This document shows positions 1 to 64,000 of a stretch of 64,000 bases of DNA, piece after piece. The stretch's first letter is position 1, and every line of letters begins with the position of its first letter. The notes under the pieces are model-generated. The model did not search any database, was not told where the DNA came from, and saw nothing but the letters and a program-made list of their open reading frames with translations. The stretch is from Candidatus Fermentibacteraceae bacterium (GTDB taxonomy: Bacteria > Fermentibacterota > Fermentibacteria > Fermentibacterales > JCC-6), in NCBI GenBank assembly GCA_016744855.1, contig JADGDO010000004.1, positions 163,006 to 227,005 of the forward strand, read 5' to 3'. The translations under genes were made by a program, and so were the position numbers.

Positions 1-1
1 T

Positions 2-2212
2 CTTGATGAGGCAGCTAAGCTTGGAGCTACGGAGGAGCTTTGTTACGTGCGCGCCGCTTTAGGCGCAATGGTCACTCAGGATTATTTTCCACCCCCGGAT
101 CTTTGCATTGCCGGAGTCGGAGGATGCTGTGATGACTTCAGTGCAGTCATGCAGCTTATTGAAGGTCTGGGAATGGATGTACATTGGTGGGAGATGGTTA
201 GCAGAAGGACCGTACCATTGTTCCCTACTTCAGAGAACTTTAGCGAAACTCCCTTCGGCAAGGTGGAGTATCAGACAGTTGCCGTTGACTTTCTAAGAGA
301 GCAGTTCCTCGGAATTGTGGAAAGACTGGAAAAACTCACCGGAATCAGCTGTAGCGGTGAAATGCTGCAAGACAGCGTAACGATGTTTAATCGGCTTCGT
401 GAGATGGCAGCAAGATTGCGGGACCTGGTTTATACTGCCGAGAGGCCCCCTTTGCCGGGTCTCGAAATGTATCTTGCAGAGTTCATCACAATCCACACCT
501 GTAGTGAACCTGTAGAGTGTTTTGAGGTAATGCAGGGGCTTCTGGATACAGTGGAGGGAAGACTGGCCAGAGATGAATCTCCTCTTGAAAGCGAGCATCC
601 CTATAGAGTCTACTGGATGTATCCTTCAACGGATGCTTCCCTGATCACTCTTCTGGAGGATATGGGTGGTTGTATTGCTGGAACAGACTATTTCATCAAT
701 CATTCTTTCCTGCCCCTCAGAACAAACACAGATCCTTTAACTGCAATTGCAGAGAACTGCATGGATGATCGGCTGGTCTGCAGTCCCACAGAGAGAGTTA
801 AGCGCATTGCTGAAGATGTGAAAAAGTATCGTGCTGAGGGTGTTCTTATGTCCGGTATTTTTGGAGCCAGCCACTGTGCATGGGATGTTTCAGCTTTGCA
901 TGATCTGGTTCAGAAGGAACTCGATATTCCTGTTCTTGCTTTCGATGTACCCTACAGCCCCGGAAGGCTTAACGAACAGGTTGTTAGCAGGATGCAGAGC
1001 TTTATAGAGCTGATAAGATCGAGAAGAGTTTCAGAAGAGACGACCTCGGCAGTTATTCCTGCAGGTGTTGAAACAGGTGATGAATCCGTGCTGGATTATT
1101 TCAAAAATTCAATGTCGGTTGAGGTTGATGCTGTGAGAACCTTGAAGAGGCACGGTAAGGGGATAGTCGGTATCTACTGTGAGTATACACCCCGTGACCT
1201 GATTCTGGCTGCAAATGCCTATCCAGTATGCCTCTGTGGAGCAAACAGAAGAACTATCCCAACCGCGGAAACCGTTTTGCCGTCAAATCTTTGTCCGCTG
1301 ATTAAATCAAGCTTCGGATACATACTGACAGGTAGATGCCCTTTTTTCATGGTTTCCGATCTGATTGTTGCCGAGACAACCTGTGACGGTAAGAAGAAAA
1401 TGTATGAACTCATTGCTGATAAGAAGCCACAGCATATTCTCGAGCTTACCCAGAAGGTGAATGAGGAAGCTGCCTGGATACACTGGCTGAGTGAAGTCCG
1501 GAAGCTCAAGGTCAGACTCGAGGAGACTTTTGGTTTAGAGATAACAGACGAGAAGCTGAGAGATGCCATCGATATTATGAATAACGAAAGGGAGCTTCTT
1601 CGGAAAACACTTTATCTGGGTGCCGAGAAACCCTCAACAGTTACCGGAGTCGAACTGGCCAGGCTTCGCTACCGGGTCAGTGGTCTTGAGCAACACCAGC
1701 GAATGCTTGAAAATTTCATTAAGATGGCTGACGAGAGGAAATCTCTTGGAAATCTTCCTGAGATAAGCTGTGGGGCAAGGATAATTGTCTCCGGGTGCCC
1801 AATGGCTGAGGGAACTCTGAAGGTCATTGAACTTATTGAGGAAGCCGGAGCGGTTGTTGTCGCTCAGGAAACCTGCAGTGGCTTGAAACCTCTTCTTCCC
1901 GTTAAAGGACATCTCGAAGGAGATCCACTTGAGGCGATAGCAAGGAAGCACTTTAAAATCCCCTGCTCCTGTATGACACCCAATCAGGGCCGCCTTGATC
2001 TTATAGCAAAACTTGTCAAGGATTTTAAAGCAGACGGTGTTGTGGATCTTGTCTGGCAGGCATGCCATACATACAACATTGAAGCACATCAGGTGAGCAG
2101 TTTTGTCAGGGATGATCTCGGGTTATCTTACCTGAAGGTTGAAACAGATTACAGCAACAGTGACAGAGAAAGACTCTTGATAAGAATACAGACAATGCTG
2201 GAGATGATTTAA
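2..2212 (+). CDS. 2-hydroxyacyl-CoA dehydratase, two fused HgdB-like domains (5' end outside window)
   Basis: Oxygen-sensitive Fe-S enzyme family that removes water from (R)-2-hydroxyacyl-CoA after one-electron activation. The reading frame is open back to base 2 and encodes family-like sequence (LGATEELCYVRAALGAM) before the GTG at 47, so the gene is cut by the window edge and the GTG is not its start. Two homologous halves can be seen. The first has GVGGCCDDFSAVMQ, a middle GCIAGTDYF segment and GIFGASHCAWD. The second begins near YCEYTPRDLILAANAYPV and has SNLCPLIKSSFG, VAETTCDGKKKMYEL, AQETCSGL and WQACHTYN, with the cysteines expected to bind the cluster. In HgdAB, FldBC and BcrBC these halves are separate subunits; here they are one polypeptide. 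Its stop overlaps the activase start by one base, so the two are co-translated. The substrate cannot be told from sequence. Confidence 0.88.
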   Translation, partial: LDEAAKLGATEELCYVRAALGAMVTQDYFPPPDLCIAGVGGCCDDFSAVMQLIEGLGMDVHWWEMVSRRTVPLFPTSENFSETPFGKVEYQTVAVDFLREQFLGIVERLEKLTGISCSGEMLQDSVTMFNRLREMAARLRDLVYTAERPPLPGLEMYLAEFITIHTCSEPVECFEVMQGLLDTVEGRLARDESPLESEHPYRVYWMYPSTDASLITLLEDMGGCIAGTDYFINHSFLPLRTNTDPLTAIAENCMDDRLVCSPTERVKRIAEDVKKYRAEGVLMSGIFGASHCAWDVSALHDLVQKELDIPVLAFDVPYSPGRLNEQVVSRMQSFIELIRSRRVSEETTSAVIPAGVETGDESVLDYFKNSMSVEVDAVRTLKRHGKGIVGIYCEYTPRDLILAANAYPVCLCGANRRTIPTAETVLPSNLCPLIKSSFGYILTGRCPFFMVSDLIVAETTCDGKKKMYELIADKKPQHILELTQKVNEEAAWIHWLSEVRKLKVRLEETFGLEITDEKLRDAIDIMNNERELLRKTLYLGAEKPSTVTGVELARLRYRVSGLEQHQRMLENFIKMADERKSLGNLPEISCGARIIVSGCPMAEGTLKVIELIEEAGAVVVAQETCSGLKPLLPVKGHLEGDPLEAIARKHFKIPCSCMTPNQGRLDLIAKLVKDFKADGVVDLVWQACHTYNIEAHQVSSFVRDDLGLSYLKVETDYSNSDRERLLIRIQTMLEMI

Positions 2213-2973
2213 TGTACTGTGGAGTAGACATTGGTTCGAGAAGTATTGAGGTTGTTTTATTTGATGGTGCTCAGGTTATTGAAACAGGCTTTGCCGACAC
2301 GGGTCACAAGCCCAGTCACAACGCAAATATGCTCCTGGAACGCGTACTGAATAAGGCAGATGTTACCAGAGAGGAGATAAAGAGAACTGTTGCAACAGGC
2401 TATGGTAGAAACTACTTCTCCGGGGCAGACAGAACTCTTTCAGAAATCCTCTGCCACGCAGGAGGTATTGCGTACCTATTCCCCGATGCAAGAACGGTTA
2501 TTGATATCGGAGGACAGGATTCAAAAATGATATCTCTTGATGCTTCCGGAAAGCCTGTGGATTTCAGTATGAATGACAGGTGTGCTGCTGGTACGGGCAA
2601 ATTCATTGAGATGATTTCTGCTTCGCTTCAGGTTGAAATTAGTCAAATGCATGATGCTGTTAAGGATCATCATGAATCAGTAGAGATAAGCACCATGTGC
2701 GCTGTTTTTGCAGAGAGTGAGATGATAGGTCTTCTTCAGAGTGGAACTCCTATTCCCACGATTCTAAAAGGTGTATTCCGTTCCGTTGCAAAGAGAACAC
2801 TTGGAATGGCAGGAAGAAACGGTATAGTTCCGAAGCTGGTTTTTACGGGTGGTGTCGCAATGAATCAGGGTGTTGTGGAAGCTATAAGAGAAGAAACCGG
2901 CCTTGATGTTTCAGTACCCGAAGACCCGAGAATTACCGGTGCGCTGGGAGCTGCAATAGTAGCTTCAAAATAG
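2212..2973 (+). CDS. 2-hydroxyacyl-CoA dehydratase activase (HgdC/FldI/BcrAD family)
   Basis: ATP-dependent electron-injecting activator of the dehydratase encoded just upstream. The 253-residue length is normal for HgdC-type activases. Visible motifs of the ASKHA fold are the phosphate loop GVDIGSRSIEVV (residues 4-15), DIGGQDSKMI (98-107) and FTGGVAMNQG near the C terminus. Two cysteines that bridge the [4Fe-4S] cluster of the homodimer are present: C124 in NDRCAAGTGKF and C163 in TMCAVFAESE. The ATG shares its A with the TAA stop of the dehydratase, an overlap typical of translational coupling. HgdC, BcrA and BcrD share these motifs, so the family is certain and the pathway is not. Confidence 0.93.
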   Translation: MYCGVDIGSRSIEVVLFDGAQVIETGFADTGHKPSHNANMLLERVLNKADVTREEIKRTVATGYGRNYFSGADRTLSEILCHAGGIAYLFPDARTVIDIGGQDSKMISLDASGKPVDFSMNDRCAAGTGKFIEMISASLQVEISQMHDAVKDHHESVEISTMCAVFAESEMIGLLQSGTPIPTILKGVFRSVAKRTLGMAGRNGIVPKLVFTGGVAMNQGVVEAIREETGLDVSVPEDPRITGALGAAIVASK

Positions 2974-3040
2974 CAATACAAGCGCCTTTACCGCAACCTG
3001 CTTTTATGCTATCATTTGTTATAGAAACAGGGAGGTTGCT

Positions 3041-3931
3041 TTGAATTCGATGAAAGTTCTTATCATTGATGATGATGTTGATTCTCTCGCTATTGCAAAG
3101 CTCCGATTACGAAAAGATGGGTACATTATTCAATCTGCCTGCAATGGCTCTGAAGGACTTGAAAAGGCCAGAACAGATTCTCCTGACCTGATTCTTCTCG
3201 ATGTTCAGATGCCTGGTAAGAGTGGTTTTGAAGTTTGTGAAGAACTGAAGTCGACCGCTGATTTGTGCAATATTCCTGTTATTTTTCTCTCTGCTGCCGA
3301 TGATATAAGTGAAAAAGTCAAGGGCCTTGATCTCGGGGCTGTTGATTATGTCACAAAACCCTTTGACATCTTTGAGCTCCGAGCCCGTGTGAGAGCCGCC
3401 CTCCGCACCAAAAGGCTTCAGGATCTTCTTCTTATGTATGGAGAGGTCGATTCTCTTACAGAGATTTACAACAGAAGAGTTCTTATGGAACGTCTTCAGC
3501 AGGAGTGGGATCGTATTCAGCGAAAACCGGTTCCTCTTTCTTTCATCATGGTTGATATCGATAAATTTAAACTTGTTAATGACACTTATGGCCATCCCGT
3601 TGGTGACAAGGTTCTTGTTAGTGTTTCAAACATTCTCAGCCAATCAATCAGAAGCGGTGATATCGTTGGCCGTTACGGTGGTGAGGAATTCGGAATAGTA
3701 ATGAATCATTCCACTGCTGCGGAAGCTGCGCTTGCGGCCAACAGATACAGAGTCGAGATAGAAAAAGCTCTATTTGTAGCCAAGAAGAAGGAATTCTCTG
3801 TTACAGCAAGCTTCGGCATTGCTGATTCAATCGGTCGAAAAAGCATTGATGAGTTAATTAAAGGAGCTGACGCAGCTCTTTACAGAGCAAAAGAAACCGG
3901 CCGAAACAAAGTCTGTATCGATACACTATAG
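3041..3931 (+). CDS. PleD-like response regulator with GGDEF diguanylate cyclase domain
   Basis: Makes cyclic-di-GMP under control of a phosphorelay. A CheY-like receiver fills residues 5-120, with acidic pocket D10-D12, phospho-acceptor D54 in LLDVQMPG and K106 in VTKPFD. A GGDEF domain follows (about 135-290) with an intact GGEEF active site at 213-217. RSGD at 204-207 lies exactly five residues before it, the spacing of the inhibitory I-site, so product feedback is likely. The TTG at 3041 is preceded by GGAGG with a 5-base gap; the ATG at 3050 is 14 bases from that site, so TTG is preferred. No histidine kinase is adjacent, so the input signal is unknown. Confidence 0.93.
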   Translation: MNSMKVLIIDDDVDSLAIAKLRLRKDGYIIQSACNGSEGLEKARTDSPDLILLDVQMPGKSGFEVCEELKSTADLCNIPVIFLSAADDISEKVKGLDLGAVDYVTKPFDIFELRARVRAALRTKRLQDLLLMYGEVDSLTEIYNRRVLMERLQQEWDRIQRKPVPLSFIMVDIDKFKLVNDTYGHPVGDKVLVSVSNILSQSIRSGDIVGRYGGEEFGIVMNHSTAAEAALAANRYRVEIEKALFVAKKKEFSVTASFGIADSIGRKSIDELIKGADAALYRAKETGRNKVCIDTL

Positions 3932-3957
3932 AAATCCTCTCGCACTCGGAGTCTATT

Positions 3958-5070
3958 ATGAAAACACTGATTCTGCTATCATCTTTCGTAGTTTTATCAG
4001 GATGCTCTGACCAGGCAGAACCACCCGGACAGATTTCCAGTGAGAGTACTGAGTTAGAAGTTCTTGTTGTTTCAGACACTATCGGTGTTGAACTTGGAGA
4101 TTCGCTCTACATGTTTGGCGCAATCGAAACAATCACGTACGATGCTAATGGGAACATCGCTGTTCTGGATATGGTTAATTCCAATCTCAGGATTTTTTCT
4201 CCGGATGGGGAGCATCTGCGAACCATAGGCAGAAGGGGAAATGCTCCCGGCGAGTTTCAGCGACCAATGGGAATGGTTCTTCTTGGAAACAACATTCTCG
4301 CAGTAATGGATCCTCGAGGAGAAGGTTTAACTGGGATAGATTCAACCTACACCCAAATCGGTGTTCTTCTTGATATTCACAGTAATGTTCACTTGGGAAT
4401 GTCTGCTTCAGGCTTGTCGGACATTGTAGCATTAAGGGTAGTTGAGAGTTCGCCTGACGATCCAGGGTTCCCGATTGTGATAGGCAGATACAGCATGTCC
4501 GCTGACCCTGATGTTGTATACTGGGTGAAGAACTATCCAATGGCTTCAGTCGAAGATCTCAAGGTAGCTATGCAGGATTTTTTTAATCTCTCGTGGACTG
4601 CAGACAGAAACAGCGGAGAGGTCTATATAGCACCTTATGAAAACAACAGATATCTTGTGTATCATTTCTCCGTGGAAGGTGATCTTCTTAACACCATAGA
4701 GCTTGATATACAGCAAGTACCCAGAACAGAAGAAGAGATTGCCGATGAAGCCGCGTATCTCAGGGCCCGGCTTACAGCTTTAAATGGAAGAGATATGGGC
4801 ATTGATTTGGAGCCATACCCCACTCGTCGTTCGATTACAGGCCTGGGTGTTGCCAGCGATGGGAATCTCTGGGTGAGGAGAGGGACGGAAGATGAAGCAC
4901 TTCTTGACCTCTGGACCCCGGAGGGAGAATTAGTTAAAAGCTATACCCTTCCCGGATCTTCACTTTCTTGGAATTTCACCTTTTGTTCTGAAGGAATACT
5001 GGCTTTCGATGAAAACCCCAAAGACTTTCAGAGGGTTTTTCTGGTTGAATCGCCGTCTGCTATGGAATAG
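3958..5070 (+). CDS. lipoprotein with predicted 6-bladed beta-propeller
   Basis: Starts with a lipoprotein signal peptide (MKTLILLSSFVVLSGC, lipobox LSGC, acylated C16). The rest reads like the 6-bladed beta-propeller/NHL-type lipoproteins common in the FCB group. Blade-like segments include ITYDANGNIAVLD, LRIFSPDGEHLRTIGRRG, GNAPGEFQRPMGM and, near the end, LGVASDGNLWVRRG and DLWTPEGELVKSY. Such proteins sit on the periplasmic or outer face and usually bind ligands or partners; no catalytic motif is visible. It lies 26 bases after the diguanylate cyclase gene on the same strand and may be co-transcribed, but no functional link can be claimed. Confidence 0.75.
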   Translation: MKTLILLSSFVVLSGCSDQAEPPGQISSESTELEVLVVSDTIGVELGDSLYMFGAIETITYDANGNIAVLDMVNSNLRIFSPDGEHLRTIGRRGNAPGEFQRPMGMVLLGNNILAVMDPRGEGLTGIDSTYTQIGVLLDIHSNVHLGMSASGLSDIVALRVVESSPDDPGFPIVIGRYSMSADPDVVYWVKNYPMASVEDLKVAMQDFFNLSWTADRNSGEVYIAPYENNRYLVYHFSVEGDLLNTIELDIQQVPRTEEEIADEAAYLRARLTALNGRDMGIDLEPYPTRRSITGLGVASDGNLWVRRGTEDEALLDLWTPEGELVKSYTLPGSSLSWNFTFCSEGILAFDENPKDFQRVFLVESPSAME

Positions 5071-5123
5071 AGATCTCTCAGAAGGCGTACTATCTCTGTA
5101 ACACTTTTTAAAGGAGTAGAGAT

Positions 5124-6356
5124 ATGAAAAGCGCCTTACTATTACTAGCCCTTACAACACTAACCCTTGCCTCGGCCTCGTTTGAAACGGCAGTTAACAA
5201 TGTTGCTGAAATGGTCTGGAACAACAAAGTTACCAGAGTTGCATCCAACTTCGGTCTGGATGTAGTTAATGTAACATGGGAAGATACAGGCAGGTACAGC
5301 GGTTCATGCTGGGGTCCTAATATTTCCGACATGACTATTCAGGTGCACCATGGAGATCGCGATTCAGAGATGCTCAGCTGCATGCCTGTTATAAGGTTTC
5401 CGAATTTCCACGATCTCACTGCAGATGTAAATCCGGAAGAATTCTACCTTCTGGCAGGCAATGAGAGTGGAAATGAGCTTGAACCTGTTAGTCTTACTGA
5501 CTATGTGGATAACATCAGAGATTATCTTCACGACGGAGATAGCTGGGGTGGACGGGGTAACAGTCTTCTTTGTGACCGCGACAGTGTTGTTCTTGTCAGT
5601 GCACAAGCTGTATTCCTGCCCATTGAAGAGGACGGGGAAGCTGTTTTCAATCCGGTTCTTTACAACTATCAGAGTTATGAGGGAAGCCCCGGTGTTCTGG
5701 CTATTCTTGCGACCCGTGAGGGAACCAGTGCTACAATCATAGACAACAGCTCTGAATACAATGCGGACTACTATTCATGGGGACAGAGGCTTTACTTCAA
5801 TGAAGACGGAGAAAGAGCAAGTCTGACCGGTTCCAGAATCTCTGATTTTCTTGAAAATCCAGAAAACCTGAGCGACCTCGGTGGTGACCATATGGAAGCG
5901 GCCGGGGAAGAGGGTCTGAATATGGTAATGCTTATCCAAATCCCCCTAAGACAGAAGGAAAGACAGGAAATGTGGTTCGAGTGCGAGACCACTGCAATGC
6001 CCTCCTCTGATTGTGCCACCGGAGAAAGTGTAGCTTTCAGAACCTCAGATGTGGAAGCTGCTGTAATCGGCCACGGCGAGCTTGAAGGTCCATTCAGGGA
6101 AATAGATGGCCTTCCCATCGTCCGTGACGAGAGATTCCCTATAAGAGTTACTGTTCAGTTCTACAAAGCAACTTCCAATGGTGTTGCTACAGATGGTGAT
6201 ATTGCTGAGATAGCAGCACAGATCAGCCGTGTATATGATGATGCAACTTACGTTGGTTCACTTGTCTGCCCTGAGGAAAAAATTGTAAGACCGACTGACT
6301 GGGATAGATCCACCGTTGCAGTTTCACTCAAGAAAAAGATTAGTCTTTTCTGGTAG
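5124..6356 (+). CDS. secreted protein of unknown function
   Basis: I do not recognise a family. The 410-residue product has a clear Sec signal peptide (about residues 1-19, ending near ASASF) and no further membrane segment, so it should be periplasmic or secreted. The mature part is acidic with scattered cysteines, including pairs that could form disulfides (SCWGPN, LSCMPV, LLCDRD, ECETT, LVCPEE). The start ATG has an AAAGGAG ribosome site 6-7 bases upstream. A strong terminator follows the stop codon, so this is the last gene of its transcript. The preceding lipoprotein gene ends 53 bases upstream. Confidence 0.72.
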   Translation: MKSALLLLALTTLTLASASFETAVNNVAEMVWNNKVTRVASNFGLDVVNVTWEDTGRYSGSCWGPNISDMTIQVHHGDRDSEMLSCMPVIRFPNFHDLTADVNPEEFYLLAGNESGNELEPVSLTDYVDNIRDYLHDGDSWGGRGNSLLCDRDSVVLVSAQAVFLPIEEDGEAVFNPVLYNYQSYEGSPGVLAILATREGTSATIIDNSSEYNADYYSWGQRLYFNEDGERASLTGSRISDFLENPENLSDLGGDHMEAAGEEGLNMVMLIQIPLRQKERQEMWFECETTAMPSSDCATGESVAFRTSDVEAAVIGHGELEGPFREIDGLPIVRDERFPIRVTVQFYKATSNGVATDGDIAEIAAQISRVYDDATYVGSLVCPEEKIVRPTDWDRSTVAVSLKKKISLFW

Positions 6357-6367
6357 AATTTGGCATA

Positions 6368-6395
6368 AGGCTCCGGCAGATGCCGGAGCCTTTCT
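6368..6395 (+). terminator. Rho-independent terminator after the 5124 gene
   Basis: A perfect 10-bp stem, AGGCTCCGGC at 6368-6377 pairing with GCCGGAGCCT at 6382-6391, closes a 4-base AGAT loop and is followed by TTCT. It lies 11 bases past the stop codon of the secreted-protein gene. Confidence 0.85.
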
Positions 6396-6434
6396 ACATT
6401 CAGAATTAGTTGAGAATAGAATGAGAAATGAGAA

Positions 6435-7028
6435 ATGAAAAAATTGAAACACCTTATATCCATAGCATTTTTATTTCTGGCAATTCCTACAGCTCATGCA
6501 CAGAATTTTGAGGAGCTAATTCAGAATTGTTCCGATTTTCAGCATGGGCAGTACAAGGTTCTTCCATACATAACAGCGGCTATACATTTACAAAATATGG
6601 GAGAGCATTCTGCTGTTTCTCTCTTGCGAGAGTACGCAGTAACAGGAGAGAACAATAACAAGGTGATAATGCTTTGCCGGATGCTTTTTGATGAAATCGA
6701 TGAGACAGGTGAGTTCCGCCGACCTCTGATTGGCGCGGCCATTTTCGTGGGTAATTCCAGTTATTCCGATTGGCAGAGAGAGCCAATTGAGATAGTACAC
6801 AACATTCCCTTTCTTATTGTTCGTGGATATTTTTTGGGAGGATTACCAGAGCCGGCAATAGATTATCTCGAATACTGTGTTCAAAATTGCGCCTGGAAAG
6901 AGGAGAATTACAGAATTCCATGGGCCAGCGATTTGCTTATTTTTGTGGAAGAGCTTCTGAATTCAGAGAAGTGGCAGATACCACTTACTGACGAGGAAAT
7001 AGAATTTATCAGATCTCAAATTGAGTAA
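6435..7028 (+). CDS. small exported protein of unknown function
   Basis: A 197-residue product with a typical signal peptide (MKKLKHLISIAFLFLAIPTAHA, cleavage before QNFEE). The mature part looks helical, with segments such as AAIHLQNMGEHSAVSLLREYA and EEIEFIRSQ, and could be a helical-repeat periplasmic protein; I do not recognise a family. It stands alone after a strong terminator, so it should have its own promoter in the short A/T-rich gap before it. No Shine-Dalgarno site stronger than GAGAAATGAG is visible, which lowers certainty about expression rather than about the reading frame. Confidence 0.6.
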   Translation: MKKLKHLISIAFLFLAIPTAHAQNFEELIQNCSDFQHGQYKVLPYITAAIHLQNMGEHSAVSLLREYAVTGENNNKVIMLCRMLFDEIDETGEFRRPLIGAAIFVGNSSYSDWQREPIEIVHNIPFLIVRGYFLGGLPEPAIDYLEYCVQNCAWKEENYRIPWASDLLIFVEELLNSEKWQIPLTDEEIEFIRSQIE

Positions 7029-7147
7029 TAGCAGAAATTATTCCCCAGAGAAAATCTTCAACTCAGGCGTTACTAAACTTCTTAAATGGCTCTGGCAGAT
7101 TATGGAGTCTTTTGTTATTGTGTTACCACATGACTGGAGGCATTTTT

Positions 7148-7705
7148 ATGGAGACATTTCTTGCAGAAACTCAGGAACAGTGGAGAGAATGGCTCCAAAA
7201 AAACCATGACAGCTGTCATGAGATCTGGCTTGTTTTCTGGAAAAGACACACGGAAAAACAGTGCATAAATTATGATTTGTCGGTTGAAACTGCTATCTGT
7301 TTCGGCTGGATAGACAGCCTGCTTAAATCCGTAGATGAAGACAGTTATGCAAGGAAGTTCACTCCCAGAAGAGGGAAGAGCAGCTGGTCTGCACTTAACC
7401 GTGAGAGAGCCCTCGAAATGATAGGCTCGGGAGCAATGACTGAACCCGGCATGGAGGCTGTCAAAACAGCAAGAGAGAATGGTTCATGGTACCTGCGTCC
7501 CCAAGAGGTGGAGATGCCCCTCGAGCTGGAAGATTTGTTAGACAGTAATCCTGAAGCCGCTCTTTTTTTTGCAGAGCTGGCACCATCTTACAGAAAACAC
7601 TACATGGGATGGGTGGGCGAGGCCAAGAAGCCGGAGATCCGTCTTAAGAGGGCAGAAGAGTCAGTTCGCCTCCTTGCAAATCACTCAAAGCTTCCACTTA
7701 AATAA
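7148..7705 (+). CDS. YdeI/OmpD-associated family protein
   Basis: A 185-residue cytoplasmic protein matching the YdeI/OmpD-associated family. Conserved-looking stretches are the N-terminal METFLAETQEQWREWL, the core IWLVFWKRH, ETAICFGWIDS, ARKFTPRRGKSSWSALN and the C-terminal YRKHYMGWVGEAKKPE. Members have been linked to resistance to bacteriocins or peptides, but the biochemical role is unknown. The reading frame is open from 7112, but the ATG at 7148 has GGAGG 7 bases upstream and matches the usual family start, so it is chosen. Convergent with the GNAT gene on the other strand. Confidence 0.82.
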   Translation: METFLAETQEQWREWLQKNHDSCHEIWLVFWKRHTEKQCINYDLSVETAICFGWIDSLLKSVDEDSYARKFTPRRGKSSWSALNRERALEMIGSGAMTEPGMEAVKTARENGSWYLRPQEVEMPLELEDLLDSNPEAALFFAELAPSYRKHYMGWVGEAKKPEIRLKRAEESVRLLANHSKLPLK

Positions 7706-7744
7706 CATCAGGCAGTTTTTGGGGTTTGGTCCACTTTCCCCAAT

Positions 7745-8209
7745 CTACAGCAGGGGTTTTACCATGAATAGGGTTGGTAATCCTTTACCCCAGAAATCCT
7801 GGATTTCCTCCAACGGAAGAAAGCCTTGTGACAGGTAAAATCTTCTGGTTTTTGCGTAGTTCATGTCTGGGTGTGACTCTCCAAGGGTCTTTACTTCGAA
7901 AAGCTTAACACCGTTATTCTTGAGATAAAGCTCGGCCATTTTGACCAATGTGCTACCGATACCTTTACCATGCTCCTGTGGAAGCACTCCCATGACATGA
8001 ATCTCGGCTGAGCTCAGCGTATGCCTGGTAGTGGAGAGGAACCCCACAAGTTGTTGGTCTATATAGGCATGAAATGTTGAACGAGTCTTGATGTCCTCCA
8101 GATACTGAACGATTGCTTCCTCAATACCGAAGTACTCTGGCAGAGCTCTTAAGATCTGCTCACAATCATGGATATTGGATTTCTCTGGTCCAGATATCTC
8201 GAGCTTCAT
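7745..8209 (-). CDS. GNAT family N-acetyltransferase
   Basis: A 154-residue single-domain acetyltransferase. The acetyl-CoA pyrophosphate-binding motif A is visible as VLPQEHGKGIGSTLV, preceded by the beta-4 strand AEIHVMGV and followed by a C-terminal NYAKTRRFYLSQGF segment typical of motif B. The acyl acceptor cannot be read from sequence. It lies 17 bases downstream of the methyltransferase gene on the same strand and is probably co-transcribed with it. Confidence 0.85.
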   Translation of the reverse strand: MKLEISGPEKSNIHDCEQILRALPEYFGIEEAIVQYLEDIKTRSTFHAYIDQQLVGFLSTTRHTLSSAEIHVMGVLPQEHGKGIGSTLVKMAELYLKNNGVKLFEVKTLGESHPDMNYAKTRRFYLSQGFLPLEEIQDFWGKGLPTLFMVKPLL

Positions 8210-8226
8210 ACCCAGCGCTTCAATAT

Positions 8227-9009
8227 CTAGATTCCTTTCTTAAGTATATAAATCTGCTCTACCTGTTCGTATTCAGTGAGTGCCCGTCGATCATAGTGCC
8301 CAAATCTGTTCACAGCTTGCATTTTACACTCTGCAAAAAGGGAATTACACTGATCAGGATATAAGTATCCCAGCTCTAAATCATCACTTAGTGTTTCTAC
8401 ATAAGTGCCGTTATCGTATATCTCATACAGTAATCGTGCGGCAATGATCTGCTTATCAGCATCATGCCACAGCTGGTCTTGGTGTCGTCGAATACTTCGG
8501 CCAGTAGCCTTGTCTACCTGTTCAAAATCTAAGATCCCTTTTTTGCCCCAAGTATCAAGTATAGACCTCTTCGGATTGAAGAGTGTAAGAATAAGCTTGG
8601 AAGTTTTAGTCATGTGTTGGCTCACAGCAGAGAGACATGCCAATCTATCTTCATGCGTAGTCAGTGCTTGAAAAACTCGGAAAGGGAAGATTATCCAATC
8701 GTAAGTCTGGCCGAGATTCAGCTGCCTCATATCCATGTGATGCAGAGATATTCTGTCAGCACAACTAGAACTCTCCTTGAGTTTGTTCTGAAAAACATCC
8801 AACATCTCCTGCGACAGGTCCACACCTGTTACTAAATTTCCTCTCTCTGCCAGGGCAATAGCCATGCGGCCAGTTCCGCAACCTACCTCGAGGACAGTCG
8901 CATCAGGAGGAATCATTGAGGAGTAGAACTCCAGATCGCCCATAATCTGTTCACGATCGTTACCAGTATCGTAGAATGTTGCAGTATTTTTGTAGAAGTT
9001 TGGAGTCAT
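8227..9009 (-). CDS. class I SAM-dependent methyltransferase
   Basis: A 260-residue Rossmann-fold methyltransferase. SAM-binding motif I is VLEVGCGTGRMAIAL (residues 39-53), followed by the acidic end of strand 2 in VTGVDLSQEMLDV and a motif IV-like DWIIFPFRVFQ. The first residues (TATFYDTGNDRE) resemble small-molecule methyltransferases of the UbiE-like group. Substrate unknown. It is the first gene of a two-gene minus-strand unit with the GNAT gene. Confidence 0.88.
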   Translation of the reverse strand: MTPNFYKNTATFYDTGNDREQIMGDLEFYSSMIPPDATVLEVGCGTGRMAIALAERGNLVTGVDLSQEMLDVFQNKLKESSSCADRISLHHMDMRQLNLGQTYDWIIFPFRVFQALTTHEDRLACLSAVSQHMTKTSKLILTLFNPKRSILDTWGKKGILDFEQVDKATGRSIRRHQDQLWHDADKQIIAARLLYEIYDNGTYVETLSDDLELGYLYPDQCNSLFAECKMQAVNRFGHYDRRALTEYEQVEQIYILKKGI

Positions 9010-9181
9010 GTTGTTTGCCTTCTTCCGCTATTCAACACCTGACTAACCACAACAGTATCATCATCGAACTTGGAGTATCTGTCATACTCTAATGACTATC
9101 GTCCGTGAGTTAATTCTTTCTGTTGGCTTCGGTTTTCATTTCACTTTCGAACAATGATTAGGCTGGGTACTGTTCTTTCTT

Positions 9182-9610
9182 TTAGAAGAAGAACCTTATT
9201 CCAAGAGCTGCATCAACATAAAAATCAGTATCCGGGATTACAGATATGCCGGCTGCAACTTCAAGAAAAATATCTATTTCGTCTGAGGGGAATAAGTATT
9301 CAATGCCTATTGGAACCCTACCTCCTGCAACTAGATCATCACCAAAAGCAACAAAGGCTCCGAGACCGTAATACCAGGGAAGTTGGCCACTGCTGACTTT
9401 GAAGTCACCGTAATTGTGCCATAAGTAATCACCGTGTACCATCAGCCATTCATCAGAAAAACTCCAGGCTGTTGCCAGGTCAAAAGCCCTGGTTGTGCTA
9501 GTGAAGTATTTGAATGTAATACCTGTGGGGTTTCCTGCAATCAATCCCAGTCCTTTGTCACCAAGACCCGGAGAAAAGCTTGTAAGAATTGCCAGAATCA
9601 GTGCTGTCAT
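9182..9610 (-). CDS. small outer-membrane beta-barrel-like protein
   Basis: A 142-residue exported protein: short signal peptide, then LGLIAGNPTGITFKYF, alternating beta segments and a terminal aromatic GIRFFF that fits the BAM-recognised end of a barrel. The pattern (GxPTGxxxKYF, AFDLATAWSF, VHGDYLWHNYG) recalls DUF3996/OmpX-like small barrels, but that is by eye only. It lies 76 bases downstream of the SHMT-like gene, from which it is separated by a terminator, so it is probably transcribed on its own. Confidence 0.68.
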   Translation of the reverse strand: MTALILAILTSFSPGLGDKGLGLIAGNPTGITFKYFTSTTRAFDLATAWSFSDEWLMVHGDYLWHNYGDFKVSSGQLPWYYGLGAFVAFGDDLVAGGRVPIGIEYLFPSDEIDIFLEVAAGISVIPDTDFYVDAALGIRFFF

Positions 9611-9624
9611 TTTTCTTCCCTTCT

Positions 9625-9664
9625 AAAAAAGAAACCACCGGCGTCAGAGAACTGACACCGGTGG
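9625..9664 (-). terminator. Rho-independent terminator of the antiporter/EIIA/SHMT operon
   Basis: CCACCGG-C-GTCAG at 9635-9647 pairs with CTGAC-A-CCGGTGG at 9652-9664 (one internal mismatch) around an AGAA loop. Read on the minus strand the stem is followed by TTTCTTTTTTAG. It lies just after the stop codon of the SHMT-like gene. Confidence 0.82.
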
Positions 9665-9686
9665 AATAAACAGTAACAACTGGTAT

Positions 9687-11123
9687 CTATTTCCCCAGGT
9701 TTGTCAGGTTCTCTGCAAACATTTTCACATAGTCATTCGTAGGGAAGGAACTCGCCATTGCTCTTGAAGCAAGCTCAAGGCTTTCATCAAGAGGAAGAGT
9801 GTACCTCATATTCATGAACTTCTGTCTGAAGGCAGTTACCTCTTCTGCAACATTCTCATTCTTGATGATTACTCTTGCCATAAGCTGGGCAAGTTCACCG
9901 AAGTCATCCTCGTTCATTCCATATCTTGTCATTTCACTTACACCTGTACGAATGCCGCTCGAAGTAAGGAATGTCTTATCATCCGGCAAAGCCTGGTAGT
10001 TAACAACGATATTGTTTTCCTGAAGCCTGTCTGCAATAACTGCACCGTCGGCGTGATCAATTACTCTTACCACTACCTGATGTGTATGGGTATAACCGTC
10101 AGCAGGGTCACCTTCGACTTTAAGACCATTGTCAGCAAGATGACTGGCAAATGCTCTTGCATTGGAAAGAACCTTGTTCTGGTATTCATCTTTGAATGCA
10201 TTCATCTCATGAGTGGAAACAAGCAGGCCGAGAAGTGTTGCAAGATGGTGGTTAGATGTTGAGCCGGGGAATGCTCTGCTCTTTATATCAAGCCAGAGTT
10301 TTCTGAAGTGGGTTTTCTTTGCCATATTGCTTACAATTGCACCGCGCTGTGGACCGAAGAATGTCTTGTGGGTTGAACCTGTTATAAGGTCAGCACCCTC
10401 GGCAAGTGGAGCCTGGAAGGCACCATAAAGCCCGAAGACATGTGCCATGTCATACATAACAACCGGTCTTGTTTCCCAGTCTTTGATGTGGTCGGTAAAC
10501 TTTTTAACAGGTTCCGGGTAAAGGAACATGCTTTTACCGAATACAACTAGCTCCGGTTTGTTCGCGTCGAGAAGTTCAATCATCTTCTCTTCATCGATCT
10601 TGTATGGATTGTCCGGCATTACGGGGAAGTTAACGCAGTTTTCCTTGCCGGTCTCGGGGTTGATCTCTACATAGTTGAAAAGAGCACCCATAGGCTGGCT
10701 GGAGAGGTGTCCACCCTTCCCAAGGTCGTTGTTCATAACTGTGCGAAGTTTTCTGAATGTTCCTTCAGGAGACTTCCTGTTAACGAACTTGGTAACAGCT
10801 TTGAATACGATCTCATTAGACATCTGACCACTTACCGGGCGCAGCTCAGCTTCTTTGCAGTCAAAGTATTCGCAGAGAGCTTCCTGGGCTTCAATCTCAA
10901 TGTCTTTAATGAAATCTGTTCCGTGGTAGAAGTAAACTTCCTTGCCCTTCATCGTACGGTGTTCTGCATATCTACCCGCTGGGTCGCAGATTTCACAGAT
11001 TTTAACGAGTGGGCTGGGTGTGTTTTCACTGGGGATCAGGTTAATGCATTGTCTCTGTCGCCAGAGATTGTTGCGTTCGATCCTACCGAATAGTTCATTC
11101 ATTTTTGTCGAAAGATCGCTCAT
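9687..11123 (-). CDS. serine hydroxymethyltransferase-like PLP enzyme (divergent GlyA family)
   Basis: A fold-type I PLP enzyme of the SHMT family: NLIPSEN (residues 28-34), the glycine-rich DLGKGGHLSS (133-142), the DMAH cofactor-contact segment (225-228) and STHKTFFGPQRG (250-261), whose K253 would hold PLP. SHMT makes glycine and methylene-tetrahydrofolate from serine. It departs from canonical GlyA at many positions: YAEHRTMKGKEVYFYHG replaces the usual YAEGYPGKRYYGG region, and 478 residues is longer than the usual ~420. A related PLP reaction is therefore possible. A GTG at 11138 is also in frame, but the ATG at 11123 has AAAGGA 7 bases upstream. Last gene of the antiporter/EIIA operon. 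Confidence 0.8.
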   Translation of the reverse strand: MSDLSTKMNELFGRIERNNLWRQRQCINLIPSENTPSPLVKICEICDPAGRYAEHRTMKGKEVYFYHGTDFIKDIEIEAQEALCEYFDCKEAELRPVSGQMSNEIVFKAVTKFVNRKSPEGTFRKLRTVMNNDLGKGGHLSSQPMGALFNYVEINPETGKENCVNFPVMPDNPYKIDEEKMIELLDANKPELVVFGKSMFLYPEPVKKFTDHIKDWETRPVVMYDMAHVFGLYGAFQAPLAEGADLITGSTHKTFFGPQRGAIVSNMAKKTHFRKLWLDIKSRAFPGSTSNHHLATLLGLLVSTHEMNAFKDEYQNKVLSNARAFASHLADNGLKVEGDPADGYTHTHQVVVRVIDHADGAVIADRLQENNIVVNYQALPDDKTFLTSSGIRTGVSEMTRYGMNEDDFGELAQLMARVIIKNENVAEEVTAFRQKFMNMRYTLPLDESLELASRAMASSFPTNDYVKMFAENLTNLGK

Positions 11124-11134
11124 ATCAGGTCCTT

Positions 11135-11959
11135 TCACAAAGTCTCAAGACTTCCTCTTATTGATATTGTATCAAGTACTATAATACAGGCTCCACGGTG
11201 ATTATCAAGGTCACCGGTAATGTCTTCCACTGCGGAAACAGTATTACCGACTTCCTCTTCAGGAATCAACGTGAGCAGTAATCTGGGTTCAGGTCTGCTT
11301 CTACCCAGAACATCCATGAAACCTGCAAATATAGGCACATTGGAAAGCATCGGGCCCATCATATCTGAATTGATGGTTACAGCTCCCTCTATGCCCATTT
11401 CCAGGAACAATTCCATTACATCATTATATGCTTTTTCTTCTTGAAGAACCATCAGTAAAAGCTTTTTTCTGCTCGCTTTTCTTTGCTTTGTAGTGACAGG
11501 TGACAGATGGTATAAAAAAGTCTCACGGAGGGAGAAATCTGTCTCGCTATTTAGTAGCTCATATCTTGCTTTGCCTTTGCTTAAAACTCTTGCGGCACCT
11601 GCAAGGAGTCTCAAGTGTTCATCTGTTGCTTCAAGAGGACCGGCGATTGCACAAATTATGTGAACACTTCGCCCGTCAATTGACTCCCATGAGATTCCTT
11701 TATTGCAGACAGTAAGAGCAAGCGCAAAGTCTTTCATACCCTCTAGCCGACAGTGGGGGATAGCAATTCCATTTCCCATACCCGTCGAGCCCAGATCTTC
11801 TCTGCTCTTCATACCAGCCAGCAGTGTATCTACAGTTTCAGTACCCGAAGCCGGGTTCTTTGCAAGAAGTTCTGCCATTATCCGCAGAGTTTCTTCTTTG
11901 TTTGAAGAGGCGAGTTTTTTTCTGCAACCTGAGATATCCAAAATTGATGATATTTTCAT
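11135..11959 (-). CDS. PTS EIIA (fructose/Ntr-type) domain protein with C-terminal regulatory domain
   Basis: Residues 1-150 form an EIIA domain of the mannitol/fructose/Ntr class, with the phosphorylatable histidine H69 in the motif GIAIPHCRL. The remaining ~110 residues (RKKLLLMVLQEEKAYNDVMELFLEMGIEGAVTINS and on) look like a P-II-type ferredoxin-like sensor domain. The frame is open upstream to 12031, inside the antiporter gene, but the ATG at 11959 has GAGG 7 bases upstream and lies 7 bases after the antiporter stop, so it is used. No EIIB or EIIC is present. With an antiporter directly upstream, a role in ion-transport regulation is more likely than sugar transport; that is inference. 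Confidence 0.83.
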   Translation of the reverse strand: MKISSILDISGCRKKLASSNKEETLRIMAELLAKNPASGTETVDTLLAGMKSREDLGSTGMGNGIAIPHCRLEGMKDFALALTVCNKGISWESIDGRSVHIICAIAGPLEATDEHLRLLAGAARVLSKGKARYELLNSETDFSLRETFLYHLSPVTTKQRKASRKKLLLMVLQEEKAYNDVMELFLEMGIEGAVTINSDMMGPMLSNVPIFAGFMDVLGRSRPEPRLLLTLIPEEEVGNTVSAVEDITGDLDNHRGACIIVLDTISIRGSLETL

Positions 11960-11966
11960 TTTTACC

Positions 11967-13208
11967 TCAAAGGGTTGCGCCGCGTACAACGGCATATTTT
12001 GACACAGGAGGACCTGCGAGCTCGTTAACAAAAACGCTCATAAGAACGATGCTAACCATTGTTGCAGCGAGCTCTTCATGTCCTGCAAAAAATGGAGCAG
12101 CTTGAATATACAGTGCAAGTCCTATGGCAACACCAGCCTGTGGAAGCATTGCGAGGCCAAGGTACTTTCTAATCAGAGGGTCAGATCCGGCTATTCGGGC
12201 ACCCCCCCAGACTCCATAGTATTTACCTGCTGCTCGGGCAATAATGAATAGTGCTCCCATCAGAATTACGCGGCCTGTTGAGAAAATACTGAAACTTAGT
12301 TCTGTTCCGGCTATAGCGAAGAATGTTGCGTAAAGAGGGGGAGACAACTGTTCGAGAGAAGATATTACTCTGAAAGCACCCCGTCCCATGTTTGCAAGTA
12401 CTGCTCCGGCAGTCATTCCTGCAAGAAGAGCAGACAAACCGAATGTTGTTGCAACTGCTGTTAGTAGGAAAATCAGCCCGAGGCTGACAATGTAAACTTC
12501 ATTTGTGCGTTCCTTACCAGAAGTGGAAACATGAATAAGCCAGCCTGTTACAGCACCTAGAAGAATAGATCCACCGATTTCCCGCACAGCATGCATTACA
12601 GAGTGAAGCAAATTGCTTTCTCCGCCACCGAAACTTGCTCCTGCAAAGGCAGCAACAATACTGAAGAGCAGAACACTTCCCGCATCATCGAGAGCTACAA
12701 CCCCGTAAAGGTGATCAACGAATGGTCCTCTTGCCTTCAAATCGCGCACGATTGCCACTGTAGCAGCTGGTGCTGTTGCAGATGCAACAGCTCCGAGTAA
12801 AGCAGCGGCAGGAAGAGGCATTAATCCTGTAAGCCATAATACCAGGGTGACAGCGCCAAAAGAAAGTAACATCTGAACAAATGTTATTATAACAACAGCT
12901 TTGCCTGTACGACGCAGTTTTTTTACACTGAATTCACTTCCGATAACCAGAGCAATAACTGCTAGTGCAACTTCTGTGATAGCTCCCAGTTCATCGTGAA
13001 GGTCTGAGTGAACCATACCGGTGAGGGAAGGGCCAAGAATCATACCGGCAACAATGAATCCGGTAATTGCAGGTACTCCCACCTTTGAAGCAAGTCTTCC
13101 AAGGGAAAAACTTCCTACAAGAAGGATTCCAACACCGAAAACGGGATGTATGCTGACTACATCTCTTATTTCCATCAACCAGATTAGTATTCGTTCAAAC
13201 ATAGGCAC
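11967..13208 (-). CDS. Na+(K+)/H+ antiporter, CPA2/KefB-type membrane domain
   Basis: A 413-residue cation:proton antiporter with about 12 membrane segments. CPA2-like features are GVPAITGFIVAGMILGPS, LGAVASATAPAATVAIVRD and VALDDAGSVLLFSIV, the last holding the acidic pair used for ion exchange. No C-terminal TrkA-N or universal-stress domain is attached; the next gene supplies a separate EIIA-like regulator. Either GTG 13208 or ATG 13202 could start it; neither has a strong ribosome site. First gene of a three-gene minus-strand operon, divergent from hydE. Confidence 0.88.
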   Translation of the reverse strand: MPMFERILIWLMEIRDVVSIHPVFGVGILLVGSFSLGRLASKVGVPAITGFIVAGMILGPSLTGMVHSDLHDELGAITEVALAVIALVIGSEFSVKKLRRTGKAVVIITFVQMLLSFGAVTLVLWLTGLMPLPAAALLGAVASATAPAATVAIVRDLKARGPFVDHLYGVVALDDAGSVLLFSIVAAFAGASFGGGESNLLHSVMHAVREIGGSILLGAVTGWLIHVSTSGKERTNEVYIVSLGLIFLLTAVATTFGLSALLAGMTAGAVLANMGRGAFRVISSLEQLSPPLYATFFAIAGTELSFSIFSTGRVILMGALFIIARAAGKYYGVWGGARIAGSDPLIRKYLGLAMLPQAGVAIGLALYIQAAPFFAGHEELAATMVSIVLMSVFVNELAGPPVSKYAVVRGATL

Positions 13209-13298
13209 TAATATAGTTTCAAGAAATCAACAGTGCTACCAAGCAGATGCTCTGAATTTTGTATGTTCAGTACATACATGGAAAGGACACTTCAAGGA

Positions 13299-14411
13299 AT
13301 GACACTTAATAAATACACACCGGCTGACATTCAGGGCATATTCAGTAAAACCCCCGACAAGGATACTCTTGTTCAATTCCTGAAAACACAAGACCCTGAT
13401 ATTGTAGAGGCCGTCAGAGCTGCTGCTGAAGAAACCCTTCTTAAATATTGTGGTAACAATGTTTACTACAGAGGGTTAATTGAATTCTCAAACAGTTGTG
13501 CTCTGGACTGCGCTTACTGTGGTATCAGAAGATCAAACACCAAAGTAGTCAGATATACAGTTTCAGAAGATGAAATTATTAAAGCTTCCAGATGGTGTGC
13601 CGATGTACATTACGGTTCACTCGTTCTTCAATCAGGCGAGAGACACGACGATCAGTTCATTGATTTTGTGGAAAGAGTCACAAAGAAGATCAAGCAGGCA
13701 ACCGTTTCATCAGTTCTTCCCGAGGGCCTAGGAGTAACACTTTGTGTTGGAGAGCACACCCTCGAGACCTACAATCGTTTCAGAGCAGCTGGAGCTCACA
13801 GATACCTTCTTAGAATTGAAACAACCAATGAAAAACTCTTCAAATCCATTCATCCGACAGAGCAGAACCTTGATTCCAGACTTCAGTGCCTTGATTACTT
13901 GAAAAGAGCGGGATTTCAGGTCGGAACCGGTGTAATGATAGGGCTTCCCGGTCAGACCCCGGAAATGCTTGCAGATGATCTTCTGTTCTACAAGAAGTAC
14001 GATTTCGATATGTTCGGCATGGGTCCATTCATCCCCCACATGGACACCCCGATGGGCAGACTAAAAGTGATGTCCGACAAAGAGAGAACACACCTCGGTC
14101 TTATGATGATAGCTCTTACCAGGCTTCTTACAAAAGACACAAATGTAGCGGCGACAACGGCACTTCAGGCTCTCGACCCAGTCGGCAGGGAGAAAGGTCT
14201 TTCATTCGGAGCCAATGTTCTTATGCCCCAGCTAACACCTACCGAATTCAGAGAAAGTTACCTTCTTTATGAAAACAAACCCTGCTTAGACGAGGAAAAA
14301 GAAGACTGCCTCACCAGCCTCACTAAAAAAGTGGAAACAGTTGGTAGAGTGGTTGCCCAGGACCAATGGGGAGACTCAAAACACTTCACTGCCCGAACAA
14401 GCAACAGCTAA
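13299..14411 (+). CDS. hydE: [FeFe]-hydrogenase H-cluster maturase HydE (radical SAM)
   Basis: Radical SAM enzyme that, with HydF and HydG, builds the diiron site of [FeFe]-hydrogenase. The cluster motif CxxxCxxC is at C67, C71 and C74 (CALDCAYCG), preceded by YYRGLIEFSNSC as in HydE. GTGVMIGLPGQT and FGMGPFIPHMDTP are typical of HydE and its close relative PylB. The frame is open from 13233; the ATG at 13299 gives 370 residues, close to the family length, and has AAGGA about 11 bases upstream, so it is preferred, though 13278 or 13263 cannot be excluded. HydF, HydG and the hydrogenase are not in the window. Implies anaerobic H2 metabolism. Confidence 0.9.
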   Translation: MTLNKYTPADIQGIFSKTPDKDTLVQFLKTQDPDIVEAVRAAAEETLLKYCGNNVYYRGLIEFSNSCALDCAYCGIRRSNTKVVRYTVSEDEIIKASRWCADVHYGSLVLQSGERHDDQFIDFVERVTKKIKQATVSSVLPEGLGVTLCVGEHTLETYNRFRAAGAHRYLLRIETTNEKLFKSIHPTEQNLDSRLQCLDYLKRAGFQVGTGVMIGLPGQTPEMLADDLLFYKKYDFDMFGMGPFIPHMDTPMGRLKVMSDKERTHLGLMMIALTRLLTKDTNVAATTALQALDPVGREKGLSFGANVLMPQLTPTEFRESYLLYENKPCLDEEKEDCLTSLTKKVETVGRVVAQDQWGDSKHFTARTSNS

Positions 14412-14445
14412 AAGAGCACCTCTTAAATCTCTACTCTTTAAGAAG

Positions 14446-14503
14446 AGTTCGAATTCTCTTCGGGGTGCCATACTGTAAGTTCTTCCAGTCACTGTAACTA
14501 ATT
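14446..14503 (+). repeat. 31-bp repeat family, copy 1 (shortened) with type I tail
   Basis: AGTTCGAA, six bases shorter than the standard unit in its middle, then CGGGGTGCCA, followed by the type I tail ACTGTAAGTTCTTCCAGT and CACTGTAACT. The tail recurs at 19388-19414 with about one change. This is the first copy, 34 bases after the hydE stop. Confidence 0.75.
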
Positions 14504-14674
14504 CTAGTCGGTTCAATATTTCTAATTAAGAACTGAGAAGAAACTTTCAATTCCATGAGAATTTAATGCACATTCTTCGGAAAACATACTTTTACAATTC
14601 ACATCACTACAACAAGTGGAACAAAATGCGAAAATGCATATAGAAGAAAGCATCTATTAAGCGAAAGGAAAATC

Positions 14675-15181
14675 TTGATATCTCTTGTTATGACTCTTTG
14701 TGGATTCCCATTCTTGGTGACTGATTCTGTCTTACCAAACTTTGATGATTCTTTTGATATGGATGCTGGGTCAGCAGAAGTATTCTTTTGTCATGAATCC
14801 CCAGTGTTTGAAGGCACTCATTATTCACTTCTCTTAAGTGGAGGACCATTGATGTATACTGATTCCTTCAGGGAGATGTGTTACTGGGGTGGTGGTGCTG
14901 AATTGGAGTTGAGAAGGTACAAGACTGATGATCTTGCAGGATTCTTTCTTGGTAGCTTTACAAACGCCAAAGCAATGCGGAAAGAGAATTCCGATAGAAG
15001 AGAGGCAGTGACAATTGGTCTTAAATTTGGCTGGAAAATAGACTTTCACGATTATGGTATCCCCTTTGACATTGAGCCATACTGCTACCCTGCAATACTG
15101 GTTCATAATGATAGTGATGAGGATAATGGATTCACACCTCATTTCATTTTTGGTTTAGGAATGAGGATACCTGTTCACTAA
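14675..15181 (+). CDS. small exported beta-rich protein, possibly outer-membrane
   Basis: A 168-residue product with a short N-terminal hydrophobic signal (MISLVMTLCGFPFLVTDSV) and alternating beta strands ending in FIFGLGMRIPVH, as in small outer-membrane barrels. Family not recognised. TTG at 14675 has AAAGGAA 4-5 bases upstream; the ATG at 14690 would lose the signal-like start. It is the first single-gene unit of the accessory region, bracketed by copies of the 31-bp repeat at 14446 and 15230. Confidence 0.55.
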   Translation: MISLVMTLCGFPFLVTDSVLPNFDDSFDMDAGSAEVFFCHESPVFEGTHYSLLLSGGPLMYTDSFREMCYWGGGAELELRRYKTDDLAGFFLGSFTNAKAMRKENSDRREAVTIGLKFGWKIDFHDYGIPFDIEPYCYPAILVHNDSDEDNGFTPHFIFGLGMRIPVH

Positions 15182-15229
15182 CCGCGAGATCTGAAAATGC
15201 TCTATTCAGGTGTTTTACTTATTCTGTGA

Positions 15230-15280
15230 AGTTCTAAGAGAGTCCAATATGGGGTGCCAAACTGAACAACTTCTACAGAG
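15230..15280 (+). repeat. 31-bp repeat family, copy 2 with type II tail
   Basis: The unit is 15230-15260: AGTTCTAAGAGAGTCC then AATATGGGGTGCCAA. It is followed by the type II tail GAACAACTTCTACAG. The same tail type follows the copy ending at 21797. Confidence 0.8.
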
Positions 15281-15398
15281 TACTTGAACTTTTTCTTCAA
15301 ATACTTCGAAAAGTATTTGCCAATTCCATTTGCACCATATAGACAGAAATTAAGCATCTAAGCATTCTACTATTATCTCAAATAGTAAAGAAATAGTA

Positions 15399-15427
15399 TT
15401 GACATCTCCTATTGTTATGCATAGTCT
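15399..15427 (+). promoter_or_regulatory. possible sigma-70-like promoter upstream of the FG-GAP gene
   Basis: TTGACA at 15399-15404, 17 bases, then TAGTCT at 15422-15427. The -35 is perfect and the -10 is poor. It is about 130 bases upstream of the start codon at 15558. Confidence 0.3.
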
Positions 15428-15557
15428 AAAGTAGATACGAATTGATCGACTCGAGATATGGTCTGTAACAGATATAATTGAGTTCGTTGCTTATATGAAG
15501 AAGCAAACTGAACAATGAGTGACGGTTGTCTAGGGGTATTTAGAAAAGAGGTATCTG

Positions 15558-17435
15558 ATGTACAAGTATTTTATTTTTACTGCAACTCTTCTTCTATTCA
15601 CAAGTATTGCCGGTGCAAACGCTACTCAGGTTGCCTGGTACAAAGGCGGGGGAGTGCCGGGTCCTGTTTACTACTGGCACTCGCAGAGTGCTAACTTCGA
15701 TCAATCATCGAACATCTCTTTCTGGGATTCGGGAACTGGAGGAGTTCTCCCTGCACTCCGCCTATCAATTGCAGAAAGATTTCTAATCGAAGAAACAGGT
15801 GAAGACTGGCCCGTTTCGGTTTATTCCTCTGATGTCGACGGCGATGGAGATCAGGATGTTATTGCTCTCTTCGGGTTCATGGGCGAAGCTCAACAACTGC
15901 TCTGGTGGGAGAATCTCGATGGAGCAGGCTCTTCATGGGATCAGCATGTGATAGATATCGGCTTTCCCATGGGGCGGAATGTTATTTCTGCAGATATCGA
16001 CGGAAACGGTACGATGGATGTCGCTGCCGCGGGGCAATATGACTTAGCGTGCTGGTGGTCCAATACTGACGGTACCGGTACCGTCTGGGAAGAACATCTG
16101 ATAAGTGAGGCTGCAGACTGGCTGGAGTGTGCTGATTTAGACGGAGATGGGGATTTGGATTTCGCCCTCTGTTCATGGTGGTCAGGCACATTTCTCTGGT
16201 GTGAGAATATCGATGGAACCGGGGAAACCTGGGTGGAACATGAGATAGCTAGTAATATGGTAGGTGCCATGATCGGGAATCCATGCGATGTAAACTCTGA
16301 TGGATACCTGGATTTCATCGCACTGGAATGTATCAACAGCAAGTTGTACTGGTGGGAGAACGAGGACGGTACAGGTGCTACATGGATTGAGCATGTGATC
16401 AGCACATCTTTAGTGAATCCAGAGTCTATGCATGCTGGCGATATCGATGGTGACGGCGATATCGATGTTTCAGCAGTCTCCGGAGAGACTGACGAAGTGG
16501 CCTGGTTCAGGAACGAGGATGGATTGGGGGCTGAGTGGACGGAAGTGCTTGTTGCTGAATTGACGATACCTGGACTTAAACATCTGTATGATGTGCACAC
16601 TTCAGACCTGGATGCGGATGGTGATATTGACATCTGTTCGCTGGTCCACACTTCAGGTGGATGGGTTTTCTGGTGCGAGAACATTGATGGGACAGGAGAG
16701 AGCTGGGAAGTACATTCATTTCAACTTTATGGCAATGCTCCATTATCGGTTCATCCATCCGATATCAATGGAGACGGAAAAAACGACCTCATCACCTGCT
16801 TATCAGCCGGGCACGAGGTTGCCTGGTGGGATCTTCATGAACACGGTGATTGTTCATCCGAAGGTTATCTTGAATCCAGCATTCTTGATACAGATGAGGA
16901 CTTCACCAATTATCAAATCATGTCTTGGCAATCCGAGGTCCCTTCTGGAACTGAGCTCAGTGTGCAGATAAGAACTTCAGATGACTATAGTGACATGGGT
17001 GACTGGTCTCAAAATCTCTATTCCTCCCCTGTATACGTGGATGATGTTGTGGGAGACGGAGAGCAATACATTCAGTACAGAGTCAATATGGAAACTTCGA
17101 ATCCCGATGCTACGCCATGGCTTTCCTACATACAGCTCTCATGGAATGGACTGGGAATCAGTGACGGTAACTTGGACAGCACGCGGATTCTTTCGGTTTC
17201 CTCCAATCCTCTTGTTTCGGGTTTTTCTTCTGTCGTTATAACCTGCGATAACCCGATGATTATGGAACTTTCCGTTTTTGATCTTTCGGGAAGAATGGTT
17301 TTAGGTGTACCGGAGAAACAGTACGAAGCTGGGAACAGTACTGTGAGTATTGAGAATATTCCTCCCGGTATCTACATGTGCTTGCTTAATGGAGAGGATT
17401 TCCAGGAGAGTATCAGATTCGTTTTGACTGAATAG
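15558..17435 (+). CDS. secreted FG-GAP/VCBS repeat protein with type IX sorting domain
   Basis: A 625-residue secreted protein: signal peptide (about 1-22, ending near GANA), then a propeller of seven FG-GAP/VCBS-type repeats with calcium-binding loops such as DVDGDGDQDV, DIDGNGTMDV, DLDGDGDLDF, DVNSDGYLDF, DIDGDGDIDV, DLDADGDIDI and DINGDGKNDL. Each is followed by a WWENxDGTG-like strand. The C-terminal ~75 residues (ELSVFDLSGRMVLGV, then IENIPPGIYMCLL) match the Por/type IX secretion sorting domain, so it should cross the outer membrane through a SprA-type channel. GAGG lies 7 bases before the ATG. It occupies its own unit between repeat copies. Confidence 0.88.
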   Translation: MYKYFIFTATLLLFTSIAGANATQVAWYKGGGVPGPVYYWHSQSANFDQSSNISFWDSGTGGVLPALRLSIAERFLIEETGEDWPVSVYSSDVDGDGDQDVIALFGFMGEAQQLLWWENLDGAGSSWDQHVIDIGFPMGRNVISADIDGNGTMDVAAAGQYDLACWWSNTDGTGTVWEEHLISEAADWLECADLDGDGDLDFALCSWWSGTFLWCENIDGTGETWVEHEIASNMVGAMIGNPCDVNSDGYLDFIALECINSKLYWWENEDGTGATWIEHVISTSLVNPESMHAGDIDGDGDIDVSAVSGETDEVAWFRNEDGLGAEWTEVLVAELTIPGLKHLYDVHTSDLDADGDIDICSLVHTSGGWVFWCENIDGTGESWEVHSFQLYGNAPLSVHPSDINGDGKNDLITCLSAGHEVAWWDLHEHGDCSSEGYLESSILDTDEDFTNYQIMSWQSEVPSGTELSVQIRTSDDYSDMGDWSQNLYSSPVYVDDVVGDGEQYIQYRVNMETSNPDATPWLSYIQLSWNGLGISDGNLDSTRILSVSSNPLVSGFSSVVITCDNPMIMELSVFDLSGRMVLGVPEKQYEAGNSTVSIENIPPGIYMCLLNGEDFQESIRFVLTE

Positions 17436-17548
17436 ATCAAGAGCTGCTGGTCCAGAGCGCGTGCATAAGGCACACTTGTTTACAGTAAAGTGTCTTGTTT
17501 GAGTTGTGAAAGTGTTACTGTTTTGTGGTGGTTTTGTGTCATTTAAGA

Positions 17549-17617
17549 TTAAGCAGCGCAACGGTTAAGATTGTACCTCCTCTTTTATTTAAAAGGGTCA
17601 ACCTGAGCGCTGCTTAA
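17549..17617. repeat. long-range inverted repeat
   Basis: TTAAGCAGCGC at 17549-17559 is perfectly complementary to GCGCTGCTTAA at 17607-17617, 47 bases apart. Inside the arms, GGTT and AACC can extend the pairing with a few mismatches. There is no T-run, so it is not a plain terminator. It could be a folded transcript end or a recombination or transposon end; role unknown. Confidence 0.6.
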
Positions 17618-17662
17618 GAATTACTTTTTACTTTCAATCTTATGACATGCTAATACGTTTCC

Positions 17663-17844
17663 AATCGGCTCTCTACTCACTGATTAGTTCTACTGTATTA
17701 GCGCATCTATATCCTTATGAGAGGGACTTTCAGGATAAGACCTTGAAATGGCTTGATTATCACGCTGCAAGGGCTTTACCCAGCTCGTGGAGCTTTCCGG
17801 TCCAGGAGAGAAATCCGTTCCAACTGGAAATCATTAGGGGTGCC
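17663..17844 (+). repeat. duplicated ~180-bp block, copy A
   Basis: Closely similar to 21614-21797. In the last ~100 bases, from AAATGGCTTGATTATCACGC to the GGGGTGCCA core, I count about 10 differences by eye; the first part is more diverged and has indels. The block ends in the same GGGGTGCCA core as the 31-bp repeat, so it looks like a long form of that element. Confidence 0.8.
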
Positions 17845-17949
17845 AGAAATTAAAAAGCACACAGTGCTCTGACTCTAAAGTTATAGTTTTTTTGAGCTTT
17901 CTACAGGTACTGGCAGTCCATGTGAAGTGATGAAACCAAGCCTGGTTTT

Positions 17950-18969
17950 CTAGGTGACTTTTTTTATGTCCATTATTCGCTTGTACTCCTGATCCAGAGA
18001 ACCAACTGGCAGTTCCTTCAGCAGCTCAATAAAGTATGCCTCGAAACTCTGTTCCGCAGACTTGGGGAATTTACCGAAGTAATCGAAAAGAACCACCGAC
18101 AGCATATGAGAGCCTCCGTCATGTTCGGCAAAGTACTTCAAGGGATCCTTTTCCAGACCTATCTTGTGACAGATATGGATCGCCATTGCCTCCACGACAT
18201 TTTCTTCGATAAAGCCAGTCATGGTACTGTAACCGAACCTGGGATCCTTTGTCTCAAAGGCATGCTGTAAAAGAGGATCTTTCCCCAATCCCTCAAGTTC
18301 GGTTTCCAGATGGCTGGCATCATATGGGGGGTGAAACAATTCATGCACGGCAATTCCCAGTGAAGCTTCCCTCGGAAATACCACATCCGTAATGTATCTG
18401 GGACCACATATCTTGATTCCGTGAGGCGCAGCAAAGGTGCACAGATATACAGTGACACTCTCAGGAGCACTGCCCCGCCCAAGCATCAGCTCGATCTCAC
18501 CGTCCAGATGGAAGGTGCTGGCATAGGCTTGAAATCTACGCTGTTTCTGTTTTATCAGGGGGAGCCTTTCGTCTTTCCAGTACTCACGAAACCCGCTGTT
18601 TTCGAGCTCATCTATCAACGGTAGCAATGTTCCGAAAAGCTCTGCCTTGGCATCCCAGGTATCTTCATTGTAATAGCTGTATCGGCTGAAGCTTTCTCTA
18701 AGCAGCTCCGTATCAGACAACATGCGAAGAATGCTTCTTCTCTCGAATCGCGGAACGGCTGAAACCACAAGACTCATAAGAGGACCCAGCATCGTGCTAC
18801 CGTTTTTCTCTACTGAGTTTTCTAGGCTCTTCATGGCAGAGGTGCTTAAAAGTGGCCTGAAACGCTCATATATTCCCTTATGCCAGTTTGTATACAGATC
18901 GCTCCCGGTAAGGATGTTAACGAAGTTCAGCAGGTCTAGATTGTAGGAATAATGCACTTTGAATCGCAT
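17950..18969 (-). CDS. putative zinc metallopeptidase-like protein (HELFH)
   Basis: A 339-residue protein with a gluzincin-like zinc motif HELFH (residues 209-213, in GIAVHELFHPPY) and a downstream EENVVEAMAIH segment (about 255-265) whose glutamates could give the third zinc ligand. This suggests a metallopeptidase; the family is not recognised and no substrate can be named. The ATG at 18969 has GGGAG 7 bases upstream. The frame stays open upstream through a TTG at 19044 to a stop near 19084, but that stretch encodes no convincing signal peptide. Without one the protein would be cytoplasmic, unlike its exported neighbours, so a lost 5' end is possible. It lies opposite to the repeat orientation. 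Confidence 0.62.
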   Translation of the reverse strand: MRFKVHYSYNLDLLNFVNILTGSDLYTNWHKGIYERFRPLLSTSAMKSLENSVEKNGSTMLGPLMSLVVSAVPRFERRSILRMLSDTELLRESFSRYSYYNEDTWDAKAELFGTLLPLIDELENSGFREYWKDERLPLIKQKQRRFQAYASTFHLDGEIELMLGRGSAPESVTVYLCTFAAPHGIKICGPRYITDVVFPREASLGIAVHELFHPPYDASHLETELEGLGKDPLLQHAFETKDPRFGYSTMTGFIEENVVEAMAIHICHKIGLEKDPLKYFAEHDGGSHMLSVVLFDYFGKFPKSAEQSFEAYFIELLKELPVGSLDQEYKRIMDIKKVT

Positions 18970-19685
18970 GAATGAACTCCCATCTTTCTCTATTAAATTG
19001 AGAACATTTACTCGCTTCAGATTTACATTCTCATTGGCAACCAAACAGGCACAGGCAACATCTGGATTAGTTTTTCCTACCGTTCAAACACAATTCGGAT
19101 TCACCAAATACTGCTGTTTGCTCTGAATCATGCTGGCATGTATTGATCTCGTCAACACCGTTGAAGGCAATTCCGAACAGGGGATGCAGGTTCATCACCT
19201 ATGCGGTGTGGTGGATTAGGCAGGCAATACTGCAGACCCTGGTTTAAAAAGTTCTGAAAGCGTTCGGCATGACGTGCCTATAATTCCTTATTGATCAGTT
19301 CGAAAAGCATCCACTATGGGGTACCCCAAACAGCATTATCGAACTGCTTGCCTGTAGTTCGAAACGTATCTAATACGGGGTGACAAACTGTAAGTTCTTC
19401 CAGTGACTGTAACTTATTACAGCGCAGTTCGAAACATGTCCACTATGGGGTGCCAACAGCAAGTTCTTCCAGTCGCTGTAAATTGTTCCAGTTCAAAAAG
19501 TATCCACTATAAGGTGCCTATAACTTCTTGTAACATAGTTAGAAAAATACCTCTCATGGGGTACACATCTGACCTTTAGTATGAATTATTATATTTATGC
19601 AGGAACTTTGATAACAGTGAAGGATATAGGTGCAAGAGGATTATAAGTTCTAAATGACTTGTTATAGTGAAAAGGAGGGAACCAA
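18970..19685. other. gene-free stretch carrying the repeat array
   Basis: From 19250 to 19567 the sequence is mostly an array of six 31-bp repeat units. The parts before and after hold no credible gene. The start region of the next gene carries a strong ribosome site (AAAGGAGGG). Confidence 0.7.
19250..19567 (+). repeat. array of six 31-bp repeats
   Basis: Units begin at 19250 (degenerate), 19297, 19356, 19426, 19490 and 19537, all on the plus strand, with start-to-start distances of 47, 59, 70, 64 and 47. Each reads close to AGTTCGAAAAGTATCC followed by ACTATGGGGTGCCAA. The spacers after units 3 and 4 share the type I tail AAGTTCTTCCAGT. Spacers vary in length and units differ from one another, so this is not a CRISPR. 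Confidence 0.85.
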
Positions 19686-21386
19686 ATGACAGTAGTAATT
19701 ACTATGATTTTATTTCTTGTGTCTGCATCATCTGTATCTATTGTGGAGCCTGTTAACGGTGAAACCTATGCTGCTGACTGGTTACCAATATGCGGGATTG
19801 TCGAGAATGAGAACATTGTTCCAGATTCAGTTGTCTACACCCTGAATGGTGAGCAGGTTACACAGCTTTCAAGGCTTAATACTGACTGGCCTACCTACAT
19901 GCAAAGTAACCTTCATAATGGTTTTTCTGAATCACCTGCTCCAGTTACCAATGAAATACTTTGGACTGCTCCGGTTACCAGCTGTCTTCATGAATTTCCC
20001 AATCCAATAGTTGCAAATGGAGTCGTTTACTACCCTTCCAACATGGGAGACGATAAGCTGCACGCTTTAGATGCGGCAACCGGTCAGGAGCTTTGGGCAG
20101 TGCTGGTGGGTTACTCGGATGATCCACCAACATATGACGATGGATACCTCTATCAGGCATCTGATTCGATATACTGTTTAGATGCCGCGAATGGTTCTAT
20201 TCAATGGACTTTCGGTGATGCTGATGATGCGGGAAGCACTCCTTGCGTATCTGGGGACAGGGTGCTTGTAGGTACACATGTAAGCTGGCTTGATAAAATC
20301 AGCCACATTTTCTGCCTCAATAAGAACGACGGGGAAGTTATATGGGATAGAGAGTTTAATGGAGCACTGGTAAGCTGTTCCGGGGTTGACCAGGGTGTTT
20401 TCTTTGTACCCACATTCGAAGGACCACTATATGCGATTGATGCGTATTCAGGTGATATTCTGTGGGAAAACGGTAATTCAGAAAGTGGCTTCTGGGATTC
20501 ATCACCAGTTATCGTTGAAGACTCGATATTTATCGGAAGCATAGATGGCGACGTTTTCTGCTTCGATGCTGAAACAGGTGATGAAATCTGGAGCCTGTTT
20601 CTGGACAGTTCTAGTGTAACAAGCACCCCCGCAGTTTATGAAGACATGATCATAGTTGGAACACAGGGTGAGCAGGGAGAGATTGATGGCATGGTTGCAG
20701 CTTTGAATAGATCGGATGGTTCAACAGTTTGGTCCATATCTAATACTACCCACGGTTCATTCGCAGTTGCTGATGGTATGGTTTTCTGGGGTAATACTCA
20801 ACCGCCGTATTTTGCTCTTTTTGCTGCCAATGCTGCCACCGGTGATATTATCTGGGAATATGAGATTGCTTCAGGACCCTACGGCCTTACATCAACACCC
20901 TCCATTACGGATGGCGTTGTTTACTATGCTGGAACCGATGGTTTACTTTATGCTTTCGGAACTGGTCTTCAATACACATACCAGGGCGACTTGTTTGCAC
21001 AGAGTGGGGAGAATGAACTAATTGTAACCTCCTTTGACAATGCAGTTCCTGTAGCCGCAGATACCATTAGTTTTACTGTCACAGAAACTGGTATAGAAGC
21101 AGCTGACAATGGTGGGCTGCATCTGGCAGTGGGACAAAATCCATTCACCTCATCAACCTCGATTTCCTTTGAGTTAGAGAATCCCTCTATCATCTCAGTA
21201 CAGATATTTGATCTTGCCGGGCGAGAAGTTTCAAGACTCTTTGAGGGGCAGCTCGCTCAGGGTACTCACAATCTAGATTGGAATGCAACAGATGATAGAG
21301 CGCAGCAGCTATCCTCTGGCTTGTATTTGTGTCGTATTCAATCTGGAAGTATTAGCGAAACTATTGGATTGTGTCTATTGAAGTAG
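19686..21386 (+). CDS. secreted PQQ-type beta-propeller protein with C-terminal sorting domain
   Basis: A 566-residue exported protein: signal peptide at the N terminus (about 1-17), then PQQ/BamB-type propeller repeats such as KLHALDAATGQELWAV, SIYCLDAANGSIQWTF, IFCLNKNDGEVIWDRE, LYAIDAYSGDILWENG, VFCFDAETGDEIWSLF and ALNRSDGSTVWSI. The last ~80 residues (VQIFDLAGREVSRLFEG, SSGLYLCRIQSG) are a type IX/FlgD-like C-terminal domain, so secretion by the SprA-type system is likely. It has no catalytic PQQ-dehydrogenase motif and is probably a binding or surface protein. AAAAGGAGGG lies 6 bases upstream of the ATG. It stands between repeat copies. Confidence 0.87.
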   Translation: MTVVITMILFLVSASSVSIVEPVNGETYAADWLPICGIVENENIVPDSVVYTLNGEQVTQLSRLNTDWPTYMQSNLHNGFSESPAPVTNEILWTAPVTSCLHEFPNPIVANGVVYYPSNMGDDKLHALDAATGQELWAVLVGYSDDPPTYDDGYLYQASDSIYCLDAANGSIQWTFGDADDAGSTPCVSGDRVLVGTHVSWLDKISHIFCLNKNDGEVIWDREFNGALVSCSGVDQGVFFVPTFEGPLYAIDAYSGDILWENGNSESGFWDSSPVIVEDSIFIGSIDGDVFCFDAETGDEIWSLFLDSSSVTSTPAVYEDMIIVGTQGEQGEIDGMVAALNRSDGSTVWSISNTTHGSFAVADGMVFWGNTQPPYFALFAANAATGDIIWEYEIASGPYGLTSTPSITDGVVYYAGTDGLLYAFGTGLQYTYQGDLFAQSGENELIVTSFDNAVPVAADTISFTVTETGIEAADNGGLHLAVGQNPFTSSTSISFELENPSIISVQIFDLAGREVSRLFEGQLAQGTHNLDWNATDDRAQQLSSGLYLCRIQSGSISETIGLCLLK

Positions 21387-21401
21387 ATCTATGACGAGTA
21401 A

Positions 21402-21438
21402 AGGGTTGCTAGCGCACGCTCCGTGCGCCAACAACCCT
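21402..21438 (+). terminator. strong hairpin after the PQQ-propeller gene
   Basis: AGGGTTG (21402-21408) pairs with CAACCCT (21432-21438), and inside it GCGCACG (21412-21418) pairs with CGTGCGC (21422-21428), with a CTA/CAA internal loop. It lies 15 bases after the stop codon but has no T-run, so a Rho-independent terminator is only one reading; it could also be a processing or recombination structure. Confidence 0.5.
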
Positions 21439-21587
21439 GTGTTGAATATCGCGAAATGGGACTTTATGCTCCAGAGTTTGTTGAGATCGGGAGATTTTTT
21501 TGTGTTACCGATCGTACTGTTAGAAATAGAATGAAGGCATTGGTAGAGAAAAACCTAACTGTAAATCAGTTCGAAAGTATCCAATAA
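21403..21587 (+). pseudogene. fragment of a helix-turn-helix protein
   Basis: A frame open from a TAA near 21400 to TAA at 21585-21587 encodes a winged-helix-like end: EIGRFFCVTDRTVRNRMKAL followed by VEKNL. This resembles the HTH of Fic-type or AlbA-type regulators. No start codon with a ribosome site is visible; the only ATG (21456) leaves 43 residues. The final codons and the stop are supplied by the 31-bp repeat beginning at 21568. Probably the truncated 3' end of a lost gene. Confidence 0.4.
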
Positions 21588-21597
21588 TGGTGCCTGA
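21568..21597 (+). repeat. 31-bp repeat family copy (30 bp)
   Basis: AGTTCGAAAGTATCC then AATAATGGTGCCTGA. It follows and truncates the HTH fragment. Confidence 0.75.
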
Positions 21598-21613
21598 TGA
21601 TAATCGAATCTTC

Positions 21614-21797
21614 AATCTGCTATCTACTTACAAATTAGTTCTACTGTACCAAGGCATCTATACTCCTACGAGAAGGACCCTGCAGTAAACACCCCCAAAA
21701 TGGCTTGATTATCACGCTGCAAGGGCTTTCCCCAGCTCATGGAGCTTACCAGCCCACAATAGAAATCCGTTCCAACTGGAAATCATAAGGGGTACCA
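21614..21797 (+). repeat. duplicated ~180-bp block, copy B
   Basis: Second copy of the block at 17663-17844, ending in GGGGTACCA and followed by the type II tail AGTAGAACAACTTCT. It contains an indel relative to copy A, which breaks the reading frame that is open in copy A. Confidence 0.8.
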
Positions 21798-21910
21798 AGT
21801 AGAACAACTTCTATTGAGCAGTAGAGCATTTTCTACCAAGGTCAGGAAGAGCCTACTTCGAGGTAAAAAGCCAAATCCAGTAGAATTACTTCTACAATAT
21901 AGTAGAACTT
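21798..21910. repeat. cluster of small GTAGAA...TTCTAC hairpins
   Basis: Three short inverted repeats in about 100 bases: GTAGAA-caac-TTCTAT just after 21799, GTAGA with TTCTAC around 21821-21836, and GTAGAA at 21880-21885 with TTCTAC at 21890-21895. A further GTAGAA is at 21902. The same motif trails repeat copies near 15265 and 23264. Function unknown. Confidence 0.5.
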
Positions 21911-21923
21911 CCTCTATGATAAT

Positions 21924-21953
21924 GGTTGATAAGCGTACACTACGGGGTGCCAA
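21924..21953 (+). repeat. 31-bp repeat family copy (30 bp)
   Basis: GGTTGATAAGCGTAC then ACTACGGGGTGCCAA. The right half is intact and the left half has diverged. Confidence 0.7.
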
Positions 21954-21999
21954 CATGATGTTTTCTGCGGGTCTGGTGAAATGCGCTCTAAGTTTAACA

Positions 22000-22479
22000 C
22001 TAGTGTGAATACTCCGCCGGTATTACCCCAATGGGGATTACCATAGGATTGAATCCAGGAGCAACAGCTTCATCACCCTCATATTCTTCGATTGAAATAT
22101 CGACAGAGATAGTGTCACCACTCAGACTTATGCTATGTCCGTTATAGCTATCCTCATATGCGGCATTCCTGAAGAAAACTAGCAACATTCCTTCTTCTGG
22201 GAGAAACTCTTCAAGGTGTGGAGTCCATTCATAATAGTAGTTAACCGCATAAAAAACAGAATCTATGTCATCGGCACTTTCAATCAGATAGAGATAGTCT
22301 GATGAAGGTATTTTGGGCGTGATATCAATCTCTCCATCGATACATTCATGTTCAATTATCTCTAACACTTCAAAATCCAGCACTATCTGTCCTGTATAGT
22401 GTACTGTTTTTGAATCAGGACCGAAAAGACACCCACAGAATGTTAAAAGAACGATGAGAAGAGTAATTCCAAGTTTCAC
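22000..22479 (-). CDS. small lipoprotein of unknown function
   Basis: A 159-residue lipoprotein: signal peptide MKLGITLLIVLLTFCGC with the acylated cysteine at C17 (or C15), then an acidic, beta-rich domain ending in proline-rich PMVIPIGVIPAEYSH. Family not recognised. It starts at GTG 22479 with GAGGAGG 7 bases upstream. The gene runs against the orientation of the surrounding repeats (21924 and 22560). Confidence 0.7.
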   Translation of the reverse strand: MKLGITLLIVLLTFCGCLFGPDSKTVHYTGQIVLDFEVLEIIEHECIDGEIDITPKIPSSDYLYLIESADDIDSVFYAVNYYYEWTPHLEEFLPEEGMLLVFFRNAAYEDSYNGHSISLSGDTISVDISIEEYEGDEAVAPGFNPMVIPIGVIPAEYSH

Positions 22480-22559
22480 AAGAGCACCTCCTCAGACAAT
22501 ATAGCAATATTGAAGCATTGAAACATTCTTGTATCCTTCTATCTGGAATGAGTTAAAAT

Positions 22560-22590
22560 AGTTCCGAAAGTATCTGCTACGGGGTGCCAA
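22560..22590 (+). repeat. 31-bp repeat family copy upstream of the toxin-antitoxin pair
   Basis: AGTTCCGAAAGTATC then TGCTACGGGGTGCCAA; a full 31-bp unit about 55 bases upstream of the toxin-antitoxin operator. Confidence 0.85.
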
Positions 22591-22644
22591 AGAGGATTCT
22601 CGAACCGGTCGATTTGCTGGATTTGTTGTAGTGTGCATACATAA

Positions 22645-22675
22645 CGTTGCAATATGCAACGCTATGGTGTATATT
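22645..22675 (+). promoter_or_regulatory. toxin-antitoxin promoter with palindromic operator
   Basis: A perfect palindrome, CGTTGCA-ATA-TGCAACG at 22645-22661, overlaps the -35 box TTGCAA (22647-22652). A 17-base spacer leads to the -10 box TATATT (22670-22675), and the antitoxin ATG follows at 22700. An operator overlapping the -35 fits the usual autorepression of type II toxin-antitoxin operons by the antitoxin or the complex. Confidence 0.75.
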
Positions 22676-22699
22676 GTGAGTATGCAAGGGAGGTGGAAT

Positions 22700-22918
22700 A
22701 TGGCTACTGCTGTTAGGGTTTCTGACCTGCTTCTCAAGGAAGCTAGGCTTGTTAGTTCCGTTGAAAACAGGTCGGTTACCGGCCAGATAGAGTATTGGGC
22801 CAAGATAGGTAAGTGCGCTGAAGAGAATCCCGATCTGACTTACAATCTTATTAAGGACATTCTTTTTGGTCTTGAGGAGCTTGAGCACTGCGAAGTGTCC
22901 GAGTACAAGTTTAGCTGA
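22700..22918 (+). CDS. ParD-like antitoxin
   Basis: A 72-residue protein of the ParD-like antitoxin family. It begins MATAVRVSDLLLKEARLVSS, a ribbon-helix-helix-type DNA-binding start, followed by the conserved-looking RSVTGQIEYWAKIGK and a C-terminal tail (DILFGLEELEHCEVSEYKF) that would cover the toxin. It should neutralise the RelE/ParE-type toxin encoded 6 bases downstream and repress the operon through the palindrome at 22645. The frame is open from 22631, but GGGAGG 6 bases before the ATG at 22700 fixes the start. Confidence 0.85.
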   Translation: MATAVRVSDLLLKEARLVSSVENRSVTGQIEYWAKIGKCAEENPDLTYNLIKDILFGLEELEHCEVSEYKFS

Positions 22919-22924
22919 TCTGTC

Positions 22925-23203
22925 ATGAAAGTGACTCAGACCCGGCTGTTCGCCAAGAAAGTTAAAAGGTTTTCTGTTCAGGAGAAGACCATTCTTGATG
23001 CTGAGATCAGGAAGATCATCACTAATCCATCCATCGGCCAGGAGAAGAGGGGAACACTGAAAGGTGTTTTCATTCACAAGTTCAAGATTAATACCATTCA
23101 GTTTCTTCTAGCATACCGGTGCGATACGCAGCTTCTCCAATTAATAGTACTCGGTCCTCACGAAAACTACTACAGAGACTTGGATAACTACCTAAAGGGG
23201 TAG
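22925..23203 (+). CDS. RelE/ParE-superfamily toxin
   Basis: A 92-residue toxin of the RelE/ParE fold: MKVTQTRLFAKKVKRFSV at the N terminus, ILDAEIRKIITNPSIG for the helix hairpin, GTLKGVFIHKFKINTIQFLLAYRC for the beta sheet and LGPHENYYRDLDNYL at the end. Members cut ribosome-bound mRNA (RelE, YafQ) or inhibit gyrase (ParE); the sequence does not settle which. It is coupled to the antitoxin, and repeat copies flank the pair at 22560 and 23225, so the pair forms one unit of the cassette-like region. Confidence 0.85.
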   Translation: MKVTQTRLFAKKVKRFSVQEKTILDAEIRKIITNPSIGQEKRGTLKGVFIHKFKINTIQFLLAYRCDTQLLQLIVLGPHENYYRDLDNYLKG

Positions 23204-23224
23204 ACCGCCTTTCAATCTCAATCT

Positions 23225-23255
23225 GGTTCCAAAAGTGTCCACTACGGGGTACCAA
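23225..23255 (+). repeat. 31-bp repeat family copy after the toxin gene
   Basis: GGTTCCAAAAGTGTCC then ACTACGGGGTACCAA; a full 31-bp unit 21 bases after the toxin stop. A GTAGAACTTCTTCC segment follows. Confidence 0.85.
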
Positions 23256-23305
23256 AGCGAATGGTAGAACTTCTTCCACAAAACAGTTGAAATCCTTCTA
23301 CAGAG

Positions 23306-23336
23306 GGTTCGAAACGTATCCAATATGGGGTGCCAA
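23306..23336 (+). repeat. 31-bp repeat family copy
   Basis: GGTTCGAAACGTATCC then AATATGGGGTGCCAA; full length, 81 bases after the previous unit. Confidence 0.85.
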
Positions 23337-23356
23337 GTAGATTTTTTTTTACATAT

Positions 23357-23387
23357 AAATCGAACCGTATCCTCTTTGGGTCTCAGT
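23357..23387 (+). repeat. degenerate 31-bp repeat copy
   Basis: AAATCGAACCGTATCC then TCTTTGGGTCTCAG; the left half is recognisable and the right half has decayed. Confidence 0.5.
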
Positions 23388-23443
23388 GCTCCAGATTAGT
23401 AAATCTTTCACGATGCTGTGAGGACAGACTGTAGCTTTCTTTG

Positions 23444-24034
23444 TCAGTACCACAGTGCGGTTTTAATCCCTCCCCATGTATGTCTATCAAGCTCAAGAGA
23501 GTTCCCAAAGGCAGTAACGAATAGCTCATATATGTACCATTGAATATTCCCTCCATTTCCCGGGTAAGCTGCCTGCATATGAGCGTAGAATGTGAAACCA
23601 ATCCAGGTGTCTACGGGAGGAGCTTGAATACTAACATCAATTGGATCTGAGGTGGAGGTGCCCAGGTTCAAATAGGGATCAAAGAACAGATACTCTTCTT
23701 CATCAGGAAAGTAGTGCATTTGAATATATGCGATACCAACCCCATTCACATAAGCCGCCAGGTCATGTTCGATATGTACAAGGAGAGAATCTGTACCGTC
23801 TGGAACAAAATACCAGACTTCAGGATCTGACAGCGAACTCATGGTTGCGGTGCAAGAGGTGGGTGACTGATACCCGTATATGGTTTCATTTATCCATGCA
23901 CCACTGTTTGTATTGAATTGCCATTCCTCGCTGAGCCATCCATCGGGAAGCGATTCAAACTGAGTCTCGAATACGGTGCAGGTATCGGCTAATGCCAATG
24001 AACAGAGCAAGAACATTAAAACTAAGAGCTTCAT
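23444..24034 (-). CDS. secreted beta-sandwich-like protein of unknown function
   Basis: A 196-residue exported protein with signal peptide MKLLVLMFLLCSLALA, then FETQFESLPDGWLSEEWQFN, the opening typical of jelly-roll or concanavalin-like secreted modules, with LLVHIEHDLAAYV and WIGFTFYAHMQ strands. It has no C-terminal sorting domain and no catalytic motif. AGAGG lies 8-9 bases before the ATG. It runs against the repeat orientation, between copies at 23306/23357 and 24139. Confidence 0.65.
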   Translation of the reverse strand: MKLLVLMFLLCSLALADTCTVFETQFESLPDGWLSEEWQFNTNSGAWINETIYGYQSPTSCTATMSSLSDPEVWYFVPDGTDSLLVHIEHDLAAYVNGVGIAYIQMHYFPDEEEYLFFDPYLNLGTSTSDPIDVSIQAPPVDTWIGFTFYAHMQAAYPGNGGNIQWYIYELFVTAFGNSLELDRHTWGGIKTALWY

Positions 24035-24138
24035 TTTACTACCTCTGAGATATTACTCAACCTACTGTTGATATTATGCTTCCTCCTCGATAAGAAATCA
24101 ACCATCATCATAAGTCAAAGTAAATGGAACTACTTGCA

Positions 24139-24173
24139 GAAATTTCCGATTGCATTCACTACTAGGTACCAAA
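24139..24173 (+). repeat. degenerate repeat copy at the right end of the accessory region
   Basis: GAAATTTCCGATTGCATTC then ACTACTAGGTACCAA; only the ACTA...GGTACCAA end is well kept. It is the last copy I can see in the window. Confidence 0.45.
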
Positions 24174-24282
24174 AGTAAGCTATTGAACTGGCTTGTCCGT
24201 AAATTATTATTGTTTTAGTATTGTCAATAAGATGAGTGGTTGCTCTACTGTCATGAACACCATTCATGAAGGGGATGTGGAT

Positions 24283-24705
24283 ATGATTGCGAGAGATTTT
24301 CAGAAGATAGTCGTTGTATTGGTCTTTACCGCTCTGATGCTTTTTACCAGCTGTTTTTTGCTTCCGTCAGGTGGTTTTTACAACGCTCTTACCCTTCGGG
24401 GCACGATCCATTCAGCCTCGGATTCAACTATTGTTACAGGGATTCAGGTTACTGTTTATCACCTGGGTAATTCAAGAGTTGAGTGCACTGTTACTTCTGA
24501 CAAACTGGGAGAGTTTTACTGCCACTGGTCTAAGCTGACTGACGATAATACAGGTGATTACAGAGAGTGGCTGATCTCAGTGCGCGACATCGACGGTGAC
24601 ATTAACGGTCTTTATGCAGATCTGGATACTATAGTTGTCGAGGACGATCCCGACGACAACTCTACTACTGAATGGTATCTTGACCTGTATCTTGATCTGG
24701 AGTGA
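24283..24705 (+). CDS. small lipoprotein with transthyretin-like domain
   Basis: A 140-residue lipoprotein: N-terminal MIARDFQKIVVVLVF and hydrophobic stretch ending in lipobox LFTSC, then one beta-sandwich domain (LTLRGTIHSASDSTIVTGIQ ... CTVTSDKLGEFYCHW) resembling carboxypeptidase-regulatory or transthyretin-like modules and the lipoproteins found beside some radical SAM genes. The frame is open from 24193, but the ATG at 24283 has AAGGGGA 7 bases upstream and puts the signal peptide at the start. Role unknown. Confidence 0.68.
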   Translation: MIARDFQKIVVVLVFTALMLFTSCFLLPSGGFYNALTLRGTIHSASDSTIVTGIQVTVYHLGNSRVECTVTSDKLGEFYCHWSKLTDDNTGDYREWLISVRDIDGDINGLYADLDTIVVEDDPDDNSTTEWYLDLYLDLE

Positions 24706-24910
24706 GATGCCTGATGTTGATTGCCTTCTCCTTTTTGAGAGTCAAGGAGTTGCGTTCAGCAATTTTCAAATGTTCAGTGTAATATTGAAATTCACTTGCT
24801 CCGAATAATTAGGCACTTTGTGGTGTATTCATTTCTGGAACAAGATTTGATTCCCAAGATAGAATTCACAGGAATTGACGAGATTACTCTCTAATAAGGG
24901 GAGGGAAGTA

Positions 24911-25336
24911 ATGATGTTATTCATTGCTCTTACTATTCTATTGGCCATCTCTGAACCTGAGCTGCTTCCCTTGAATCAGACTGTACAGCTTAACCCTGAC
25001 ATACTACTGAATGATGATGTTTCAGATCTACTCGATGCTTCAGATCTGGTATTCACTGTAAAAAGTGTTACTAGGGGAATCTCCATTCTTGGCTGGAGTT
25101 CCGAAAAGTATGAGCTTGAAATCGGACAAGAATTAAAGGGAGACCTGCCTGAAGAAACTGTTGCTATATACGCTTTCCCCTGTGGGATGTATTCCAGACA
25201 GTTTTCATCACTCTCGGAAGGTGGTTCTGGTCTGATAGTTTTTGCCACAAGGTCCGATTCCAGTAGTAGTATGGAGGGGCTACGTTCTTATAAGGGACAT
25301 TTTAGCGTTTATCTTCATACTCTGAATACAGATTAA
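24911..25336 (+). CDS. small exported protein of unknown function
   Basis: A 141-residue product with an N-terminal signal (MMLFIALTILLAISEP) and a beta-rich domain in which DASDLVFTVKSVTRGI and YELEIGQELKGDLPEETVAIY resemble TIMP-like/OB-type modules seen in small secreted proteins. That likeness is weak. GGGAGG lies 6-7 bases before the ATG at 24911; the frame is open from 24875. Convergent with the EamA exporter gene. Confidence 0.6.
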   Translation: MMLFIALTILLAISEPELLPLNQTVQLNPDILLNDDVSDLLDASDLVFTVKSVTRGISILGWSSEKYELEIGQELKGDLPEETVAIYAFPCGMYSRQFSSLSEGGSGLIVFATRSDSSSSMEGLRSYKGHFSVYLHTLNTD

Positions 25337-25375
25337 GAGAACTGCTGTTTCTCCAGAAATCAGAATGTGACACAA

Positions 25376-26281
25376 TTAACCTTTAGTGAGTTGCTTTTTT
25401 CTAAACAATCTTCCATCGGTTACAGCAAGAGAAGCGAAGATAAGCACCATTCCGATAATAACATTCTGGCTCAAACTTTCACCCAGAACAGCGACTCCCA
25501 GGAAAATTGCGTTGACGGGTATTAGGAAAGTTACAAGCAGCAGGTTTGTCGGGCCCGTTAGAGCGAGAGTTTTGAAATAAAACACATAAGCCACAGTAGT
25601 ACTCAGAAGGGTTAAACCGGAGAGAGCGGCAAGAGTCTGCCCACCAATGTGAAGGCTTAGCGGATCTTCAAAAATAAATACGAGTGGAATCATCATTACT
25701 GCAGCACCGGTAAGTACACCAGTTGCAACCACTAGTGGTTCCATATTTCTGAATCTTCTTCCGTAGATTGCAGAGAAAGCGTAACACATTGCTGCACAAA
25801 GCATTGCAACTTGTCCTATTGATTTAAGTCCCGAAGAGCCGGCGGTATCTAATCCTATGAGAATGCCTACACCTGCCAGTCCGAGGATTACACCTGTTAT
25901 CCGCAGGGGTGTCATTCTTTCTTCGGAGGTAAGGAAATGTGCCAAAACTACACTGAAAAGAGGAGCTGATGCATTAAGGATAGAAGCAATGCTTGTGTTT
26001 ACATGCTGCTGTCCCCAGATGATAAGGCTGAAAGGAATCAGATTATTAAGAGCTCCCATTACAAAAAAGGCTCTCCATGTTTTCCTGCATGAAGGCATTT
26101 TTTTTCCTGATGCGTATACGAGTCCCGTAAGTATAATTGCTGAAAATCCGACTCTGATAAGTACAATTGTCAGTGGGGTAATCTCTCGAAGGGTGAGTTT
26201 AATAAAGAAGAACGAGGCTCCCCATAACACGGAAAGCAGTCCTATGTAGATGTATGCCCTAAGAGACATCGACTGATTCAT
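25376..26281 (-). CDS. DMT/EamA family exporter
   Basis: A 301-residue inner-membrane transporter with about ten membrane helices in two EamA repeats. The first repeat opens with LLSVLWGASFFFIKLTLREITPL and the second with LCAAMCYAFSAIYGRRF; LASILNASAPLF-like and TFLIPVNAIFLGVAVLGE are the usual EamA signatures. Relatives export amino acids or other metabolites; the substrate is unknown. AAGG lies 6 bases before the ATG. Divergent from the GNAT gene at 26466. Confidence 0.9.
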   Translation of the reverse strand: MNQSMSLRAYIYIGLLSVLWGASFFFIKLTLREITPLTIVLIRVGFSAIILTGLVYASGKKMPSCRKTWRAFFVMGALNNLIPFSLIIWGQQHVNTSIASILNASAPLFSVVLAHFLTSEERMTPLRITGVILGLAGVGILIGLDTAGSSGLKSIGQVAMLCAAMCYAFSAIYGRRFRNMEPLVVATGVLTGAAVMMIPLVFIFEDPLSLHIGGQTLAALSGLTLLSTTVAYVFYFKTLALTGPTNLLLVTFLIPVNAIFLGVAVLGESLSQNVIIGMVLIFASLAVTDGRLFRKKQLTKG

Positions 26282-26465
26282 TGGTACCTTCCCGTAGCTT
26301 TATATGGTAGAGATTCTGAAGGCCGAATATACAGTATATCGGTTAACTGTGATCGGTTTCTGGGTCAGGATAGTGTTAAGGGATTAGTTTTTATTGGGAG
26401 ATGCATTTCTGATATCTATTGATGAAGTTATGTTACATCGATGGGGTCTTTCTCTGGAGGGGATA

Positions 26466-27053
26466 ATGACTGACAGTAATATTGATATATGTACAGGATT
26501 GTCTCTTGCTATGCTTGAAGCAAAACACAGTGCAGATGTGTATAATCTTGTTTGCAGTAGCAGAGAGCACCTGAGGGGTTGGCTTCCCTGGGTGGACGGT
26601 GTTGTCTCACTCGAGGACACTTCCGCTTTTATTACAGGTACAATAGAGCAGAATGATAAAGGTAAAGGTTCACAGTATCTAATCGAATACTTTGGAAAAG
26701 CTGCTGGAGTTATTGGTTTTCAACCGATTGACTGGCGCAAAAGAAATGTTCAGATCGGCTATTGGCTGGGTAAGGAGTTTACCGGAAAAGGTCTTGTTAC
26801 CGGTTCAGTTAAGAGAGTTTTAGAAGTCGGATTTCATGAACTGGAGCTGAACAAGATCGAAATAAGATGTGCTACCGCTAATCTCGCCAGCCGGGCTGTT
26901 GCTGAAAGACTCGGTATGGTATATGAAGGAACCCTTCGGGAAGAGGAATGGCTATATGATCACTTTGTGGATCATGCGGTGTATTCGATACTTCAGAGCG
27001 AGTATAAGCCCGGAGTAGAAGTAACCGGAAACCGGAACGAGATTGGGAAATGA
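26466..27053 (+). CDS. RimJ/RimL-type GNAT acetyltransferase
   Basis: A 195-residue acetyltransferase of the RimJ/RimL group: REHLRGWLPWVD, a beta strand VIGFQPIDWRKRNVQIGYWL, motif A in KEFTGKGLVTGSVKRVL and the family end ASRAVAERLGMVYEGTLREE. RimJ/L enzymes acetylate N termini of ribosomal proteins, but many relatives act on other substrates, so the substrate is open. The ATG at 26466 has GGAGG 5 bases upstream and is preferred over the longer frame from 26394. It overlaps the DUF202 gene by ATGA. Confidence 0.88.
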   Translation: MTDSNIDICTGLSLAMLEAKHSADVYNLVCSSREHLRGWLPWVDGVVSLEDTSAFITGTIEQNDKGKGSQYLIEYFGKAAGVIGFQPIDWRKRNVQIGYWLGKEFTGKGLVTGSVKRVLEVGFHELELNKIEIRCATANLASRAVAERLGMVYEGTLREEEWLYDHFVDHAVYSILQSEYKPGVEVTGNRNEIGK

Positions 27054-27298
27054 CAGATAAACACAAACATTCGGAACGAGATCGCCTTGCTAGGGAGAGA
27101 ACTTCTCTTGCTAACGAACGAACTTTTTTATCATACATTCGAACCGGGATCATGCTTTTTGCAACAGGGGCAACTCTCCTAAAGCTTTTCCCATTGTCCA
27201 AGTTGTTTCTTGCTTTGGGAGTTGTAATTATAGCATTCAGTTTCGTAACTTTTGTGCTGGGTCTCTTTCGATACAGAAAAATGAAAACAAAAATATAG
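27050..27298 (+). CDS. DUF202 family membrane protein
   Basis: An 82-residue inner-membrane protein of the DUF202/YidH family. It has the characteristic N-terminal RERTSLANERTFLSYIRTG, followed by two membrane helices (about 33-50 and 53-73) and a basic tail. Function unknown. The start overlaps the GNAT stop (ATGA), and the P-type ATPase gene begins 34 bases later. Confidence 0.88.
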   Translation: MTDKHKHSERDRLARERTSLANERTFLSYIRTGIMLFATGATLLKLFPLSKLFLALGVVIIAFSFVTFVLGLFRYRKMKTKI

Positions 27299-27332
27299 AT
27301 TGTGTCTGTGACCAATAATGAATGGATGAAAA

Positions 27333-30086
27333 TTGAAAACCACCGATTTTTACAAACTTACTCCTTCCGAGGCACTTTCTTCGCTTAATTCAAGCAGGAA
27401 CGGCCTACCGCGGGAAACTGCAGCCGCCTACCGGAGCGAGCACGGCTCAAATGAGATTGCAGTAGAGAAATCCGTTCCCAAGTGGCTGGTTTTCCTTTCC
27501 CAGTTTAAGGAACTCCTGGTGCTTGTTCTTATAGCAGCTGGAATTATCTCTATTGCTGTTGGAAGCTATCAGGATGGCGCAGTGATGTTCGTCATTGTTT
27601 TTGTTAACGCGGTGATCGGTTTTGTTCAGGAATACAAAGCAGGAAAAATTCTGGAGAAGCTGAAAGCTCTTATCAAATCTCCTGCAAAGGTTATTATTGA
27701 TGGTCAGCTAAGCGAACTGCCTCAGTCCGATCTTGTTCCGGGAGATATTGTAGAGGTAGAGGCCGGTGACAAAATTCCAGCCGACATAAGGCTTCTTGAG
27801 GCATACAATCTCCGTACAAATGATTTCTCTCTTACCGGTGAATCCATGCCCCAGGAGAAGGACACCGAAGCTGTAACCGAAGACACTATCCTTGCCGACA
27901 GACACAACATGGTTTTTACCGGTACCACGGTTGCAACAGGAAGTGCAATAGGAGTTGTGGTTAGAACCGGGCGAAATACCGAAATGGGCAAGATCGCATG
28001 TATGGCCTCTGAAACTGTCACAGCCATGTCTCCTTTGCAGATGGAACTGAATATTCTTGCAAAGTGGCTTACTGCCATTGTCGTTTTCCTCAGTGCTGTT
28101 CTGTTTTTTGTAGGTGTACAGCAGGGTTTCACGGTCATTAACAGCCTTATCTACGCACTTGGAATTGCAGTGGCATCTGTTCCTCAGGCATTACCTGCCC
28201 AAGTTACAGTTGCTCTTTCAGTAGCAAGCAAGAGGCTTGCTGAGAGGAAGGTTGTAGTTAAAAGTCTACCGAGTGTGGAAACCCTCGGATCGACATCGGT
28301 CATCTGCACCGACAAGACTGGAACACTTACCAAGAATGAAATGACTGTAACAGGTGTCTGGTATAACGGATCTATCTATGATGTTAAGGGACTTGGTTAC
28401 AAACCAGAGGGAAGCATACACCACAGCGACGGAACCAAACTCACCGAAGAGCAGATAGGGCAGATGGAAATTCTGCTTGATGCCGGAACAATGGCTTCCA
28501 ATGCAGAGATACACGAGCCGGACAGTGATCACTCAAGCTGGTATCCCGTCGGTGATCCTACAGAGGCGGCTTTAATAACACTTTCAACAAAGCTCGGCAC
28601 CAGAAGCCCCGTAGAGGATCAGGAAAACCCTGAAATCAAGGAATTCCCCTTTGATTCAGAGAGAAAGAGAATGAGCTCGGTCAGGCAGTTTGGAGACAAG
28701 CATCAGCTTGCAATGAAGGGGGCTACCGGAAGTGTTCTCTCCGTGAGCAAGTTCATCTACCGTGACGGTGAATCTGTACCCATTACAGAAACTGACATTA
28801 AAGAGATAACTAGACTGAATGAAGAGTACTCGGACAGAGCTTTACGAGTGCTTGCAATTGGTTTCCGCCCCCTCGAAAACGATGGAACTGATTACACCAT
28901 GGAGACGGTGGAGAAAGACATCGTCTTCCTCGGACTGATATTCATGATGGATCCGCCTAAAGAGGGCGTTAAGGAGGCGATTGCTTCCTGTCACATGGCA
29001 GATATCAGAGTAATAATAATGACTGGAGATCATGCGATAACAGCCAAGGCAATCGGTCGGGAAATCGGTCTATCAAAAGATGGAGATCCTCTTGTATACA
29101 CAGGCGCTGAACTCGAAAAAATGGAAAACAGTGAGCTGAATGAAATACTTGCCGGAGGGAAAGCAATTGTTTTCAGCAGGGTAAACCCTGAGCACAAACT
29201 CCGTATTGTTACGCTACTCGAGGAACAGGGCGAAGTGGTTGCAGTGACTGGTGACGGAGTTAATGATGCTCCTGCGCTGAAGAAAGCAAACATCGGTGTT
29301 GCGATGGGGATTACAGGAACCGATGTTTCCAAGGAAGCTGCAGAACTGATACTTCTGGATGACAGTTTCACATCTCTTGTTTTTGCGGTTCGTGAAGGTA
29401 GAACCATCTATTCCAACTTGAAGAAGACCATCCTTGCATCAATGACAACAAATGCTGCAGAACTGGGTGTGGTAATTCTGGGTCTTATCGCAGTTTCAAC
29501 CGGTAACTGGGCAATTCCTATTCTTGCCATTCAGATTCTTGCAATTGATCTTCTAGCAGAAATTATGCCCCTTACCTTCCTGACATTTGATCCTTCTTCA
29601 AAGAGCATTATGCAGGAACCTCCACGCGATTTGAAGGCCCATATCATGAACCGGGAAACTGCTTTTGAAGTTTTGCTTCTTGGCGCTCTTATCGGTCTGC
29701 TTGCCTTTGGTAACTATGCATACAGCGGAATTAGAGAAGGGCTTACATTCTTAAGCGGTGAGGCAATGACTCTTGACTACATGAGAGCTACAACGCTTGC
29801 ATACCTCACAATTGCTTTCTGTCAGTTCGTGAATGTGCTTTCTCGAAGGTTCTACTACACATCCTTGTTTAACAGAAATTTCTTTACCAACAGAATTCTA
29901 CTTTGGTCAATACTAGGTTCTGCCGGAATAATTTTGCTTTTTGTTAACATTCCAGCACTTGCAGGCTTCCTTTACTTCTCTGCACTGGGGTTCAACGACT
30001 GGATGTGTATCGCTGCATCGACATCGATATTCCTATTTGTATTCGAGATGCTAAAAGTAGGAAGAAGAGCAAGGAGGAAGATTTAA
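27333..30086 (+). CDS. cation-transporting P-type ATPase (type II-like)
   Basis: A 917-residue pump. A cation-ATPase N domain (YKLTPSEALSSLNSSRNGLP) is followed by TGES at 168-171 (dephosphorylation), DKTGTLT with phosphorylated D327, MMDPPKEG, TGDGVNDAP at 639-647 and about ten membrane helices, as in SERCA/PMR1-type Ca2+ or related pumps. The helix-4 motif is VPQALP (P284, Q285), where SERCA has PEGLP; loss of that glutamate makes plain Ca2+ transport uncertain. The only possible start in frame is TTG 27333, because TGA lies two codons upstream, and it has only a weak ribosome site. The next gene follows one base after the stop. Confidence 0.92.
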   Translation: MKTTDFYKLTPSEALSSLNSSRNGLPRETAAAYRSEHGSNEIAVEKSVPKWLVFLSQFKELLVLVLIAAGIISIAVGSYQDGAVMFVIVFVNAVIGFVQEYKAGKILEKLKALIKSPAKVIIDGQLSELPQSDLVPGDIVEVEAGDKIPADIRLLEAYNLRTNDFSLTGESMPQEKDTEAVTEDTILADRHNMVFTGTTVATGSAIGVVVRTGRNTEMGKIACMASETVTAMSPLQMELNILAKWLTAIVVFLSAVLFFVGVQQGFTVINSLIYALGIAVASVPQALPAQVTVALSVASKRLAERKVVVKSLPSVETLGSTSVICTDKTGTLTKNEMTVTGVWYNGSIYDVKGLGYKPEGSIHHSDGTKLTEEQIGQMEILLDAGTMASNAEIHEPDSDHSSWYPVGDPTEAALITLSTKLGTRSPVEDQENPEIKEFPFDSERKRMSSVRQFGDKHQLAMKGATGSVLSVSKFIYRDGESVPITETDIKEITRLNEEYSDRALRVLAIGFRPLENDGTDYTMETVEKDIVFLGLIFMMDPPKEGVKEAIASCHMADIRVIIMTGDHAITAKAIGREIGLSKDGDPLVYTGAELEKMENSELNEILAGGKAIVFSRVNPEHKLRIVTLLEEQGEVVAVTGDGVNDAPALKKANIGVAMGITGTDVSKEAAELILLDDSFTSLVFAVREGRTIYSNLKKTILASMTTNAAELGVVILGLIAVSTGNWAIPILAIQILAIDLLAEIMPLTFLTFDPSSKSIMQEPPRDLKAHIMNRETAFEVLLLGALIGLLAFGNYAYSGIREGLTFLSGEAMTLDYMRATTLAYLTIAFCQFVNVLSRRFYYTSLFNRNFFTNRILLWSILGSAGIILLFVNIPALAGFLYFSALGFNDWMCIAASTSIFLFVFEMLKVGRRARRKI

Positions 30087-30087
30087 A

Positions 30088-30492
30088 GTGAGTTCAGGAG
30101 CCAGTAGAAGCAGAGTGAAGCTCTTTTTTCTTCTATTGCTAGTTGTTGCTACCGGCCTGTTCTCCAGGAGTGAACATGCTTCAATACTTCCTGTGTTTGT
30201 TCAAACATATGCCGGTGATACGTTGTGGGCTTTGGCTCTGTTTACCTTTCTTGCATTTGTTTCATCTTCGGCAGGAACAAAAGAACTTGTCATGATCTCA
30301 CTCATTCTTGCATTTGTTGTTGAATTTAGCCAGTTGTATCAGGCGGAGTGGATCAATTCTATCCGAAACACAGTTCCCGGAGGATTGATACTTGGTTTCG
30401 GCTTTAAATGGTCTGACCTTGTCTGTTACAGTGTGGGTATTTTTATCGGATTTTTGTTTGACTCATTGAAAAGAACTCCCGGAAGCGGGTAG
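30088..30492 (+). CDS. DUF2809 family membrane protein
   Basis: A 134-residue inner-membrane protein with four to five helices matching DUF2809: ATGLFSRSEHASILPVFVQTY, YAGDTLWALALFTFLAF, LAFVVEFSQLYQAEWINSIR and GFGFKWSDLVCYSVG. Role unknown. It starts at GTG 30088 with AAGGAGG about 10 bases upstream, inside the ATPase gene end, so the two are coupled. Confidence 0.85.
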   Translation: MSSGASRSRVKLFFLLLLVVATGLFSRSEHASILPVFVQTYAGDTLWALALFTFLAFVSSSAGTKELVMISLILAFVVEFSQLYQAEWINSIRNTVPGGLILGFGFKWSDLVCYSVGIFIGFLFDSLKRTPGSG

Positions 30493-30514
30493 AGTAGCTG
30501 GATAAGGGGGAAGA

Positions 30515-31294
30515 ATGATTTCTTTAGTTGCAATTCTCTGCGTGACCGGTGTGAATCCTGTCCCGGGCGGGGTGATTCACAGCGGAGCTGATATTGTATC
30601 CTGCGACTTGATGATAAGTAGTCTTCAGAATGTTGATGTCGTTTTTGTAGGAGAGAAGCATGATGATTCTTTCGCTCACGATTGGGAGCTGTTTTTATGG
30701 CAGTCCTTAGCCTCAGACGAAAGAGCTTTAGCCCTCGAGATGTTTGAGACAGATGTTCAGTCTCTATTGGATTCATATCTTGCAGGGGAAATAAGCAGGG
30801 AAGAATTTCTTGCTGACTCAAGACCGTGGAGCAATTACGACACAGACTATTCTCCTATGGTAGAGTATGCCAGAGATGGTGGATTCGCGGTTATAGCCGC
30901 TAATGTTCCAAGAACGTATGCTGCGATGGTTGCAAGGAACGGCTTTGCTTCTGTTCTTTCAGAGCCTGGATTTGAGGATCTTTCTATTGACTCATCAAGC
31001 ACGCTTTACAGAGAGATGTTCTTGGCTACCATGGAGGCTATGGGAGATCAGATGCACGGTATGCCTCTCGATCCTGAAAATATGTACCGCGCTCAGCTTC
31101 TGAAGGATGCTGTTATGGCCAGGTCTATTGAGGGCAGAAGTGTTGTTTTTATCTGCGGCAGTTTCCACAGTGATTTCCATTCAGGCATTCCTGATCAACT
31201 CTCTTCAGATTCTTTTCTTACTGTGTCGATTCTAGGTGAAGGCGAAGAGTATTCTCCTGACCTGGCAGATTTTGTAATAATCAGGGAGAATTAG
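30515..31294 (+). CDS. ChaN-like protein (DUF399, haem/iron-binding family)
   Basis: A 259-residue exported protein of the ChaN family. DVVFVGEKHDDSFAHDWEL carries the glutamate-lysine-histidine stretch of the fold; LALEMFETDVQSLLDSYL, ANVPRTYA and VVFICGSFHSDFHSG follow as in ChaN. Campylobacter ChaN binds haem as an iron-regulated lipoprotein; here the N terminus has only a short hydrophobic signal (MISLVAILCVTGV) and no clear lipobox. AAGGGGG lies 4 bases before the ATG. A hairpin follows the stop codon. Confidence 0.82.
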   Translation: MISLVAILCVTGVNPVPGGVIHSGADIVSCDLMISSLQNVDVVFVGEKHDDSFAHDWELFLWQSLASDERALALEMFETDVQSLLDSYLAGEISREEFLADSRPWSNYDTDYSPMVEYARDGGFAVIAANVPRTYAAMVARNGFASVLSEPGFEDLSIDSSSTLYREMFLATMEAMGDQMHGMPLDPENMYRAQLLKDAVMARSIEGRSVVFICGSFHSDFHSGIPDQLSSDSFLTVSILGEGEEYSPDLADFVIIREN

Positions 31295-31306
31295 AAGACA
31301 TCAGCA

Positions 31307-31333
31307 GAGGGCAATTGTATTATAATTGCCCTC
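31307..31333. terminator. hairpin between the chaN-like gene and prfB
   Basis: GAGGGCAATT (31307-31316) pairs perfectly with AATTGCCCTC (31324-31333) around a 7-base loop. It lies 13 bases after the ChaN-like stop and 27 before prfB. No T-run follows, so it may be a weak terminator or an mRNA-stabilising hairpin. Confidence 0.5.
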
Positions 31334-31360
31334 ACCCATTACCTGCTATCTGGAGGAAGA

Positions 31361-32459
31361 ATGACACACACAGAGCTTATCACGGAGATCCGTGGGGCAG
31401 GGGAGCGCGCTCGTTTGCTCAAGGAGCGTCTTTGACTTTGTTCTCCTGATTGAGAATGAAAAAAAACTAGAACTTGAGATGACAAAAGAAGGTTTCTGGA
31501 ACGACAGAAACAAGGCTCTTGAGATAATTTCAAAACTAAAAAAAATTCAGAACTGGACCGATCCGCTCGGGAAGCTTTCCCTGAAGATTGAAGACCTTGA
31601 TGCAGCTCTGGAGCTGCTTGAGATGGAAGATGATATTGGTATCAGAACCGATGCTCAGATTCGTGTGGGAGAGGTTACCCACAGTCTTGATCAGCTTGAG
31701 TTCCGTCAGATGCTCTCCGGGGAGCATGATGGATCTGACTGCATTCTAACCGTTCGCTCTGGTGCAGGTGGTGTCGACAGCCATGACTGGACCGAGATGC
31801 TGATGAAAATGTACACCTACTGGGCTGAAAAGCAGGGTTTTGAAGTTACTGTTCTCGACACGTCGCCGGGTGATACTGTTGGCATGAGAGAAGCTGTTCT
31901 ATCTATCAAGGGTCCTTATGCTTTCGGATACCTGTTTGCTGAAAAGGGGATCCACAGACTTGTCCGCCGAAGCCCATTTGACCCAAGCAACAGAAGGCAC
32001 ACGAGTTTCGCTTCTGTTTTTCCCCTGCCTGATATCGATGATTCTATTGTTGTTGATATCAACCCTGAGGATGTAAGAACAGATGTTTTCAGAGCGAGTG
32101 GAGCGGGAGGCCAGCACATCAATAAAACATCGAGTGCTGTTCGATTGACACACCTGCCGACCGGAATTGCCGTTACCTGTCAGAACGAAAGAAGTCAGCA
32201 CAGAAACCGCGAGCTAGCCTGGAAAGTTCTTAGAGCCAGAATGTATGAACTTGAAGAAGAGAAGCGTAGGAAAGAACGTGAGAAGCTTGAGAATACCAAG
32301 AGTGATGTTTCATGGGGACATCAGATTAGATCTTACGTGCTTCACCCTTATCAGATGGTTAAGGATCACAGAACCGGTAATGAGATTTCAGATGTAGATG
32401 GTTTTCTTGGGGGAAACATCCAGGAATTCATTGAAGAATATTTAAGAAAGAGTAAGTAA
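31361..32459 (+). CDS. prfB: peptide chain release factor 2 (programmed +1 frameshift)
   Basis: Recognises UGA and UAA stop codons and releases the nascent chain. Reading begins at ATG 31361 (GGAGG 4 bases upstream) for 24 codons, meets an in-frame TGA at 31433-31435, and continues after a +1 shift as DFVLLIENEKKLE. Total product 365 residues, the usual RF2 length. The SPF tripeptide that reads the stop codon is at 204-206 (RRSPFDPS), and the catalytic GGQ at 249-251 (GAGGQHINKTSS). Annotating only the zero frame would give a 24-residue peptide, and an ORF search would wrongly start it at 31392. lysS begins one base after the stop. Confidence 0.95.
31421..31436 (+). promoter_or_regulatory. 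prfB autoregulatory +1 frameshift site
   Basis: Shine-Dalgarno-like AAGGAG (31421-31426), one codon (CGT), then CTT TGA C (31430-31436). The layout matches the Escherichia coli site AGGGGG-TAT-CTT-TGA-C. Low RF2 slows termination at UGA and favours slipping into the +1 frame, so RF2 controls its own synthesis. Confidence 0.95.
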
Positions 32460-32460
32460 C

Positions 32461-33927
32461 ATGGCAATTGAAGAAAATGAATTTATAGGCATACGCCTTG
32501 AGAAGCTTGATGGCATAAGGGAAATGGGAATAGCTCCATTTCCTGCACAGACCCCTGACAGGCAACCCGTAGAAGCTCTCCGAAGCATCGGTGAAACTGA
32601 AGAGATTCAAAGCACAAGCGGGCGTATCATGGCAAAGAGGAAGCACGGAAAAACTGTTTTCTGTGACATCACGGATCCAACAGGAAGAATTCAGCTTTTC
32701 ATCAACAAGAAGAATCTTGATGAGGATAGCTGGGAGCTACTCGGCAAAATGGATCTGGGCGATATCATCTGGGTCAGTGGTGCTCTTTTTATAACAAGAA
32801 CAGGAGAGCTCTCAGTAAGAGTAGAAACTCTTATGCTTCTGACGAAGGCTGTTCGCCCGATGCCTGTTGTGAAGACTGATGCCGATGGCGAGATTCATGA
32901 TGCTGTTAGCGACCCAGACTTTATCTACAGACACAGATGTGTTGATCTCATGCTGAACGAGGAATCGAAGAATAGGTTTATTGCCAGAAGCAAAATCATT
33001 TCTGCGGTAAGGAAATACCTTGATTCATCTGATTTTCTTGAAGTTGAGACTCCTGTTCTCCAACAGATTTACGGTGGTGCAGCTGCTGATCCCTTTGTAA
33101 GCCACTACAATTCTCTGGATGAAGAGTGTTACCTAAGAATTGCAACCGAACTCTATCTGAAGAGGCTTGTGTCAGGAGGAATCGACCGCGTTTATGAGAT
33201 TGGCAAAGATTTCAGGAATGAAGGTATTGACAGAACTCACAGTCCGGAATTCACGCAGCTTGAGCTTTACGAAGCATGGACAGATTACAACGGAATGATG
33301 AAGAGATTTGAAGAGATAGTGGAAGCCGCCGCCAAGGCTGCAGGAGTTGGACCTATAGTAGAATTCGCTGGTCATGAGGTTGATCTCACTCCTCCTTTCA
33401 AAAGAGTCCCATTTGTTCCGACTCTTCATGAGAAGAGCGGGGAAGAGCTCTTCGAGTGGGATGCAGAGAGACTTTCAGCGCTTGTTAAAAGTCTGGGTCT
33501 TGGAGATGACGTCAAAGACAGACCGACTCTTCTGGACAAACTCTTTGACCACTATGTAACTCCACATCTTATTCAACCGAGTTTTGTAATTGATTATCCT
33601 GTGGAACTCTCTCCTCTAGCCAAACAGAAGACAGATGATCCGAGAATTACCGAGCGGTTCGAGGCATTTATTGCTGGAGTTGAACTTGCCAATGCTTTCA
33701 GCGAACAGAATGACCCGATTTATCAGAGGGAAGTACTCGAGAATCAGGCAGATCTGAGTGAACATCGCAAAGGAGTGGTTGATCAGGAATTCCTTTATGC
33801 TCTTGAGGTTGGAATGCCACCGACAGGCGGACTGGGTATCGGAGTGGATCGACTGGTTATGATTCTTACCGGTGCGATGAATATCAGGGATACAATTCTG
33901 TTTCCTCATCTCCGAAGGGGGCAATGA
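32461..33927 (+). CDS. lysS: lysyl-tRNA synthetase, class II
   Basis: Charges tRNA-Lys with lysine. An N-terminal OB-fold anticodon-binding domain (about 55-160, GRIMAKRKHGKTVFCDITD) is followed by the class II catalytic core: motif 1 near FLEVETPVLQQIYGGA, motif 2 in EIGKDFRNEGIDRTHSPEF and motif 3 in GLGIGVDRLVMIL. The 488-residue length is normal. It sits one base after prfB, a common gene pair, and overlaps the lolC/E start by ATGA. Confidence 0.97.
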   Translation: MAIEENEFIGIRLEKLDGIREMGIAPFPAQTPDRQPVEALRSIGETEEIQSTSGRIMAKRKHGKTVFCDITDPTGRIQLFINKKNLDEDSWELLGKMDLGDIIWVSGALFITRTGELSVRVETLMLLTKAVRPMPVVKTDADGEIHDAVSDPDFIYRHRCVDLMLNEESKNRFIARSKIISAVRKYLDSSDFLEVETPVLQQIYGGAAADPFVSHYNSLDEECYLRIATELYLKRLVSGGIDRVYEIGKDFRNEGIDRTHSPEFTQLELYEAWTDYNGMMKRFEEIVEAAAKAAGVGPIVEFAGHEVDLTPPFKRVPFVPTLHEKSGEELFEWDAERLSALVKSLGLGDDVKDRPTLLDKLFDHYVTPHLIQPSFVIDYPVELSPLAKQKTDDPRITERFEAFIAGVELANAFSEQNDPIYQREVLENQADLSEHRKGVVDQEFLYALEVGMPPTGGLGIGVDRLVMILTGAMNIRDTILFPHLRRGQ

Positions 33928-35120
33928 AACAGAAGCTCATATGGGCTTTAGCCCGTAGACATGTATGGAGTGATGCCAATTCCACTGTTGTTCGAATAGT
34001 AAGCATTCTCTCTGTTGCCGGAGTAGCAATTGGCGTTGCTGCTCTGGTGATTCTACAAGCCTTCATGGGGGGATTTACAGAGGCTATTGCATCAGGACTG
34101 TCTACCATGAATCCACCTCTGCATATCTACGCTCCCGGTGGAGGAAACCTCAATGACTTCGATCTAGGAGTTGTTCAGGAAATTGCTGAGGATATTCCCG
34201 GCATTACCCGCGTTGAGGGGATTCTTGAGAAAGCTGCTGTTGTAAGCGGTGCTGCAGGAACAGTTTCGGGCGCAATAGTCCGGGGCACCAACGAAGCTGA
34301 GTTAATAATCGGGATTGATCTTGCCCGAGAACTTGATATAGGGGCCGGTGATGAGATCCGGATTGCTTCAACCGCAGGTGCTGAGATATCCGGAATGGGT
34401 AGAGTTCTTGTTGATACCATAGCGACCCTTGTTGTTGACAGTGTGGGGGATTTCGGTATTGAGGAATACAACAATTCTCTTGTTATTCTACCGCTCCACA
34501 TCTCCAGAAATATTTTCAGAGCTCAAGGAGAGTTGTCCAGCCTGGGGGGCTATGTTGAAAGAGGTTTTGATCCCGTTGTATTGTCATCGATGTTGGACTC
34601 AGCTCTGAACGAAGAATATGTAGGTGGAGGCTGGCCGGTTTACATGAGCTGTATTCCCTATCTTGCCTTTCACGGTAATCTTTTTAAGGCCCTTGGTCTC
34701 GAGAGAATTGCAATGACAATTGTACTGGCTTTGATTACAGTTGTTGCACTTCTTAACCTTTCCAGTGCTCTTACAATGATTGCATTGGAACACCGCCGCG
34801 ATGTTGGAGTAATGAGAGCAATGGGACTTGCTCCTTCGGGAGTATTCAGCATTTCCATTATCAGAGGTTTTCTGCTGGGTGGTAGCGGAGCTTTGGTCGG
34901 GCTTGCTTTTTCATGGATTTCTATTTTTGTTGTAAACAGATACTTTCCCATAAGACTGGACGGAACAGTGTACTGGATAGATGTACTTCCCGGTGTTTTT
35001 CCTGTAGGAACGGCCCTTGTCGTGACGCTTGCTACAGTTCTGGTATGTCTGATTGTTTCTCTCTTTCCGGCATTTTCAGCTTTGTACCGTTCTCCATCGG
35101 AAGCATTGAGATATGAATAA
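33924..35120 (+). CDS. lipoprotein-releasing ABC transporter permease (LolC/E type)
   Basis: Inner-membrane subunit that lifts outer-membrane lipoproteins to LolA. Typical layout for the 398-residue LolC/LolE/MacB-FtsX fold: one helix near the N terminus (SILSVAGVAIGVAALVILQAF), a ~220-residue periplasmic domain, then three helices (about 252-275, 305-330, 350-380) ending in [19 protein letters not shown]. Only one permease gene is present, so it probably acts as a homodimer, as in LolF-type systems. It overlaps lysS by 4 and lolD by 8 bases. Confidence 0.92.
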   Translation: MKQKLIWALARRHVWSDANSTVVRIVSILSVAGVAIGVAALVILQAFMGGFTEAIASGLSTMNPPLHIYAPGGGNLNDFDLGVVQEIAEDIPGITRVEGILEKAAVVSGAAGTVSGAIVRGTNEAELIIGIDLARELDIGAGDEIRIASTAGAEISGMGRVLVDTIATLVVDSVGDFGIEEYNNSLVILPLHISRNIFRAQGELSSLGGYVERGFDPVVLSSMLDSALNEEYVGGGWPVYMSCIPYLAFHGNLFKALGLERIAMTIVLALITVVALLNLSSALTMIALEHRRDVGVMRAMGLAPSGVFSISIIRGFLLGGSGALVGLAFSWISIFVVNRYFPIRLDGTVYWIDVLPGVFPVGTALVVTLATVLVCLIVSLFPAFSALYRSPSEALRYE

Positions 35121-35799
35121 AGAATTAGTCCTTTCGGCAGTAGATATTCACTGTTCTTACGGCAGTGCAGATGCATCAATCCAGGTTCTAAGAGGAGCTG
35201 AAATTGAGATCAAGGCCGGAGAGGTCGTTGCAGTTACAGGGCCAAGCGGTTCCGGGAAGAGCACTCTACTTCACGCTCTCGGTTTTTTAGAAAGACCGGA
35301 CAGGGGCAAAATACTTATTTGCGGTGAAGACGGGTGGGCTCTTGGTGGGCGGAAAAGAGCTGCTCTCAGGAACAGAAAAATAGGTTTTGTTTTTCAGTTT
35401 CATCATCTTCTGGAAGAGTTTACTCTGAAGGAAAATGTTATGATGCCGTCACTTATTGCCGGTGAATCTAAAGAAGATGCAGCAAAAAAAGCAGATGAAC
35501 TTTTAGATAGAGTCGGTATAATTCACAGGGCCTCTCACTTTCCCTCGAGGGTTTCCGGTGGAGAAAGGCAGAGAGCTGCAATTGCAAGAGCAATAGTAAT
35601 GAAGCCAGATATTGTTCTGGCGGACGAACCTACCGGCAACCTTGATTCCGGTACCAGTACCGAAGTGGAAAAGTTGATTATGGAACTTGCAGAAGACGGG
35701 AACAGATCTTTCCTTCTGGCAACCCACAGTAATGATCTTGCTTCAGCCGTCCACAGAAGGTTTTTCCTGAACTCCGGCATCTTGACTGAGGGTGATTAA
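35113..35799 (+). CDS. lolD: lipoprotein-releasing ABC transporter ATPase LolD
   Basis: ATPase of the lipoprotein-release complex. All ABC motifs are present: Walker [11 protein letters not shown]-loop [13 protein letters not shown], signature VSGGERQR, Walker [13 protein letters not shown] and a switch histidine in LATHS. The 228-residue length and close likeness to LolD/MacB ATPases, plus an 8-base overlap with the permease gene, support the assignment. Confidence 0.94.
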
Positions 35800-35885
35800 A
35801 ATTCTACTTCAAGGGGAACACGAATTGCTATATTTATTACATGGATCCCGTCTCTTTATAAAGGCGAAAGAAGAAGGGGGCATTC

Positions 35886-38312
35886 TTGCCTGAACAGCAT
35901 ACTGATCGAGCCAGAAAGGCTCTTATTGAAGCAAGGGCAGAAGCAGCCCGTTCCGGCAGAAGAGAGATCGGCAGCGAGTTTATTCTTTATGCTATTCTCA
36001 ATGTTGATGGTTCCGGTGCCGCCGCTCTGCTTCGCAGCTTGAACGTTAAAACTGGAGAAATGGGTTCTCAGCTAAGGGCTAATCTGCGTCATGGCCCTAT
36101 TGCAGGTAACATTGACAGAACTAATCTTACATGGAGTCATCGTTGCAGATCCATACTTGCAGATGCAAAAGTGCAGGCATCAAAACTAAATTCTGTTTCT
36201 ATTTCAACAGAGCATTTACTTCTTGCACTGGCCAGAATTGACAGCGGATCATCCGCTCTTCTCTGGCAGTATGGTGTAAACTACGATAAACTTTTCGATG
36301 CCCTGAAGGCTTCCGGAGAAAAGCGAGGCACTGTCCAGGAAAAAGCGACTTCTGCTCTCGATTATTTCTGCCGCAATCTAACACTTATAGGCTCAGAGAA
36401 CGGTCTTGATCCGGTAATAGGCAGATCAAGAGAAATTGACAGAATTGTTCAAGTTCTCTGTCGAAGAAAGAAATCAAACCCTGTTCTTATCGGAGAGCCC
36501 GGAGTAGGTAAAACCGCTATTGTTGAAGGTTTGGCTTTAAGAATTCTTTCAGGAAGAGTTCCTCTGCCTCTTTATGGCAAGAGGATAATGGCTCTTGATA
36601 TGGCCTCTATTCTTGCTGGAACTAAATATAGAGGACAGTTTGAAGAACGACTCAAAGCTCTTCTGAGAGAAATCAGGGAAGATGGGAATGTTGTTCTGTT
36701 TATCGATGAGATTCACTCAATTGTTGGTGCCGGTGGGGCAGAGGGAGCTATTGATGCTGCCAATCTGCTGAAACCTGCTCTCGCAAGAGGAGAATTTCAG
36801 TGCATCGGTGCTACCACTCTTGACGAGTACAGAAAAATAGAAAAAGATGGAGCCCTTGAAAGAAGGTTCCAGTCTGTTCCTGTTGATCCCCCATCGGTGG
36901 AGCTAACACAAGAGATTCTGGAAGGTCTGAAGGAAAGATATCAGCGCCATCATAATGCTATTTTTTCACCAGAAAGTCTCAGAAACTGCGTGATACTTGC
37001 AAACAGGTACATCACAGGAAGACATCTTCCGGACAAAGCTATTGATGTTATGGATGAATCAGGAGCAAGAGCTCATGCAAGGGCATCCAGTCCACCAGAA
37101 TCGCTCATCAACCTTCATGACAGACTTCTCGAGATGAGACGGGATATGGACACAGCAGGAGAGAAGAAGAATCTTGAAGAAGTTTCCAGGCTTGGGGAAG
37201 AGGTTGCTCGACTGGAAAAAGCCCTGGAAAGCTCCAGAGGTCATTGGATAGAAAGCCTTCCACCTGTCGATATTACACAGGATGATGTTGCCGCTGTTGT
37301 TGCTGAGATGACAGGTATTCCCATCAGCCGTGTTGGAGAAAGCGAAACTGCAAGACTCTCCAGTCTTGAGGATCGCATGTCAGGCAGCATAATAGGTCAG
37401 GACCAGGCCATCAAACACATTGCAAATGCCATCAGACGAGGCAGAGTCGGACTGAGAAACAACAGGCGACCAACAGGGTGTTTCCTTTTCCTGGGTCCAT
37501 CCGGAGTTGGTAAAACAGAAACCGCAAGAATTCTTGCAGAGCAGGTATTCGGAGATAAAAACTCTCTTATTCGTATTGATATGTCCGAGTATAGAGAAGG
37601 TTTCTCTGGTTCCAGGCTTGTTGGAGCACCTCCTGGATACGTTGGATATGATGACGGGGGCCAACTCACAGAGAGAGTTAGAAGAAGACCTTACTCTGTT
37701 GTTCTGCTCGATGAGATTGAGAAGGCGCATTCTGACGTATACAACATGCTTCTTCAGGTTATGGACTACGGAACAATGACTGACAGTTACGGAAGAAAAA
37801 TTGATTTTAGTAACACAATCATTATCATGACCGGAAATCTCACAAAAAACCGTGGTGGAAACAGCGCATCTGTTGGATTTTTGAGAGAAGATTCAGAGTC
37901 AGAAGCGTCTGCTATACATAATGCAGCAAAATCCCTCTTCCCGCTTGAGTTTATGAACCGTCTGGACAGTGTGATAGTTTATAATTCTTTAAGCATGGAT
38001 GATATAAAAACAATCGTAAAAATGCAGCTTACCGAGGTTCTCGAAAGGCTGTTGGAACTGGATATAGAACTTGTGATTGAAAGCGAGGCTCTTGATCTTC
38101 TTTCTGAAAACGGCTTTAGCCGGGATGCCGGTGCAAGGCATCTCAGAAGAACTATTCAGAGACTTCTTGAAGATCCTCTTATCGATTTACTTGTTTCCGG
38201 AGAGCTCTCGGGAGGCGAGAAAGTCAGTGCCAGGCGTAATGGTGATGTTCTTTCATTTAGCTCCCTGAACGAGGAGAAGGTCAACAATCCCGCTGTGGAG
38301 GTGAATGTATGA
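35886..38312 (+). CDS. clpC: ATP-dependent Clp protease ATP-binding subunit ClpC
   Basis: AAA+ unfoldase that feeds proteins to ClpP. The N domain (about 1-145) has two Clp-N repeats ([18 protein letters not shown] and [14 protein letters not shown]). AAA-1 carries GEPGVGKTA and [15 protein letters not shown], a short coiled-coil middle domain follows (about 400-440), and AAA-2 carries GPSGVGKTE and [11 protein letters not shown]. The ClpP-docking tripeptide VGF is present in [10 protein letters not shown], so it should work with ClpP rather than as a ClpB-type disaggregase. It starts at TTG 35886 with AAGGGGG 5 bases upstream. The stop overlaps bamA by ATGA; no mcsA, mcsB or ctsR is adjacent. 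Confidence 0.93.
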
Positions 38313-40546
38313 AACTGACAATTTTACTGTTCTTTTTGCTTACCGGAATGGCGTTCTCAATTTCGATATCTAGTGTTTCTGTTGAGGGGAATACCTATGT
38401 ATCCGATTCACTGATAACTCGAACACTAGGACTGACCACCGGTAATATTTTTCTTCCCTCAACTCTGCCCCAGGGAGTCAGGGATCTCTTCAGCCTTGGT
38501 TATTTTACTGATATAGAGGTAACGGCTGATTCGACCGGAGGCGTTGCGGATTTTTACATTAGGATCAGCGAGACTCCAATTCTGGCGGATCTTCAGATCG
38601 AGAACTCCGGTTGCCTCGATGAAAGTGACCTGATTGATACACTGGCAATATTTCCGGGGCAGACGGTCTCTATAAACGATATCGACCGTGGTACCGACCT
38701 TATTCTGAGTCTGTATGCTGATGATAACAGGCATTTAGCCAGCGTAACACATAGGTGGGATGAACCGGGTTCAGATGGTCGCCGAGCGCTTGTTTTCGTC
38801 TGTGAGGAAGGCCCTGATGTAAGAGTAGGAGAGATAGCGTTTTCAGGTAACTCGGCCTTTTCAGATTCCGATCTCAGAGATGAGATGAAAACCAAACAGG
38901 ACGGTTTCTGGAGAAGCGGTAAACTGAAACCTCTGCAGTTTGAGGAAGATTTGTTCAGGGTTGCAAATTACTACCACAACCACGGTTATCCTGATGCAAT
39001 GGTAATCGGTACGGAGAGATATTTACTTCCTGAGAATGATGATCATTTCCATATAGATATTTCCGTATTTGAGGGTGAGCATACTGTTTTTGGAGAGGTT
39101 TCTGTTAGTGGGAATACTGAGCTGTCGGATTCTCTTCTTCTAACCTTCAACAAGATGGAATTAGGAGAACCATATTCAGTTGACGATTTAGACAAGACTC
39201 TTGAGACCTTCTATTCCGCATACCAGGATCGTGGTTATTTTTATGCGGCGATATCACCTCTCTTTGAGCCATCCACTCTGGCAGACTCTATCGTGAATAT
39301 CCATTTTGCTGTTCAAGAGGGAGAGAGAGCTCACATCCGTGAGGTACAAATCATCGGTAATACCCGTACTTTCGATAATGTTATCCGTCGTCAACTTACA
39401 GTTACACCGGGTGATCTATTCAGACGATCTGCCATGATGCGCTCTCTCAGGAACGTATTCTATTTGAATTACTTCAATGACGTCATTCCGGACTTCAGAG
39501 CCATTGAGGGATCTCCCGATGTCGATATGATTCTTGAAGTTGATGAGAAACCAACTGGAAAATTCGGCATTGGAGCGAATTATAGCGCTACCGATGGCTT
39601 TAGTGGCTATCTTGAGGTTGCAGAAACAAACCTTATGGGTCGCGGACAGAATTTGGGAACTACATATGAGTTTTCCAAAACTGTTCAGAACATCAAAGTT
39701 AGTTTTACTGAACCTTGGTTCCGTGATACTCCATTAACTCTCGGTGGCGAGGTATACCACACAACCAGCAACTACAGTGAATATGACAGGAGACGAACAG
39801 GAGGATCTGTTGTTGTTGGTCGTCCTTTGCCGTGGATTGATTTTACCACTGCAAGCATCAGATACACACTTGAAAAGGTTGATGTTTTTGATATAACTGA
39901 TGATCCAGATAACTATTACTACACTCTGAACGATACAGACTGGCCCAGATGGGATAGTTCAATAAGACTCTCTTTCACCCGTGACAGCCAGGACAGGCGA
40001 GTGTTTCCGGGAGAAGGATCAAAGAACTCGATTACCATGGATCTTACTGGAGGTTTCCTCGGTGGAGATATCGGATTTCAGAAGTATCTCTTTGATTCAA
40101 CATGGCATGTACCGGTGTGGTGGAAATTCTTCCTTACGCTGCGTGGTCGAATGGGAACGATTTCCGGCTTCGGCGGCGAAGTGCCTCCCGCATATGAGTT
40201 GTTTCAGCTCGGTGGAACCGGATTCTACGGGGTAAGAGGTTATGGAGACAGAGAAATCAATGCTGTAGACGGTTATGAAACCGTAGGAGGCAAAGCGATG
40301 CTGATTCTCAGTGCCGAGTACCGCTTCAGAATTATTGATCAGCTTCAGCTTGCTGTCTTCACCGATGCCGGTAATACATGGGAAAGTTGGTCTGACATAG
40401 ATCTCTCTACATTGGACCGCGGGGCTGGCCTTGGGATCAGAGTAGAAATTCCTATGCTTGGTATCATGGGACTCGATTATGCTTATGGTTTTGAAGGACC
40501 TGATCCCGGTTGGGAATCACATTTCCAGATGGGTACATCCTTCTGA
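38309..40546 (+). CDS. bamA: outer membrane protein assembly factor BamA
   Basis: Omp85 protein that inserts beta-barrels into the outer membrane. Signal peptide (about 1-17), then five POTRA modules (for example ISSVSVEGNTYVSDSLI, VRVGEIAFSGNSAFSDSDL, HTVFGEVSVSGNTELSDS and HIREVQIIGNTRTFDNVI), then a ~370-residue C-terminal barrel with GGTGFYGVRGYGDREI, the family VRGF-like motif (here VRGY), and the terminal aromatic GTSF. The 745-residue length is normal. It heads the classic bamA-skp-lpxD-fabZ-lpxA order, here with lpxC fused to fabZ. Confidence 0.95.
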   Translation: MKLTILLFFLLTGMAFSISISSVSVEGNTYVSDSLITRTLGLTTGNIFLPSTLPQGVRDLFSLGYFTDIEVTADSTGGVADFYIRISETPILADLQIENSGCLDESDLIDTLAIFPGQTVSINDIDRGTDLILSLYADDNRHLASVTHRWDEPGSDGRRALVFVCEEGPDVRVGEIAFSGNSAFSDSDLRDEMKTKQDGFWRSGKLKPLQFEEDLFRVANYYHNHGYPDAMVIGTERYLLPENDDHFHIDISVFEGEHTVFGEVSVSGNTELSDSLLLTFNKMELGEPYSVDDLDKTLETFYSAYQDRGYFYAAISPLFEPSTLADSIVNIHFAVQEGERAHIREVQIIGNTRTFDNVIRRQLTVTPGDLFRRSAMMRSLRNVFYLNYFNDVIPDFRAIEGSPDVDMILEVDEKPTGKFGIGANYSATDGFSGYLEVAETNLMGRGQNLGTTYEFSKTVQNIKVSFTEPWFRDTPLTLGGEVYHTTSNYSEYDRRRTGGSVVVGRPLPWIDFTTASIRYTLEKVDVFDITDDPDNYYYTLNDTDWPRWDSSIRLSFTRDSQDRRVFPGEGSKNSITMDLTGGFLGGDIGFQKYLFDSTWHVPVWWKFFLTLRGRMGTISGFGGEVPPAYELFQLGGTGFYGVRGYGDREINAVDGYETVGGKAMLILSAEYRFRIIDQLQLAVFTDAGNTWESWSDIDLSTLDRGAGLGIRVEIPMLGIMGLDYAYGFEGPDPGWESHFQMGTSF

Positions 40547-40556
40547 TTGGAGTGAG

Positions 40557-41054
40557 ATGAAATTACTAGTATTTCTTGTTTTTCCAGCATTGCTGCTTGG
40601 ACAAACCGTTGCCGTTTTTGATTCCGATCTTGTGTTTGAATCCCTTGGCGAGGTAACGGACGCCAGAGAGCTTCTTGAGACTGAGATGGATGAATGGGAG
40701 CTTCATGTGGATTCTCTTCAGGAAGAGATCGATGTTTTAGAGGAAGATCTTTCCCGGACACTGATGATGAGCCCGGAAAGAAGACAGGAAAAAGAAGCCC
40801 TTCTTGATGAGAAAAAGATTCAGATAGAGGCCTACCTTTCCAGTGTCTTTGGTCCTGCAGGCCTTATGGAACGGCGTAACGAAGAGCTGGTTAACCCGAT
40901 TATTGCAGCTATTAACGAAGCAGTAATTGATATTGCCAGCGAAGATGACATCCAGATTGTTCTTGATGCATCTGCCGGCCAGGTCGTATATGCAGAGGCT
41001 TCCGTAGATATCACAGACAGGGTGATTGACCGGGTTATGAGTGGAGATGAGTGA
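40557..41054 (+). CDS. OmpH/Skp family periplasmic chaperone
   Basis: Holds unfolded outer-membrane proteins on their way to BamA. Signal peptide (MKLLVFLVFPALLLGQ), then TVAVFDSDLVFESLGEV as in the OmpH/Skp start, a long charged helical coiled-coil (about 35-100) and the small body domain ending in DITDRVIDRVM. The ATG at 40557 begins right after bamA with TTGGAG 5 bases upstream; the longer frame from 40458 runs inside bamA and lacks a signal peptide. 165 residues, as usual. Confidence 0.88.
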   Translation: MKLLVFLVFPALLLGQTVAVFDSDLVFESLGEVTDARELLETEMDEWELHVDSLQEEIDVLEEDLSRTLMMSPERRQEKEALLDEKKIQIEAYLSSVFGPAGLMERRNEELVNPIIAAINEAVIDIASEDDIQIVLDASAGQVVYAEASVDITDRVIDRVMSGDE

Positions 41055-42081
41055 TTTTACGATTAGGGAAATCACTGACCACCTAGGTGGTAAATTACTT
41101 TCCGGCAATCCTGATTCAGTAGTTTCAGGTGTCTCTGCAATACAATCCGCAGATGCGGGGGATATCTGCTACTGCGGGAATGCAAAGTATTTCAGATATC
41201 TTTCAACAACAAAAGCACTTGCTGTTATAGTGTCAAAACCTGTTGAGACATCGGCTGAGTGTGTAATTCTTGTGGATAAAGAATATGATGCATTCAGGAA
41301 AGTTCTACTTCTGCTGAAACCAGATCGTTCATCCGGATTTACGGATATTCACCCCTCAGCAGTCATACATCCTTCTGCTGACACAGGAAGTAATGCACAG
41401 ATAGGTCCTCTGACTGTTGTCGATAGAAATTGCATACTGGGGGATGGTTGTGTGCTAGGGGCAGGGTGCGTTCTCGGTCCCGCTGTGATTCTCGGGGAGA
41501 ACTGTTTCATTCACCCCAATGTTACTCTCCTGGAAGGAACATCTGTCGGCAGTAATGTGATCATACATTCGGGTACTGTTGTCGGAAGTGACGGATTTGG
41601 ATTTGTTCCCGATTCCAGTGGTATGCATAAGAAAATACCACAGAACGGGAATGTTGCCATTGGAAGCCATGTTGAAATCGGAGCAAATTGTACAATCGAT
41701 AGAGCGGTAACCGGCAGCACTGAAATTGGCGATCATACAAAGCTGGACAATCTCATTCAGGTAGCCCATAATGTATGCATAGGTAGAGGGTGTTTTATTG
41801 CTGCCCAGACTGGAATTGCTGGAAGTACAACGATCGGTAACGGTGTTACTTTCGGTGGCCAGGTGGGTGTCGGTGGACATATTGTAATTAATGACGGTGC
41901 TGTTATTGCTGCAAAATCGGGTGTTACCAAGAATGTAGATTCAGGTGTAACACTGTCTGGAAACCCTGCCAGACCTCATATGGAGACTTTGAGGCTGGGT
42001 GCTGCTGTAGCAAGGTTGCCGAAGATTATTGAGCTGGTTAAAGAATTGAATGCCGGCAAAATAGGAGAAACTGGAGACTGA
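41041..42081 (+). CDS. lpxD: UDP-3-O-acylglucosamine N-acyltransferase LpxD
   Basis: Third step of lipid A synthesis: adds the N-linked hydroxyacyl chain. The N-terminal uridine-binding domain (FTIREITDHLGGKLL to about residue 100) is followed by left-handed beta-helix hexapeptide repeats (IHPSAVIHPSAD, IGPLTVVDRNCILGDG, VIIHSGTVVGSDGFGF) and the catalytic histidine region NLIQVAHNVCIGRGC. A GTG at 41041 and an ATG at 41047 are both possible; the ATG gives the usual N terminus (MSDFTIREI) but leaves no room for its GGAG site. The gene overlaps both skp and lpxC-fabZ. Confidence 0.94.
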   Translation: MEMSDFTIREITDHLGGKLLSGNPDSVVSGVSAIQSADAGDICYCGNAKYFRYLSTTKALAVIVSKPVETSAECVILVDKEYDAFRKVLLLLKPDRSSGFTDIHPSAVIHPSADTGSNAQIGPLTVVDRNCILGDGCVLGAGCVLGPAVILGENCFIHPNVTLLEGTSVGSNVIIHSGTVVGSDGFGFVPDSSGMHKKIPQNGNVAIGSHVEIGANCTIDRAVTGSTEIGDHTKLDNLIQVAHNVCIGRGCFIAAQTGIAGSTTIGNGVTFGGQVGVGGHIVINDGAVIAAKSGVTKNVDSGVTLSGNPARPHMETLRLGAAVARLPKIIELVKELNAGKIGETGD

Positions 42082-43403
42082 TGAATCGTTTTCAAACAAC
42101 TATCAAAGAGCAGGTTTCCTACACCGGTCGCGGTCTGCATCTGGGTAAAGAATCGACAATAACATTTAAACCGGCACCAGCTGATACCGGTTATGTCTTT
42201 ATCAGAACCGATGTGGATCAGAGACCGACAATAAGAGTTATTCCAACGAATGTTCGAATGGTTGAGGAGCAGGCAAGAAGAACCACACTTGGTGAAAACT
42301 ATTATGAGGTGCATACTGTTGAGCATGTTCTCAGCGCACTGTACGGTCTTGAAATAGACAACGCAATTATTGAGATAAGCTCAGATGAGCCACCGGAGCC
42401 TGCAGACGGATCCGTTCGTTCTTATGTTGAAGTTCTGATGGAAGCAGGAGTGGAGACACTTCCCGGGAGCCCGAGCAAAGTATTCGTTATTACAGAGCCG
42501 GTTAGTCTTGAATATCACGGTGCAAGTTTAACCGTGGTTCCATACGATGGTTTAAAAATCAGTTTTACTCTTGACTATGATCATCCTCATATTGGAACGC
42601 AGTATATCAGCCTTGATATAACCCGCGACAGTTTTATTAATGAAATAGCACCAGCTAGAACATTCTGCCTTTACGAAGACGTTAAACTCCTTCAGGAAAA
42701 AGGTCTTATCAAAGGTGGGACTCTGGAAAATGCCGTTGTAATCGGTGAAAACGGAGTTATGAACGACAGTCCTCTCCGTTTCCCGGACGAGCTTGTAAGG
42801 CACAAGGTCCTTGACCTTATCGGAGACATGGCGTTGCTTGGAATACGTCTTCAGGGTCATGTGATTGCCGCAAAAAGTGGCCATGCTTCCAATGTTCAGT
42901 TTGTTAAACGAATCATGCAGGTTTACTCCGGTAAAATCAAAACATCCAAAGCCGACCTATCAAATAGACAATGGGGCATCACTGATGTTATGGATCTTCT
43001 ACCGCACAGGTATCCATTTCTTCTTGTTGACCGTGTGCTGGAGATAGAGCCGGAGAAGAGCATTGTTGCAATCAAAAATGTTACCATCAATGAACCTTTT
43101 TTCCAGGGACATTTCCCAGGCAGTCCAATTATGCCAGGAGTCCTTGTTATTGAGGCTATGGCGCAAGCCGGTGGATTGATGCTTTTTGATTCTGTTAAGG
43201 AACCCGGCAGATGGCTGGTTCTTTTCGGCGGGATTGATAAGGTTAGATTCAGAAAACCAATTCTGCCAGGTGATCAAATACGCTTCGAACTCGAACTGAT
43301 AAGTAAACGCGGTCGTATGTGGAAGATGCGCGGAGTTGCAAAAGTTGATGACAGGGTTGCAGTAGAGGCTGAGCTCACAGCAATGCTGGTGGAGAAAAAA
43401 TGA
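42081..43403 (+). CDS. LpxC-FabZ bifunctional protein
   Basis: Fused UDP-3-O-acyl-GlcNAc deacetylase and 3-hydroxyacyl-ACP dehydratase. Residues 1-290 are LpxC: YTGRGLHLGKESTITF, zinc histidine in HTVEHVLSALYG, SDEPPEPADGS, APARTFCLYED and the HKVLDLIGDMALLG segment. Residues 300-440 are FabZ: LLPHRYPFLLVDRV and GHFPGSPIMPGVLVIEAMAQ with the catalytic His/Glu pair. Fusion of these two is known in Bacteroidota and relatives and links lipid A commitment to fatty-acid elongation from the shared hydroxyacyl-ACP pool. One-base overlap with lpxD, four-base overlap with lpxA. Confidence 0.96.
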   Translation: MNRFQTTIKEQVSYTGRGLHLGKESTITFKPAPADTGYVFIRTDVDQRPTIRVIPTNVRMVEEQARRTTLGENYYEVHTVEHVLSALYGLEIDNAIIEISSDEPPEPADGSVRSYVEVLMEAGVETLPGSPSKVFVITEPVSLEYHGASLTVVPYDGLKISFTLDYDHPHIGTQYISLDITRDSFINEIAPARTFCLYEDVKLLQEKGLIKGGTLENAVVIGENGVMNDSPLRFPDELVRHKVLDLIGDMALLGIRLQGHVIAAKSGHASNVQFVKRIMQVYSGKIKTSKADLSNRQWGITDVMDLLPHRYPFLLVDRVLEIEPEKSIVAIKNVTINEPFFQGHFPGSPIMPGVLVIEAMAQAGGLMLFDSVKEPGRWLVLFGGIDKVRFRKPILPGDQIRFELELISKRGRMWKMRGVAKVDDRVAVEAELTAMLVEKK

Positions 43404-44161
43404 TACACTCAACAGCAGTAGTAGAGTGCGTTGCCCCTGAATCCGTAGAAATCGGCCCCTATGCTGTTGTTGGCCCTGATGTCGTATTGGGACAGAGGGT
43501 GGTTATCGATGCTCATGCATTTGTAACAGGAATTACTACCCTGGCCGACGATGTTAAGATCGGACCTGGGGCAGTGATTGGAACGGCTCCTCAGGATTTG
43601 AAGTTTGCCGGTGAAAGAACTACTCTTGAGATCGGTGCAAGAACGGTGATTCGTGAGATGGCCAACATCAATTGCGGTACAAGTGCTACCGGAAAAACTG
43701 TGGTCGGAGCAGATTGTTTCCTAATGGCTTTCAGTCACGTAGCCCACGACTGTGTTATTGGTGATGGTGTTATTCTTGCCAATTCTGTTAATCTTGCAGG
43801 TCACGTTGAGATAGGCAGGAAGGCAATCATTGGGGGAGTTGTTCCTGTTCACCAGTTTACCAGAATCGGTGAGTACTCAATGATTGGCGGAGGTTTCAGA
43901 GTATCCAGAGATGTCTCTCCTTACACACTTGCTGGTGGAGAGCCTTTGCGAATGATAGGAATCAACAAACTGGGTCTAAGGCGTAACGGTTTCTCAAACG
44001 AAGAAATAGCATATGCAGTAGACTCATTCCGATATTTCTTCAAGAATTCTGAAACAATGGCAAGCAAAGTGGAAGCGGTTCTTTCCAGCAGCACAGATGA
44101 TTCACTTCGAAAGCGGATGGCTGAGTTTATTTCCACCTCCTCGAGAGGGGTCACAATCTGA
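43400..44161 (+). CDS. lpxA: UDP-N-acetylglucosamine acyltransferase LpxA
   Basis: First step of lipid A synthesis. 253 residues; N-terminal left-handed beta-helix with IHSTAVVECVAPESVEIGPY, VIGTAPQDLKFAG, the catalytic histidine in AFSHVAHDCVIGD, and the C-terminal helical domain (INKLGLRRNGFSNEEI). It ends at TGA 44159-44161, which overlaps the proposed CTG start of the next gene. Confidence 0.95.
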   Translation: MIHSTAVVECVAPESVEIGPYAVVGPDVVLGQRVVIDAHAFVTGITTLADDVKIGPGAVIGTAPQDLKFAGERTTLEIGARTVIREMANINCGTSATGKTVVGADCFLMAFSHVAHDCVIGDGVILANSVNLAGHVEIGRKAIIGGVVPVHQFTRIGEYSMIGGGFRVSRDVSPYTLAGGEPLRMIGINKLGLRRNGFSNEEIAYAVDSFRYFFKNSETMASKVEAVLSSSTDDSLRKRMAEFISTSSRGVTI

Positions 44162-44601
44162 GTCAGATTGTCTTTCTTCTGTTTTTTCTCATTCAGCAGT
44201 CTCCGGTTGCTGATTCCACTGTAGTTGAGTACCGGAATCCCAGAGGTGCTATGCTAAGAAGCTTGGTATTTCCCGGATGGGGACAATTTTACAATGATGA
44301 ACCCGTTAAAGGTCTGCTTTACGGAACACTTGAGTTTGGTTTGCTCGGATTAGTTTTATATGAAAACCATGAAGCAGAGAATGCCCGTGAGATGTATCTG
44401 GAAACAGGACAGGAATCATGGCAGAACAGTTATGATAATCACAGTGACCTGAGACGAGATTTTATCTGGTACACCGCTGGAGCGTGGGTAGTCGGATTAC
44501 TCGATGCCTATGTAGATGCTTATTTCTTCAGTTTTGAAGCGGAAAACACCAGATTCGAAAATGATACTGAATTCAGCGTAGGGGCAGTGGTTCAATTCTG
44601 A
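44158..44601 (+). CDS. DUF5683-like membrane-associated protein, probable CTG start
   Basis: Reading from ATG 44251 gives 116 residues beginning MLRSLVFPGWGQFYNDEPVKG, the DUF5683 core, but without a signal sequence. The same frame is open upstream and encodes SQIVFLLFFLIQQSPVADS, a clear signal peptide. Between the upstream in-frame TGA and 44251 there is no ATG, GTG or TTG. The CTG at 44158 has GAGAGGGG 7 bases upstream and overlaps the lpxA TGA as CTGA, just as its neighbours use ATGA and GTGA. So a CTG start giving 147 residues is proposed. Function unknown. Confidence 0.7.
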   Translation: MSQIVFLLFFLIQQSPVADSTVVEYRNPRGAMLRSLVFPGWGQFYNDEPVKGLLYGTLEFGLLGLVLYENHEAENAREMYLETGQESWQNSYDNHSDLRRDFIWYTAGAWVVGLLDAYVDAYFFSFEAENTRFENDTEFSVGAVVQF

Positions 44602-44614
44602 CTTAGGGAATGAA

Positions 44615-45214
44615 ATGATCTTTCACCTTGTATACTTTTTGACAGCGGGATTATCCGCTTCGGAACCGGAGCTTCTTGATAAAGCCGTCCAAGGCGATAA
44701 AGAAGCTTTTGGAGAAATAGTCAAAATGTATGAAAAAAGAGTATTCAGGGTTGCCAGAAGAATGTGTAATTGTGATGATGATGCATGGGATATTACCCAG
44801 GAAGCCTTTATTAAAGCAATGAAAGCCATGCGCAATTTCAACACTGAATACCGTTTCTTTACCTGGATGTACAGGATCGTTACGAACACCGCTATTAACT
44901 TCTCGCGTTCCCGTGGAAGGCGATCTGAAGTGGAATTTGATGAAGGTTATGGAAGCGGTGGCCAGACTGCTTCAGCTGATACAACCATTCAGGAAACAAA
45001 TAGAGATCTACTTGTTCAGGCTGTTCAGAAAGCAGTAGAGCGGCTTACACCGGCTCTTCGATCGGTCTTTGTTCTCAGAGTTGACCAAGAGCTGAGCTAC
45101 GAAGAAATAGCAGAGACTCTTGATATTGCAACTGGAACCGTTATGTCCAGGCTCAACAGGGCACGTAGTTCAGTGAAGACTTTTGTTGTTACAGAGTTGG
45201 GAGGTGAACCGTGA
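44615..45214 (+). CDS. ECF-type RNA polymerase sigma factor
   Basis: Extracytoplasmic-function sigma factor, 199 residues. Region 2 (about 25-95) reads AFGEIVKMYEKRVFRVARRM ... DAWDITQEAFIKAMKAM and FFTWMYRIVTNTAINFSR; region 4 (about 135-190) reads LTPALRSVFVLRVDQELSYEEIAETLDI and GTVMSRLNRARSSVK. The first ~15 residues (MIFHLVYFLTAGLSAS) are extra and hydrophobic relative to most ECF factors, but the ATG has AGGGAA upstream. The stop overlaps the anti-sigma gene by GTGA. Confidence 0.92.
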   Translation: MIFHLVYFLTAGLSASEPELLDKAVQGDKEAFGEIVKMYEKRVFRVARRMCNCDDDAWDITQEAFIKAMKAMRNFNTEYRFFTWMYRIVTNTAINFSRSRGRRSEVEFDEGYGSGGQTASADTTIQETNRDLLVQAVQKAVERLTPALRSVFVLRVDQELSYEEIAETLDIATGTVMSRLNRARSSVKTFVVTELGGEP

Positions 45215-46383
45215 GTTGTCCGGACGGAAACAGATTGATGCAGTGGATTGATGGAGAACTTTCACCTGCTGAAGAAGCTTCAATCGCCTCGCATCTCGAT
45301 GAGTGCAGTTTATGTCAAAGCTTCATTGCTACCCAGCAACAGATAGAATCTAGCTGGAGGGACGCATGGGTCGATCCTACAGAGGCAGATTTTGCAGCTA
45401 TGCGGGGTGGGATTAATACGAAAAAGGTGTGGTGGCAAACGAAACAGTCCTGGTACATTGCCGCTGTTATATGTGCAGCCTATCTGGGAGTTAAATTTTT
45501 CTATTTGGATGGTGCTGGCCGGCCACTTTCAGATATTGCTATTGCTGAATACAGAACACCTGAGACCAACTCAGAATCTACCGGAGAGCAGCTCGAAGAC
45601 TCTTCTCTGCTTCTTGCCGTAGATGAAATCATCGTTCCTGAGTGTGAAGAATTGGAAGAGGAAGTTGAATTTCAAGAGTCACCCGAGGAGAGTGATCAGA
45701 CAATCTCCGGTGAGGATACCGTCGAGCAGCACTTGATGGGTGAGACCGCTTCTGTTGTGACTGTTTCTGCCGAAGGCAGTTCTTCTGTTGGCGATTTGCA
45801 GTCGGGAACCCTCCCCGTGACAGAAGAGATTGTTTCTTCTTTGGATTCTCCTGTACCTATGGAAGATATTGAGGAGTGCTCAGAGTCCGAAATTCTCTTC
45901 AGATCTGTAGAATCATCAGACTCTGAAGATGTTTCAGGTGACTTTGCTTCCTCAGGTTTTGTTACAGGAGGAGCTACAGGTATGAGTGGCGGTGGTGGCA
46001 CTGTAGGTTATGGTTCCGCAGGACTCTGCCTGGCTGATGAGTCGGATGACCTGCAGGACTGTTCGCAAGAATCGGATATTATCAATTCTACCTCCGCGAC
46101 TTCAGAACCCCGAATGGAGGCTCCATCCATATCCACTGGATTCAGTGTTTCTCTTGTTCTTTCAGGAGAGGAAGCCGTTCAGGTTGTTAGAAGTGATTGG
46201 ATTTCACTTTATACATTGATCGATTCTCTTTTAGCAGAGAATCATTACTATGCTACCGACACACTTATTTTTAGGGTAAACAGCGATGGTGTTATCTCTT
46301 CTAAGGAAGACATTGCGGATGCTGTAATAGATATTCCCGAAGCAGCTTACGCCGATTGTACTGTTTCTGTAGTATTCCACTGA
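45211..46383 (+). CDS. anti-sigma factor with zinc finger and long extracytoplasmic region
   Basis: A 390-residue membrane protein that should hold the sigma factor encoded just upstream. The N-terminal ZAS-type domain has the HxxxCxxC zinc site (H28, C32, C35 in SHLDECSLCQS) and ELSPAEEASIASHL. One membrane helix (WYIAAVICAAYLGVKFFYL, about 81-99) leads to a long acidic, serine-rich low-complexity region (about 115-300), then a small C-terminal domain (SVSLVLSGEEAVQVVRSDW ... VSVVFH). The last part is not recognised. GTG start with GTGA overlap. Confidence 0.85.
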   Translation: MSCPDGNRLMQWIDGELSPAEEASIASHLDECSLCQSFIATQQQIESSWRDAWVDPTEADFAAMRGGINTKKVWWQTKQSWYIAAVICAAYLGVKFFYLDGAGRPLSDIAIAEYRTPETNSESTGEQLEDSSLLLAVDEIIVPECEELEEEVEFQESPEESDQTISGEDTVEQHLMGETASVVTVSAEGSSSVGDLQSGTLPVTEEIVSSLDSPVPMEDIEECSESEILFRSVESSDSEDVSGDFASSGFVTGGATGMSGGGGTVGYGSAGLCLADESDDLQDCSQESDIINSTSATSEPRMEAPSISTGFSVSLVLSGEEAVQVVRSDWISLYTLIDSLLAENHYYATDTLIFRVNSDGVISSKEDIADAVIDIPEAAYADCTVSVVFH

Positions 46384-46462
46384 TCTTATCAGCCCTTTGC
46401 ATTTCAGTCTGAGATTGATAAGTTTGACTGTATAGATTGTTCTTCTTGAAAGGAGATTTTTC

Positions 46463-47794
46463 ATGGCAGCCCGAATTTTCCTTGCGCTGTTGTTAACATG
46501 TGCACTGGTCGCTCACGCTGACGAAAGCAATCTGCCCAGGATTGCTGTTATCCCCGTTTTTACAGATGCAACGGAAAATTACATCGAGCAGGATCTTGTC
46601 CTCACGGCTGAAGGAGTTTTTCTCCAGAGTGGAAGATTTGAAGTTATTGATGTTTCTTCCCATGTCGATTACGAAGGTTCTCACGAGGATCAGAATCTCA
46701 GGCTTCGTGCAATTGCAGCAGATTTTACTGTGGATATATTTATGTTGCTTGATGTTTCACCTCCGCATGTTGATGTCAGTCATGGAACTGCGGCTACCCT
46801 TAATGTCACAAGAAGTACCTCTCTGGATGTAACTGGGAGATTCTACACTTCTGAGGGAAGTCTTCTCGGCTCTATAAGAGAGAAGAAGTACTCCGGTGTT
46901 CAGGGATCAACTTCAGTGGACCTTAGCGCTCTTGCAAATCAGGGTGTAATTCTTGTAGTTCAGAGAAGCCTTTCTGAAATTTTACCATATGAGTTCTCTT
47001 TTGAAGTTGAGGGTGGTCCGGTATTCCGCTTCCCCATGGGTACAGATTACGGTGTAGACAAAGGTATGGTTTTCTCTGTTGTCGCCTTGTCTCGCGGAAT
47101 ACCTCGTTCATCAGAGGAGTACCGGCAGCTTAGCAGTCACGGACTCATCCAGATCATGGATTCAGACGAGAATTCAGCCTCTGCCAGACTCATTGCTGGC
47201 CACCTCGTCGAAGGATCAAGGGTAACAGCAGTCGAGAATTCCACTCCTGGAATGCTTGCTCTTTCGTACGCTGTTCTCCCAACAGAGGTGGTACCCGGGG
47301 ACAATCTGACAGGTGAGGAAAATGAAACATCTAAACTCGCCAACCAGGCAGAATTTTCCGGTGGAACCTGCAAGTGGGGCCTTTCGCTTACTGGATCTCT
47401 CTTTACAGGAGTGCTGCCAAGAATGTCTTCTATAGGTATCCGGGGAGAAATTGGAACAAGACTTCCTCTTGCATCTCCATCTCTCGGTCTCAGAATAGGT
47501 GCAGGATTTGAAGCTTGTTACCTTGCGCAGAACACAAGAGCCGATTCAATCACAGCTTCTGCCAATACAGCTTCTTTCGCCGGTACAGCTAGTCTCAATC
47601 TGGAATGGATGATGAGCAGCAGATTTGGAATCATTCTTTCCGGTGTAGGAAGAATTGGAACTTCAGCAGACAGCTGGAATGTTACAGACTGGAGAGGTTT
47701 CAGCAGGGATGCTCTTCCGGGAGAGCTTTACTACGCAGAAATTAAGCCTGCAGCAATTAGTTTCTCTGCAGGACTTGCATATATGGTTTACTAA
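46463..47794 (+). CDS. exported protein with CsgG/TolB-like N-terminal domain and beta-barrel-like C terminus
   Basis: A 443-residue exported protein. After the signal peptide (ending near VAHA), residues 25-130 read like a CsgG/TolB nucleotide-fold (PRIAVIPVFTDATENYIEQD, GVFLQSGRFEVIDVSS). A middle domain (FRFPMGTDYGVDKGMVFSVV) may be an OB-like module. The last ~130 residues alternate in beta-barrel style and end in AGLAYMVY, an outer-membrane signature. GGAG lies 7-8 bases before the ATG. It follows the sigma/anti-sigma pair by 79 bases and could be one of its targets; that is inference. A strong terminator follows. Confidence 0.68.
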   Translation: MAARIFLALLLTCALVAHADESNLPRIAVIPVFTDATENYIEQDLVLTAEGVFLQSGRFEVIDVSSHVDYEGSHEDQNLRLRAIAADFTVDIFMLLDVSPPHVDVSHGTAATLNVTRSTSLDVTGRFYTSEGSLLGSIREKKYSGVQGSTSVDLSALANQGVILVVQRSLSEILPYEFSFEVEGGPVFRFPMGTDYGVDKGMVFSVVALSRGIPRSSEEYRQLSSHGLIQIMDSDENSASARLIAGHLVEGSRVTAVENSTPGMLALSYAVLPTEVVPGDNLTGEENETSKLANQAEFSGGTCKWGLSLTGSLFTGVLPRMSSIGIRGEIGTRLPLASPSLGLRIGAGFEACYLAQNTRADSITASANTASFAGTASLNLEWMMSSRFGIILSGVGRIGTSADSWNVTDWRGFSRDALPGELYYAEIKPAAISFSAGLAYMVY

Positions 47795-47819
47795 ATTGGT
47801 TAATTAGATTTGTTTAGTA

Positions 47820-47855
47820 AACAGGCGGGACTGCAAAGTCCCGCCTGTTCTTTCT
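47820..47855. terminator. terminator between convergent genes
   Basis: AACAGGCGGGACT (47820-47832) pairs perfectly over 13 bp with AGTCCCGCCTGTT (47837-47849) around a GCAA loop, followed by CTTTCT on the plus strand. It ends the long plus-strand run and can also stop the convergent minus-strand gene. Confidence 0.9.
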
Positions 47856-48555
47856 ACTTATTTTCCAGGTGTTTCCAGGGACCGTTTGCCATCCCGCGTT
47901 CCCAGATAATTTCCATGATTGACCAGCTTGATACGGCAAAGATCAGACCGCCCATAATACCAGCGAACTTTGTACCGATTAGTGCTCCTGCTACTATTGC
48001 ACCACCAGAAATAGCAGCCATAAACAGAAGGAGCATGGTTGTCGCAAATGATGTTGCTCCCCACTTGGCGATAAAACGAACTCTTGTGAGGTGAGTGCCC
48101 CAGGCGAGAAGAGGGTAGCCGATAAAACCGAGAATAGGGACCGGAATACCCGGTGTTAGAAATACCAGAACCAGCCAGAGAGCAGTGGTGAGCAGATAAA
48201 TCCAGACTGCTTTTCTTGCATGAGCTTTATACCATCCGAGCTGTTCCGCTATTTCTCCCAGTGATGTCCAGCTGAAAACTCCTCCGACGACGCCCAGAAA
48301 AAGTCTGTGCGTAAGTTCCTTCAGGAAGAAACCAACAATGAGAGAAGCAACGGCAAGAGTTGCAAGTACTATAAACGACACCAGAGGGAAGCTTTTGAAA
48401 CGCTCCTTGCAGCTGGAGTAGAACCTGGCACCCAGGAACTGAATCAGAAGAAATACAGCGAGAGCGTAGAAAGAAAACAACAATGCAGATGTTGCATCTG
48501 ATTCCTGCACAGGCTGGGAGTTGACTGCCAGTGCCAGTATGTTAAATAATTCCAT
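47854..48555 (-). CDS. multi-pass membrane protein of unknown function
   Basis: A 233-residue inner-membrane protein with about six or seven helices, e.g. SALLFSFYALAVFLLIQFLG, VSFIVLATLAVASLIVGFFL, AVWIYLLTTALWLVLVFL and GTKFAGIMGGLIFAVSSW. Family not recognised; the C-terminal SIMEIIWERGMANGPWKHL is cytoplasmic or periplasmic. The ATG at 48555 has AAGGCGG about 5 bases upstream; a TTG one codon earlier is less likely. Divergent from the lipoprotein gene at 48631. Confidence 0.65.
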   Translation of the reverse strand: MELFNILALAVNSQPVQESDATSALLFSFYALAVFLLIQFLGARFYSSCKERFKSFPLVSFIVLATLAVASLIVGFFLKELTHRLFLGVVGGVFSWTSLGEIAEQLGWYKAHARKAVWIYLLTTALWLVLVFLTPGIPVPILGFIGYPLLAWGTHLTRVRFIAKWGATSFATTMLLLFMAAISGGAIVAGALIGTKFAGIMGGLIFAVSSWSIMEIIWERGMANGPWKHLENK

Positions 48556-48630
48556 CAATACCGCCTTTCCAGATGTGGGAAACTAAGAAAAATTTGACGG
48601 TAGTCAACCCTGTCAGGGAATGAGAGTAGA

Positions 48631-50634
48631 ATGAAATTTGTTTTAGCAGTCTGGATTTTGCTTGCGCTCTTTATTTTATCTTGCGGAGGAGCTGATGTTT
48701 CTTCGGAAGTTTCTAATGACTCCGATGGGTTAGTTGTCATTCGCAGGGGATCATGGGCCGTTCAGTATGACCCTCAGAATGTTTCAACAATGAGACCCGA
48801 ACTCGCTTTTGCAAGTACTGCTTCAGGCGAGCTTCGAAGCGAGGTTGACTCACTTAACTACGACAACGCCCTTCCCGACTCCCTCAGGTTTAATATGGAG
48901 TGGCGTATAGGGGGCTCTTCCGCATTGGTTTTCTCAGTGACAGTTCCAGATCAGGGTAATGCTCAGCTTTTGAGAGAAGCGAGGGAAGTTTGTAACAATG
49001 CTCAGGTAATTCGCCCTCCCGGACTTCGCTCTGTTTTTCTTTCTGACAGAATCGGCACTGAAATTGATTCAGATCGAGCTTCATCTGCTGTGGAACCACC
49101 ACCTGATGTTAATCATCACCTGATGGTTTATTACCAGCAGGACACCACAGGGAACTCTCTTGAAGTAATTGATTCCCTTGTTGTTGATTTCAGAGAGAGT
49201 AACGCTGATTCAATGGCATTCACTTTTATTCACAGAGATGCCAGCTCCATTATTTCTTCAACCGCAGGTATTTTTAGAAGAGGTAGTTCACCCAATCAAT
49301 ACATTTGTTTTGCAGATTCGAACGGAATTTACACAGGAGTTTTCCGCAATCAGTTTCATATAAACATTCCATATCTTGATTCGAGAGGTAGAGTGAGTGT
49401 TCAATCAAGACTAACCTCAGCATATCTTTCCGGAGACGGTTATTACCCTATATCTTCAGCACCAGCCGGATATATTGTAAAAATGTTTCTTCCCGATTCA
49501 ATCATCTCATGGACCCCTCTCGAGATGGGAGAAAATCAGGATGAATGGTTTTCTAATCCTGGTGGAATTGTCGGAGGGCTTCCTATGGCTATCGGTAATT
49601 ACACTGAAAAAACTATTTTTCCCAGGTACAGGATGCTTACTCTCACAGGGTCGCCAATATCGTCACTTGACAGTATTGCAGTCGAAAGGATTGCCTCTGT
49701 ACTCAGAAGTACACTTGATTTCCCATCTGCGGAATTTGCGTTTATAGAAATTATAAATCCTGGTGGTCCGGTTGTTACCTCGTCTTTTGGAGGAATGCTT
49801 TTTTCGAGAGGTTCTCTCGAAAGCCTTGTTGATGTTTCATCCTGGGATGAGAATTTTGCAAATGGAATCATCCCTTCAGGATGTGAAATTCTGATTGAAG
49901 CTGCTGAAGGTATGCTTTTGCAATCTCTGCAGCTTGATGAGATAGTGTCTGATATGCTTGCTTCCTGGATTCCCCTGCGATACTATGCGGCAAACACCGA
50001 AGATGAGAACAGTATCAGTATTCTCAGGTCTGCATATCTGAAGTATTACCTCTATAACACTGAAATTCTCGGTGGAGATGGAAGAACACCCCTTGTTGCT
50101 GAATACGCTCTTGGAGACCCTATGCTTCATGAATCTCCTCTCCGATCTTTTGTTGCCGGTGGGAAGGGAGTCATTGTTATGGAGTATCTCAATTCTCTCA
50201 GAATGCTTAACAGACTACCTCATCTGCTTCAGGATTTCACACATGCTTCCAGCGGTAATTTCTGGCTGAAGATATCATCAAGCTTGCGTGTATACAGAGG
50301 CACAGAGAAGTATGATCTCTTAAGAGCTCTACTTTACCAGCCCGGAATACCGCAGTTAAGGGTCAGTTGGAGTGAAGAGGGTGAGTTTGTACTTTTCGAC
50401 ATCGAGGAGATTCAGCCGGGCCTTTTCTTCAATCTGGAGCTTACCGAATGCCGATTGCAGTTTGCCGATACAAGTATTGTTCGAACACTGACACCTTCTA
50501 TTCAACCAGGGTTGCTTGAGTGCACATCCACTTTGCCGGGTTACGGATCTATCTTAGCCATTGATATGAATTTTTTAGGAGAGATCCCAGCAGATTTCAT
50601 CTATAGGAGAACTCATTCCGGAGAACTCGAATGA
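48631..50634 (+). CDS. large lipoprotein with M1-aminopeptidase-like layout but no zinc motif
   Basis: A 667-residue lipoprotein: signal MKFVLAVWILLALFILSC (lipobox LFILSC, C18). The order of segments recalls M1 aminopeptidases: an N-terminal beta domain, a central part with NPGGPVVTSSFGGMLFSRG where M1 enzymes have their GAMEN region, and a C-terminal FVAGGKGVIVMEYLNSLRML and GIPQLRVSW, like the M1 helical end. The HExxH zinc site is absent; IEAAEGMLLQSLQ stands in its place. So this is at most a catalytically dead relative, and the link itself is tentative. It overlaps ligA by ATGA. Confidence 0.6.
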   Translation: MKFVLAVWILLALFILSCGGADVSSEVSNDSDGLVVIRRGSWAVQYDPQNVSTMRPELAFASTASGELRSEVDSLNYDNALPDSLRFNMEWRIGGSSALVFSVTVPDQGNAQLLREAREVCNNAQVIRPPGLRSVFLSDRIGTEIDSDRASSAVEPPPDVNHHLMVYYQQDTTGNSLEVIDSLVVDFRESNADSMAFTFIHRDASSIISSTAGIFRRGSSPNQYICFADSNGIYTGVFRNQFHINIPYLDSRGRVSVQSRLTSAYLSGDGYYPISSAPAGYIVKMFLPDSIISWTPLEMGENQDEWFSNPGGIVGGLPMAIGNYTEKTIFPRYRMLTLTGSPISSLDSIAVERIASVLRSTLDFPSAEFAFIEIINPGGPVVTSSFGGMLFSRGSLESLVDVSSWDENFANGIIPSGCEILIEAAEGMLLQSLQLDEIVSDMLASWIPLRYYAANTEDENSISILRSAYLKYYLYNTEILGGDGRTPLVAEYALGDPMLHESPLRSFVAGGKGVIVMEYLNSLRMLNRLPHLLQDFTHASSGNFWLKISSSLRVYRGTEKYDLLRALLYQPGIPQLRVSWSEEGEFVLFDIEEIQPGLFFNLELTECRLQFADTSIVRTLTPSIQPGLLECTSTLPGYGSILAIDMNFLGEIPADFIYRRTHSGELE

Positions 50635-52613
50635 CACCAGTAAAAGAAGTAGCCAATCTTTCTGCACTGATAAGAAAGTACAACCGCTTGTACTACAGTG
50701 AGAACAGATCAGAAATAACTGACACAGAGTATGATGCTCTTATGAACAGACTTTTGTATCTGGAGCGGGAGTACCCGGATCTTCTTCTTCCTGACTCTCC
50801 AACTGCTCGTGTCGGTTCTGCTCCACTCGCGGGTTTCTCTTCAATTGTTCATGATCCGCCGATGCTCAGTCTCTCAAATGTTTTTAGCATTGAGGATTTT
50901 CGTACATTTCATACAAGAGTAGTTTCAGAGCTTAATTCAGAGATGGTTGAGTATTCCGCTGAACCTAAACTGGATGGTGTTTCACTATCTCTTGTTTACG
51001 AAAATTCCATGCTTGTTGCTGCTGGTACCAGAGGAAATGGTGTGCTGGGAGAGGATGTCACTGCTAATGCCAGAACTATCCGCTCTGTACCTCTCAGGCT
51101 GAACACCGACAAGGCAGTTAATGTGGAGATTCGTGGAGAGGTTTTCATTAATCTTAACGATTTCAGGGAAATGAATAGCGGGAGGGAAGAAGCTGGGGAG
51201 GCTTTGTTTGCCAACCCGAGGAATGCTACAAGTGGATCACTTCGTCAACTGGATAGTTCTGTTACAGCGACGAGACCTCTTTCCTTTATTGCTTATGCCT
51301 GCGGATTGCACCCCGAGGGAATCAGAACACAGCAGGGATTGTTTGAAAAGCTTTTACAATGGGGTTTTTTAGTAAACCCTCATAACAGCTTATGCCAATC
51401 GCCGGAGCAGGTTGTTGCCGCTTACGACAATCTCACACAGATACGAAGCGATTTAGCGATGGAGATAGACGGGATGGTTGTTAAGCTGAACTGCTTCTCC
51501 GAGAGGGAAGAGATGGGCTTCCTCTCCAGGGCCCCCAGGTGGGCCACTGCCTGGAAGTTCCATGCGGAGGAGATGGCCACAGTCCTAACTGGCATTGAGG
51601 TGCAGGTGGGGCGCACGGGCCGGCTCACGCCGGTTGCCAGACTCGAGCCGGTACTTGTCGGTGGAGTGACAGTGACCAATGCTACTCTTCACAATCAGGA
51701 TGAGGTGACACGGAAAGATGTTAGAGTTGGCGATACAGTTCTTGTGCGCAGAGCCGGGGACGTTATTCCAGAAGTAGTAACCAGCCTTCCTGCCGAAGTA
51801 GGGAACAGAGGTGAAGCCTTCAGAATGCCGGATGAATGCCCAGTTTGCAGTGGTCCTGTTGTGCAGCCGGAAGCAGAGGTCAACCTGTATTGTATCAACC
51901 CTTCATGCCCGGCACGACTGAGAAGAAACCTTGAACACTGGGCCTCAAGAAAGGCTCTCGATATAGACGGGCTGGGTAAACAGCTTTGCGGGCAACTGGT
52001 TGACGCAGGCATGGTTAATTCTATAGCTGATCTTTACAGCCTTAACTATCACGATCTCACTGCGCTTGAAAGAATGGGTGAATTGAAAGCTACCAAACTG
52101 TTTGCTGCCCTTGCAAAAAGCAGAAACAGTTCTCTTAGCCGTTTCTTGACAGGTCTGGGTATTCCAGGTGTCGGTGAGGTTGCCTCACGAGACATGGCAT
52201 TAGAATTTGCGGATCTGGAAACCCTTGGAGATGCTTCAGAAGAGGAACTCCTAGCCGTTAAGGGTATTGGTCCGGTAACAGCGTTATCCATTAGGAGATT
52301 CTTTACAAACCCCATAACATCCAAGGTCATTCAACAGTTAGTTTCAGCTGGCTTTCATCCTGTGGAAAAAGATACAACCAGGGGTTCTTATCTTTCTGGA
52401 GAAACCATTGTTTTTACAGGGACACTGGTAATGCCCAGACAGAAAGCCAAAGAGTTGGCAATGAAAGCTGGGGCAAAAGTCACAGGAACCATTACCGGTA
52501 AGACAACTATCCTTGTCGCAGGAGAGAATTCGGGTTCAAAGCTGAAGAAAGCAGAGAAGCTCGGTGTCCGGGTGGTCCGCGAAACAGATTTTATGGATTT
52601 AATCAATCGCTGA
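50631..52613 (+). CDS. ligA: NAD-dependent DNA ligase LigA
   Basis: Seals nicks in DNA using NAD+. Domain Ia and the adenylation domain carry the nucleotide-accepting lysine K113 in EPKLDGVSL; the OB fold follows (GRTGRLTPVARLEPV), then a four-cysteine zinc finger (CPVC ... YCINPSC), helix-hairpin-helix repeats (ALDIDGLGKQLCGQL, LGIPGVGEVASRDM, VKGIGPVTALSI) and a C-terminal BRCT domain (GETIVFTGTLVMPRQKAK). 660 residues, as usual. It overlaps the preceding lipoprotein gene by ATGA, an unusual partner. Confidence 0.97.
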   Translation: MTPVKEVANLSALIRKYNRLYYSENRSEITDTEYDALMNRLLYLEREYPDLLLPDSPTARVGSAPLAGFSSIVHDPPMLSLSNVFSIEDFRTFHTRVVSELNSEMVEYSAEPKLDGVSLSLVYENSMLVAAGTRGNGVLGEDVTANARTIRSVPLRLNTDKAVNVEIRGEVFINLNDFREMNSGREEAGEALFANPRNATSGSLRQLDSSVTATRPLSFIAYACGLHPEGIRTQQGLFEKLLQWGFLVNPHNSLCQSPEQVVAAYDNLTQIRSDLAMEIDGMVVKLNCFSEREEMGFLSRAPRWATAWKFHAEEMATVLTGIEVQVGRTGRLTPVARLEPVLVGGVTVTNATLHNQDEVTRKDVRVGDTVLVRRAGDVIPEVVTSLPAEVGNRGEAFRMPDECPVCSGPVVQPEAEVNLYCINPSCPARLRRNLEHWASRKALDIDGLGKQLCGQLVDAGMVNSIADLYSLNYHDLTALERMGELKATKLFAALAKSRNSSLSRFLTGLGIPGVGEVASRDMALEFADLETLGDASEEELLAVKGIGPVTALSIRRFFTNPITSKVIQQLVSAGFHPVEKDTTRGSYLSGETIVFTGTLVMPRQKAKELAMKAGAKVTGTITGKTTILVAGENSGSKLKKAEKLGVRVVRETDFMDLINR

Positions 52614-52642
52614 GTCTGCTAGTGAGTTTTACAAATACAAAA

Positions 52643-52675
52643 AAAGCGCCGTATCGATTTGATACGGCGCTTTCT
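52643..52675. terminator. bidirectional terminator between ligA and serC
   Basis: AAAGCGCCGTATC (52643-52655) pairs with GATACGGCGCTTT (52661-52673), 13 bp, loop GATTT. The plus strand continues TTTCTG; the minus strand continues with a T-run (complement of the A-run at 52638-52645), so it serves both convergent genes. Confidence 0.92.
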
Positions 52676-52682
52676 GTTGATT

Positions 52683-53771
52683 CTAGTTCTTTGCTTTGAA
52701 GTCTTTCATGAAGTCGACAAGAGTTGCAACTGATTCATAAGAGACAGCGTTGTATGTCGAAGCTCTGCATCCACCCACAGAACGGTGTCCTTTAAGACCG
52801 AGGAGGTCTTTAGATGCACCCTCTGCTATGAATTTCTTTTCGAGTTCCTCGGAAGGAAGACGGAAAGTTACATTCATGAAGCTTCTGCTGGCCAGATCTT
52901 TTACATGAGGAACATAGAAGCCATCGCTGTTATCCATTGTTCCGTAGAGAAGGTCTGATTTTTTCTTGTTCAGTGCAGCTATGCCTTCAAGGCCGCCATT
53001 CTCGAGTATCCACTCCATAACAAGTCCGATAACAAATACCGGAAGACTTGGCGGTGTGTTGAAGAGGCTGTCTTTTGCGATGTGAGTTCTGTAGTTGACC
53101 ATTGTTGGAATATCTTCTCTTGCAGTGTCAGCAAAGCTCTTCTTAATCACAATCGCAACGGCTCCGGATGGACCGATGTTTTTCTGAGCTCCGGCATAAA
53201 TCATGCTGAACTGGCTGAAATCCATTGAGTGGGAGAGGAAATCACTCGACATATCACAGATGTGAGGTACATCTCCAGTATTGGGGAAGTCCCACATTTC
53301 TGTACCGTAGATGGTGTTGTTACTTGTGGTATGAACATAAGCAGCACCTGGGGTGAGGTTGAATTCCTTTGGAATATATGAGAAGAGCTTATCTTCACTT
53401 GATGCAGCAACATTGACTTTACCGAAGTACTTGGCTTCCTTGATTGCTTTCTTGGACCAGACGCCGGTATTTACGTAGTCTGCTGTCATACCTTCTTTAA
53501 GGAAATTGAAAGGGATGTGGAAGAACTGAGAGCTTGCGCCACCTCCGACAAAGAGAACGGCGTATTCCTCTGGGTCTAGACCCATGATTTTCAGCATGTT
53601 GTTCTGGGTTCTTTTGAACATCCCGTCAAAAGGTTTTGAACGGTGAGAAATCTCCATAACAGACATTCCCTGTCCGTCAAATTCCAGAACTCCCATTTCA
53701 GCTGCTTTTTTGACCACTTCGTAAGGAAGTGCTGCTGGACCGGCAAAGAAGTTGTGTACTCTGCGAGCCAT
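52683..53771 (-). CDS. serC: phosphoserine aminotransferase SerC
   Basis: Second step of serine synthesis: 3-phosphohydroxypyruvate plus glutamate to phosphoserine; it can also act in pyridoxine synthesis. 362 residues; opens HNFFAGPAALPYEVV as in the family, GGGASSQFFHIPFNFL binds substrate and PLP phosphate, and YAGAQKNIGPSG holds the PLP lysine. The C-terminal GHRSVGGCRASTYNA is conserved. The ATG at 53771 has GGAGG 5 bases upstream; the frame extends to 53783 without a better site. Confidence 0.95.
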   Translation of the reverse strand: MARRVHNFFAGPAALPYEVVKKAAEMGVLEFDGQGMSVMEISHRSKPFDGMFKRTQNNMLKIMGLDPEEYAVLFVGGGASSQFFHIPFNFLKEGMTADYVNTGVWSKKAIKEAKYFGKVNVAASSEDKLFSYIPKEFNLTPGAAYVHTTSNNTIYGTEMWDFPNTGDVPHICDMSSDFLSHSMDFSQFSMIYAGAQKNIGPSGAVAIVIKKSFADTAREDIPTMVNYRTHIAKDSLFNTPPSLPVFVIGLVMEWILENGGLEGIAALNKKKSDLLYGTMDNSDGFYVPHVKDLASRSFMNVTFRLPSEELEKKFIAEGASKDLLGLKGHRSVGGCRASTYNAVSYESVATLVDFMKDFKAKN

Positions 53772-53881
53772 TACTGCCTCCATTGTAAAAAGAATAGTTA
53801 TTAGAAGAATCTGCCCCTGGGCAGGTTAACACAAGAACCATACTGAATTTTGTACTGCTACCGCAATAGCTGTTTCGGCAG

Positions 53882-54967
53882 TTAGTGCTGCCCGGCTCTT
53901 TTGAAAAGCCAGATGCCCAGAACTATAAAAATCACTTCCGGTAGCGCGGCTGCAATAATGGGCTGAAGTGCTCCTTTGTGCCCCAGAGTCTGTCCGAATC
54001 TTGCGAGTGAGAAGAAGATGAATCCCAGCAGTACTGCAAGGCCGATACTGGTGGATTTTCCACTTCTGGGGTTGTTTGTTGCAAGCGGTGCTCCAACCAG
54101 AACCATAATGAGTGTTGAAAAGGGGAAGAAAAGTGTTAACCAGAACTCAACAAGATCTCCGGTCGGGTTTCCTCCGGCTGCTCTTATTCGTCCGATATGG
54201 TCCCAGAGTTCAATGACATTCATCTCAGCAGCACTTTTTCTTCTGCTTCCAAAATCCTCGGGTGTGTCTCGGATCTCTGTAAGGGGAAGAGAGTCATAAA
54301 GTGCAAAAGACATCTCACCAGTCGGAGAGAATCTTCTTTCCTCAGCAGAAATTCCCGTCCACACAGAGTCAACGTAGGAAAGTCTGTCAGCATCTACTCT
54401 TCTGGTTACTCTCAGACTGTCATCGAACCACTCCACTACTGCTCTGGATATGCTTTCATGCTGACCATCAAAAAGGCCGATTTCTACGATAGCACCGTCC
54501 AGAGTTTTGTGTGCAAAATCATTCCGCATGAGATAATTGATAGGGTCTCTTCCGTCTATCTCTACTCTCTTAACCTGGGTCTGAAAGTAGTTTGCATCTG
54601 CTACCACAAAATCTCCGACAACCAGAGTGAATAGACTGATGAAGAAGCCGGTTACCATTAAGGGGAGGAATAGTCTCGGAATAGATACCCCGGATGCCCT
54701 CATTGCTGTCAGCTCGTTGTTTTTGGCCATTCCAGCTACCAGAAGCAGAGAGCATATCAACACTGCAATCGGTGTTACCAGAACGATTATATAGGGGAGA
54801 CCGTAGAAGTAATATCTAAGGAAGGTCATCGCTGTAACGTCTTTATCTACCCATCTGCTGAAATGGTCAAAAGCATTAACTGTTACGAAAATCACCGTAA
54901 AAGAAAGTACAGTCATAAAAATCAGTTTTAGAAAAGTCCCTGCGAGGTATCTATCAAGCAATTTCAC
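53882..54967 (-). CDS. lptG: LPS export ABC transporter permease LptG
   Basis: One of two inner-membrane permeases that extract LPS for transport to the cell surface. 361 residues of the YjgP/YjgQ fold: three N-terminal helices starting LLDRYLAGTFLKLIFMTVL, the LTAMRASGVSIPRLF cytoplasmic loop, a periplasmic beta-jellyroll (about 125-250) and three C-terminal helices with APLATNNPRSGKSTSIG. Start GTG at 54967 overlaps the lptF stop as GTGA. The LptF/LptG naming is by gene order and is the least certain point. Confidence 0.88.
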   Translation of the reverse strand: MKLLDRYLAGTFLKLIFMTVLSFTVIFVTVNAFDHFSRWVDKDVTAMTFLRYYFYGLPYIIVLVTPIAVLICSLLLVAGMAKNNELTAMRASGVSIPRLFLPLMVTGFFISLFTLVVGDFVVADANYFQTQVKRVEIDGRDPINYLMRNDFAHKTLDGAIVEIGLFDGQHESISRAVVEWFDDSLRVTRRVDADRLSYVDSVWTGISAEERRFSPTGEMSFALYDSLPLTEIRDTPEDFGSRRKSAAEMNVIELWDHIGRIRAAGGNPTGDLVEFWLTLFFPFSTLIMVLVGAPLATNNPRSGKSTSIGLAVLLGFIFFSLARFGQTLGHKGALQPIIAAALPEVIFIVLGIWLFKRAGQH

Positions 54968-56304
54968 TTACGGCGTCCTTTTCTTCTGAATTTCTTACCC
55001 AGCTCTTTGAAATCGGGCAGAGGAATTGGATGCCCTTCGCGCATGCTTCTGTAGGTCAGATAAACTCCCAGTGATCCCAGAAGGATATTGGGTGACCACA
55101 TTGCTGTCCAGGCTGCGATTCTTCCCCTGTCTGCCAGCTGTTCACCCGCGATGAGGAAGAAGTAGTAGATCAGTATAAAAACCAGACTCAATGAAACTGC
55201 AAGACCGGCTGTTGACTTTTTAGAAGAAAGTCCCAGCGGGACACCCAGCAGAACAAAAACTATACAGGCGAATGGAATAGAGTATTTTTTGTGAATCTCA
55301 ACGTTGTACTTACCCATATTTCTCTGCAGGTTGTTTACCTGCTCATTCAGAAGAATAAGATCAGTTGACGTGCCGGTGAGGAGTGTCGTTGTGTTTCTCA
55401 GTCTTCTTGTACTGTCTCCAAGGGAAACCGGGTTATCTCCACTGTAGACGGAAGTCATAAATAATTCTGAAACATTTGAAATACTGTCTACAAGAAGAGT
55501 TCTCCGCCTGCTCAGACTGTCGATAAACAAGCCCATCTGCTCTGCGGACATTTCCCTGTCGCCTCTGCTGTTTCTATCATGCCTTACCAGCTCTTCAGAG
55601 CGTGCAATGTCGATAATGTAGCTTGAGAAAGATGCATACCTGTATCCGTTAATTCTATCCTTCTCATGCATCTGCCCGTCTTCCAGAGTCAGTCTCAGAT
55701 GATTTGCACCTACCGGTTCCATGGTTCCTTCCATGGCAGTAATCGTTCTGTCAGGTGCTCCGGGGGTGCTACTGTGAATAATTACTCCGATTAGTTTACC
55801 GGTAAGGTCATCTTTTTCCTTAACAAAGATTCTGTAGCCTTCGATCTCATCAACAAACATTCCCGGCTCAATCGTGGCTGTGGGGCGCATTGTACCGATA
55901 TCAAGAAGAAGATTGCGTGCCACATGATTGGCGTCGGGAAGAATGCTGTTATTGAACACGACAAGAGTTCCGGCAATCAGAAGTGCCACGACACCAAGGG
56001 GAAATATTATGTTATAGACACTGGCTCCACTTGCTTTCATTGCGGTGATTTCAAGGTCACTCGAGAGCCTGCCAACAGCAATAAGGATGCCTGCGAGAAC
56101 CCCCATGGGTATAACAACGGCGATCATTGAAGGGAGCAGGAGCAGAAAAATTTCTGCCACAATTCGCATTGGAACACCCTTGCTTACAATGAGATCAAGC
56201 AGATCCAACAGCTTGTCCAGAAGCATTATAAAGGTAAACAGGCCAAGCGAGAGAAGGAATGGCGGGAAGAACTCTTTTAGAACATATACTTGCAACTTTT
56301 TCAT
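54964..56304 (-). CDS. lptF: LPS export ABC transporter permease LptF
   Basis: Partner of LptG in the same complex. 446 residues: MKKLQVYVLKEFFPPFLLSL at the N terminus, EITAMKASGASVYNIIFP loop, large periplasmic domain and a C-terminal VLLGVPLGLSSKKSTAGLAV. The periplasmic domain carries an extra charged helical stretch (about 240-340, with LSRRRTLLVDSISNVSELF) that makes it ~80 residues longer than common LptF. It is divergent from the SprA-like gene at 56428. The ATPase LptB is not in the window. Confidence 0.88.
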   Translation of the reverse strand: MKKLQVYVLKEFFPPFLLSLGLFTFIMLLDKLLDLLDLIVSKGVPMRIVAEIFLLLLPSMIAVVIPMGVLAGILIAVGRLSSDLEITAMKASGASVYNIIFPLGVVALLIAGTLVVFNNSILPDANHVARNLLLDIGTMRPTATIEPGMFVDEIEGYRIFVKEKDDLTGKLIGVIIHSSTPGAPDRTITAMEGTMEPVGANHLRLTLEDGQMHEKDRINGYRYASFSSYIIDIARSEELVRHDRNSRGDREMSAEQMGLFIDSLSRRRTLLVDSISNVSELFMTSVYSGDNPVSLGDSTRRLRNTTTLLTGTSTDLILLNEQVNNLQRNMGKYNVEIHKKYSIPFACIVFVLLGVPLGLSSKKSTAGLAVSLSLVFILIYYFFLIAGEQLADRGRIAAWTAMWSPNILLGSLGVYLTYRSMREGHPIPLPDFKELGKKFRRKGRRK

Positions 56305-56427
56305 TGAATTCCCATGATTGACGCTTGCATTAAGGGAGCCGGAAGATGAATTATAGCAACGTGCGGCTTCTCTGTCATGCTTTCGGGAACATGATACCCG
56401 TTGATGGATAGTACATACTGAGGTGAT

Positions 56428-59400
56428 ATGAAAAGACTTTTAATTTTAGCTCTCGTGTTTTTAATTGCACCAAGAGCCGGTGCCCTCGGGGGTTTGCGGA
56501 GTTTCGCGTTGATCGATGAGAATCCTGGATACTGGTATCAGGACTCTCTTCCATGGCTTGTTACTCTTCCTGCAACTCAGGTTGAAGTATGGTCAAGTCT
56601 CATGGGAGAGGGTATCAGCTACAGGCTGATGTACCATGGTTATCCACTGGCTACTTCTCGAACATGGACACTCTCGGGTGTGCGCTCACGGCTTATCGGC
56701 TGGAGCACCTGGAAAGAGTGGACTGCAGCTAATGCCCATAACGGTATACGCAACAGCGGAACCCGTGGTAACCTGGTTCCGACTATCTACTTACCTCTCA
56801 GTATGCCAGGGGTCATTGGTGATGCAATCGGCACAGGCGGGCAGCTTGATATTTCCGGTCATCAGACTATTTCCATCTCCGGAGTCAGCCATATCTATCC
56901 CAACCGTATCAATGTTGAGGGATCAAGCACATCTCTTTTTCCGGATTTGAAAATGGAGCAGGATCTTCGTATCCGTCTCGACGGAACAATAGGTGAGAAG
57001 ATTCATGTTGCTGTTGATCATGACAGCCAGAGGCTGATTGGGTCCGACTACAGCGTGAGCCTCAACTACGATGGTGATGATGATGAAATCATCCAGTCTA
57101 TAGAACTTGGTGACGTTAACCTCTCTATTACAGGACCGGAATTCATCAGCTACTCAATTCCACACGAGGGATTGTTCGGAGCCAAGCTTATAGCACAGGC
57201 GGGTCCTTTTGATATTACTGCCATTGCCAGTAAGGAGGGCAGTTCGACTGAGACTTCAGACTTTGTCGGTCAGGCATCTCTGGTAAACGATTCCATTCTT
57301 GATATCCGCCCTGCCGATAACTACTTTTTCAGGGCATTCCCTGATACAGTAACTGCCCCCTACATGGACCCGAACTTTATCAGGGTGTTTATTGATGATG
57401 GTGACGTCACCAATAACCTTGAAACAGGTGCTGTTGCGGGAAGCTGCTTTGTACCGACTGGATCCGGAGGAGAAATCATTGAAGCTGGATGGTGGGATGA
57501 ACTGCAATTCGGTCTCGAGAAAGACTTTGTTCTGGTTGATTCCAGCAGAACAATAAGATTTATCAGACCGGTTAACGATAACTATCGAATTGCAGTAGCT
57601 CTGGTTACACTGGCCGGCGATACTGTTGGTACAGCAGGAGATGAACTCAACCTAAAGCTTATCAAGCAGTCCAACCCTCTTCCACAGCTACCGGAAACTA
57701 ACCCTACCTGGGCTTATGAGATGAGAAACTATTACTTCCTGGGCGCTAACAACATTGTACGGGAAAGTTTTAACTGCGACATATTTCTTCAGAGATCAGG
57801 CGAAGACCCTGTCTCTATTCAGGATGGAGTTCCTTTCACCCAGATACTGGGCCTTGATAGCAACGGAGACGGGCTCATGTACGACGAAGATGTTACCATG
57901 GACTGGGAAAACGGATTCATACAATTCCCCAGCAGCAGACCCTTTGTCAGTACAGAGCTGGACTATACCAACAATGTAGTTTACACGGAAAAATATCCTG
58001 CTTACAACACATCTCTTTACTTCATGAGAGTCAGTTACAGGGCAGCTTCCACCACCTACTCCCTTGGACACATGGGAATAGTGGAGGGAAGTGAAAGGGT
58101 TACACTTACAGTGGCAGGGGTGGAAGAAACCCTTGTTCGTGACTCAGACTATTCGATCATTTACGAAGTCGGTCTTCTTACTCTGATGGGGGAGAAGGCT
58201 GATCTTGCGCAGGATCCTGCAAACACGCTGCGGGTTACTTTCGAGTATGTGCCCTTTTTCAGCTCTGTATCAAAAACACTGCTTGGAACCAGGGTTGTTT
58301 ACAACATGGGTGCCCATTCATGGTTCGGTGGTACGATGATGTATGAGAGTGCAAATTCACCAGATACCCGGCCGAGAATAGGCGAAGGATCGTTCGGTAC
58401 TACAGTGTTTGATGCAGATCTTCACCTTGAAGCCAGACCTGAGTTTCTTACAGATGCAGTTAATAGTATCCCCCTTGTGAACACAGAAGCAGAGAGCCGT
58501 GTTGTTCTTTCAGGAGAGATAGCCCTCAGCCTGCCATCGGGAGAGAGTGAGGCCTGGCTCGATGACATGGAGGGATCTGAGTCGACTTTCCCGCTTGGAC
58601 AGTCAAGAGCAGCCTGGTTTTATTGCTCAAAACCCGTAAGAGGCGATATTCTGCTTTTTCCTGTAGGAGAAACAAGATGGTTTAACGATACTAATAAATG
58701 GACGTTGCATGATATAATTCCGGGTGAGAACGGCAATGATGCATTCAAAACTATTAGCGGAGTAATGCAATTTGTCTTCACTCCTGCTGAAAATAATCCA
58801 ACAGCTTCATGGGGTGGAATTCAGAGGTGTATTGAACGCTATGGAACTGATTTTTCCAAGAAAACACATCTTTCTCTCTATGTAAGGGCGACAGGTTCTG
58901 CTGCTAATGCAAATCTCTATATCGATCTTGGAGAGAGAATTAATGAGGACACATACTGGCTCGAGAGAGTTGGAGATGATCTTGTAAGACGGGCAAACGG
59001 TGTACTGGATACAGAGGATATTAATTCTGACGGAATTAGATCCACCACTGAAGACATTGGTTTGGATACTCTTCCTTCAGTGGATGAGCCCGGCTACAGC
59101 TCATCAAACCTTGATCCAAATGAAGACAACTACAACTACTATACTGGCACCGATAGTACCCTTTATGCCACCAGATTCGACCACATAAACAACTGTGAGA
59201 ATAATGGAAGACTGGACACTGAGGATCTCAACAGAAACGGTGTTCTTGACGAGTCAAACACATTTTTCAGAATAAGTATTCCGCTCGATAATCCTGACTA
59301 TATCGTCTCCACTAGCCCAAGCGGATGGATGCTTGTGCAGATACCCCTGGATGATTCACTTCTAGTCAGTGTACCTTTGATCAGTACTGGCGAACCAACA

Positions 59401-62052
59401 TGGGAAAAGATAACTTATTCAAGAATTTGGGTTGATGGATTTGCAGAGCAGGACACACTGGAGTTTTACGATGTGGGACTTGTTGGTAACCGCTGGAGAC
59501 CCAATTCCATTTCCAGCTGGGAGGAAATTTCTGTTCCTGTTCAGCCGGAAGAGAATTTTACAGTTTCTGTCGTTAACAACCGTCAGAATCAGGAATACAT
59601 AGACAACCCTCCACCCGGTATTGATCCGGGTGAAGACGCAGAGGGTGAACCCAAGCTTGAGCAGTCCCTCCAACTTTTATGCACAAGTATTCTCAGCGGA
59701 CATGAGGCTGTTGCCCGGCAGACTTTCTATTCTGTTGAGAACTACACACAATACAGATCTCTCCGCTTCCCCTTTCATGGAGGCTCTCAGGATGGTGAGC
59801 TGTTTCTTCAGCTCGGCCGAGACAGCCTGAACTACTATGAATTTTCAAATGAGATTCAGCCTGGATGGCAGATTGTAGAGGTTACTCTTCAAGATCTTGT
59901 CGACCTGAAAACGCTGAAAGATCTGACAGAGGAGAATGAACTAAGATCCGGGAATCTGGCTGTTGTTGGTAATCCATCTCTTTCCGAGATATTGATGCTG
60001 GGCCTCGGAGTTAGAAATGCTGGGGGATCTCCTGTAACAAACCAGGTGTGGGTTGATGATATCACAGTAGCAGGACACTATCTTGAACCCGGAAATGCAC
60101 ACCGTTTGACCGGTGATGTTAATTTCGCAGATCTGCTTTCTGTAAGTGGAGATTACCGAATGATTGATGATGATTTCCATGGCCTGGGCAAAACAAGTGG
60201 AACGGGAACCTCAGTATCCAGATACAACGCATCTTCTACTTTAAATCTCGACAGGTTTGCTCCTCCTATATGGAACTGGTCACTTCCTGCAACCTATGCC
60301 TGGAGCCGCAGCTTATCAGAACCCAGGTATGCCATTAACAGTGATATTCGCCTTGAGGGTGATGAAACCTGGGACTACCGTACAGAATCGACAAGATGGG
60401 ATACCTCAATACAGTGGAGAAGGAATGGCCGCTCAGACGATTTCATCGGACGCTACTTCCTTGATCCTGTTCACGTCAGGCACGCTCTCGGAAACGGTTG
60501 GGGAAGAACGACAACAACTAGGGATTCTGTTGAGAACGAGAGTGCTTCTTTTTCCTATGATCTTCATCTCGGAAGAATGAGTCTTTTCCGTATGCCTATC
60601 CTTGAGGACATCAGACTCAGACCCACAAGGTTTGGTTTCGGTGTGAACTGGAAGCGTGGAAGAAATGTAATGTATGACATTGCAAACGCAGATACCATTC
60701 TAACAAGAAATGATACAGAAAGGACTCTTTCAACTGATGGGAACATTGCATTCAACCCCTGGAAGGGCCTTACCGCGACTTACAACCTTTCTGTGGGCAG
60801 AGACATGTATTTCCCATGGGAGGAACCTTATACGGGCCTCAATGTAGGTAGAGAGGTTTCTAGAAATCAGAATGCAGGCCTCAGTCAGGAGATAAACTTC
60901 TGGAACTATTTAAAACCCAGACTCAGCTGGGATACCAGATATGATCTTGCCAGATTCAGCCCTCACTCTTTCGGCGCTACAGACACTCTCAGTCGCCCTG
61001 ATGTTGGAAATGATGTAACCGCAAGACTGAATCTCAGAGTTGGCCTCGCGCATACAATAAGATCTATAGCAAGACTCAGGGATGAAAGACTTGATGAGGA
61101 AGCGCTTCCAGGAAGTCCCAGATGGCTTTTAGGTAAAATGGAAAGATGGGCTGATCGAATTACAGATCCTAATATTGTCTTCAGCAGGTCGCGAGGAACC
61201 AGCTATAAGGACATCTCTTTCACTCCTACATTGGCCTATCAGTTCGGTCTTGAGCCGGATATTAACGGACTTGATCCCTACAACAGAACTACTTCCAATT
61301 CCATGCAGATTTCCGGCGGTTACAGACCCACAAACACCATGTCAGTGCGAGTCGAGTACAACGACTCTGAAAACAAGAACTACTACTCAGGTTTCTGGAA
61401 CAGAACAGATAACACAACCTGGCCAGCGGTAACCGTTTCATGGAGTGGACTGGAAAGATACAAGCCTCTTGAATTCTTAAGAAATGGTTCTGTCAGCAGC
61501 GGTTACAGAATGGAAACCAGTACCTCATCAAGAGTTGAAAGTGATAGCCTGATTCCGGTAAGCCATACTGAAACTTCAAGATGGAGCCCTCTATTGAGTT
61601 TCACAGGATCACTGGATAATAAAGTCCAGTTAACGATATCCGATAATATGTCTACTACAGAAACCAGAAATTACACCGGAACCTCTGCAATTGTCCGTTC
61701 TTCAAACAATTCTGCGCAGTTCAAGCTAACCTACAGTTTCAGCGCTCCGAGCGGCCTTGCTATCCCGCTTCCACTGCTCAATCGCCTCAGATTGTCATTC
61801 CGAAGTGACCTTACAACATCTCTGTCAATCACCAGATCGACAACAAACAGCGAGGTCACCGGCGGACAGACCAGTGAGACATTAGTTCAGTCAGATAAGA
61901 CGGAATGGCGAATTGAACCATCGGCATCCTATGATTTCGGTACCGTTACGGCTTCGATGACAGCTATTTACGGTTGGAAAAAAGACAAAGTAAACAATCA
62001 GTATGACCAAAAAGACGTTGGTCTTAACCTCTCTGTTACTATTAACTTCTAA
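56428..62052 (+). CDS. SprA-like type IX secretion outer-membrane translocon
   Basis: An 1,874-residue outer-membrane protein resembling SprA, the giant 36-strand barrel that forms the type IX secretion channel and supports gliding in Bacteroidota. Signal peptide about 1-19. SprA-like features include SLFPDLKMEQDLRIRLDGTI followed by EKIHVAVDHDS, ITGPEFISYSIPHEGLFG, a W-rich DDMEGSESTFPLGQ segment and many repeated beta strands to a terminal LNLSVTINF. Flavobacterial SprA is ~2,400 residues, so this one is shorter. It stands alone between divergent lptF and pilB; no porU, porV or gldKLMN is in the window. It gives a route for the sorting-domain proteins at 15.6 and 19.7 kb. Confidence 0.85.
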   Translation: MKRLLILALVFLIAPRAGALGGLRSFALIDENPGYWYQDSLPWLVTLPATQVEVWSSLMGEGISYRLMYHGYPLATSRTWTLSGVRSRLIGWSTWKEWTAANAHNGIRNSGTRGNLVPTIYLPLSMPGVIGDAIGTGGQLDISGHQTISISGVSHIYPNRINVEGSSTSLFPDLKMEQDLRIRLDGTIGEKIHVAVDHDSQRLIGSDYSVSLNYDGDDDEIIQSIELGDVNLSITGPEFISYSIPHEGLFGAKLIAQAGPFDITAIASKEGSSTETSDFVGQASLVNDSILDIRPADNYFFRAFPDTVTAPYMDPNFIRVFIDDGDVTNNLETGAVAGSCFVPTGSGGEIIEAGWWDELQFGLEKDFVLVDSSRTIRFIRPVNDNYRIAVALVTLAGDTVGTAGDELNLKLIKQSNPLPQLPETNPTWAYEMRNYYFLGANNIVRESFNCDIFLQRSGEDPVSIQDGVPFTQILGLDSNGDGLMYDEDVTMDWENGFIQFPSSRPFVSTELDYTNNVVYTEKYPAYNTSLYFMRVSYRAASTTYSLGHMGIVEGSERVTLTVAGVEETLVRDSDYSIIYEVGLLTLMGEKADLAQDPANTLRVTFEYVPFFSSVSKTLLGTRVVYNMGAHSWFGGTMMYESANSPDTRPRIGEGSFGTTVFDADLHLEARPEFLTDAVNSIPLVNTEAESRVVLSGEIALSLPSGESEAWLDDMEGSESTFPLGQSRAAWFYCSKPVRGDILLFPVGETRWFNDTNKWTLHDIIPGENGNDAFKTISGVMQFVFTPAENNPTASWGGIQRCIERYGTDFSKKTHLSLYVRATGSAANANLYIDLGERINEDTYWLERVGDDLVRRANGVLDTEDINSDGIRSTTEDIGLDTLPSVDEPGYSSSNLDPNEDNYNYYTGTDSTLYATRFDHINNCENNGRLDTEDLNRNGVLDESNTFFRISIPLDNPDYIVSTSPSGWMLVQIPLDDSLLVSVPLISTGEPTWEKITYSRIWVDGFAEQDTLEFYDVGLVGNRWRPNSISSWEEISVPVQPEENFTVSVVNNRQNQEYIDNPPPGIDPGEDAEGEPKLEQSLQLLCTSILSGHEAVARQTFYSVENYTQYRSLRFPFHGGSQDGELFLQLGRDSLNYYEFSNEIQPGWQIVEVTLQDLVDLKTLKDLTEENELRSGNLAVVGNPSLSEILMLGLGVRNAGGSPVTNQVWVDDITVAGHYLEPGNAHRLTGDVNFADLLSVSGDYRMIDDDFHGLGKTSGTGTSVSRYNASSTLNLDRFAPPIWNWSLPATYAWSRSLSEPRYAINSDIRLEGDETWDYRTESTRWDTSIQWRRNGRSDDFIGRYFLDPVHVRHALGNGWGRTTTTRDSVENESASFSYDLHLGRMSLFRMPILEDIRLRPTRFGFGVNWKRGRNVMYDIANADTILTRNDTERTLSTDGNIAFNPWKGLTATYNLSVGRDMYFPWEEPYTGLNVGREVSRNQNAGLSQEINFWNYLKPRLSWDTRYDLARFSPHSFGATDTLSRPDVGNDVTARLNLRVGLAHTIRSIARLRDERLDEEALPGSPRWLLGKMERWADRITDPNIVFSRSRGTSYKDISFTPTLAYQFGLEPDINGLDPYNRTTSNSMQISGGYRPTNTMSVRVEYNDSENKNYYSGFWNRTDNTTWPAVTVSWSGLERYKPLEFLRNGSVSSGYRMETSTSSRVESDSLIPVSHTETSRWSPLLSFTGSLDNKVQLTISDNMSTTETRNYTGTSAIVRSSNNSAQFKLTYSFSAPSGLAIPLPLLNRLRLSFRSDLTTSLSITRSTTNSEVTGGQTSETLVQSDKTEWRIEPSASYDFGTVTASMTAIYGWKKDKVNNQYDQKDVGLNLSVTINF

Positions 62053-62139
62053 TCCTGCTATTGACATTCAGAGTTTATAGGTAAAAGTTATGTATTCGTG
62101 TGCCCATAATTATTTATTTGAGGCAGGGAAGAGGTTTGA

Positions 62140-63894
62140 ATGAAACTGGGCCAGATGTTGCTGAAAGCCGGGCTTCTTGACCAGGAACAGCTTGCAAATG
62201 CCCTTGAGCATCAAAAAAACGAGGGTGGCAGACTGGGTTACAACCTGGTTAAGATGAATCTTATATCTGAAGAAAAGTTAAACGATTATCTCGCAAGGCA
62301 GAATCGCATTGAAGCCGTCAATATTGACGGAATAGATATTCCACAAGACGTGTTAAATATGGTTACCGCAAAATTAGCTCTACGTTATGAGGTTGTTCCA
62401 GTAGAGAAAGAGGGCAGGAAGCTTGTTCTTGCTATGGCAGATCCGCAAAACCTCTTTACAATTGATGACCTTAGATTTTCACTTGGGGTCGAAATAGAAC
62501 CTCATATCTGTGCGTCTTCAATGATCCAGAGAGCTCTGCATAAATTTTACGGTGGAACTGATGCTATTGTTCCTGTGGAGGATGCTGAAAAAGAACTGGA
62601 AAAAGAGCAGGAACTGCTGCAGTCCGCTGATGATGATGAGCTCATTGTTGGTGATGAAGCTTTCTTTTCTCTCATCGAGGAAGATGAAGAAGAGGAGGAC
62701 GACGAGGATCTTTCACTTGATCTTTCCGACTCTCCGGTTGTCAAGCTTGTAAACAGTGTTATTGCAGATGCTGTAAAAAGAGGCGCAAGTGATATACATT
62801 TTGAACCTTTTGAAAAATTTATCCGGATCAGATACAGAATTGATGGTGTGCTTCATGAGATCATGAGACCCAGCAGGAAATATCGACAGGCGATGGTTAG
62901 TCGACTTAAGATTCTGGGAGACATGAATATTGCAGAACACAATCTTCCGCAGGATGGAAGAACCAAAGTCCGCGTGGGAGAGCGATTTGTTGATATGCGT
63001 CTCTCTACTCTTCCAACACTTTTTGGTGAGAAGGTTGAAGTTCGCCTGCTTGATCGCTCTAAAGTACAACTTAACCTTGATGTTCTCGGATTTGAGGAAG
63101 ACACACTGTATCATTTCAGGAGAGCTATTAACCGCCCGTATGGCATTGTTCTGGTAACAGGCCCAAGTGGTAGCGGTAAAACGACCACTCTCTATTCTGC
63201 TCTAACAGAACTGAACGATATCGGCGTAAACATCATGACTGCAGAGAACCCTGTAGAGTTCAACCTGAACGGAATAAACCAGGTTCAGATGAATTCTGAT
63301 GTTGGTCTTACATTTGCCCTGGCGCTTCGTGCATACCTAAGGCAGGATCCCGATATAATCATGGTTGGTGAGATCCGAGATCAGGAAACCAGTGAGATTG
63401 CTATTCGTGCTGCTCTCACCGGTCACCTCGTTTTATCAACTGCGCATACAAATGATGCTCCCAGCACAATTAACAGGCTTGTTGATATGGGTACAGAACC
63501 CTACATGCTTAGCACATCACTCGTGTGTATATGCAGTCAGAGGCTTATTCGAAAAGTATGCAACAACTGCAAAACACCTGTAATGGTTCCTCGTGAAGCC
63601 ATGGTTGAAGCAGGTGTTGACCCGGAGAGATTCAAAGGAACTACATTCTACGAAGGCACCGGTTGTTCGAAGTGCAACCAGACCGGTTACAGTGGACGAG
63701 CGGGAATTTATGAGGTAATGCCTATAGATGATGAGATGCGCACTCTGATTGAGGGCGACGCCAACAGTGTTGAGCTTGAGAAGGCTGCACTCCGGAAGGG
63801 TATGATAAACCTTAGAGAAGCCGCTCTAAGAAAGCTTGAGCGCGGCTTAACAACATTTGATGAAGTAATCAGGGAGACAGTCTCGAATGTATAA
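62140..63894 (+). CDS. type IV pilus / type II secretion assembly ATPase PilB (GspE family)
   Basis: Hexameric motor that drives pilus extension or type II secretion. N-terminal MshEN domain (MKLGQMLLKAGLLDQEQLANAL ... ), which can bind cyclic-di-GMP in relatives; an acidic linker (about 175-200); then the ATPase with Walker A GPSGSGKT (341-348), the Asp box, MVGEIRDQETSEIAIRAALTGH (Walker B and His box) and the tetra-cysteine zinc site (CNNC ... CSKC). 584 residues. It overlaps the next gene, a second MshEN-type protein, by 8 bases. A diguanylate cyclase at 3041 is the only c-di-GMP gene seen here. Confidence 0.93.
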   Translation: MKLGQMLLKAGLLDQEQLANALEHQKNEGGRLGYNLVKMNLISEEKLNDYLARQNRIEAVNIDGIDIPQDVLNMVTAKLALRYEVVPVEKEGRKLVLAMADPQNLFTIDDLRFSLGVEIEPHICASSMIQRALHKFYGGTDAIVPVEDAEKELEKEQELLQSADDDELIVGDEAFFSLIEEDEEEEDDEDLSLDLSDSPVVKLVNSVIADAVKRGASDIHFEPFEKFIRIRYRIDGVLHEIMRPSRKYRQAMVSRLKILGDMNIAEHNLPQDGRTKVRVGERFVDMRLSTLPTLFGEKVEVRLLDRSKVQLNLDVLGFEEDTLYHFRRAINRPYGIVLVTGPSGSGKTTTLYSALTELNDIGVNIMTAENPVEFNLNGINQVQMNSDVGLTFALALRAYLRQDPDIIMVGEIRDQETSEIAIRAALTGHLVLSTAHTNDAPSTINRLVDMGTEPYMLSTSLVCICSQRLIRKVCNNCKTPVMVPREAMVEAGVDPERFKGTTFYEGTGCSKCNQTGYSGRAGIYEVMPIDDEMRTLIEGDANSVELEKAALRKGMINLREAALRKLERGLTTFDEVIRETVSNV

Positions 63895-64000
63895 TCGCCT
63901 TGCGATGGTTCTACTGCAGTCCGGTCTTGTTGAGCAGGAGGATGTAAACAGGATTGCTAGCGAGTGGGGACCAGGTGAAACAGCGCTTGCCGAGGCTCTT
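63887..64000 (+). CDS. second PilB/GspE-type or MshEN-domain protein (cut by window end)
   Basis: ATG 63887 overlaps the pilB stop by 8 bases. The first 38 codons read MYNRLAMVLLQSGLVEQEDV then NRIASEWGPGETALAEAL, which matches the start of the MshEN/GspE N-terminal domain (compare MKLGQMLLKAGLLDQEQL in pilB). It is probably a second pilus or secretion ATPase such as PilT/PilB, but only the first domain is visible and the family is not settled. Confidence 0.7.
   Translation, partial: MYNRLAMVLLQSGLVEQEDVNRIASEWGPGETALAEAL

Follow-up and report, generated by a model that had tools for sequence, protein, structure and literature searches.

What assembles single genes between copies of one short, strictly oriented repeat, when the genes themselves point both ways? 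This question is raised by a locus in a 64,000-nucleotide stretch of DNA (the window), which is part of contig C52 of a 3.24-Mb draft genome of a marine Fermentibacterota bacterium. Comparison of the locus with related genomes leads us to regard the repeats as very probably attachment half-sites of a large serine recombinase (LSR), and the region as a cassette array that would work like an integron. What the sequences show is the single orientation of the sites, one distinct first site per array, breakpoints at the site core, LSR genes on the first site, a 5-bp shift between the two site forms, and relatives of the recombinase on tRNA-Arg genes.

Architecture and distribution of the arrays

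An earlier note on this DNA described at least thirteen copies of a 31-bp repeat, beginning at 14446. The copies are real, and the window holds about 15 of them (C sites), on the plus strand throughout; the copy at 14446, however, is not a 31-mer and represents a distinct 24-nt site (H). The conserved unit is the 31-mer, with unconserved flanks, and pairwise identity among C copies is ~70-80% over 31 bp. That all copies lie on the plus strand with genes in both directions between them, and that none occur elsewhere in the window, was upheld by a site matrix trained solely on 107 sites of other genomes. Scanning both window strands, it recovered 11 plus-strand sites, none on the minus strand and none outside 14.4-24.2 kb, compared to a chance expectation of 0.04 matches (mean of 100 simulated windows). 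Four weaker C copies have an identical layout. Sites, cassette genes and flanking genes are as follows.

13233-14411 (+), left flank outside the array, radical SAM protein, conserved in several species
14447-14470 (+), H site, GTTCGAATTCTCTTCGGGGTGCCA, read as attB-type left half; core GT at 14465-14466; first site of the array
14675-15181 (+), cassette gene, 168 aa, without Pfam match, possible exported or outer-membrane protein
15230-15260 (+), C site, 31-mer, read as attP-type left half; matrix match
15558-17435 (+), cassette gene, FG-GAP repeat exported protein, secretion-tail match weak
17816-17846 (+), C site, divergent, weaker copy, GTTC in C register; terminates a ~200-bp non-coding repeat
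17950-19044 (-), cassette gene, 364 aa, HELFH (HExxH), without Pfam match
19250-19280 (+), C site, divergent; matrix match
19297-19327 (+), C site; matrix match
19356-19386 (+), C site; matrix match
19426-19456 (+), C site; matrix match
19490-19520 (+), C site; matrix match
19537-19567 (+), C site, divergent, weaker copy
19686-21386 (+), cassette gene, PQQ/BamB-like beta-propeller with C-terminal sorting domain
21568-21594 (+), C site, 3 bases deleted, weaker copy, read directly
21768-21798 (+), C site, divergent, weaker copy; terminates the second copy of the ~200-bp repeat
21923-21953 (+), C site; matrix match
22000-22479 (-), cassette gene, predicted lipoprotein, small
22560-22590 (+), C site; matrix match
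22685-22918 (+), cassette gene, ParD-like antitoxin
22925-23203 (+), cassette gene, ParE-like toxin
23225-23255 (+), C site; matrix match
23306-23336 (+), C site; matrix match
23444-24034 (-), cassette gene, exported protein, without Pfam match
24142-24172 (+), C site, weak; matrix match; last recognised in the array
25376-26281 (-), right flank outside the array, EamA-family transporter, conserved in several species

The same architecture recurs at other loci. All 27 loci having both site forms contain exactly one H, at the first position, followed by C sites, and each of 112 further sites in 38 loci agrees in strand with the first site of its locus. Core-to-core cassette lengths (n=112) fall mainly into two classes, with 70 at 400-2500 bp and 32 at 44-81 bp. 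A cassette typically holds one gene or one toxin-antitoxin pair, and main reading frames of cassettes lie on both strands (42 and 32). Encoded in the cassettes are FG-GAP/beta-propeller proteins that are exported and bear sorting domains, toxin-antitoxin pairs (types including ParDE, HipA, VapBC, and AbiE), and proteins of unknown kind. For 108 cassette proteins, the 25 commonest of 48 families included no recombinase family. Arrays often terminate at contig ends.

The short class consists of mini-cassettes of 44-81 bp with the site included (n=32; e.g., window 19297-19567 and 23225-23336), whose body is often palindromic, e.g., GTAGAACAACTTCTAC; they are possibly att-only remnants. A non-coding sequence of ~180-200 bp recurs in copies ~80-90% identical, at 17646-17847 and 21613-21798 of the window and at about 7205-7395 (minus strand) of L036. 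Every copy terminates in a divergent C site, and the sequence is a putative non-coding cassette or RNA. Scans of the window against Rfam and for tRNAs gave no match, and a hairpin inside the 31-mer was dismissed as its pairing, judged by eye, was inconsistent.

The array seen in the earlier note is not the only site of copies in its genome: contigs C30, C74, C27, and C9 carry further ones, and there too the single orientation holds. At E <= 1, a sequence model of the repeat had matches in every one of the 13 genomes of this genus, with up to 33 per genome. With the threshold at E <= 0.001, matches remained in 12 of these and were also seen in most genomes of the sister genus g2 and in one genome of a third genus; two further genera had none. 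Restriction of the repeat to the genus, as suggested by an exact 13-mer search, was thereby overturned, the model search adding two sister genera. The genus comprises relatives of Candidatus Sabulitectum, and the repeat family is present in most of its species; the named records with the LSR are likewise Candidatus Sabulitectum, phylum Fermentibacterota. At many chromosomal loci (L110-L149), H stands beside unrelated genes as a 24-nt imitation of a tRNA 3' end without a tRNA gene.

Breakpoints and the recombinase at the sites

The earlier note had proposed that cassettes enter directionally at a recombination site. This is supported by cassettes shared between loci, whose breakpoints fall at the repeat core, and by the build of the arrays, each unidirectional with a single distinct first site. 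When homologous cassettes in differing contexts are compared, they agree closely within the cassette and at random level beyond it, and the change comes at the core GT; the crossover thus maps to GT within GGGGTGCC. Cassettes with a common right end are ~0.76-0.91 identical as far as the core, and their identity is 0.27-0.29 from position +6. For those with a common left end, the values are 0.24-0.27 to the left of the arm and 0.66-0.95 in the part that starts with the core. A given cassette can stand behind H in one species but behind C in a second (L115 vs L087, 96%; L130 vs L081, 93%). Counted from the G of the H core GT, left-flank homology between species ends at +4 to +6 in at least six species pairs (L034/L134, L073/L139, L087/L130, L113/L121, L117/L130, and L122/L136). 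One locus was found in three states, without an array in G006 (L140), with an LSR element in G002 (L111), and with an array start in G012 (L120), where the left end (L120) and the right end (L082) lie on separate contigs of one draft. L127, a candidate empty site, proved not clean.

At the window's own locus, H is present in eight species, with differing content. The lipoprotein cassette (22.0-22.59 kb) has an 86% identical copy in another species and at another locus, and the match extends through the C site at 22560. Two loci with flank genes and without H or C, L166 and L174, were considered as empty sites; neither is clean, because L166 has other genes between the two flank genes (RhuM-like, Fic-like, and ATPase genes at 2250-5527, with no array) and L174 lacks the right flank. 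G006 has the left flank of this locus, with the antiporter side and the radical SAM gene, on both C197 (L175) and C203 (L085); one of these contigs carries H and an array, and the other no detected site.

The earlier note hinted at a tyrosine integrase; the enzyme at the sites instead belongs to the large serine recombinases. A genus-wide search returned six LSRs of the clade, all six at an H (L110, L111, L116, L118, L119, and L124). These proteins of ~515 aa contain Resolvase, Recombinase, and zinc-ribbon domains, and their genes lie right of H, oriented towards it, with the final codons inside H. In G012 (L164) and G019 (L159) the LSR belongs to an element of ~8 kb that runs from H to C. The window contains no integrase, as had been noted, and no member of the LSR family was found in the window's own draft genome. 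The search was equally negative for 10 of the genus's 13 genomes, which are drafts that break inside arrays. Viral contigs searched for the LSR yielded no relative.

The likeness to a tRNA T-loop that the earlier note had pointed out is genuine and belongs to H, which equals a tRNA 3' end both in T-loop-to-CCA length and in sequence. No tRNA gene is found at the H sites of the genus, where H stands alone. Two LSR relatives from a sister genus (60% and 40% identity), by contrast, are situated directly at the 3' end of a genuine tRNA-Arg gene, and C sites follow the one of 40% identity.

Half-sites, proposed mechanism, and alternative explanations

H and C differ in the position of a GTTC motif relative to the core. 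Among 51 H sites, 43 have the motif beginning at -18, and among 125 C sites, 102 have it beginning at -23, while no start falls at -19 to -21. The motif is thus 5 bp closer to the core in H than in C. In serine integrase attachment sites, the zinc-ribbon motif of attB is 5 bp nearer the centre than that of attP (Rutherford et al. 2013, PMC3783163). Because the shift matches this published difference, H is read as an attB-type half and C as an attP-type half. The half-site right of the core is conserved in the LSR elements and weakly conserved in gene cassettes. Standard serine integrases require both half-sites, and the weak right halves of gene cassettes are the main gap of the proposed mechanism. 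Serine integrases also normally reject pairings other than attP with attB (PMC3783163). Repeated attP insertion would need an H that already bears a cassette, which counts against the mechanism. So do the lack of an LSR in the window's own genome and in most genomes of the genus, and the fact that no excised circle appeared in the assembled sequences.

The arrays could be built as follows. H, which imitates a tRNA 3' end from T-loop to CCA, would serve as the landing site and carry the attB-type left half. A cassette would begin right after the core GT and terminate in the 31-mer as its attP-type left half, after which the next core would come. We infer that cassettes pass through a circular intermediate, which as attP would recombine at H or at a later core, at an insertion point that would be preferred, and so be inserted in one orientation only. 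Each insertion would leave H leftmost and add one C site, which would give the order H, C, C, C regardless of gene direction. The recombinase itself is the first gene of some arrays (the ~8 kb LSR element); elsewhere it would have to act in trans, on cassettes that are free of recombinase genes. The array of the present genome may still be mobile.

Other origins of the arrays have to be weighed against this mechanism. When integron integrases turned up in the genome, our first idea was that the 31-mers are parts of attC sites in a CALIN, used by integrases encoded elsewhere in the genome. Two proteins of the genome exceed the integron integrase cut-off, and the cassettes, their toxin-antitoxin content, and the single orientation are integron-like traits. 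We abandoned the idea because sites and crossover differ, and consider it most unlikely: the crossover is at GT in GGGGTGCC and not at the G^TT of the R box, the enzyme linked to H and C is a serine recombinase, and the C19 integrase is adjoined by different repeats, which end in GTTA as attC sites do. Both genuine integrase loci (C13 and C19) are without C or H sites in their neighbourhoods, which is in accordance with the failure of the earlier note to match attC boxes. H resembles the 3' end of a tRNA in sequence as well as length, and units finish near CCA, both of which could alternatively mark RNA-mediated (reverse-transcribed) insertions ending in CCA. This idea was dropped because LSRs were found on H; with a serine recombinase rather than a reverse transcriptase at the sites, mixed gene orientations (42/32), and breakpoints that match the core GT, it is extremely unlikely.

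Passive dispersed 31-mers, between which cassettes are shuffled through homologous recombination, would account for repeats that are alike and for arrays that often finish at contig ends. An identity of ~70-80% over 31 bp is too little for efficient homologous recombination, the copies being too short and too diverged, and shuffling leaves the distinct H that is always first, the LSRs on H, and the 5-bp shift unexplained; we therefore regard it as very improbable. Tandem accretion, i.e., integrative elements that landed serially at a shared serine-integrase site, lost their recombinases, and are now decayed remnants, is unlikely. LSR elements of ~8 kb with H and C ends do exist, and SCC and ECC are large serine-recombinase islands that share one site (PMC6222049). 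However, the cassettes form compact size classes (70/112 at 400-2500 bp, 32 at 44-81 bp), hold mostly one gene or toxin-antitoxin pair, and lack a recombinase family within the limits of the 25 families considered above for their 108 proteins. Single-gene cassettes moreover recur intact at differing loci and positions, which decay does not predict.

Relation to known recombination systems

To our knowledge, no widely known system other than integrons accumulates single genes in one-way arrays. Integrons rely on tyrosine recombinases that act on folded single strands. Like integrons (IntI, attI, attC), the arrays described here open with a single site of a distinct kind, behind which every cassette has a recombination site at its end. 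Also shared are cassettes that mostly hold a single gene, an abundance of toxin-antitoxin genes, and the presence of several recombinase-free arrays per genome. They differ in that an LSR is at the sites, the crossover is at GT in a double-strand-type pair of half-sites, attC is absent, the recombinase gene travels as a cassette element, the landing site imitates a tRNA 3' end, and gene direction is mixed. No IntI adjoins an attI here, as those on C13 and C19 have no H or C nearby, and, judged by the crossover and the conserved 31-mer, the sites are not attC (RYYYAAC ... GTTRRRY, G^TT). The unidirectional cassettes behind one differing first site may be considered analogous to integrons and not members of them.

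A recombinase with Resolvase, Recombinase, and zinc-ribbon domains that is linked to the site, and the shifted outer motif, are what characterizes LSR attachment sites. Phage and LI/A118-type integrases are likewise zinc-ribbon LSRs whose attB and attP halves join at a central dinucleotide and whose attB and attP show the same 5-bp displacement of the outer motif (PMC3783163). In our case, however, multi-cassette arrays are built and the right half-site of cassettes is weakly conserved. SCC of staphylococci and ECC of enterococci (CcrAB at rlmH) share with the arrays large serine recombinases, direct-repeat att sites, and variable content at one chromosomal insertion site (PMC6222049). These islands carry their recombinase and span tens of kb, whereas the present cassettes are ~0.05-2.4 kb and recombinase-free and occupy several loci per genome, with sites beside other genes and not as a ccr element at rlmH. 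The sister-genus LSR relatives on the tRNA-Arg 3' end resemble elements that target tRNA 3' ends; the genus differs by its stand-alone 24-nt imitation without a tRNA gene. Targeting of tRNA genes is mostly the work of tyrosine integrases.

With LSR sites as the joints of one-way single-gene arrays, it seems likely that integron-style gene collecting arose a second time, with an unrelated enzyme, in this marine bacterium and its relatives. Specifically, we think it probable that an independently evolved cassette capture, in which an LSR acts in trans on recombinase-free single-gene cassettes at landing sites that imitate tRNA 3' ends, operates in three genera of one Fermentibacterota family. 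We found no description of serine-recombinase cassette arrays in the open-access literature, which is weak evidence of novelty because only this literature was covered. If the proposal is true, cassette stockpiling evolved more than once, and a simpler, double-strand mechanism is open to study. Given the 5-bp shift between H and C, an LSR of these elements and a pair of short sites would allow a direct test of the reaction. In uncultured marine bacteria, the loci can further serve as ready markers for mobile genes.

The two integron integrases above the family cut-off in the window's genome are encoded at 2764-3960 of L032 (C13) and 9876-11120 of L033 (C19). As the C19 integrase is flanked by toxin-antitoxin genes and by GTTA-ending repeats that resemble true attC sites, both types of cassette system seem to coexist in this genome.
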